The translations under genes and the position numbers were made by a program. The notes beneath the pieces were generated by a model. It worked only from the letters and a program-made list of their open reading frames with translations. It did no database searches and was not told the DNA's origin. Of a stretch of 32,331 bases of DNA, positions 1-32,331 are shown one piece after another; positions within the stretch are counted from its first letter, which is position 1; each line of letters starts with the position of its first letter. Source of the stretch: a virus. The stretch lies in the IMG/VR virus record IMGVR_UViG_3300025671_007983, positions 1 through 32,331 of that record; one strand, written 5' to 3'.

Positions 1-2
1 CA

Positions 3-299
3 ATTAATGTAACGATGGGTCAATTACCATCTATAAATGAAACCAATATAAATACAAATGGGGTTTTAGCAAATAATATACGCGGATCACTTCAACAATT
101 ATACATAAGTCAAAAACCAAGTATAAACGCCAGCCAAAATGCGGCCTTAAATGAAATTTTTCAAGCCATGAATCCAGTAAATGATCCTAATTTTACCGTT
201 GCTAATGGTAAATGCTTTCATTCAGCACCTACTGAAAATTGGGACGCAAGGACAAGAAATTATAGTTATAACATAGAATGGACTTACGAAAGGACTTGA
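3..299 (+). CDS. C-terminal fragment of a virion-type protein
   Basis: The reading frame is open to the left edge of the window and stops with TGA at 297-299, so this is the last 98 codons of a gene that starts outside. An in-frame ATG at 15 is not a convincing start because the frame continues upstream of it and no ribosome binding site precedes it. The fragment is rich in Asn, Ser and Thr and ends in an aromatic-rich stretch (NYSYNIEWTYERT). This composition suits a beta-rich tail or baseplate protein. It sits 1 bp before the next gene on the same strand and is probably co-transcribed with the three large genes that follow. I do not recognise a specific family. Confidence 0.7.
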   Translation: MNVTMGQLPSINETNINTNGVLANNIRGSLQQLYISQKPSINASQNAALNEIFQAMNPVNDPNFTVANGKCFHSAPTENWDARTRNYSYNIEWTYERT

Positions 300-300
300 T

Positions 301-3300
301 ATGAGCAGTATACAGCCTTTTGGTACATCGGCAGATGGGGCTAATCCAAATTTGGCTCAAATAAAATTGTTTGGATGTACAGTAGTAGATTTTAATGTTT
401 CTGCTGACTGGTCATCTCAGGGCGGTTCTTTGAGTTGTAGATTAATTGAAGATGAAACCGGGGGCGATAGATTAGTCATACCAGTTCTTGGAACTCCTGT
501 TTTATTTGAATTGAAAGATACATACGGAAACGTATTATTTCAATACATAGGACTTGTAGATTCATTTTCTAGATCGGCTAGTAATAGTAAAACATATTCT
601 GCAAACTTAATTAGCCCTCTCAAAATATTGGAATCCACCAGTGTTATTCTTGATGGATATACCGGAATGGGTTCTTCTGTAGAAGGATTGTACAATATTG
701 CTGGACTAGGATATCAAGATTATGGTCATAATAATGCACTGGTTGATGTATTAAGTATAAGCCCAGGAGTTTATCATTGGTGGAATATTTCAAATCTAAT
801 TAATGTTTTTGGAATTTTAGAAAATGATGATATAAAGTACAGAGTTCCAACATCATCTGACAATAAAGGAAAACCTTTAAGCTATGGAGGTTTTGGTTAT
901 AGCGGCAGAAGTCAGGATGGAATACCTCTTATAAAATTAATGTGGGCTTTACATATGGGTATTAATCATGTCCCGCCTATGACTAATGGATATAGACAAA
1001 GGACTCATGGCGGTAATTTACTATTTGGAAGACATAATTATGATATTAGAGCTAATGACCAAGGCATACCATACTATTATCATTTTGATGCATTACATTT
1101 TTATAATCAAGTTGTTGGGAAGCTAGGTCCACAATTCAGAGTAGAAGGGCAATATAAAACATTACGTGAAATTATTACCGCATTGTGCGATGAAGCAAAT
1201 ATAGATTATTATTCTTATATTGACATTTATAGTGATGTAAGCATTGGAAGTCCCACATTGCAAGAACAAGATCCATTATGGACTAATCCAGCTAGATGTA
1301 ATTGGCAAGGAGCAGATACTAGAAAGTTCACCTCTGGAGGACAATACGGGGGAACAATTAGAATACAAACTGTTGATAAAAACGCTTTTCTTAATCCAAA
1401 TCGTCCTTTTAGCAATATAGCTTATAACCTTATTGGCTTAGAAGTTCCAGACATTTATAATAACGTATTTCAAGAAGATAATGCTATCCATCCAGGCGAA
1501 AGGCCTGGACAACCAGGATATGGGCTAGCTAATAATCTAACAACCTATTCAGATCCATTAGATAGTTATGGTCTTGATTCTGCGGATGAGGGTTTTTGGG
1601 ATGTTGGAACAAAATCAGCAGCACTTGGTGGTGATCTACCAGTATATAGCGGCGAGATATTTGATCCCAGTAAATTATCAGATCTCAAAATTAAAAGCTC
1701 TGATATATCTATCAAAATGAATGATGTAACTACCATGAAAGTAATTACAGGTGGATATCAAAGTAGAATCGTTACAGTACCTGGAAATATGCTTCGTCAT
1801 TATTGGGGCGATATTATTTTACCAAACGGTACTGATCCAAGAGAAGTTGCAGATACAGCTACAGATTCTTTAGGGCTCAACCAAACATCAACAAGAAAAA
1901 TACCAGTAGTAACTCCTATTTTAGATCCAAGAGATTGCGACGACTACATATTGGTGGATATGCAGACTCACTTCGGCAATTTAACGATTCCAGGCGTATT
2001 TCACAATGGTATATATGCCGCTTCTTTATTAGAAATTCGCTGTGCTATGCGTTCTGAATCTAGTTGGAAGGCATTCTTTTATAAATACAAATATGGCAAG
2101 TTAAGAAACATTAAAAATTATTTTTACCCAAACTGTATTTCTCCAGTATATCCATCTGGAAGTGGCAATGGGTCTAAGGAAGATCTAGAAAAGTCTACTG
2201 AATCTATAAATGCAGCTGGAGGTCTTGGTTATGCTGGCTTATCTGATAACTTAGGACTAGGAAATTCATTTTCATCAATAGGAACGGCTAGTGACTCGTT
2301 AACTGAAAATGTTTCATCAGATGGAGTTCCAAAAGATCCTCCTGGCAGCGTATTTGGTTTAGGACTGAATTTAACTTGTGCCGCCGCAGAAATGAATGTT
2401 AAGAGATATATTTTACCACCAGTTTCAGAAAAGCTTAAAGAGATTGGCGATACACATTATGGTAAATCGTGGTATGCTCCAGTTCCATATGCTCAAACTA
2501 TTCAGAATTTAGACGGTGAAAATTTAGTTGGCAACTTCAAGAGATCATGGGAACTTACAGATTCTGCATATGTAGAACCATCTCTATATTACTCAAGAGA
2601 AATACCACAAAGCAATAATTTTATATCTGATGGAAAGATATCAGCTTTTGTAAATTATGATCATAATTTTGTTGCTGCTGGTGGGCCATATGATAAGAGC
2701 TATGCACAGGAAATGACTAGTTTGCTTGGACAATCTACTCAAGTATTTAATTTTTCTGAATATTCATTAGATGCTTTATGTATAACTAAGTATGGACAAA
2801 ATAACGTAATACATGCCGCACCAGAAAATATAGAATCACAATATTCATTTTTACCATTTCCGTATGATAGATTGTATAATAGAGCGGCATTGCCATATAG
2901 TAATATTATTACAGGACAAAGCCAGCGATGGGTTAATACAAAAACTCAAAGCGGCATAGTGCCTATAAATGAAGGACAGGCTGGAACAGATAAGGCTACA
3001 AATACTCAGGAAGACAATAGAGCAAATACGTCATCTTCTGATCCACCGGCATGTCCAGGCGGGCCTGGTCAGCTAGTAGTATCTAGTGGTTATTTTGCTA
3101 CGGATGTACAGCATAATATTCCATATATAACCAATCCAACATGGTTATCTACTGTTGTCCCAGGACTTCAATCTTTAGACTACAAAGATAATGGTAGATT
3201 TTGTTTCCCCTTTGTCAAGTTTAGCACAGCCAGAGTATTTTTACCAGTTGCATCTCCATCAAGTCCTTTGAGTCCACAAAGACCTTCTATGTATGGATTT

Positions 3301-3921
3301 AATGTTTTTACTGGAGGAAAAAATGATTCAGAAGTTTGTGCAACCGGCAACCCACTACCTGTTAGACCGCGACAAGCATTAATGACTGAAGATACATTAT
3401 TATCTATATTAAATCCATTCCAGGCATGTGTTGCACCGAGATCTTTTAGTTATCCTCAAATCTCTACTAGATATGTTTACGGCCCGTGGATGACAAATTT
3501 AAATTCAATAGTATTTAGAGGCAAAATAGAATACGAACAGGATGAATCTTTAGTTCCAGAAAATTTCTTGATTCCTACAAATTTTGGCCCCTTTGGTACT
3601 TACCAATTAGATCAAACAAGTGGATTTACAGGAATGAATTTAGCAGCACAGGGAAGAGCCAATTCTATTGATAATTTTGGTTTATTTGCATTAGAAGAAG
3701 GAAGTATTACAGTGCCGGGTGCTCCTAATATAAAAAGGATAGGGGATAGTTTATATGGTATACAACAGGTTACAGATATTAAAATTAACATAACAAATGA
3801 TAATATAGAAACAACATATAGTTTCAAAACAATTTCGCCAAAATTTGGTAAAAATACGAGAGATTTAGAAAAGAAATTGACTAAAATATCTAATGATATC
3901 AAAAAGCTAAAACTAAGATAA
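301..3921 (+). CDS. Large tail/baseplate-type structural protein (1206 aa)
   Basis: The start ATG at 301 has a good ribosome binding site (AAAGGA, 8 nt upstream) and follows the previous stop by 1 bp. The N-terminal ~120 residues read as a beta-rich domain with alternating hydrophobic strands, a character seen in tail-hub and baseplate proteins. The middle is a long Gly/Asn/Ser/Pro-rich region with many aromatic residues. The last ~35 residues switch to a Lys-rich predicted helix (DLEKKLTKISNDIKKLKLR) that could mediate oligomerisation. There is no signal peptide or membrane segment, and I recognise no enzyme motif. Position in a run of giant late-type genes supports a virion role. The exact role (baseplate hub, wedge or tail fibre) is inference. 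Confidence 0.6.
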   Translation: MSSIQPFGTSADGANPNLAQIKLFGCTVVDFNVSADWSSQGGSLSCRLIEDETGGDRLVIPVLGTPVLFELKDTYGNVLFQYIGLVDSFSRSASNSKTYSANLISPLKILESTSVILDGYTGMGSSVEGLYNIAGLGYQDYGHNNALVDVLSISPGVYHWWNISNLINVFGILENDDIKYRVPTSSDNKGKPLSYGGFGYSGRSQDGIPLIKLMWALHMGINHVPPMTNGYRQRTHGGNLLFGRHNYDIRANDQGIPYYYHFDALHFYNQVVGKLGPQFRVEGQYKTLREIITALCDEANIDYYSYIDIYSDVSIGSPTLQEQDPLWTNPARCNWQGADTRKFTSGGQYGGTIRIQTVDKNAFLNPNRPFSNIAYNLIGLEVPDIYNNVFQEDNAIHPGERPGQPGYGLANNLTTYSDPLDSYGLDSADEGFWDVGTKSAALGGDLPVYSGEIFDPSKLSDLKIKSSDISIKMNDVTTMKVITGGYQSRIVTVPGNMLRHYWGDIILPNGTDPREVADTATDSLGLNQTSTRKIPVVTPILDPRDCDDYILVDMQTHFGNLTIPGVFHNGIYAASLLEIRCAMRSESSWKAFFYKYKYGKLRNIKNYFYPNCISPVYPSGSGNGSKEDLEKSTESINAAGGLGYAGLSDNLGLGNSFSSIGTASDSLTENVSSDGVPKDPPGSVFGLGLNLTCAAAEMNVKRYILPPVSEKLKEIGDTHYGKSWYAPVPYAQTIQNLDGENLVGNFKRSWELTDSAYVEPSLYYSREIPQSNNFISDGKISAFVNYDHNFVAAGGPYDKSYAQEMTSLLGQSTQVFNFSEYSLDALCITKYGQNNVIHAAPENIESQYSFLPFPYDRLYNRAALPYSNIITGQSQRWVNTKTQSGIVPINEGQAGTDKATNTQEDNRANTSSSDPPACPGGPGQLVVSSGYFATDVQHNIPYITNPTWLSTVVPGLQSLDYKDNGRFCFPFVKFSTARVFLPVASPSSPLSPQRPSMYGFNVFTGGKNDSEVCATGNPLPVRPRQALMTEDTLLSILNPFQACVAPRSFSYPQISTRYVYGPWMTNLNSIVFRGKIEYEQDESLVPENFLIPTNFGPFGTYQLDQTSGFTGMNLAAQGRANSIDNFGLFALEEGSITVPGAPNIKRIGDSLYGIQQVTDIKINITNDNIETTYSFKTISPKFGKNTRDLEKKLTKISNDIKKLKLR

Positions 3922-3925
3922 TATT

Positions 3926-5662
3926 ATGCATACAAAAAAAGATCCAAAATTAATTATAAATCCAGCTTCCTTGGTTTTAGTTGGAGAGATAAGCCATGTA
4001 TTGAGGGCTCAAGGAAATCCAACAGCAACTGGACTAACCGTAAATACATCACCAGATTCTCCAATAATTAGCGGATATTATAGAGAAATACCACAGGCAC
4101 AAATAGGTATTATGGATTTGGACTCTTTTGTCCAAGCTACGGATCGTTTTTTAGAAACTGGCGATGATAGAAATCCTTGGAATTTAACAAGTGCCACTTC
4201 TTTTGACGCTATATTTTGTCCATATAACAACGCTATGGACTCTGGCAGTACTGGCCCATATATGCCATACTGGACTAATCCAACAGATACAACATCTGTG
4301 GGAAATGCTCAAACTTTAAATCCATTTAATCCATTCAATTCTTTAACTGGAATAAATAGTGCTGACGATCCATACAAAGACGTATGGATGGGAAGTGGAC
4401 ATAACATAGCGTTTTCTCTCAACTATAATCCTTTAGATTCTGGAACTGTTGGTCCATCTGGACGTTATCCAAGCGGCATTGGTGCCCCTATTGATTTTTC
4501 TTTTGAGAAGGATCATTACGCAAGACATAAAGTCGAAACAAGTGGAATTAGAGGTGTTGGCTTAAAATCTCCAATGGTATTGACAGGATGGGGCTATGAT
4601 GTTAATGACTTGCCAGTTCCAGCAGATACTGGTAATGAAAATAAGTTCCATTCTCAAGCAAGCTGGAATATGAACTTATGGAAATCGGGACCAGTGGATT
4701 TGCGATGGGATGATGAAAGAGGTGTATGGACAGGTGGCGGTGGAAATACAAAGATATATTTAGTAAAGCTAACAAATCTATACACACCTCCTAGCTTTTC
4801 TTTTGAGGTAGATAGAAGCAATGGAAGAGATCAATATGTTAGAAATGCACCAAATACTCTAAGAACTTTTAACTCCACGGGCAATCTATACGATCCAGAA
4901 TATATTGCATATACTAATAATAGTGCCGCAAATGTTGGATATTATGAACAGCTAGATTATGGTGATATAGAGTATCCTTATTATGAGGCATTTATCATTA
5001 GAGAAACTAAACAATCTCCAATCAACAATAATAGTTTTTACAATATCTGGACGCAAGACTGCAATGATTGCGGACATATAACTGTGCCATGCGGTGGAGG
5101 ACATAATACCAGTTCAGTGAAAAAGAAAATACTTATTGAAAACCCTCTTAGGCAAGCTTTTGATGTAGGAGATTTAGCGTTTACTGTATATACAGGAAGA
5201 AAACAGAGAGTTAATACTGGTTCATTTACCGGGGGAACTGGCAGTGGTGCTTCCGGTACAATATATACAGATTCAAGCGGCTTGGCAACATTTACTGTAA
5301 ATAACGGAGGCAATGGATACTCATTAGGTGGATTTGCGGTACTTGGCTCTGGGTGTAAAATATGCTCAAATATTACTCTTTTATTTGAAGAAGGATCTTT
5401 AACTGGTGCCACTCTTGAACCGAGCGGAGGATTTAGCCCAAGTCAATCTTGTGCTGTGACTATATATCCATATGACGCACAGGCTGAAACAGAATCTCTT
5501 CCAGTACATTGGGTTATTCAATCTGAATTTAAATCACAACAAGTTGTTACTCACGTTGAATGTGATAACGGAATTTTACAAAAATGCACAATGAAACTTC
5601 AAACTCAAGGATTTAAGACTTGCGAATGGTGTGGAGAAGAAACCGCACTCATAAATAATTAG
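3926..5662 (+). CDS. Virion-type structural protein with Gly-rich C-terminal domain (578 aa)
   Basis: It starts 4 bp after the preceding stop, with only a weak ribosome binding site, so translation is probably coupled to the upstream gene. The protein is rich in Asn, Pro, Gly and Tyr and has no recognisable enzyme motif. At about residues 430-490 there is a Gly/Ser/Thr-rich segment (for example GGTGSGASGTIYTDSSGLA, then NGGNGYSLGG) that resembles beta-structured repeats of marine phage tail proteins. The C-terminal half contains Cys pairs (CNDC near residue 374, CKIC near 480, CEWC near 567) that could bind metal or form disulphides. Its place between two giant genes of similar composition supports a tail or tip component. 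The specific function is unknown. Confidence 0.55.
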   Translation: MHTKKDPKLIINPASLVLVGEISHVLRAQGNPTATGLTVNTSPDSPIISGYYREIPQAQIGIMDLDSFVQATDRFLETGDDRNPWNLTSATSFDAIFCPYNNAMDSGSTGPYMPYWTNPTDTTSVGNAQTLNPFNPFNSLTGINSADDPYKDVWMGSGHNIAFSLNYNPLDSGTVGPSGRYPSGIGAPIDFSFEKDHYARHKVETSGIRGVGLKSPMVLTGWGYDVNDLPVPADTGNENKFHSQASWNMNLWKSGPVDLRWDDERGVWTGGGGNTKIYLVKLTNLYTPPSFSFEVDRSNGRDQYVRNAPNTLRTFNSTGNLYDPEYIAYTNNSAANVGYYEQLDYGDIEYPYYEAFIIRETKQSPINNNSFYNIWTQDCNDCGHITVPCGGGHNTSSVKKKILIENPLRQAFDVGDLAFTVYTGRKQRVNTGSFTGGTGSGASGTIYTDSSGLATFTVNNGGNGYSLGGFAVLGSGCKICSNITLLFEEGSLTGATLEPSGGFSPSQSCAVTIYPYDAQAETESLPVHWVIQSEFKSQQVVTHVECDNGILQKCTMKLQTQGFKTCEWCGEETALINN

Positions 5663-5676
5663 GACCGGAGAAGATT

Positions 5677-8600
5677 ATGTTTAATGATAGGCCGATTGCT
5701 GGATTTCCCTTTGCTTCAACATCTGAACGTGATATTATTGGACTTCCAGGTGGACCGCCTGGAGATTTTCCGGGCTGGCCACCGGGTGGACCGCCTGAAG
5801 GTTGGCCACCTAGAAGAATTGAAAATACAAAATGTTACAGTTGTAGTAAACAATGTATTAATACAGAATTTTGTTCAGAAGGAAATAGATTAAATATTGA
5901 TTCTGTTGCTTCAACGAACTATTCTCTATCAAGAAATATTAGGGTTTCTATCACGGCGAATCCTGAATTTTGGGGATTTAGCGGAGTTTTAATTTCTGGA
6001 TGGGCTACTTATTCTAATGGATATTATGACTTTTTTGACGGTCATGATGAAGACCATAAGGCATTTAGGGATTGTGAAAGCAGTGCTTATGATGGCGGAC
6101 CATGGGTTAACGAGCAAAGACCAGATGTATTTTTCAGGTCTGTTTATGATCCAGATACAGGTATAACAAAGCATTATGGAAGCAATGGCGTTCTTGAAGG
6201 AAGTGGTATAGGCAGGGGTGGTGCCGAAGTATATCTTGTTGATAGGCCGAAAGGATTAATAGCCGCAGTTACAGCCGATACAAAGTCATGTCCAGAGACT
6301 GAGCCTTATAAAATATTTAAGCAGTTTCCAGAAAACTTTGGATGGGGAAATAAGATAAATTTTAATACCAAGATTTATAGGAATATGAGTGGAGCGTGGA
6401 GATTAGCAAGTGTTGAAAACTGCCACGAAGAAGAAGATATTTTTATTCCATCTGGTTATTTAGTGGGATGTGATGGAGAAGCTAAACAAAATATAATTTC
6501 CAGCAACAAAAGATTTCAGAAATATGACTATTCTAGAATTAAAACAACTGGTGATTCTTCTTACTTTAATTATTCTTCCGCATGTAGGCCGGATGGTGCA
6601 GTAGCAGGAAAATATGCCGGTTATTTTTCAGACGTTAACAGTATTTACAGAGACACATCAGAATCGCCATTTATTCAAGCCCGTCTGTCTTATGGTTCGT
6701 ATGGCAATCCTATCCCAGCTAGCGGATTAAAAAACGGAATGACAATCGGTATTAAAACGGATGTTAATCCAGAAATCTTTAACAATATATACACGATTTT
6801 TGATATGAACCACTATGGAACATATACTTCTGTTAAATTTGTAGGAACATCTACTGGTAACGCACCATTAACTGCTAATATGCCAACTGGAAACTTTTCT
6901 ATAGGAATAGGTGATAGTGGACACTGGGTTGCTTTTGGAACGTATGATGAACAAACATGCTGCGGTTTGTCGGCATATGGAGTTTCAGATGAAACAAAAA
7001 GCCTTTGCGATGTACAAAATTATCATACTGACTTCAGAAGAGTATTCAATAATCCAAAAAATTTAAGACAGTCAAATCGTGATCGTGAATGGAGATATGA
7101 TTATGATTTATTTAATACAATACAGCCTGCTTCTGCTAGCATTTCTGGGGCTATTGATAGGACTTATCCATCAATAAGTGGAGTTACTATTAGCGGTGTG
7201 GAATATTTTTATCCAGTAATCGTTAGTGGAGATTCTTATATAGTTGCCTCTGGATCAGATCCTATAGAAAGCGGACATGCATTATTTGAAAGGGTTAAAT
7301 CATACTACGGTTCGTTTTTTGATACCGATAGATGCGACAATATCGGAAGATTTGATCAAGCTCTAACTAAAGGGAAGTCTAGAAACGCCACATGTTATAG
7401 CAAACATGCCACTCTTGAAGTCTTTCCAGACTGTGTAACGCAGTATGATAAATATACTAGCTGTCCAGATCCAGAGAGTCAAGAAATATATCTGACAAAT
7501 AAAGTAGCTAGATTGGCTTTTGTTTATAGAGGTTGCGACTTTAATGACAATTGTTCTTTTGATTCTAGTGGACTTCCTTTAGGTGCATGGAAAGACCAAG
7601 GAAGTGTTCCTACGGGCATAGAAGATTTAAAAAGACAGCTTGGTGGTCAAGAGATCCACATGTTTATTAATTTAAATTCTGCATGGGGTGGAAGACCTTC
7701 AAACAGTCCCTGTTATTGCGACTGTGACAATCAAGGTTCTGAGGCACCAACATCTGCACCAACACATGCGACGATAGCGAGTCCAATAACATATCCGCAT
7801 TTGCCAAATTTTGATTTAGATCCAACGGGATATGGATGCTTAGACCCAAGACATCAAATATCTGATTTAATAAATAAGGTTCTTCATCATGGACAGGAAG
7901 ATGCTGTTGAATTTTTTGCAGACAGCGAATACTGTGACCCACTACATACCAATCCATATTCATGCCTAGTAAGACAGCCGTATACTACATATGGCTATAT
8001 CATGAATCTATGCGGCAAAGAATCAAAGAATAGAAAAAATGTCATAACAGAAGCGTTTGCGAAACTTCATCAAGAAAAAACATATACTAATGCAAATCCA
8101 ACCGGCGACATAACAGAGCCTATGTATTGGAATGTAGAAGCTCCAACGCCAGCACCTGAAACTGGTGGCGGCTATTGGGGCAGCGGAACACTGGAAAGAG
8201 AAGATGGCGTAGGGCCATTTGTTCAAGTAGCGGGTAGTGGTTATGGTTATTGGGGCGTGGCTGATAGCAATGGTCAATTAATAGCACCTTATTTTGTGAC
8301 AGAGAAAGCAGAAAACACTTGTAATGCGTCACAAGACTGTGAGTCAACTGTAGACTATCTAGACTATAGCACAACTGGAACATTCACAAATATATTAAAT
8401 ACAATTAATGGATGGCCCACAGACAGTGTGCCATTTTTAATAGAGATAGAAAGTGCAGACGACTGCAACGGATGCGTTACATCAAAAATGGAAAATAAAA
8501 ATCTGACATTAGAGATAGAAGGACTAAATACAGAATTTATCTTTGATCAGAGGAAGACAGGATCAGAATTGACAAGACTTGGAAGATATGGACATAATTA

Positions 8601-11600
8601 TTGTGCCTATGGTCCAGTTAGTCAAAATGTTGCTGGATTTGGCAAGGTTAAGATAGACGGACTTCCTTTTAATTGTGATACTGGTTTTAATGCTAGCGGA
8701 TGTGGAGATTCATCTTATTATTCAAAGTTTGCTAGTGCATACGAAGGAAACACCTGTCAATGCGCAAGCGGTATTACTACTACCTTATATCCGGTTATTG
8801 TTTCTGGTACAAATGATTTAATTTTTGGCTTTACTAGCAATCCAGGTGGAGATGCTGATGGATTAACAGAGATTTCTGGATGCAATGATTTAAACAGTTC
8901 CTATTTGGACGTTGGCTATGACGAGAAGGGAGGTAATGGATATAGAATCTACGCTCAGTTTGACTTAGCATGTCCAAGCATGTTTGTATTTATGAAAAAT
9001 GCAGAATATCCAGACGCTAAATATGAAGGAGACTCATTAGCTTCATTCTATGCACCCGGATGTAGTTATCATTATCCACCAAAAATTGGTGAGGATTTAC
9101 AACTTAGAACAACATTTTGGATGATTGCAGAAACTCATGTAAATACCTTTATGAAGTTATCAGAGTATGCATTAAAAAGAATACCTGGAATGAACTATGC
9201 AAATGGAGTTCTTTACCCTCCTGGCGGTCAAAACTATTGGGGAGATCAAGAAACTAACTATTTTGGTCTTTGTCCTGGGGATAAATTTTATACATACGGC
9301 TGTAAGCCAGAAGGAACATATTTTTATGGAGAGCCAGATGATGAAGGTAGATATGCTCCAAATTATCAAGTATGTCTAGATAATACGGTATGTAGTAGCT
9401 GTCCAAATGGAACTGGCCCAGGCGAAGTAACATGTGTTTGTGGAGAACAAGTAGGCTATGAAGGAATTATACCAAGACCCGTTCCACTTAATTATCAGTT
9501 TAATGAATGTGACTGCTTATGTAAAGATCCATATTTATTAGCAGAATACACTATATTGCCAGGAAATACTGGATATGTTTTGAGTAATGATTACGGGAAT
9601 GATGTAACTCAAGCTATTGTTTATTGGATGTCATATGACGGGACTCCAATTATGGGAAATCTTCAGGGAGCTATATTAAATCCAGAACAGCCATATATGG
9701 GATTATATCTTGGATCAAGAGATAGTCAAGACTGGTTTAATTGGAATCATGGAATAAATGGAATATCAAGTGGAATTGGACATGAACTATATGAGCCATA
9801 TTATGGAGTAGAGCTTCCAAGTTCTACTGACTGTGAACAATTAACGATTGATTATTCTTCTGAACCGGGCAATGTAATTAACTGCGCAGAAAATACAGGA
9901 TGCGTAGCAAATACAGATTCTAATTCAAGAACTTGCGGTGTTCCAATTTATATGAGCGGAGGCATACCTGAAGATTCAGTAAAAGTAAGAAAGAAAAGAT
10001 GCTCTCCTGAAATAGCAATCGTTACAAAAATTGACTGCATTGAGAATGTAGGATATAGGCTATATTTGGCGAGAGAATATCATGAACACGATAGAACATG
10101 GAAGGAATTAAAGACTTATGAAGATCCAGAAACTGAAGAGACTATTAGTAAGTGCTTGCCAATTAATGCGGGATCTTATGAATATAATGATGGAACTTCA
10201 TCTGGCTGTTTTATTATGCCATATGCAACACTAGCGGATATTGTAACTCCTGTTTCTAATGCTCCCTGTAGTATAAAACCATCTTCCGGGGTGTATGTTT
10301 CTCAGGATTACAAATATCAAAATCCAGGTTTTCCTTCTGGAAGTCACGTTTGGAATTATTTTAACTTGTTTTATAGTGCCTCTTTAATCCCAACGGTTAA
10401 TAATGGCACAGTATCGGCCTCTGCACCTTTTCTAAGCGGCGAATATGTTTGTAGTGGAACCCCCGAGGCTATACAGAATACAGGCACAATATTTACATCC
10501 ACGCAGTATAACTCGCCATCGGGATTCAACGGAATATTCGCAACAACCGGAACTCATAGTTGCGTACAAGATTCAATTACGTGTGGTGGTGAACTATGGT
10601 GTAATAAGATGTTTTTTCCAAGACATAGCTATAAAAAAGGAACAAAATTAGCACCATTTGGAGGATCTCAAATTTGCCTGGACAATAATGACATTTCTAA
10701 TCATCCAACAAATATTGGGTATGTAGAAGAGACAGCAGATAGTGCTGCTGGAGGAAAAACTGATTTTACGATACCAACAGCAATTCCACTTTTAAATGAG
10801 ATGAAAACAAGATTTGTAGACTTTTGTGATGATAATGTGATTCAGGAAACACTAGATTATTTGGGAATAGATGATGATACAGTATTAGTTGAAGATTATT
10901 TACCACTTATAGGAGTTGTTCATCCAGGTTGGAGATTCACATCGGATACAAAAAGTTGTACATTTGGCGGAAGTGGATGTCAAGATGATATTCAAACACA
11001 TACAGAGGCAAGTATTTTGGCCGGTATACATGCACCTAAAACATGGAATGTGAATAGTTTTGAATCAATGGGTTATTATCTTGATCGTTTTGGTGTTTCT
11101 TATAAGAATGGTGAATTAGTTAGAGCCAGCGGTGTTGATCAATGTTTATTCAATCCTTTTAAGATTTTGATAGACGTTGAGTGTAATTTAAATAGAATAG
11201 CTAGGAAACAATTCCCTCTAGATCCACCTACCTTTTTACAGGGTGTTCAGGAGTGGCCTTCACGGGCTTGTCAGGGGATTATTCATAGTCCTGGATGTAG
11301 CTGTAGTTCAACCCAATGTAAATATGCAACTAAAAATAAGCCTGGAGAATGTATTCTTTTTAATTTAGCAGAATATACTGCTACGATAAGTTCTGACGCA
11401 GAAGGTCCATGTTTGGATGGGGTAACTCCAGCTGGCCTTTGGTATCATAATAGTAAGATCGGAGAATCAGCACCAACTAGACGCTGCAATGAAACTTTCG
11501 TAGAGCCGGGATTCTGGGCTGTTAATGGTTGCAATGCATCACAAGCACTTAGAATAAGCAGCTCTAAAAGTTATGTTAGGATGTGGCAATGTAAAGAAAA

Positions 11601-11904
11601 CCAGTATTTACATAAGCATCCTGGGAATTTTATATCATTTCCAGACGAAATATGTGATTGTCAGTCACAAGTTGTAGATGGTCTATGTGGTGCAGAAGTT
11701 TTCTGCACAGACTATACAGACTGTGATTGTAATCCAATACCATACGGGGGCGAATACGTAGTTGCCACTCCTACAAGTAGCGGTGTAAGAGAATGGTGGG
11801 CTTCAGATTGTGAATGTGATAAAATACCACAAGATGATTCACAAGGTGTTGGTAATTTCTGCTCTGATTCTATTATTAAATGGATAGTTACAGAATCAAG
11901 TTAA
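5677..11904 (+). CDS. Giant Cys-rich virion-type protein (2075 aa)
   Basis: The ATG at 5677 is preceded by GGAG seven bases upstream. Residues ~24-46 form a Gly/Pro/Trp-rich stretch (GGPPGDFPGWPPGGPPEGW). The rest carries about 84 cysteines by hand count (~4%), many as close pairs or triplets (KCYSC, CYCDCD, CDCLC, CSCSSTQC, CDCNP, CECDK), spread along the whole length. The segment YPVIVSG occurs twice (near residues 502 and 1032), hinting at repeated modules. There is no signal peptide, membrane segment or enzyme motif. The size and position suggest a tail-tip, fibre or adhesin protein, perhaps cross-linked by disulphides or metal. That is inference, and I do not recognise a family. The stop TAA at 11902-11904 directly abuts the stop of the opposing gene. 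Confidence 0.6.
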   Translation: MFNDRPIAGFPFASTSERDIIGLPGGPPGDFPGWPPGGPPEGWPPRRIENTKCYSCSKQCINTEFCSEGNRLNIDSVASTNYSLSRNIRVSITANPEFWGFSGVLISGWATYSNGYYDFFDGHDEDHKAFRDCESSAYDGGPWVNEQRPDVFFRSVYDPDTGITKHYGSNGVLEGSGIGRGGAEVYLVDRPKGLIAAVTADTKSCPETEPYKIFKQFPENFGWGNKINFNTKIYRNMSGAWRLASVENCHEEEDIFIPSGYLVGCDGEAKQNIISSNKRFQKYDYSRIKTTGDSSYFNYSSACRPDGAVAGKYAGYFSDVNSIYRDTSESPFIQARLSYGSYGNPIPASGLKNGMTIGIKTDVNPEIFNNIYTIFDMNHYGTYTSVKFVGTSTGNAPLTANMPTGNFSIGIGDSGHWVAFGTYDEQTCCGLSAYGVSDETKSLCDVQNYHTDFRRVFNNPKNLRQSNRDREWRYDYDLFNTIQPASASISGAIDRTYPSISGVTISGVEYFYPVIVSGDSYIVASGSDPIESGHALFERVKSYYGSFFDTDRCDNIGRFDQALTKGKSRNATCYSKHATLEVFPDCVTQYDKYTSCPDPESQEIYLTNKVARLAFVYRGCDFNDNCSFDSSGLPLGAWKDQGSVPTGIEDLKRQLGGQEIHMFINLNSAWGGRPSNSPCYCDCDNQGSEAPTSAPTHATIASPITYPHLPNFDLDPTGYGCLDPRHQISDLINKVLHHGQEDAVEFFADSEYCDPLHTNPYSCLVRQPYTTYGYIMNLCGKESKNRKNVITEAFAKLHQEKTYTNANPTGDITEPMYWNVEAPTPAPETGGGYWGSGTLEREDGVGPFVQVAGSGYGYWGVADSNGQLIAPYFVTEKAENTCNASQDCESTVDYLDYSTTGTFTNILNTINGWPTDSVPFLIEIESADDCNGCVTSKMENKNLTLEIEGLNTEFIFDQRKTGSELTRLGRYGHNYCAYGPVSQNVAGFGKVKIDGLPFNCDTGFNASGCGDSSYYSKFASAYEGNTCQCASGITTTLYPVIVSGTNDLIFGFTSNPGGDADGLTEISGCNDLNSSYLDVGYDEKGGNGYRIYAQFDLACPSMFVFMKNAEYPDAKYEGDSLASFYAPGCSYHYPPKIGEDLQLRTTFWMIAETHVNTFMKLSEYALKRIPGMNYANGVLYPPGGQNYWGDQETNYFGLCPGDKFYTYGCKPEGTYFYGEPDDEGRYAPNYQVCLDNTVCSSCPNGTGPGEVTCVCGEQVGYEGIIPRPVPLNYQFNECDCLCKDPYLLAEYTILPGNTGYVLSNDYGNDVTQAIVYWMSYDGTPIMGNLQGAILNPEQPYMGLYLGSRDSQDWFNWNHGINGISSGIGHELYEPYYGVELPSSTDCEQLTIDYSSEPGNVINCAENTGCVANTDSNSRTCGVPIYMSGGIPEDSVKVRKKRCSPEIAIVTKIDCIENVGYRLYLAREYHEHDRTWKELKTYEDPETEETISKCLPINAGSYEYNDGTSSGCFIMPYATLADIVTPVSNAPCSIKPSSGVYVSQDYKYQNPGFPSGSHVWNYFNLFYSASLIPTVNNGTVSASAPFLSGEYVCSGTPEAIQNTGTIFTSTQYNSPSGFNGIFATTGTHSCVQDSITCGGELWCNKMFFPRHSYKKGTKLAPFGGSQICLDNNDISNHPTNIGYVEETADSAAGGKTDFTIPTAIPLLNEMKTRFVDFCDDNVIQETLDYLGIDDDTVLVEDYLPLIGVVHPGWRFTSDTKSCTFGGSGCQDDIQTHTEASILAGIHAPKTWNVNSFESMGYYLDRFGVSYKNGELVRASGVDQCLFNPFKILIDVECNLNRIARKQFPLDPPTFLQGVQEWPSRACQGIIHSPGCSCSSTQCKYATKNKPGECILFNLAEYTATISSDAEGPCLDGVTPAGLWYHNSKIGESAPTRRCNETFVEPGFWAVNGCNASQALRISSSKSYVRMWQCKENQYLHKHPGNFISFPDEICDCQSQVVDGLCGAEVFCTDYTDCDCNPIPYGGEYVVATPTSSGVREWWASDCECDKIPQDDSQGVGNFCSDSIIKWIVTESS

Positions 11905-12342
11905 TCACCACTTACCAATTGGGCATCTTGAACTTTCCCATTTTGTTTTAGTCTGTAAAAAACATCCACACTTTCCACATCTACTGCCTCCCTCAATCGC
12001 ATGTGGGCATTCATCGCAAATTTTCAATCTCTCTTGCTGCTTCTCTGTACTTACATTTTTCATTCCATTTACAACATGTTCTGAAGCAGATTTAATGAAA
12101 TTTTTAGCCATTTGCATTTTAGAAGGAAGGTTTGTTTGGGGTTGTTCTTCATTGGGCATTTCGCTCTTTTGAGGCTTAATACAGTCGCTAGGGTTTTGAT
12201 TTGGTCCCTTGCATTCTTCCCACATATTAAAATAACCAATATGATTTTGGCACAACTTATGAAGATGCGTTGATTTATTTACACCGTGCCTTTGGCAAAA
12301 ACCAGCCATAGGACATTCACATGGGGTTGTTTTTCCTTCCAT
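11905..12342 (-). CDS. Small Cys-rich protein with two zinc-binding-like modules (145 aa)
   Basis: The start ATG at 12342 has a clear GAGG ribosome binding site. The N-terminal ~45 residues contain C8, C10, C16 and His residues in CECPMAGFCQRHGVNKSTHL, then C31 and C44. The C-terminal ~40 residues contain CDEC, CGKCGC and a last Cys near the end. Two separate Cys/His clusters joined by a Pro/Gln/Lys-rich linker suggest two zinc-binding modules. Similar Cys/His N-termini occur in phage and bacterial proteins linked to glycosyltransferases, but I cannot name a family. It is the last gene of the - strand block, and its stop abuts the stop of the giant + strand gene. Confidence 0.65.
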   Translation of the reverse strand: MEGKTTPCECPMAGFCQRHGVNKSTHLHKLCQNHIGYFNMWEECKGPNQNPSDCIKPQKSEMPNEEQPQTNLPSKMQMAKNFIKSASEHVVNGMKNVSTEKQQERLKICDECPHAIEGGSRCGKCGCFLQTKTKWESSRCPIGKW

Positions 12343-12343
12343 T

Positions 12344-12577
12344 TTAAACCTCTATAGTTCCAGACATAGCTTGATAAGTTCCAATACCAAGCAACATGGC
12401 ATCTAGATAATCTCTATCCAGAGCGATAAAATGAACATGACCAGCCATCTCATGTCTAATTATTGGCGATTCCCAATTCATTGACTCAAATTCATCTGTA
12501 GCTACTTCCTGTTCTATGATTTCACTAAATAAAACCTTTTCATCTTCTCTCTTGAATATCAACCTATAGTATTTCAT
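12344..12577 (-). CDS. Hypothetical protein (77 aa)
   Basis: A short protein starting at an ATG with a GAGG ribosome binding site 6 bases upstream, ending 1 bp before the next start. It is acidic, with alternating hydrophobic and charged residues (MKYYRLIFKREDEKVLFSE), suggesting a small alpha/beta fold. No motif, membrane segment or signal peptide is visible. It lies downstream of the 13-bp hairpin and probably shares a transcript with the Cys-rich gene after it. The product is not recognised. The good ribosome binding site and tight packing support it being real. Confidence 0.6.
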   Translation of the reverse strand: MKYYRLIFKREDEKVLFSEIIEQEVATDEFESMNWESPIIRHEMAGHVHFIALDRDYLDAMLLGIGTYQAMSGTIEV

Positions 12578-12595
12578 ATGTACCTCAATAAGATA

Positions 12596-12628
12596 ATTGA
12601 CGGTCTAGCGATGATCTAGACCGTCAAT
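12596..12628 (-). terminator. Perfect 13-bp inverted repeat, probable terminator or processing hairpin
   Basis: Left arm 12596-12608 (ATTGACGGTCTAG), 7-nt loop, right arm 12616-12628, all 13 pairs perfect. It fills most of the 63-bp gap after the 119-aa gene, one of only three gaps above 60 bp in the - strand block. On the - strand the hairpin is followed by TTATCTTATT, which is T-rich but not a clean T-run, so a weak or attenuating intrinsic terminator fits best. A transcript-processing or stability hairpin, or a protein-binding palindrome, is the alternative. Confidence 0.5.
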
Positions 12629-12640
12629 GTATTAAATTAT

Positions 12641-13000
12641 TTATTCTTCTTTGCCAGTTTCTTTATTATATTTACGCCAAGGTTTCCAATTTCCATCATC
12701 ATCCTTATTCTTAGGAAATAGTCCACCACCCTTTTTGTTTACGCCGAAGACACGACGAGCATAATGACATTCCGAATTCTTTGGATCAAAACAAACAATT
12801 TCATAATACTCGTTATCATCCTTATCGGTCCTAACATTTACGCGAACTTTATCAGATGATTGTCCATTCCTATTGCAGACATTATCATCAAAAAGCTCGT
12901 GCATATGATGCAGAAATTTAAACACATCTGTATCTGCTTCACAGTCTTCAGATACAACAACATCTTTTCCGCCTAGTTTTAAAAAATATTCTACTTTCAT
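12641..13000 (-). CDS. Hypothetical phage protein, partner of the candidate annealing protein (119 aa)
   Basis: Starts with an ATGA overlap on the stop of the upstream gene, so the two are translationally coupled. The N-terminal half is acidic with Cys/His residues (VFKFLHHMHELF). The C-terminal ~45 residues are basic and Gly-rich (FGVNKKGGGLFPKNKDDD, then WRKYNKETG), which could contact nucleic acid. No known domain is recognised. Tight coupling to the candidate single-strand annealing protein suggests a shared role in recombination or DNA binding, which is inference. A strong hairpin follows the stop codon. Confidence 0.6.
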   Translation of the reverse strand: MKVEYFLKLGGKDVVVSEDCEADTDVFKFLHHMHELFDDNVCNRNGQSSDKVRVNVRTDKDDNEYYEIVCFDPKNSECHYARRVFGVNKKGGGLFPKNKDDDGNWKPWRKYNKETGKEE

Positions 13001-13689
13001 GATTCATTCCAATTCTCTTGATAGCCTTTTAAATCTTTACTGAGAGTACTATCGCCCCTTTTGAATTTATTGATCATATCAATCATCTTAGCGGCTGTTT
13101 CTCTCTTAACCTCGTACACAGTATTATATTCTTTTTCTCCAGAATTGATGAACTTAATTAGATCAATATCTAATTTTTTGCAGTTCATATCAAGATACTT
13201 TATTTGTTCCGGTTTAATTCTTTCGTCAAGCTGTCCAATTTGCTGACTTAGATATTCTGAAACATCTTTTTTGCATAGTTCTTCAGCAGCAACAGCACGT
13301 ATTTTTAATGCCTTTCTCAAAGCACGGCCCTCTGCTTTGGTTGCGGCAGTTGCGGGAGCATGAACTGCGAAAAGATCATCAGTGTTTCCGGCCCATACAT
13401 CAGATACATCAGCATAAGTTTTTACATATTCTTTATCATCTTTCTTGACAAGGAATTGTACTTCATAAATAACTGTAGTTCTACCTATTGGATCATTAGT
13501 CTCTACACGCTGTACATCTACTGGCCTGCTTGAAATGATCTCGCCAATGAGCATCTCTGCAACACGCCTCAATCCAGCAGTCAAAGGATTGCCATCAATT
13601 AGCTCTTTATCAGTAAAGAATTTCATGACATAATCATTCCATTCTGGAGATAGCATGTCGGGTATACTAGATTCTTCTTGTTTGTCCAT
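12997..13689 (-). CDS. Candidate single-strand annealing / recombination protein (230 aa)
   Basis: The ATG at 13689 has a GAGG ribosome binding site inside the 3' end of the upstream endonuclease gene. Residues ~90-150 read as strands followed by the segment ATAATKAEGRALRKALKI and an Ala-rich helix. This resembles the central helix of Rad52/Sak/Erf-type annealing proteins, where Ala/Lys-rich segments of this kind are conserved. The C-terminal ~60 residues (IKPEQIKYLDMNCKKLDID, then a second helical pair) look like the small helical module that often ends phage annealing proteins. The adjacent RecA-like and nuclease genes further right fit a recombination role. It is not an exact match to any family I can name. 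A general DNA-binding protein is the alternative. Confidence 0.45.
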   Translation of the reverse strand: MDKQEESSIPDMLSPEWNDYVMKFFTDKELIDGNPLTAGLRRVAEMLIGEIISSRPVDVQRVETNDPIGRTTVIYEVQFLVKKDDKEYVKTYADVSDVWAGNTDDLFAVHAPATAATKAEGRALRKALKIRAVAAEELCKKDVSEYLSQQIGQLDERIKPEQIKYLDMNCKKLDIDLIKFINSGEKEYNTVYEVKRETAAKMIDMINKFKRGDSTLSKDLKGYQENWNES

Positions 13690-14494
13690 CTTTTACCTCA
13701 ATTTCTATCAAACGGTTTTTTTGTGAAGGAAAATTATTCTTTATGGATTCAACTTCTCCGACTACTAAGTTTAACAGATGGTTCATCTTTGTCAAGGAAA
13801 TACTTTTGTCAATTTGACGAATTCTGATGATTACATATCCGCCATTTATCAAAATACCCTGCTTTGCCGTATCTGCTATTTGCTGTTTGATCAGTTTCTC
13901 TTGACCCCATATCGGCAGGAAGTGGCCGGGACCATCAATTTCAATTGCTGTTTTTACTTCGGGTAAAAATAAATCTACTTCCAAATTATTACCAAATACC
14001 AGCCCAGTTTTATGAAATTCAACTTTGTATCCTAATTTGGCAAGTCCATTATTTAAATGTCTTTCAGTTTTAGATCCAAGCTTACTCGCCTGTCTGACAC
14101 TTTCCAGTGCTAGACTTCTTATTTCTTCCTGTTTCGCCCTGCCTAGAGCCTGCCAATTGGCCTTGCTAATTTCGGCAATTCTTTTTTTCTCTTCTTCAGG
14201 AAGTAAATGATATGCTTTAGATCTAGATTCTCCTATTTTTCTTTTATGAACATTGTCTAATTTCTTACCTTCTGTTGGATGTCTAGCACGACCCTTTTCT
14301 AAAGCTAATTTTTGAGCTTCTGAATAATCTCTTTTGAAATAATTTTCATCGTCATGCAGAATCTTGCCAAGAAACTTTAAAGCTCTTAGGATTTTAGTAG
14401 AGTATGTATTTAGAGATTCAGCTATTTCATAACTACTATGTCCTCTATTATACATATCAAGTATCTTGTCTTTGTTTTTTAAAGCAAATTCCAT
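13667..14494 (-). CDS. VSR/PD-(D/E)XK-type homing endonuclease (275 aa)
   Basis: The ATG at 14494 has a strong GGAGG ribosome binding site. Residues ~8-43 form a helix-turn-helix (DMYNRGHSSYEIAESLN), and residues ~70-95 look like a NUMOD-type DNA-binding motif (KLDNVHKRKIGESRSKAYH). The C-terminal domain begins with SKTE (141-144) and carries EVDLFLP (D174), AIEIDGPGH (E185, D187, H191) and later VIIRIRQ. This pattern fits the very-short-patch-repair-like nucleases (EDxHD type) seen in free-standing phage homing endonucleases. It would cut DNA at a specific site and promote its own spread. It sits between the glycosyltransferase cassette and the recombination genes, overlapping both neighbours by 16-23 bp. 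Confidence 0.8.
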   Translation of the reverse strand: MEFALKNKDKILDMYNRGHSSYEIAESLNTYSTKILRALKFLGKILHDDENYFKRDYSEAQKLALEKGRARHPTEGKKLDNVHKRKIGESRSKAYHLLPEEEKKRIAEISKANWQALGRAKQEEIRSLALESVRQASKLGSKTERHLNNGLAKLGYKVEFHKTGLVFGNNLEVDLFLPEVKTAIEIDGPGHFLPIWGQEKLIKQQIADTAKQGILINGGYVIIRIRQIDKSISLTKMNHLLNLVVGEVESIKNNFPSQKNRLIEIEVKDGQTRRI

Positions 14495-14934
14495 ATATCC
14501 TCCAGTTTAAACTTTTCTAATACAGCATTCGGCTCTCTATCGCATAATGTTTTAATTGGATCAATGTGCTCATATGATCTCAAAACTAGTTTTAAGTTTT
14601 CGTGTGTAAGTATTCTGTATATATCGTCATACATAATTGGTTGAAACATCCAATCAAGATCATATAAATAGAGGAGTTTCTGAGATTTATTTGCACATGA
14701 CAAGATAGCTTCAGCACTTTTTAATGTGTGTGAAATTATTAATCCATCATTAAAGGAATCCATTTCAGATGGGTTAAAAATAGCCGTATTTATATTTAAG
14801 AACGGATATGTTTGATCCATAGAACATATACAAATCTCATCTGAGCATTCTAATACAATCTTATTTATCTCATTAATCACTTCGTAATTAAATTGAGAAT
14901 AAGATAGATGGTCAAAGCAAATCATTGTTTTCAT
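14479..14934 (-). CDS. Small glycosyltransferase-like protein (151 aa)
   Basis: I chose ATG 14934, giving MKTMICFDHLSYSQ. An upstream TTG at 14964 is in frame but lies deep in the previous gene. The protein alternates hydrophobic strands and helices. It contains GLIISHTLKSAEAILSC and LLYLYDLDWMF near the middle, a pattern like the N-terminal half of some GT-B glycosyltransferases. No acceptor or donor motif is complete, and the length is about half of a full enzyme, so it may be a truncated or partner protein. It is the last member of a run of six glycan-type genes and overlaps the gene before it by 23 bp. The assignment rests on context and fold impression only. Confidence 0.5.
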   Translation of the reverse strand: MKTMICFDHLSYSQFNYEVINEINKIVLECSDEICICSMDQTYPFLNINTAIFNPSEMDSFNDGLIISHTLKSAEAILSCANKSQKLLYLYDLDWMFQPIMYDDIYRILTHENLKLVLRSYEHIDPIKTLCDREPNAVLEKFKLEDIWNLL

Positions 14935-15712
14935 TTTTGTACCACACTCTTTTTTTATTGTCAATTATGTCTTCAGCTACTTTATTTAGACCCACAGTTT
15001 TGAAAATTTTAGCAACTCTATCAAAGGATGTATGATTCTCAATGATGTCTTTTTTGGAAAGACCATCAATGGTATATCTTTCATTGTTAAAAACTGCTGA
15101 GATTATTTTCTCTATACACTCTTCGTTATTTTTATTGTATATAATTGGATTACCGTCTGATACTATTATATCCATCATTCTACTCATATCGCCATGTTCA
15201 ACAATTGATCCTTTTGCATATCTATAGAATTTGAAATAATCTTTTACGTCACACATGCCGCAATATCCTATTATATTCTGAGGTTTGTGATTGAAAAATT
15301 TAAAGACTATTTTACGATTATTATCATGGATTAGATTTAATAACGTGACGAACGGAGCGGGAGATCCAATATATAGTATATCTGATCTATATTTATTTAT
15401 CTGATCTGCATTCACATTGCAATCTTTATAGTCAACAAATCTAGCTATATAATTCTTTGATGTCTCATCCTTAAAAGAAAAAGATCTATCAGTATTAGTC
15501 TCATTTATATTGATACTTATTGCACTATTCTTAATTGGAAAATTTTCAGCATCAGGAATATTATGGACAATAACATCTGGTTTAAAATCGGCAATATTTT
15601 TTTCGCTTAATTCCCCAGACGCATAACCAACATTGTACTTTACTTTAGAAAGAACGGACAATATTGATTCAAATCGCAAATCTTGAGAATATCTATAACA
15701 CAATATGTTCAT
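14912..15712 (-). CDS. GT-B (family 1 / CgeB-like) glycosyltransferase-like protein (266 aa)
   Basis: The start overlaps the upstream stop as ATGA and has an AAAGGA ribosome binding site. Residues ~1-60 look like the start of an N-terminal Rossmann half, with FKPDVIVHNIP near residue 48. Near residue 110 is SDILYIGSP. The C-terminal half has GYCGMCDVKDYFKFYRYAKG, then DIIVSDGNPIIYN and IENHTSFDRVAKIFKTVG. The last segment resembles the terminal HTY..R..I motif of CgeB-type GT1 proteins. The domain is compact and lacks a clear E-x7-E motif, so activity is uncertain. It probably acts with the neighbouring nucleotidyltransferase and GT genes in the same pathway. Confidence 0.55.
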   Translation of the reverse strand: MNILCYRYSQDLRFESILSVLSKVKYNVGYASGELSEKNIADFKPDVIVHNIPDAENFPIKNSAISININETNTDRSFSFKDETSKNYIARFVDYKDCNVNADQINKYRSDILYIGSPAPFVTLLNLIHDNNRKIVFKFFNHKPQNIIGYCGMCDVKDYFKFYRYAKGSIVEHGDMSRMMDIIVSDGNPIIYNKNNEECIEKIISAVFNNERYTIDGLSKKDIIENHTSFDRVAKIFKTVGLNKVAEDIIDNKKRVWYKNENNDLL

Positions 15713-16407
15713 AATAGATCCTTTAATGGTTTAACGTCTTTTGGTTTTTTTTGCACGATGGAAATATTGATATAAGTGGATAAAAGATTTATGAATGAAT
15801 CAATGCTGTATACTTTATTTTCTAAGCATGTGTTAATCAACTGTCTTACTTTAGAAAAATCAGACCTGCTAATGAAAAATATTTCAGACCATAAATTGGG
15901 AAGGCCATAGGAAATATTCAAGAATTTATCTCCATCAAACGATATTCCAAAATCATAATTATTTTTGTCCACATTATGTATCAATGTGTGTGTATTTTTG
16001 CATTCTTCTTGAAATATGCAAGACTCGTCAAATATTCTATCCCCATGAATTATGTAAGTGTCCTGTTTCAATGCTAGATTTAATCCCATTCTCCATCCAT
16101 CTAATACGCTTGACATTTTATAGTTTTGATTTTCCGCAATCCTGACATTAGTGTAATTTTTTGAATGAAGATGATTGATTAGTTTCTCTTGTTCAAACCC
16201 TGAAACTATTATTATATCACTCTCACTATAGTTTTTGTTTATCGTATTTATCTGTTTATCTATTACGGTTTCATTGTTAATGATAGTCAGTGGAACATTT
16301 CTGTATCCTCGTCTATTTGACTTTTTTGCACACAGAATGATAAATGTTATCTTATCATTTGCCTCACTTTTGATTTTATGAATATGAATGAACTTTTTAG
16401 TTTTCAT
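15709..16407 (-). CDS. Nucleotidyltransferase-like (GT-A fold) protein (232 aa)
   Basis: I chose ATG 16407, which overlaps the previous stop by 11 bp. A longer frame begins only at a TTG inside the previous gene. Residues ~20-60 read TFIILCAKKSNRRGYRNVPL then TVIDKQINTINK, followed by DIIIVSGFEQEKLINHL. Residues ~121-123 are HGD in YIIHGDRIFDES. This order matches sugar-1-phosphate or phosphocholine nucleotidyltransferases of the LicC/MobA type (AxxxSR..P, then ID.Q, then GD). The normal Gly-rich loop is replaced by CAKKSNRRG, so the enzyme may be divergent. In context it would activate a sugar or choline-like group for the adjacent glycosyltransferases. A degenerate glycosyltransferase is the alternative. 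Confidence 0.55.
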   Translation of the reverse strand: MKTKKFIHIHKIKSEANDKITFIILCAKKSNRRGYRNVPLTIINNETVIDKQINTINKNYSESDIIIVSGFEQEKLINHLHSKNYTNVRIAENQNYKMSSVLDGWRMGLNLALKQDTYIIHGDRIFDESCIFQEECKNTHTLIHNVDKNNYDFGISFDGDKFLNISYGLPNLWSEIFFISRSDFSKVRQLINTCLENKVYSIDSFINLLSTYINISIVQKKPKDVKPLKDLL

Positions 16408-16966
16408 TATCTGTATATGCAGTGCATAAATTCTTAGGTATATGAACGCCAGCAAAATTATTGCTAATAGTTTTCATTTTATCTTTATCGTTTATGAATC
16501 TAATAAGTTTTTCTGTTGACCAAAACACAGAAATAATACTATTATTTATTTCTGAAGACCTTGATTTTAAATAGCATCTAATATTATTAACGGAGTAATC
16601 AAAATATAAAAATCCGTTAATATCTTCATTTAGTAATTCAAAATCAATTTTATCTATAGCGAATTGATTTAATATGATGGACTCGGACATCATTCCAAAA
16701 GCTAATGAATCACCATATTGAATTAAATTTTCAAGCATTATATTATCAGCTTCATTCCTATCTTCAAAGTCTTTTGTAAATACTGATATATTCTTATTGC
16801 CTGAGAACTTTTTTTTGATTATGCCTTCTACCATCTTTAGAGGAGAAAAATCATATAGATTAACGAAAACTTTATGCTTCTCAGAAACAGAGTTATTGAC
16901 TATTTTTTCTATAATAGACTCATCTATGTTCTTGCAAACCTTATAATTAAGAACTATATTGCTCAT
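16397..16966 (-). CDS. Hypothetical protein in glycan cassette (189 aa)
   Basis: The ATG at 16966 has a GGAAG ribosome binding site and overlaps the upstream gene by 20 bp. The protein is very Asn/Ile/Lys-rich. It shows strand-helix alternation and a short GFLYFDYSVNNIRCYLKSR segment, which could be part of a GT-A-like fold, but no catalytic motif is visible. There is no membrane segment or signal peptide. The position between two GT-A-like genes and the tight overlap argue for a role in the same glycan pathway. I do not recognise a family, and a co-evolved subunit or a degenerate glycosyltransferase are both possible. Confidence 0.5.
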   Translation of the reverse strand: MSNIVLNYKVCKNIDESIIEKIVNNSVSEKHKVFVNLYDFSPLKMVEGIIKKKFSGNKNISVFTKDFEDRNEADNIMLENLIQYGDSLAFGMMSESIILNQFAIDKIDFELLNEDINGFLYFDYSVNNIRCYLKSRSSEINNSIISVFWSTEKLIRFINDKDKMKTISNNFAGVHIPKNLCTAYTDNEN

Positions 16967-17684
16967 TGACTTCCTTCCAATTGGAAACTTGATGATCTGA
17001 ATTTTCCTGCTGAGATATGCTTTTTAGTTTATTGCCAAAATTTGTTCCTAAGTCACCTTTTAGCCATTTATATAGATGTATCATACTAACTGATTGATGT
17101 AGTCCATCAGTTCCTTGAATATGTAAAAGCCTAAACATTTTTCTATTGACAAAGTTATTAACTTTATCTATTAGGCTTTCGTCAAGTGATTTACCAGCTT
17201 CTAATATGAATAAGTATCCATTTTTTGCAAATTTGAGAGCTTTATATATTTGAAATTCTATATCATTATTTATAGTCTTTAGGCATCTATATTCGCTTTT
17301 TAAATTATTTCCGCATACATTTAGCACATCCTTATACATAATTCCTTTGTAGATGACTATTATTTTGAATTCATCAATATGTTCAAATTGATTTAACTGT
17401 AATATTGACTTTAGTAATGTCTCCTTATCGTCAGCTAATAATATAATCGTTCCAGTAATATATATTTCTTTTTTACAGAGTTGAATTTTCTCTTCATCAG
17501 TTTTATCTGATTGCCAATCCTCCTGTCTTTTATATTGACAAACTCTATCTATCTTAGGATATGAATCCTCCCATATAATTTCAGCACCGCGATTTTTAAA
17601 TACTTCAATTAATCCATGTTTGCAATTTTCAATTTGCTTATCATAGAAACAACAGTCTTCACAAAAGGTTCCTAACTTAACCAT
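16947..17684 (-). CDS. GT2-like protein with N-terminal Cys-rich motif (245 aa)
   Basis: Starts with an overlap on the upstream glycosyltransferase stop, with AGGAG about 10 bases upstream. Residues 8-12 are CEDCC, followed by C21 and, after IDR, C49 (RVCQYKRQEDW). Such N-terminal Cys motifs precede glycosyltransferase domains in other phage proteins and may bind zinc. From ~residue 74 the sequence reads as a GT2 (GT-A) fold: YITGTIILLADDKETLLKSI, then IIVIYKG, then a segment with NGYLFILEAGKSLD where a GT2 DxD would be expected. The usual DxD is not clear, so catalysis may be reduced. Context with a full GT-B enzyme suggests a pathway partner. Confidence 0.55.
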   Translation of the reverse strand: MVKLGTFCEDCCFYDKQIENCKHGLIEVFKNRGAEIIWEDSYPKIDRVCQYKRQEDWQSDKTDEEKIQLCKKEIYITGTIILLADDKETLLKSILQLNQFEHIDEFKIIVIYKGIMYKDVLNVCGNNLKSEYRCLKTINNDIEFQIYKALKFAKNGYLFILEAGKSLDESLIDKVNNFVNRKMFRLLHIQGTDGLHQSVSMIHLYKWLKGDLGTNFGNKLKSISQQENSDHQVSNWKEVNEQYSS

Positions 17685-19321
17685 TTTTCACAATCTCCTG
17701 TAAGTTTTGATCTATTAACTCTTCCATCTTCAAATGAATTATAGATTTGGAGCCTATTTTTGAAAATATTTAAGATAGTTTCTCTATTTATAGGTCTTGG
17801 CTTATTTGAAGAGAACGGGGAGAATTCACTAGTGTAAAATCCATCCCAAGATGATTTAGAAAATCCCCTATTCAAATCTGTTAACATATTTCTAGCAAAA
17901 TGAGAATTCTTATGTGGTTCATAATATATATAGCCATCTAATAGTTGTTGCAAGAAGTTATAGTTGGAGGGTTCTTTCATATTAATATCTGGAGGCGGTA
18001 TTATCCTTAGAGGTTGCTTCCAATCGGCATATTTGCATTTATCAATAACTTTCATCCACTGTTCAGCGGTTGTATCCCAATTATAATTTTCATCAAACAG
18101 TCTTCTGGTTTGTTTTGATTTCTCTAGCCTCTCTTCTTTATTAAGAGAGAAGAATTGTTTTAGGATACTTACTATAGAATCATTTTTTGGAACAGCCCTA
18201 TTGCATCCAGTTTCCAACTCCTTGTAATAGGAATACTCTATTGGATATGCACCTAATTTATTGACAACATCCTCCATCGCTGAATAATTTGTACATGCTA
18301 TTGGTATTCCACAAGCAGCAGCTTCAACCTGCGGAAGACCAAATCCCTCAGAGTTAGCACATTGAATGTAGATATCAAATACATTATATATTTTAGCTAA
18401 TACCTCGTCAGGGACTCCATTTGAAACACTTGAAGGTGACGAACTATATTGTTTACATGAACTGCATACCTTTTTTGCATCTCTAAAGAAGGAAGCTTCA
18501 ATATGATTGCATTTTTCACAAACATATGTCATTAATACTCTAGAAGAGACTTCGCTATTGTGGATTAAATCTGCTAAGTTCCATCCAGCATCTGGAAAGC
18601 TAGTATGCAAATATAAGAAAGTATTTTTATCTCCAGACTCTTTTAGATATTTGCCAAATGATTTGATTAGTACTGGAAACAATTTCCTTCTTTGATTTCT
18701 CATGACTGTGCCAACTATATTCACATCAGATCTTAAATTCAATTCAGATCTAATAGCATCCTTATCCATTGGAAAAAAACATGCAGAAGCAGAAGGCGAA
18801 GCAGAACCTACAGTATTTATATTCTTTCCAACTTGCTGTTCTAAGATATTTTTAGCCCAATCCGAATAAGTTAAAATGTAATCAGCATTTGAAAAAATAT
18901 CTACCCATTCTTGATTTTGTGGACTTGCATCCACTGTTGGCATCCAGGCCCATGAAAATATTCTTCTAAAAGGAGAATGATAGATGAAAGAGTCCATCCA
19001 AAAATCTCGAATAGTTAACACTATATCTGGTTCAAAATCTAAACAAATTCTATCAAATCTCCATGCTCCGAATTGATTAGCTGGATTTGCATTATATGCT
19101 TGAACTTGATCTTGATTGTTTACATCCGGCATATTTGCATAATTTTTCCACGGAATACTGGATCGTCGTGGATCTTCAGCATTTCCATATATAGAAAATT
19201 CTGCTATATCATATTTACCAGTTCTATAAATTCTTGATATAACTTCGTTGCTATACTTAGCATATCCTGTATTTAGATATGCAGCTTCTGAGATAAACAG
19301 TATTTTTTTCTTTCTAGACAT
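17672..19321 (-). CDS. Family 4/1 glycosyltransferase with inserted zinc ribbon (549 aa)
   Basis: This is the longest gene in the cassette and the only one with a complete GT-B signature. The N-terminal Rossmann half starts KKKILFISEAAYLNTGYAKYS. The C-terminal half has NIVGTVMRNQRRKLFPVLIK near residue 201 and SEGFGLPQVEAAACGIP near 324, with E325 and E333 forming the E-x7-E motif of nucleotide-sugar binding. Between the two lies C268-x2-C271 and C286-x2-C289, a compact zinc ribbon inserted in the C-terminal domain. The enzyme should transfer a sugar from a nucleotide donor to an unknown acceptor (DNA, virion protein or host surface). It overlaps the sigma-factor gene by 8 bp and is probably transcribed from the same promoter. 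Confidence 0.85.
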   Translation of the reverse strand: MSRKKKILFISEAAYLNTGYAKYSNEVISRIYRTGKYDIAEFSIYGNAEDPRRSSIPWKNYANMPDVNNQDQVQAYNANPANQFGAWRFDRICLDFEPDIVLTIRDFWMDSFIYHSPFRRIFSWAWMPTVDASPQNQEWVDIFSNADYILTYSDWAKNILEQQVGKNINTVGSASPSASACFFPMDKDAIRSELNLRSDVNIVGTVMRNQRRKLFPVLIKSFGKYLKESGDKNTFLYLHTSFPDAGWNLADLIHNSEVSSRVLMTYVCEKCNHIEASFFRDAKKVCSSCKQYSSSPSSVSNGVPDEVLAKIYNVFDIYIQCANSEGFGLPQVEAAACGIPIACTNYSAMEDVVNKLGAYPIEYSYYKELETGCNRAVPKNDSIVSILKQFFSLNKEERLEKSKQTRRLFDENYNWDTTAEQWMKVIDKCKYADWKQPLRIIPPPDINMKEPSNYNFLQQLLDGYIYYEPHKNSHFARNMLTDLNRGFSKSSWDGFYTSEFSPFSSNKPRPINRETILNIFKNRLQIYNSFEDGRVNRSKLTGDCEKWLS

Positions 19322-19790
19322 TATTCCTCTTATCCATACGCGACTTCATTGCTGCAATTATTTTAGAAACCTTGTTCGGGGAAATATTTAACCTTGAGGC
19401 AATATTTTTGTTTGTTTCTCCAACAATCTTCATGTCAACTATTTCTTTTTCTAATTCTGTTTTAACACAGCAAATATCTTGATAATCTAGACACGAAAGA
19501 TCTTGATCGCTACTATAGCTCATATTGTAATTACCTGTATACAAAAGTTCGCCTTGCATTTTATTAGACTTGATAAACTTAATCATATCATTTCTTACGC
19601 AGTGTGTAATAAAAGTAGAAACCTTTCCTCTAGTCTCATCGTATTTATGACCGTTCTTGCATAGTGACAAAAATCCAACCTGTATTAAATCGTCTTTAGA
19701 AAATAACTTATTTTTGATATATATGGAATTTGCTATGCTGTACACAAGCCTTTTGTTATCCTCAATCATTTGTTCAACGTCTATACTCAT
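19314..19790 (-). CDS. Short sigma-70-like RNA polymerase sigma factor (158 aa)
   Basis: Residues ~13-76 match sigma region 2: RLVYSIANSIY, DDLIQVGFLSLCKNG, YDETRGKVSTFITHCVRNDM. Residues ~113-152 match region 4 with a helix-turn-helix: EIVDMKIVGETNKNIASRLN, then ISPNKVSKIIAAM. Regions 1.1 and 3 are absent or minimal, so it is about the size of T4 gp55-type late sigma factors rather than a host housekeeping factor. It would recruit host RNA polymerase to phage promoters, probably late ones such as those driving the structural genes. It has its own near-consensus promoter and a palindrome at the start site, so it is likely the regulated first gene of this transcript. The start ATG at 19790 follows AAGGGA. 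Confidence 0.85.
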   Translation of the reverse strand: MSIDVEQMIEDNKRLVYSIANSIYIKNKLFSKDDLIQVGFLSLCKNGHKYDETRGKVSTFITHCVRNDMIKFIKSNKMQGELLYTGNYNMSYSSDQDLSCLDYQDICCVKTELEKEIVDMKIVGETNKNIASRLNISPNKVSKIIAAMKSRMDKRNNV

Positions 19791-19827
19791 ATTGTTTCCC
19801 TTTTTTTTAATATTCCTAAAATTATAA

Positions 19828-19844
19828 CAAGTCTATCTGACTTG
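19828..19844 (-). promoter_or_regulatory. Palindrome at the predicted start site of the sigma-factor transcript
   Basis: CAAGTC (19828-19833), a 5-nt spacer and GACTTG (19839-19844) form a perfect 6-bp inverted repeat. The predicted transcription start from the promoter at 19852-19880 lies at about 19845, so the repeat would occupy roughly +1 to +17. That position suits a repressor operator or a 5' mRNA hairpin. No other palindrome of this kind was noticed in the gap. Confidence 0.45.
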
Positions 19845-19851
19845 ATGTTCA

Positions 19852-19880
19852 ATTATAGTCATCTAATCGTCAACAGTCAA
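19852..19880 (-). promoter_or_regulatory. Near-consensus sigma-70 promoter for the sigma-factor gene
   Basis: On the - strand the -35 box is TTGACT (19875-19880) and the -10 box is TATAAT (19852-19857), with a 17-bp spacer. Five of six -35 positions and all six -10 positions match the host housekeeping consensus. It lies in the 98-bp gap between the polymerase C-terminal gene and the sigma gene, giving a leader of about 55 nt. This implies early or middle transcription by host RNA polymerase. Confidence 0.7.
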
Positions 19881-19888
19881 GTTTTTTG

Positions 19889-21427
19889 CTATATTGAAAA
19901 AACTTTATCTACGATGAATGAGTTTCTTTGCCTGTCTTGTATCTCCCCAGACATGAGAACAGTGGCTTGCTCATACATTATATCTTTGTTTTGCTCGTAT
20001 ATGTCTGGAAAAACTACAATATTTTCAAGCTCGCCAGATTCATCTTCAACTGACAAAAAAGCCATCAAATCTCCATTTTTTGTTTTGTGCTCTCTTATTC
20101 TTTTTATTATTACGGCTATGATTGAGTTATCTTTCTTGCCATCATTTATTTGTTTGCATGTAGTATTTGCATTGGCAGCTTCCGAGCATGAATTAAGCTC
20201 CGAGTGATTTATGGAATAGCCAAGCAGCTTCTCCTCTATTTTTGCGTAAATCATCCCATTATCGGCTAGATTTCTTCCGGGGTTATTGACTCTTGTAAGT
20301 ATATTATTAATCTTGTCAAATCTACTGGCGGTGGAAATAAAGCCTCCATTTTTCTTTAATCCGTAACTGATAAACTTATTCAGAATATCGGATAGAGATC
20401 CATCACACTTAATATTTTCTTTTATTGCCTGCATTTCTTTCTTTGTTAGGTCTAGATAGCAATGGTATTCATGCAACATTTCATTTCTACTTTTGCCAAA
20501 TCCAGCAAACGCACCAGTCTTGATGAGATTTTCTATTGCCTTTTTATTTACAGATGGCAGTATATTTATCAAAATATTGCTCCATGTCTTTTCCCCTTTA
20601 AGACTTTTGAATCCTTCTATAAGTTGATTTAAATGTGCCCTTCCAACATTCTTCACATTGCAAATACCAAAATAAATGCAGCCATTTTTCCATGAAAAGT
20701 TTTCTTCAAGTATATTAATATTTGGTCCGCGAATCTCTATATCTTCTGCTTTAGCGGACATAATTAATTGCCTCTTTTCAAAATCTGGATCTATTTTCTC
20801 ATCTGCGTTCCTTAGCCAATTCTTAAAGAATTTCTCTGGATGATGATATCTTACCCATGCTGACCAATAGGCCATTTTGGCGTAGGCAACAGCATGGGAC
20901 TTATTGAATGAATATCTTGCTGACTTTTCAATCATATCGAAAATTTCAGTAGATTTTGATTCCTCGATATTGTTATTCTTGCATCCCTCAATAAATTTTA
21001 CGCGAACCTCTTTCATGAGGTCTGCTTTCTTCTTGCCAATAGCTTTACGAAGATCATCTGCTTCCTTGAGATTAAATCCTGCCATCTTGACTGAGATTTC
21101 CATCGCTTGTTCCTGGTATACGATAACTCCATAAGTCTCTTTAAGCATATCGTCAATTAAAGGGTGCAAACTTGGAATTTCTTCCTTGCCGTGTTTGCGG
21201 TCAACGAAGTGCTGAGTCATGGATTTTCCATCTACTATAGACTTTAGAGTTCCAGGTCTAATAATACTGATAAGAGCAGCAAGCTCCATCATATTTTCTG
21301 GCTTCAATTTTTGACACCAAGTTTTACCAAGATGGCTTTCAATTTGGAAGCATCCTTTGACGCGACCTTCGCCTATCATCTTCCAAACATCTTTGTCATT
21401 TTCTGGAACAGTAGTAATATCAATCAT
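19889..21427 (-). CDS. dnaE: DNA polymerase III alpha, C-terminal part (split DnaE)
   Basis: Residues ~1-200 continue the C-family polymerase catalytic and fingers region. FQIES (27-31), ISIIRPGTL (~53-61), YGVIVYQEQAMEIS (~99-112), LRKAIGKKKADLM (~126-138) and SFNKSHAVAYA (~173-183) follow E. coli DnaE order. The HhH region (NVKNVGRAHLN, LIKTGAFAGFG) follows, then an OB-like domain near 410-510 (LMAFLSVEDESGELENIVVF). The tau-binding C-terminal domain of E. coli DnaE is missing. No catalytic aspartate lies here; all three are in the separate N-terminal gene at 22496-24337, so the two products must assemble. The ATG at 21427 has AAGGGA and overlaps the HNH gene stop by 8 bp, so it is an independently translated start, not an intein or a simple frameshift. 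Confidence 0.9.
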   Translation of the reverse strand: MIDITTVPENDKDVWKMIGEGRVKGCFQIESHLGKTWCQKLKPENMMELAALISIIRPGTLKSIVDGKSMTQHFVDRKHGKEEIPSLHPLIDDMLKETYGVIVYQEQAMEISVKMAGFNLKEADDLRKAIGKKKADLMKEVRVKFIEGCKNNNIEESKSTEIFDMIEKSARYSFNKSHAVAYAKMAYWSAWVRYHHPEKFFKNWLRNADEKIDPDFEKRQLIMSAKAEDIEIRGPNINILEENFSWKNGCIYFGICNVKNVGRAHLNQLIEGFKSLKGEKTWSNILINILPSVNKKAIENLIKTGAFAGFGKSRNEMLHEYHCYLDLTKKEMQAIKENIKCDGSLSDILNKFISYGLKKNGGFISTASRFDKINNILTRVNNPGRNLADNGMIYAKIEEKLLGYSINHSELNSCSEAANANTTCKQINDGKKDNSIIAVIIKRIREHKTKNGDLMAFLSVEDESGELENIVVFPDIYEQNKDIMYEQATVLMSGEIQDRQRNSFIVDKVFSI

Positions 21428-21830
21428 TTTTCCCTTTAGTATAAAATAGTTTGCCTTTTATTAAGTATATCAACACTCTAAACAATATAATTAAGTCATC
21501 ATTGAATGCACCTAGACCTCTATTACATTTATGGCATAGCCACCCTCTAAAACGATTTGTTTCATGACAATGATCAATAACCCATGCGGATGCCTTACTG
21601 CTTCCTTCTCCACTGCATTCTTTTTGGCTTCTCTTGCAAATAGGGCATGAGTAATTTGAATGGGGCATTCCATAATGTTTACGAAGTTCTGAACGACGTT
21701 TAGATAGTTTACTGTTACATTGCTTGCACTCTGTTCTGAGATAATTTTCTCCACCTCTTTTGCTAAAATTAGTTATAGGTAAAGACTTTTTGCATTTAAC
21801 ACATATTTTTACTTCAGTATTATTAATCAT
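21420..21830 (-). CDS. Endonuclease VII-type HNH homing endonuclease (136 aa)
   Basis: I chose ATG 21830 with AAAGGTG upstream; a GTG at 21839 is also in frame. The N-terminus has a zinc-binding pair, C10-x2-C13 and C35-x2-C38. The core has C62-x2-C65, then WVIDHCHETNRFRGWLCHKC (83-102) and NRGLGAFNDD, the signature of phage T4 endonuclease VII-like HNH proteins. Such proteins either resolve branched DNA or act as free-standing homing endonucleases. Because this copy lies inside a polymerase operon and is bounded by a direct repeat, the homing role is more likely. It overlaps dnaQ by 8 bp and the polymerase C-terminal gene by 8 bp. Confidence 0.85.
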   Translation of the reverse strand: MINNTEVKICVKCKKSLPITNFSKRGGENYLRTECKQCNSKLSKRRSELRKHYGMPHSNYSCPICKRSQKECSGEGSSKASAWVIDHCHETNRFRGWLCHKCNRGLGAFNDDLIILFRVLIYLIKGKLFYTKGKND

Positions 21831-21831
21831 T
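21422..21831 (-). repeat. Direct repeat AATGATT bounding the HNH gene
   Basis: AATGATT occurs at 21825-21831 (dnaQ stop / HNH start) and at 21422-21428 (HNH stop / polymerase C-terminal start), 403 bp apart. As a result, dnaQ and the HNH gene both end in Asn-Asp-stop. Deleting one repeat and the interval would leave dnaQ ending normally and dnaE-C starting at the same ATG behind the AAAGGTG site. This fits a clean insertion of the HNH gene. Seven bases can also match by chance. Confidence 0.5.
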
Positions 21832-22506
21832 AAATGCACCTTTGAAATTTTTTCTAGAAGCGGTAGTTCTCAACATTCGCATAGTTCTACAGAATAGCTC
21901 TGCGGTCATGATAACATCAGACATAGCATCGTGTGCCGTGCCAGAAGAATATCCCATATAACCTCTAACAAGATTATCGGCAGAAAGAGAATTAACATCT
22001 TTGTTATTTTCAAACATAGCGAACATAAAATCAAGTAGATCTATACTATGTATTCTATTGAATATGTTTTGTTCGCCACGTTTATCATCAACTGGGCCAA
22101 ATTTGTATGGCTTTTGTGTGCATAGGCGATTTACAATAATGGAGTCAAACCCTCTAATATTATAACCAACAGAAATTGGGGCACCCCAATTGCCACCTTT
22201 AAAGTTGAATTGGTTAACATAATCTGTGAAGTTTTTCCATACAGATTCTGCTGATGGTGCATTTTGAAGAATTTCTTCAGTCTTTCCATGAACTGCTACC
22301 GCACCCGGCTCTAGCGGATCTATCTTTAGCTTTTTACATTGGTCTTTGTCAAAGACTGGTTTCATCAAAGATTGAAATTCTGTACCTTCTTTAATCTCAA
22401 GCTTTCTTCCATGAATTGCAACAGCAGCAATTTGCACTGGCTGCGTAGTATTTGGATTAGCACTTGTAGTTTCAAAGTCATACACTATATAATCTCTATA
22501 ATTCAT
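21823..22506 (-). CDS. dnaQ: DnaQ-like DEDDh 3'-5' exonuclease, polymerase proofreading subunit (227 aa)
   Basis: I chose ATG 22506, giving MNYRDYIVYDFETTSANPN, with GAGG upstream. A longer frame to 22566 runs deep into the polymerase gene. Motif I is YDFET (D10, E12). Motif II region is SVGYNIRGFD (D121). Motif III is AHDAMSD (H192, D197), the DEDDh pattern of DnaQ/ExoI-type exonucleases. It would remove mismatched 3' ends and probably proofreads for the C-family polymerase encoded by the genes on both sides. Start overlaps the polymerase N-terminal gene stop by 11 bp and stop overlaps the HNH start by 8 bp, so translation is coupled along the cluster. Expected active-site residues are intact. 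Confidence 0.85.
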   Translation of the reverse strand: MNYRDYIVYDFETTSANPNTTQPVQIAAVAIHGRKLEIKEGTEFQSLMKPVFDKDQCKKLKIDPLEPGAVAVHGKTEEILQNAPSAESVWKNFTDYVNQFNFKGGNWGAPISVGYNIRGFDSIIVNRLCTQKPYKFGPVDDKRGEQNIFNRIHSIDLLDFMFAMFENNKDVNSLSADNLVRGYMGYSSGTAHDAMSDVIMTAELFCRTMRMLRTTASRKNFKGAFND

Positions 22507-24337
22507 TATTTGCCTCATGTATAGTTTCGGATATTTTCTTGAGCAAATTAACGCCAAGAATGTCAAATTTCACGCAGCCAAGAGATTCTAAGTCTTGCAT
22601 TTCCATTCCCGCTATCTGTTCGGAACTTCGTGATGACTTTACCATAGGGCAAACTTCTTGCAATTCATCAGAGGAAATAACCACGCCAGCAGCATGTTTT
22701 CCTTGAGTCTTAAAGATGCCTTCCATTCTCATAGCCTGTTCAAATGATTTTGCATAATCGCCTTGTAGATTACCATCGTCATCCAGCCAGCAATAGTCAA
22801 TGAGGGCATTCTTGTCATTTTCTAGTGCCCATCTAATAACTGATGGATTGTCCATTTCTTCCAGTAGGTCAGAGATAGCAGCTTCATTGGGGATCTTTTC
22901 TGTAATCTGATTCATCTGTTCAAATCCGCAGGATTCATTGACCCTCAACACCTCTTTAATTATAGACCTACCGGCAAGCTTGCCAAATGTTAACATCTGA
23001 CAAACTCTAGATTCTCCGTACTTATCTTTTAGATATTGAATAACATCATCACGATAATCTGGAGGGAAGTCAACGTCAATATCTGGCAATGAAACATGAT
23101 CGTCTGTATTTCGTCCTTCATTATAGAATCGCTCAAATAGAAGACCATATTCAATAGGATCAATAAGTGTTATGCCTGTTAGATAACACACTAATGATCC
23201 TCCACCAGATCCTCGTGCTGGTCCAACCAAACATCCCAGATCACGAAAGTGATTAACATAATCTTGGACAATTAAAAAGTACCCAGCTAGGTTGGCCTTC
23301 TTAATGACTTCTAATTCTTTGAGAACTCTATCTTTATATATTTCTACTTTACTTGAATCTATGCGATCCATTATGAGTTTTCTCCAGCCATTACGACACA
23401 ACTGTTTCAGGTATTCATCTTCTGATGAGCCATCTGGAGTTTCAAATGCTGGCAGTTTAGGTTTTGATAGAATATTTATTTCATCAACTAGATTTGCAAT
23501 ATTTGCAAGGTTGTCTATGCAGTTATTATCGTAATGCTCAGTAAGATAATTAAAATCCTTGATATAGTAATTGCTACTGCGAATAAACCTTAAAGAATCA
23601 AGGTCTTTCTTTTCAGAGATTTTTTGATCTAATTGCCTCATGGTAGTTTTAAGCTTGGTGCAAATCAAAACTCTATGATCAATAGCATCTTTTCTTTCTG
23701 GATAAAATGAACTTGTATCTGGTATGCAATCGTCAGTATTTACAGATTTAATTATTTCAGTCATAATCTTTGTTACTGGATATGACTCGTGGTCTATGTT
23801 GTTTATCTCTAGAAAATAGCTGTGAAAAATATTCTTCATGTATTCTATATGATTGCTAGACACTTTGAGGTGATCTTCAACTAGACAATCTTTGATGCCA
23901 TCATCATCAATAGTATCAAATATACATTCATCACTGCTGATTACTTTTGAGAATAATAGACTGCCAACATATCCATCAATACAAATGAAGTTATCTGCAT
24001 CAATAGTTTCAATAAGTTGGTCCAAAGAAATTCTTGGAGTTTCCTTGAAATTATCTGGACTGTTAGATACAGAAATCACTTTTAGTAGATCAACCCACGC
24101 CGCATTGTTCATGCAGATGAGTGTAATTCTAGAGTTATTATCTAGTATGATTTCTGATCCTATAATGGGCTTAATATCTGATTTTTTACAAGCCTGTATG
24201 AAATTAACACATCCGCTAATACTGCTAACATCAGTAATGCCAGCATGTCCCCATCCATGATTCTTACATATCTTGGCTATCTGGTCGCACCTTGAGGTAG
24301 AAAGCAGTAGTGAATAATGGCTATGATTTCTGATCAT
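22496..24337 (-). CDS. dnaE: DNA polymerase III alpha, N-terminal part with catalytic residues (split DnaE)
   Basis: C-family replicative polymerase, N-terminal half. Residues 1-90 are the PHP domain, degenerate at key metal sites (RNHSHYS instead of HxHxH, TDV instead of TDH). The palm carries GPARGSGGGSLVCYLTGI (372-389), LPDIDVDF (D421, D423), GKHAAGVVIS (~546-555) and KFDILG (D592), corresponding to E. coli D401, D403 and D555. The protein ends 21 residues after D592 with NNEL. Together with the separate C-terminal product (512 aa) the total is 1125 aa, close to the 1160 of E. coli DnaE, so nothing large is missing except the tau-binding end. The start overlaps the preceding nuclease gene by 17 bp; an ATG at 24337 is used. 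The two parts presumably associate non-covalently. Confidence 0.92.
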   Translation of the reverse strand: MIRNHSHYSLLLSTSRCDQIAKICKNHGWGHAGITDVSSISGCVNFIQACKKSDIKPIIGSEIILDNNSRITLICMNNAAWVDLLKVISVSNSPDNFKETPRISLDQLIETIDADNFICIDGYVGSLLFSKVISSDECIFDTIDDDGIKDCLVEDHLKVSSNHIEYMKNIFHSYFLEINNIDHESYPVTKIMTEIIKSVNTDDCIPDTSSFYPERKDAIDHRVLICTKLKTTMRQLDQKISEKKDLDSLRFIRSSNYYIKDFNYLTEHYDNNCIDNLANIANLVDEINILSKPKLPAFETPDGSSEDEYLKQLCRNGWRKLIMDRIDSSKVEIYKDRVLKELEVIKKANLAGYFLIVQDYVNHFRDLGCLVGPARGSGGGSLVCYLTGITLIDPIEYGLLFERFYNEGRNTDDHVSLPDIDVDFPPDYRDDVIQYLKDKYGESRVCQMLTFGKLAGRSIIKEVLRVNESCGFEQMNQITEKIPNEAAISDLLEEMDNPSVIRWALENDKNALIDYCWLDDDGNLQGDYAKSFEQAMRMEGIFKTQGKHAAGVVISSDELQEVCPMVKSSRSSEQIAGMEMQDLESLGCVKFDILGVNLLKKISETIHEANNEL

Positions 24338-25331
24338 CTTCTAGTCTTCCTCCACCAGCACCGTATTTTCCAATTTTATTGAGATTTGCATATTCAAGTA
24401 CAGTCTTGTCCATGCCTTCTGATTCTACCATATCGTAGAAGTATTGGCAAGTCGTTTTTCCGTCTTTGAAGTTTTCAGAAAACTTGCACAGCTTAGTGCA
24501 TTTCCAATGACTTTGATCTTTAGACAACTGGTTTGGTAGATTGATAGATCTTATTTTTTCAAACTTTTCTCTAAGCATATTTTCAGCTTTATCATAATCT
24601 TCATCAGAAAAGACTATATCAAAAATGCCTCCATCATTGACATAATAAATACTGGTGTAAAAATCATGATCTGGATACATGTTCTTTAAAGCATAGAAGT
24701 AGAGTAAAAGCTGCTTGTCAGAACATAGGTCTTTATATGTTTTTTCTTTGCCTGTGGCCCAGTTCAATCTTTTACCAGATTTGTAATCTAATACTTGGTA
24801 GTAAGACTCATCTTCTTTGATTATTAAGTCTATCGTCCCTTTGATTGACAAATATCCAGAAAATTCTTTATCGCCAACAAAATATTGATATGCCGCCCAG
24901 GGCTTTTTTATTTCTATGTCAAAGAATAATTCAGTAGCATGAACATTTTGATTTCTAGGATCTAATTCCCCATTGTTATAAGCTAATGCCTTATGTACCC
25001 ATTCAATGCATGTTTTCAAGTCTTTTGAGGTTAAGTTTACATCATCTTCATGTTTTTTATAGTATTCAAAACATAAATGCGTAACATAGTCTATATCGTC
25101 ACATTCTGCAAATGTCAAATCCTGAATATCATCATTGGAGAGCTTTTTCTTTTTATTGATCTGTGCTATTTTCTTATCAGCAAGTACTTGCATAACGCGA
25201 TGAAAAACCGTTCCCATGACTGCTTTTTTATTCGTCTTATCTTTCATTCCAAGTACATACTGAAAGAAGTATTTCATTTCGCACATTTCCATCGTACTTA
25301 AAGATGAACTCCGGTGATAGCAGACTATCAT
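24321..25331 (-). CDS. RecB-family PD-(D/E)XK nuclease with Fe-S cysteines (Cas4/AddB-like, 336 aa)
   Basis: Motifs in order: SSLSTMEMCEMKYFFQYVLG (C17), H44 in TVFHRVMQ, D168 in IKGTIDLI, D182-Y-K184 in VLDYKSGKR, and QLLLYFY (207-213). Near the C-terminus are C278, C282 and C295 (WKCTKLC, then TTC). C17 with the three C-terminal Cys is the four-Cys arrangement that holds a 4Fe-4S cluster in Cas4 and AddB nucleases. The protein would degrade or process DNA ends, probably in recombination or replication repair. It starts at ATG 25331 with GGGA, immediately after the 160-bp non-coding gap, so it is probably the first gene of the polymerase transcript. Confidence 0.85.
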   Translation of the reverse strand: MIVCYHRSSSLSTMEMCEMKYFFQYVLGMKDKTNKKAVMGTVFHRVMQVLADKKIAQINKKKKLSNDDIQDLTFAECDDIDYVTHLCFEYYKKHEDDVNLTSKDLKTCIEWVHKALAYNNGELDPRNQNVHATELFFDIEIKKPWAAYQYFVGDKEFSGYLSIKGTIDLIIKEDESYYQVLDYKSGKRLNWATGKEKTYKDLCSDKQLLLYFYALKNMYPDHDFYTSIYYVNDGGIFDIVFSDEDYDKAENMLREKFEKIRSINLPNQLSKDQSHWKCTKLCKFSENFKDGKTTCQYFYDMVESEGMDKTVLEYANLNKIGKYGAGGGRLEDDQKS

Positions 25332-25491
25332 AAATTTTATTCCCTTTTGTTAAATTTTATTACGTTTTTACATAGCTCTATAAAGTATAGGGTATCGTGT
25401 GTATACTTCATTCTATTAATATCTTTGTGTAACAATTGGGTATTACACTTTGTGTATCCTAAATTAGAATCTATCCTATCCAATGTAGAGA
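25332..25491 (-). promoter_or_regulatory. 160-bp intergenic region, candidate control or origin region
   Basis: This is the longest non-coding gap in the window, between the dNMP kinase and the nuclease/polymerase genes, which run in the same direction. It is very AT-rich and contains TACACAAAG twice and TACACACGA once, listed separately. A TATACT box (about 100 bp upstream of the nuclease ATG) is present but has no good -35 box, so it is only a weak promoter candidate, perhaps for the phage's own sigma factor. No hairpin of terminator strength was seen. A promoter for the downstream genes is expected from the layout. Confidence 0.45.
25395..25456 (-). repeat. Three iteron-like direct repeats
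   Basis: On the - strand, TACACAAAG occurs at 25448-25456 and 25423-25431, and the related TACACACGA at 25395-25403, with spacings of 25 and 28 bp. The first copy also forms a short inverted repeat TACAC-TTT-GTGTA (25444-25456, written on the + strand). Repeats of this length and near-helical spacing suit protein binding, either a regulator or a replication initiator. Nine-base repeats in AT-rich DNA can occur by chance. Confidence 0.4.
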
Positions 25492-26304
25492 TTATTTAAT
25501 TGATGCGGTGAATTTACCGACTTCCCTTATTTTTTTAGTAAAGCCCATTTTTATCAATATAGTCAAGAATTCACTACATGATTCTTCTATACTAAGATTT
25601 TGATTATTAATGATAGAATCAAATCCAGTATATGTATCTGCATCTGTTTCACTAGAATGTGTGCTATCATATGGAGATCTAGTTAATCTAATGACTTTTC
25701 CTCCTCTTTCTTGGACGGCTTTAACTTCATTCATAAATCTACAATCTGATATAACAGCAATTTCTGGCTTATCTTCTTCAATTCTCTTGAAACAGTTTTC
25801 TAGCCAAATAGGCTCATACATTTTACGCATAATATCAGTGCCAAAAAATTGCATGAATTCACGAGAAGTCATAGGTCCAGTTTTATTTAATACATCACTG
25901 TTTGTTATTTCAATTCCTGGCATATTTTCCCATCGTAGATGTTCTTGGATTTGATTCTTTTGTTCGTCGGTGCCATATACGCATTCTGGTGGAATATTGA
26001 ATAGCATTACACAAATTTCTTTTAGCGAATCTGCAAAATTGTAACCACGAATCAAAGGCCAAACACGCCTAGCAGCATATTCATAAAACTCTTGTGTTTT
26101 TTGACTGAGGTCTAAAATTCCCATTTCATCAAATTCTTTTCCATTGTCATCATGAAACGTGCAGTTCACTACTAGCTGGCCTTCTGGTGACATGAAAAAT
26201 TTTTCAATTACATCATACCTCTTTAATTCATGACCATGCAAATAATTAGACAATGTGCTTTTACCAGATTGCTTTTTACCACAAAGTGCTATAATTTTTG
26301 TCAT
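25492..26304 (-). CDS. Deoxynucleoside monophosphate kinase (270 aa)
   Basis: The N-terminus carries the P-loop CGKKQSGKST (8-17), which binds ATP. Further on are the region FADSLKEICVMLF, typical of phage dNMP kinases, TSREFMQFFGTDIMRKM near residue 146, and VISDCRFMNEVKAVQERGG near 195, with an Asp and Arg expected in substrate binding. This matches T4 gp1-type enzymes, which phosphorylate dNMPs to dNDPs to supply DNA precursors during phage replication. ATG 26304 overlaps the stop of the primase gene (TAATG). It is the last gene before the 160-bp gap. Alternatives such as a guanylate kinase are less likely given the phage-type middle region. Confidence 0.8.
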   Translation of the reverse strand: MTKIIALCGKKQSGKSTLSNYLHGHELKRYDVIEKFFMSPEGQLVVNCTFHDDNGKEFDEMGILDLSQKTQEFYEYAARRVWPLIRGYNFADSLKEICVMLFNIPPECVYGTDEQKNQIQEHLRWENMPGIEITNSDVLNKTGPMTSREFMQFFGTDIMRKMYEPIWLENCFKRIEEDKPEIAVISDCRFMNEVKAVQERGGKVIRLTRSPYDSTHSSETDADTYTGFDSIINNQNLSIEESCSEFLTILIKMGFTKKIREVGKFTASIK

Positions 26305-27323
26305 TAAAATTTCCCTTGAATCTGAGGCTTAATAATATCATTTATTTCTTGAGTTGACATATCACCTATGTCGTTTTTTGTCACATTGAGTATGTAAATA
26401 TTGAACAGATACTTCAATCTATCAACAATATCTTTAGCGCATGATTGTCCAGCATCATCGTTATCAGTAGCAATAAAGATATTTGAGACGCCAGTTTTTT
26501 GTATTAGAAATTCTTGGGAGTCGCTAATTTTTGAGCCAAACATGCCTACCGCATTATAGATTCCAGATTCCCATAAGCGTATTACATCTCCCTGTCCTTC
26601 TACTAGTATTATAGTATCTGTAGCCCTGATATGACCTATTGCTTTTCCATAATTATATAGGAAGTTGGATTTATTGAAACCCTTTTGATTTATCCATTTT
26701 TTATTGTCATTGCAAATGGTTCTACCAGTACATCCAATCATAAATTCATCATTTTCATCATATACTGGAAATACTACACGATTATGCATTTGGCTTTTTG
26801 GATTCATACAGAGTCCAACATCGAATTCATTAAGAACACTTTCTGTAAATCCTCTATCTATGTAGAATTTTGCCGGAAATATAAGTCTACTCCTTACTGT
26901 ATCTTTATTTATTCTAAGGATATTGTTTTTATTTGTTTTCCTTGCATTTATCCTCAATAGTTTATCTAATACATCATGACTTCTAATAGAAACATTAGAT
27001 TCATCAATAGCTATATCAGAACAGAAGTTTTTACAAAACTTAATGACTTCAGGAAATTTCATTTCTTTATTGCTTTTCTTTTCTAATAACATCCATACTA
27101 GTGACAATATGTCTTTTCCAGGTTTATTTTCATGACATGATTTAGTATTACAAAACCATTTTCCATAATGTTCTTCATTAGAATCATCTATATTGATGTT
27201 AAATGCACTAAGATTATCACCATCATGCACCGGACATTTGCTTACAAGAAGATTATTTGACTCATAATATTCGTCAATTTCAAAGAATTCAAAGAGTTCA
27301 AAAATCTTCCTCATCAACTTCAT
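26304..27323 (-). CDS. dnaG: DnaG-type DNA primase (339 aa)
   Basis: Residues ~30-63 form a CHC2 zinc motif (C30, H33, C58, C63: KCPVHDGDNLS, WFCNTKSC). A Toprim-type catalytic core follows with ILVEGQGD (E242) and FIATDNDDAGQ (D287, D289). It makes RNA primers for the phage polymerase, probably together with the DnaB-like helicase encoded just upstream. The start is uncertain: ATG 27323 (MKLMRK) overlaps the helicase gene by 26 bp, ATG 27314 is nearly equivalent, and an ATG at 27377 has AGGAG about 11 bases upstream but would overlap by 80 bp. The protein is shorter than bacterial DnaG and lacks the helicase-binding C-terminal domain. Confidence 0.88.
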   Translation of the reverse strand: MKLMRKIFELFEFFEIDEYYESNNLLVSKCPVHDGDNLSAFNINIDDSNEEHYGKWFCNTKSCHENKPGKDILSLVWMLLEKKSNKEMKFPEVIKFCKNFCSDIAIDESNVSIRSHDVLDKLLRINARKTNKNNILRINKDTVRSRLIFPAKFYIDRGFTESVLNEFDVGLCMNPKSQMHNRVVFPVYDENDEFMIGCTGRTICNDNKKWINQKGFNKSNFLYNYGKAIGHIRATDTIILVEGQGDVIRLWESGIYNAVGMFGSKISDSQEFLIQKTGVSNIFIATDNDDAGQSCAKDIVDRLKYLFNIYILNVTKNDIGDMSTQEINDIIKPQIQGKF

Positions 27324-28779
27324 TTTCAATATCAAGGTTTTCTTGATCTGAGAATCCGTCTTGGTTATTGTTTGCATCTCGTTTCATACTCCTGATAGTT
27401 CCAAGCTCTCGTATTCTAGCATACTGACCATCCATCTGCAAGCATATATACCCCTCATCATCAATTCCAGGTCCATGTCTAGATACAACTGGTATTAATT
27501 TTTTATTGCCAGATCTAACACCATCAGCCATTCTTTCTTCATCAGTTTTATCTTTAAAGATTGAGAAACTTGTGCATAGCCAGACAAGTCTATCAGATCC
27601 GCTAACAACATCTGTGCTTTCCTTTGTAATTCCATCACGATTAAGCTGAACAAAAGATAAGCAGGGACAATCATTTTCTACACAGAAATTATGCAGTGCT
27701 GTAATTTGAAAACCGAGAACTTGAAATTCTGCAAGATTATTATTTATGCTGGCAGATGTCATTAACTTCAGGTAGTCATAAATAATGAGACAGTCATTTA
27801 AATTACCGTCTTCATCAAATCCGACTTTCTTAATCAACCATCTCTTAGCTATAGATAGTGTCTCTTCAAATGGTCTTCCAGCGATGCTGATGTAATCATA
27901 TGGTATTTCTTTTAGAAGCTTTGTGCCCTGTATAATTTTGTCTTTCTTTTCTTCATCATCAAAGAAACTGCCAGATGCTATCTTATTTATTTCAGTTTCA
28001 CTGAGATTCGCCAAAAGCCTATTTAGATGATCTTCTTTGCTCATCTCGGTATCAAGCATTAATACTGGAATTTTATGAGTTTTTGCAACATAAAGAGCAA
28101 TATTATCTGCCAAACAGCTTTTGCCAGTTTTAGGTCTAGCAGCAATGAGATCAACACATTTTCTTCTCAAGCCTCCACCTATTGCATTATCAAAGGCTGC
28201 AAATCCAGTTGTGATTCCTATTGATTTATTTTGATTTTCTTCTAGATGCAGTATATAATCATCAATATCATCACCAATAGCCTGTGGAGACATCTCATCT
28301 TCCTTAATATAGGAAAGACAAATATCTTGTATTGGAGATTCCGCAATGGAAAGAATCTCGTTTATAGATTCGTCTCCAGTTATCTTATTCAAATTAGCAT
28401 ATATCGGCCTAAGTTCGCTTTGAACTTTTCTAGCAAACTCAAGTCGTTTGAGTCTTTTTGCATGTTCAACTACATTATCAATATGTATCGGAGTGTTACA
28501 TATTCCAGTTATGTGTCGCAAAACTTCATCTTTTGCGACATATTCGTCAAGATTAAGACTTTTGGCAGATGATAGAACATCTGTATAGCTAATAGTATCA
28601 CTATTTTGCAATGCGTGTGATGCACACTTATATAGCACCTTGTTTATGTCTATAGTGAAACTATTTTCACTTACAAACAACTCAACTTCAATTAGACTTT
28701 CTTTTCCATGCTGAAAAATTCCAGCAAGAACTGCACGTTCAGAAGCAACATTGTTCAGAGTTGTTTCAATCTTTGACAT
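27298..28779 (-). CDS. dnaB: Replicative DNA helicase, DnaB family (493 aa)
   Basis: The N-terminal ~110 residues resemble the DnaB N-terminal helical domain (SERAVLAGIFQHG). The RecA-like C-terminal domain has Walker A ARPKTGKSC (214-222), DTEMSKEDHLNRLLANLS (243-260), Walker B CLIIYDYLKL (~330-339) and SFVQLNRDG (~375-383). It should form a hexamer that unwinds the fork ahead of the polymerase. A Gln/Asn/acidic tail (DQENLDIENEVDEEDF) ends the protein. The gene is 1 bp downstream of the Zn-ribbon gene, and its 3' end overlaps the primase start. This is a standard phage replication neighbourhood. The motifs are complete, so activity is expected. Confidence 0.9.
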   Translation of the reverse strand: MSKIETTLNNVASERAVLAGIFQHGKESLIEVELFVSENSFTIDINKVLYKCASHALQNSDTISYTDVLSSAKSLNLDEYVAKDEVLRHITGICNTPIHIDNVVEHAKRLKRLEFARKVQSELRPIYANLNKITGDESINEILSIAESPIQDICLSYIKEDEMSPQAIGDDIDDYILHLEENQNKSIGITTGFAAFDNAIGGGLRRKCVDLIAARPKTGKSCLADNIALYVAKTHKIPVLMLDTEMSKEDHLNRLLANLSETEINKIASGSFFDDEEKKDKIIQGTKLLKEIPYDYISIAGRPFEETLSIAKRWLIKKVGFDEDGNLNDCLIIYDYLKLMTSASINNNLAEFQVLGFQITALHNFCVENDCPCLSFVQLNRDGITKESTDVVSGSDRLVWLCTSFSIFKDKTDEERMADGVRSGNKKLIPVVSRHGPGIDDEGYICLQMDGQYARIRELGTIRSMKRDANNNQDGFSDQENLDIENEVDEEDF

Positions 28780-28780
28780 A

Positions 28781-29317
28781 TCAGCCCCTTCTGCCTATAC
28801 ACCTATCGCATAAATAATTTTCACGAACAAACATCGGATGGACCTTAAAGGTCTTATCACATTCACTACATTTTACGTTTTTTTCAGAATATGTTTTTCT
28901 ATTTCTAGAGGTTGGCTTTATGTCATCATTAATTTTGTCGTATCCGCTTTCCTTCTCAGCCTCTTCCATTATGCCAGTCATTTGCTCAAATTTGTTTTCC
29001 CTGTTGTCACCAGATATTTTACGCGATTTTTTTTCAGATGCAACTGAAAAATTTATTGGCTCTGGTGATTTTTTTTTACTTGCGATTTTAGCGGCAGATT
29101 TCTTGGTATATTTTCTCTTTTTACTAGTGTTTTTATTTTCGGATAATAGATTGGATTCAAGATTTGCTATTTTATCGCTTATATTGCATAGCATATCAAA
29201 AACATCATCTGGTTCTGGAGGATCAATTCGTTGACCTGTCATCATTTCATACACATCCGATACGAATTCCCAATTGCATTCTTCTAATGCCTTTTGTAAA
29301 AGATTTGCTATGTTCAT
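28781..29317 (-). CDS. Lys-rich protein with C-terminal zinc ribbon (178 aa)
   Basis: The N-terminal ~40 residues form an acidic helix-rich segment (LLQKALEECNWEFVSDVYEM). The middle is highly charged and Lys/Ser-rich (TSKKRKYTKKSAAKIASKKK) and probably disordered. The C-terminus has a four-Cys zinc ribbon: KCSECDKTF and LCDRCIGRRG. Its place immediately before the helicase gene suggests a replisome accessory role, for example a helicase loader or single-strand-binding partner, but this is inference. No exact family is recognised. The ATG at 29317 overlaps the end of the next upstream gene by 4 bp. Confidence 0.6.
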   Translation of the reverse strand: MNIANLLQKALEECNWEFVSDVYEMMTGQRIDPPEPDDVFDMLCNISDKIANLESNLLSENKNTSKKRKYTKKSAAKIASKKKSPEPINFSVASEKKSRKISGDNRENKFEQMTGIMEEAEKESGYDKINDDIKPTSRNRKTYSEKNVKCSECDKTFKVHPMFVRENYLCDRCIGRRG

Positions 29318-29805
29318 TTGAAACTCCTATGTTTTCCAAGATCTTGAAATATTGAGACTCTTTTCCTGACATCTTTGGCGGATTCAGATAGAATTTGCAT
29401 TGCTGCATATAATCTAATTCTAGCCTTTTCTACACTTTGTGCAAAAGAATTTTCTAATATGATGGACTTCTTTTTGATTTCAGCAGGAAGATACTTGTCG
29501 TATTTATCCCAGTATTTAGCATACAAAAAATTTAATGCTTCAACACACCATGTATGTTGACTGTGTACAACATCATATTTTTTCTGAAGTAGACTGGCAT
29601 AATTCATTAAAGTAAGGGCATATGCAAAACATTCGTCATTTGACAATCCAAGTATGTCATCATGAGACATATTTATTATCATGTCATACTGGTCATTCTC
29701 TTTATAGTCAATAACTCCGTTTTCTACACAGAAGTCTTCAACCCATTTGGTAAATTTTTCTAAGACTTCTATTGATTCATAGCTTGTTGTATTAAATTCT
29801 TCCAT
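29314..29805 (-). CDS. Helical hypothetical protein in replication block (163 aa)
   Basis: The sequence reads as mostly alpha-helical, with many Tyr, Trp and charged residues (LTLMNYASLLQKKYDVVHSQ, then LNFLYAKYWDKYDKYLP). No catalytic, zinc or membrane motif is visible. The ATG at 29805 overlaps the VSR-like nuclease gene by 37 bp. It is conserved in gene order with recombination and replication genes in this window, so it may be a scaffolding or accessory factor. I do not recognise a family and cannot assign a function. Confidence 0.55.
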   Translation of the reverse strand: MEEFNTTSYESIEVLEKFTKWVEDFCVENGVIDYKENDQYDMIINMSHDDILGLSNDECFAYALTLMNYASLLQKKYDVVHSQHTWCVEALNFLYAKYWDKYDKYLPAEIKKKSIILENSFAQSVEKARIRLYAAMQILSESAKDVRKRVSIFQDLGKHRSFK

Positions 29806-30197
29806 GTGTCTTTCTCATTAAAGGGCAGTACAACGATATTGATATTGTTCATCTCACACCATTCAATTTTATCAGTATCTCTTTTCTTGGCATTAACAAA
29901 GTCTATTTTGTCTTTATGAAAGAATGAGCAGTACTGATAATGCTGTCTTCCATGCACTTCAATTACAAGCATTGCGTCTGGAATGAAGAAATCAGCATAT
30001 AATAAAGAAGATCTTCCAAGTCGCTTAGAACCTGGAAGAGTTACTTCTTCATATATAGAAAGGCCAGGAAACATTTCTTTGATAATGTCTCTAGCCAAAG
30101 TATGCAAAGATGATTTATTTTTCAGGAATTTTCTGACTCTGTTTTTTGCGTAATTGAATAGATGTTGTTTGTTGTCAAATCCAGTTACTCTAAACAT
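29769..30197 (-). CDS. VSR/DUF559-type PD-(D/E)XK endonuclease (142 aa)
   Basis: Residues ~66-128 carry the nuclease core: LYADFFIPDAMLVIEVHGRQ (D69, E80), HYQYCSFFH and KKRDTDKIEWCEMNNINIVV, with a conserved RD..K segment. This is the arrangement of very-short-patch-repair-like nucleases. The N-terminal ~45 residues are basic and helical (KNRVRKFLKNKSS) and may bind DNA. It could be a free-standing homing endonuclease or a junction- or mismatch-cutting enzyme. The gene sits directly after the RecA-like gene, overlapping it by 8 bp. No NUMOD or zinc motif is seen, so a phage DNA-processing role is also possible. Confidence 0.7.
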   Translation of the reverse strand: MFRVTGFDNKQHLFNYAKNRVRKFLKNKSSLHTLARDIIKEMFPGLSIYEEVTLPGSKRLGRSSLLYADFFIPDAMLVIEVHGRQHYQYCSFFHKDKIDFVNAKKRDTDKIEWCEMNNINIVVLPFNEKDTWKNLIQQAMNQ

Positions 30198-31227
30198 CAG
30201 ACAGCATTTCCTTGACTTTATCGTTGATACTCTTAAAGATATCTTTTCGCTCTGTTAAGAATTCATAAATCTTTGCTTGGCCTTGGAATTTTGGAGGTTC
30301 TTCAAAACCCTGTGCTTCACCAAGAAATGGAATAGAATACCATGCACCAGCCTTATCAATAATACCAAAAGACTCAGCCAATTCAATGACTTCTTTTTCT
30401 TTATCAATGCCTTTATTGTACTTGATATAACTGATACACTCAGCACCAGAAGCACCCATAGAAGAACATGAAATTTTCCAATGAACTAACTGACCTATTT
30501 TTTTATTGTTTTCTTCCCATGGCTCAATTTTAGCAATATCAAGTCTAGTATCTGCTTGATATTGAACCATTACTCCACAGTCAGGAATTTTTACTTTACC
30601 ATAGCCAGAAGTATTTGTGATATAATGCGTGATTATTAATGCATTAATCTTGTTCTTTACAACTGTTTGTGCATTCTTCTTAATCCAGTGAGAAAGAAGC
30701 TTTGGTAGGCTGGCACGTAATGATGCAGAAGCACTTTCTTCTAATTCTGCTCGTGGAATTAAAGATGAGCATGAATCAATAACAAGAACAGCACCACAAT
30801 TATCTGGTCTTTTCATAAGGCTTTCTGCAATGTCTAGAAAGTCTTCTGCTGCAAGAGATTCTCCATCATCTGGACTATGTATAATTTGAATCTTATCTAG
30901 ATCAAGACCTTCTATACCTACGAGATTATAAGCTTTCAGTCGGCTTTCTCCATCAATATAGATAACCGGCCTTCCTTCATCTTGTGCATTTTTGCAAATT
31001 TGAAGACACGTCGTGCTCTTACCCGTTTTAGGATCACCAGAAATAATAGTCCAACTACCTTCAAGAATTCCACCATTTAAAGCGAGATCTAAAGCTGGAC
31101 TTACACTTACTGGTTTTAGGTCTTTTTTAGCCTGAACTAATTCTGAACCTCTAGATACAACTTTACCGAATGCTTTTTGTATTGCTTTGTCAGTACTCAA
31201 ATCAACTTTCTTTTTTTCTTTCGCCAT
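30190..31227 (-). CDS. recA: RecA/UvsX-like recombinase (345 aa)
   Basis: Walker A is GDPKTGKST (64-72), Walker B is VLVIDSCSS (147-155), and YIDGES (90-95) holds the catalytic Glu. The region IIDKAGAWYSIP (289-300) matches the conserved segment near the end of bacterial RecA. The protein should form filaments on single-stranded DNA and catalyse strand exchange for repair and recombination-dependent replication. The P-loop differs from the canonical GPESSGKT, typical of divergent phage recombinases. It lies beside a VSR-type nuclease and upstream of helicase, primase and polymerase genes. Start ATG 31227 is 3 bp after the previous stop. Confidence 0.9.
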   Translation of the reverse strand: MAKEKKKVDLSTDKAIQKAFGKVVSRGSELVQAKKDLKPVSVSPALDLALNGGILEGSWTIISGDPKTGKSTTCLQICKNAQDEGRPVIYIDGESRLKAYNLVGIEGLDLDKIQIIHSPDDGESLAAEDFLDIAESLMKRPDNCGAVLVIDSCSSLIPRAELEESASASLRASLPKLLSHWIKKNAQTVVKNKINALIITHYITNTSGYGKVKIPDCGVMVQYQADTRLDIAKIEPWEENNKKIGQLVHWKISCSSMGASGAECISYIKYNKGIDKEKEVIELAESFGIIDKAGAWYSIPFLGEAQGFEEPPKFQGQAKIYEFLTERKDIFKSINDKVKEMLSDV

Positions 31228-31230
31228 AAC

Positions 31231-31728
31231 TTACAGATCCTTAAATACATTTTTCTTATTAGACCGAAACGGTTTTGCAAGCCCTTCGGTTCTATTATAG
31301 CTCTCATCAAGCTGCTTGTCAACCCGGTTTTTCTCAAACTTTTCAATTATAGGTATGAGCTTTTTATCCTGTATTTTTAAGATGTATTTTGCTTCAGCAC
31401 TTTTTAGTGCTTTTATTATAGAATCTGCATGGTATTTCTTTAGAAGTCTAGCGGCGGCAATTACCTGCCCCTTATACGCTCCATGTAGTTTACTATCCTT
31501 AGTCCAAAATCTCTCAGCACATTTGCCACTATTGAATGCTTCATTTCGTTTTTCAAATATTAACTCCGCAAGGTAATTAGAAGCAGTAATATATCCTTCT
31601 TTGTACTTAGACTTAAAAGGCGTTTCATCTGTACAATCTTTTGCTTTGTTCTGCTTTCTCTTTTTATCTGATTTTATGGATATGCTGGGTAAGTGATTTA
31701 TTTGGCTCTCTTTTTCTTGTTTTTTCAC
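31231..31728 (-). CDS. Lys-rich hypothetical protein (165 aa)
   Basis: The start is a GTG at 31728 with GGAAAAAG upstream; no better start exists downstream, so it overlaps the 107-aa gene by 65 bp. The N-terminal ~45 residues are Lys-rich and probably disordered (SDKKRKQNKAKDCTDETPFK). The rest is helical, with YITASNYLAELIFEKRNEA, YKGQVIAAARLLKKYHADSI and ALKSAEAKYILKIQDKKL. I do not recognise a family. The gene sits immediately before the recombinase gene. A replication organiser or helicase-loading role is possible but unproven. Confidence 0.55.
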   Translation of the reverse strand: MKKQEKESQINHLPSISIKSDKKRKQNKAKDCTDETPFKSKYKEGYITASNYLAELIFEKRNEAFNSGKCAERFWTKDSKLHGAYKGQVIAAARLLKKYHADSIIKALKSAEAKYILKIQDKKLIPIIEKFEKNRVDKQLDESYNRTEGLAKPFRSNKKNVFKDL

Positions 31729-31987
31729 CTTTTTCCGATGCTCCTTTTGTCATAACTGCATAGCCATTTTTACTATCAACTACCATTAGCTTGTCTATTG
31801 TATCGTCTTTTTCAGACTTTTCAATACACTCGTGCAGAAAAGCTTTTACCTTTAAACTATGATTATCAATGTCCTTGCAGATTGTTTCTAAATCAAGAGT
31901 TCTACAGTGTTGTTCAATATAAAACTTTTCTACTTTGGAAAGATCTGCTTCTTTTATTTTGCTTGTTGTTCTTTTTTTAGCTGCCAT
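31664..31987 (-). CDS. Hypothetical protein, Lys/Arg-rich C-terminus (107 aa)
   Basis: Starts at ATG 31987 with GGAGG 8-9 bases upstream. The N-terminus is basic, and the middle is a helical acidic segment containing the Cys/His residues EQHCRTLDLETICKDIDNHS and LHECIEKSEKDD. The C-terminus is basic (GEKTRKREPNKSLTQHIHKI). The Cys/His spacing does not form an obvious zinc finger. The last 65 bp overlap the next gene in a different frame. No family is recognised, and it is supported mainly by the strong ribosome binding site and gene packing. Confidence 0.5.
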   Translation of the reverse strand: MAAKKRTTSKIKEADLSKVEKFYIEQHCRTLDLETICKDIDNHSLKVKAFLHECIEKSEKDDTIDKLMVVDSKNGYAVMTKGASEKGEKTRKREPNKSLTQHIHKIR

Positions 31988-31988
31988 T

Positions 31989-32201
31989 TTATTCCTCCAA
32001 TATTTTTTGTATCTTAATCATTTTTTCTTTTAAATCTGATATGCAATCAATATATGAACTATGTTTTTTTCTGTATTCAACAGTTAATTCTTTTCCTAAT
32101 AAGGAAATTTCATCACTATTTAAGTTGCGAAAAAAAACATTATTTTGATAGTATTCACCAACATTTGGAGTTATGAATATGATAGCATCATGTTTATCCA
32201 T
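31989..32201 (-). CDS. Small hypothetical protein (70 aa)
   Basis: I chose ATG 32201 (MDKHDAIIFITPNVG), which has AGGAGG about 10 bases upstream. A TTG at 32207 is only 4 bases from the same site, so the start could be two codons longer. The protein has a beta-strand-like N-terminus and a helical, charged C-terminus (YIDCISDLKEKMIKIQKILEE). It contains no recognisable motif. It overlaps the end of the upstream partial gene by 8 bp and precedes the 107-aa gene by 1 bp, as expected for a member of this transcript. Confidence 0.5.
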   Translation of the reverse strand: MDKHDAIIFITPNVGEYYQNNVFFRNLNSDEISLLGKELTVEYRKKHSSYIDCISDLKEKMIKIQKILEE

Positions 32202-32331
32202 TTTCAATATACCTCCTCTTCTGTGATGAATTCATCTTATTTATTTTAGAATTCATTTCTTTTTTAGCTTCTGAAAGTGCTTGTTTTTTAGATTCTTTAT
32301 CTTGCAATCGTTTTTCTTGAACTTGTGACTT
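32194..32331 (-). CDS. C-terminal fragment of a Lys-rich coiled protein
   Basis: The frame is open from the right edge to TAA at 32194-32196, giving 45 codons. The sequence is strongly charged and helical (QEKRLQDKESKKQALSEA, then KKEMNSKINKMN), suggesting a coiled-coil or basic tail. The start lies outside the window. It contains the ribosome binding site of the next gene. No function can be given. Confidence 0.55.
   Translation of the reverse strand, partial: KSQVQEKRLQDKESKKQALSEAKKEMNSKINKMNSSQKRRYIENG

What the first reader, a model, noticed from the sequence alone, without database searches (positions are those of the whole stretch)
19889..24337. C-family DNA polymerase split into two genes that flank their own proofreading exonuclease
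The N-terminal gene holds all three catalytic aspartates (D421, D423, D592) and ends 21 residues after the last. The C-terminal gene begins with residues that follow directly in E. coli DnaE, so the two add up to a near-full-length enzyme. A DnaQ-like exonuclease and an HNH endonuclease lie between. Each start overlaps the preceding stop and has a ribosome binding site, so the split is a real two-subunit design. The break is not at the YCFN/FNKSH site used by cyanobacterial split DnaE inteins. The frames at the outer junction do not match, so removing the middle genes would not give one ORF. PolC of Gram-positives has an exonuclease inserted in its PHP domain; here the exonuclease gene sits inside the palm instead.
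Basis: partly seen in the sequence, partly recalled or inferred. Interest (0 to 1): 0.85.

Follow-up and report, generated by a model that had tools for sequence, protein, structure and literature searches.

The report
Phage replicase split around its proofreader
A large group of uncultivated phages makes its main DNA-copying enzyme as two separate proteins, with the gene for a proofreading exonuclease always lying between the two halves; such gene splits are known in other phages, but this one is unusually widespread and consistent.

Summary
On the minus strand lie an N-half (PHP, palm, thumb; all three catalytic aspartates), a DEDDh exonuclease, an HNH gene and a C-half (fingers, HhH, OB). 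Predicted structures of the halves match E. coli DnaE 8-576 and 583-1073, so only about six linker residues and the tau-binding tail are missing. The break lies at the palm/fingers boundary, not inside the palm. It is no artefact: a sibling contig agrees (10,215 of 10,228 bases), and 123 distinct IMG/VR loci keep the order N-EXO-C, none fused; dN/dS is about 0.05-0.08. In 23 records (up to 244 kb) no other replicative polymerase was detected. Splicing is unlikely: N and EXO overlap here, EXO and C overlap in close relatives, and no intron or intein was found at the break. The HNH is a passenger, absent from the nearest relatives but found at the same junction in some distant ones. Splits at the same residue also exist in mycobacteriophages Cuke/Fowlmouth (independent) and Rossellomorea phage phiT1. 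Best reading: a non-covalent two-subunit alpha with a co-expressed epsilon-like proofreader. Assembly itself is inferred, not shown. New variant of a known kind.

The parts
22496..24337 (-). N-half of DNA polymerase III alpha (PHP, palm, thumb), 613 aa
   Evidence: Pfam PF02811 + PF07733; model matches E. coli DnaE 8-576, Z 36.0
23075..23083 (-). Codons of catalytic aspartates D419 and D421 (E. coli D401, D403)
   Evidence: alignment
22562..22564 (-). Codon of catalytic aspartate D592 (E. coli D555)
   Evidence: alignment
21823..22506 (-). DnaQ-like DEDDh exonuclease, 227 aa; D10, E12, D121, H192, D197 invariant in the family alignment
   Evidence: Pfam PF00929; family alignment; residue positions
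21420..21830 (-). HNH endonuclease of the Endonuclease VII family, 136 aa; mobile passenger at the EXO/C junction
   Evidence: Pfam PF02945; absent in nearest relatives; same junction in L264, L271-L273, L318
19889..21427 (-). C-half of DNA polymerase III alpha (fingers, HhH, OB), 512 aa
   Evidence: Pfam PF17657 + PF14579; model matches E. coli DnaE 583-1073, Z 21.1
24321..25331 (-). PD-(D/E)XK nuclease, neighbour in the replication operon
   Evidence: PF12705
25492..26304 (-). Deoxynucleoside monophosphate kinase, neighbour
   Evidence: PF21448
26304..27377 (-). DnaG-like primase with TOPRIM, neighbour
   Evidence: PF13662, PF08275
27298..28779 (-). DnaB-like helicase, neighbour
   Evidence: PF03796
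30190..31227 (-). RecA/UvsX-like recombinase, neighbour
   Evidence: PF00154; phrog_97
19314..19790 (-). Sigma-70-like factor immediately downstream
   Evidence: PF04542

Best explanation
The window encodes a C-family replicative DNA polymerase whose alpha subunit was divided at the palm/fingers boundary in the ancestor of a large tailed-phage lineage and has stayed divided. The N-half (PHP-palm-thumb, all catalytic carboxylates) and the C-half (fingers, HhH region, OB) are translated separately from one operon and most likely associate non-covalently into one alpha-like enzyme. The DEDDh exonuclease made between them acts as an epsilon-like proofreading partner. Shown here: gene order, homology, conservation, purifying selection, and no other replicative polymerase detected in the records searched. 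Inferred: physical assembly, polymerase activity and the proofreading role. The HNH gene is a later mobile insertion at the EXO/C junction and is not part of the design.
For: Domain content and three catalytic aspartates; the two predicted models match E. coli alpha 8-576 and 583-1073; 123 distinct loci N-EXO-C, none fused; family monophyletic, 100/100; dN/dS 0.046-0.077, approximate because dS is near saturation; DEDDh residues invariant; no PolA, PolB or second fingers domain in 23 records up to 244 kb; 11-nt N/EXO overlap here and about 20-nt EXO/C overlaps in close relatives. Precedent: divided phage 25 gp43A/gp43B co-purify and are active (PMC2988022).
Against: No experiment and no model of the complex. 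No beta clamp was found in 23 records and no clamp motif was seen at the E. coli position, so the processivity mechanism is unknown. Records are linear and may be incomplete, so a second polymerase could be missed. EXO matches epsilon/PolC exonucleases only weakly.
Confidence: 0.82

Rival explanations
1. Genes-in-pieces: a homing endonuclease insertion broke a fused gene, as with mobE in Aeh1 nrdA, and the present HNH (or a lost predecessor) is the cause of the split.
For: An HNH gene lies between the halves; mobile elements repeatedly invade this locus: intein parts, LAGLIDADG and HNH ORFs in relatives.
Against: Nearest relatives are split without any HNH; the HNH sits between EXO and C, not at an N/C junction; Cuke and Fowlmouth are split at the same residue with no gene between. 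A lost ancestral element cannot be excluded.
Confidence: 0.1
2. The halves are joined by trans-splicing (split intein) or by RNA splicing.
For: Cyanobacterial DnaE is a trans-spliced split protein (own knowledge); L042 and L037 of this family carry Hint/intein domains elsewhere in the C-half.
Against: Neither half ends in an intein domain; no Rfam match in the window; N and EXO overlap, and EXO and C overlap in close relatives, leaving no room for an intron flanking the exonuclease.
Confidence: 0.03
3. The exonuclease is not a proofreader of this polymerase but an unrelated nuclease that merely travels between the halves.
For: Various other genes also occupy the gaps; EXO resemblance to known epsilon is weak.
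Against: EXO is the only gene always present between the halves in 123 loci; it is as conserved as or more conserved than the polymerase; DEDDh residues invariant; PHROG match to a DNA polymerase exonuclease subunit.
Confidence: 0.12
4. Assembly or sequencing artefact, or a decayed gene.
For: Metagenomic contig; no reads available.
Against: Same arrangement in a sibling contig and 123 distinct loci; strong purifying selection on all three genes.
Confidence: 0.01

Closest known systems
Two-gene DnaE of mycobacteriophages Cuke (gp86/87), Fowlmouth (gp85/86) and MrMiyagi (83/84)
   Same: DnaE divided at the residue aligned with E. coli 576; adjacent overlapping genes
   Different: No exonuclease between the halves; closest relatives fused; independent fission (AU p 3e-160)
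Rossellomorea phage phiT1 gp20/gp19/gp18
   Same: DnaE divided at the residue aligned with E. coli 578
   Different: 49-aa ORF instead of an exonuclease between; about 30% identical; shared origin with this family neither shown nor rejected (p 0.24)
Split minimal Pol III alpha of group 2.2 jumbo phages (PMC7824862)
   Same: C-family catalytic core in two proteins
   Different: There the genes are distant, only the minimal core is present and a family B polymerase accompanies it; here PHP and OB are present, genes are adjacent and no PolB was found
T4-related gp43A/gp43B (Aeromonas phages 25 and 44RR) and Aeh1 split NrdA
   Same: Essential phage enzyme divided into two adjacent genes that work as a complex (PMC2988022)
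   Different: Family B polymerase or reductase; associated with a homing endonuclease or untranslated insertion
Cyanobacterial split DnaE
   Same: C-family alpha encoded by two genes
   Different: Halves are ligated by a split intein at another site (own knowledge); no intein at this break
Gram-positive PolC
   Same: C-family polymerase paired with a DnaQ-like exonuclease
   Different: There the exonuclease is a domain within the PHP of one chain; here it is a separate gene between two polymerase genes

Membership tests
C-family (DnaE-type) DNA polymerase | PHP, palm/thumb, fingers and HhH domains | tested here: met
   PF02811, PF07733, PF17657, PF14579 over the two proteins; structure matches
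C-family (DnaE-type) DNA polymerase | Three catalytic aspartates | tested here: met
   D419, D421, D592
C-family (DnaE-type) DNA polymerase | Polymerase activity | not testable with these tools
   Needs expression of both halves
DnaQ-like DEDDh exonuclease | D, E, D, H, D active-site residues | tested here: met
   D10, E12, D121, H192, D197, invariant in 11 sequences
DnaQ-like DEDDh exonuclease | Binds alpha and proofreads (epsilon role) | not testable with these tools
   No complex modelling or assay available
Split-intein DnaE | Intein halves at the break | tested here: not met
   No Hint/intein domain in N- or C-half; junction aligns with fused enzymes with only about six residues missing
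Genes-in-pieces caused by a resident homing endonuclease | Split present only where the endonuclease is | tested here: not met
   Relatives split without HNH
Split minimal Pol III alpha of jumbo phages | Minimal core without PHP, halves encoded far apart, PolB present | tested here: not met
   PHP present and halves adjacent; no PolB in 23 records
Homing endonuclease (HNH gene) | Cleaves the uninterrupted EXO/C junction and is copied into it | not testable with these tools
   Only occupancy of the same site in divergent relatives is shown

The most novel reading that the evidence does not exclude
The exonuclease is an obligate structural subunit that bridges the two halves, so the replicase is a true three-protein core (alphaN, epsilon, alphaC) that cannot assemble without proofreading, and that works without a canonical beta clamp of its own.
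Probability: 0.2. Interest if true: 0.8.

Novelty: new variant of a known kind. Interest (0 to 1): 0.62.

Why it matters
It indicates that the core of a bacterial-type replicase can be permanently divided at the palm/fingers boundary across a large, diverse phage lineage in which no other replicative polymerase was detected. The same residue has been a fission point at least twice independently, which marks it as a natural cut site and makes subunit assembly directly testable. The fixed gene order N-exonuclease-C suggests, but does not prove, coupling of proofreading to assembly. No phage record in the INPHARED collection exceeds about 31% identity to either half, so the lineage is essentially uncharacterised.

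Tried and rejected
HNH as cause of the split: rejected. Intron or intein at the break: no support. Artefact: rejected. A scan of 84,980 cellular genomes with the EXO profile found no relative, but a later scan with the N profile found MAG-binned contigs of the family, so the first negative was a limit of sensitivity. phiT1 N-half as query for viral contigs: nothing. Top 'phage' hits MT83xxxx, Y1 and SA 1306 Kay were treated as probable bacterial chromosome because their neighbours look like pfkA, accA or nrnA (named by eye). Beta clamp in 23 records: none found. Literature searches for this arrangement found nothing beyond the jumbo-phage case; the library lacks most subscription journals.

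Full report
What is there. The window is a 32.3 kb virus record. On its minus strand a replication operon runs RecA/UvsX, DnaB-like helicase, TOPRIM primase, dNMP kinase, PD-(D/E)XK nuclease, polymerase N-half, exonuclease, HNH, polymerase C-half, sigma-like factor. The four genes in question overlap by 11, 8 and 8 nt, with RBS-like purine runs before each start, weak for the HNH gene.

Where the break falls. Predicted models of the halves (mean pLDDT 90 and 86) match E. coli DnaE 8-576 (Z 36.0, rmsd 4.2, 551 residues) and 583-1073 (Z 21.1, 457 residues, rmsd 9.0; against the Taq ternary complex 3e0d rmsd is 3.8 over 424 residues, so the high figure probably reflects domain motion). Sequence alignment agrees. 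That the fingers start at about residue 561 is from memory of Lamers et al. 2006. Catalytic aspartates are D419, D421 and D592. Nothing of the core is missing; the tau-binding tail is.

Conserved and selected. Scans of IMG/VR gave 123 distinct loci (de-duplicated on the last 900 nt of the N gene) in which N, EXO and C are all seen, in that order, and none in which N and C are one ORF. Each scan keeps only the 80 best matches, so fused distant members are not excluded; fused cellular DnaEs did appear at 31-37% identity. The family is one clade (100/100) on a long stem. dN/dS between the window and its nearest relative is 0.077 (N), 0.055 (EXO) and 0.046 (C); dS is near saturation, so these are approximate. 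A sibling contig, identical at 10,215 of 10,228 bases, carries the same arrangement.

Probably the replicase. In 23 records of up to 244 kb, profiles for PolA, PolB and the beta clamp found nothing and the fingers profile found exactly one place each. The records are linear and may be incomplete. A terminase match in 7 of 13 records supports tailed phages.

The HNH is a passenger. The nearest relatives have EXO directly followed by or overlapping C. HNH genes of the window's family also sit exactly between EXO and C in L264, L271, L272, L273 and L318; there EXO and C are 40-44% identical to the window's while the HNH is 57-65%. L264 and L273 give identical figures and may be near-copies. This fits lateral movement into a preferred site, but cleavage was not tested. 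A different HNH-like ORF (named by eye; no Pfam match) is at the same junction in L159. Other genes also occupy the N/EXO and EXO/C gaps.

Not a one-off fission. Mycobacteriophages Cuke and Fowlmouth have DnaE divided at the residue aligned with E. coli 576, while their relatives Indlulamithi and Troll4 are fused. Grouping them with the window family is rejected (AU p 3e-160); grouping phiT1 with it is not (p 0.24). So at least two independent fissions hit this boundary. Send513, Weasels2 and Jayan are divided elsewhere.

Mechanism. Most likely two chains fold as PHP-palm-thumb and fingers-HhH-OB and dock through what is normally an intramolecular interface, and the exonuclease proofreads. The nearest tested precedent is divided gp43A/gp43B of phage 25, which co-purify and are active (PMC2988022). 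Assembly, activity and the exonuclease's partner are inferred. The PHP motif has V where L093 and L106 have H (TDV versus TDHG); this would fit reliance on a separate proofreader but was not analysed further.

Verdict. Observation confirmed with corrections; interpretation partly supported; new variant of a known kind.

Noticed in passing
L042:10518-13343: The C-half of this relative is itself broken at FNK|SH by two Hint/intein-like pieces flanking a 305-aa ORF with a marginal DUF559 match: it looks like a split intein with a free-standing endonuclease in a polymerase that is already split.
   Followed up: partly
L037:9497-11860: In-frame intein-like insertion with an HNH domain at RPG|C in the C-half.
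   Followed up: partly
L046:6989-9840: N-half interrupted just before LPDIDVDF by an insertion with a LAGLIDADG ORF; not tested whether it is a group I intron.
   Followed up: partly
L047:9473-11034: C-half further divided at about residue 278 with an ATGA overlap, so the polymerase would be in three pieces; a sequencing frameshift is not excluded.
   Followed up: no
L098, L104, L111 between EXO and C: 2.7-3.7 kb of extra genes, including ThyX-like and pseudopilin (DUF1559-like) ORFs and, in L104, a DUF1501-like ORF, named by eye; the latter two are typical of Planctomycetota (own knowledge), a hint at hosts.
   Followed up: no
L093:8851-9030 and similar gaps in other loci: A small protein of about 60 aa lies between N and EXO in the L081-L126 type of relative; no Pfam match. 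96 of 123 loci have an N/EXO gap of 131-260 nt that could hold such a gene.
   Followed up: partly
L264:6986-8623; L271, L272, L273, L318: A subclade with a shortened N-half (about 515-550 aa); in L264 the profile match skips model positions 107-220, in the PHP region.
   Followed up: no
window 13667-14494 and 29769-30197: Two further HNH/homing-endonuclease-like genes in the same window.
   Followed up: no
window 301-11904: Three long plus-strand ORFs (1206, 578 and 2075 aa) with no PHROG match.
   Followed up: no
L262, L263 (contigs binned as Lokiarchaeota), L260, L261, L265 (Bacteroidota), L264 (SAR202): Members of the split family occur on contigs binned into MAGs of very different phyla; likely virus contigs, so binning does not settle the host.
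   Followed up: no
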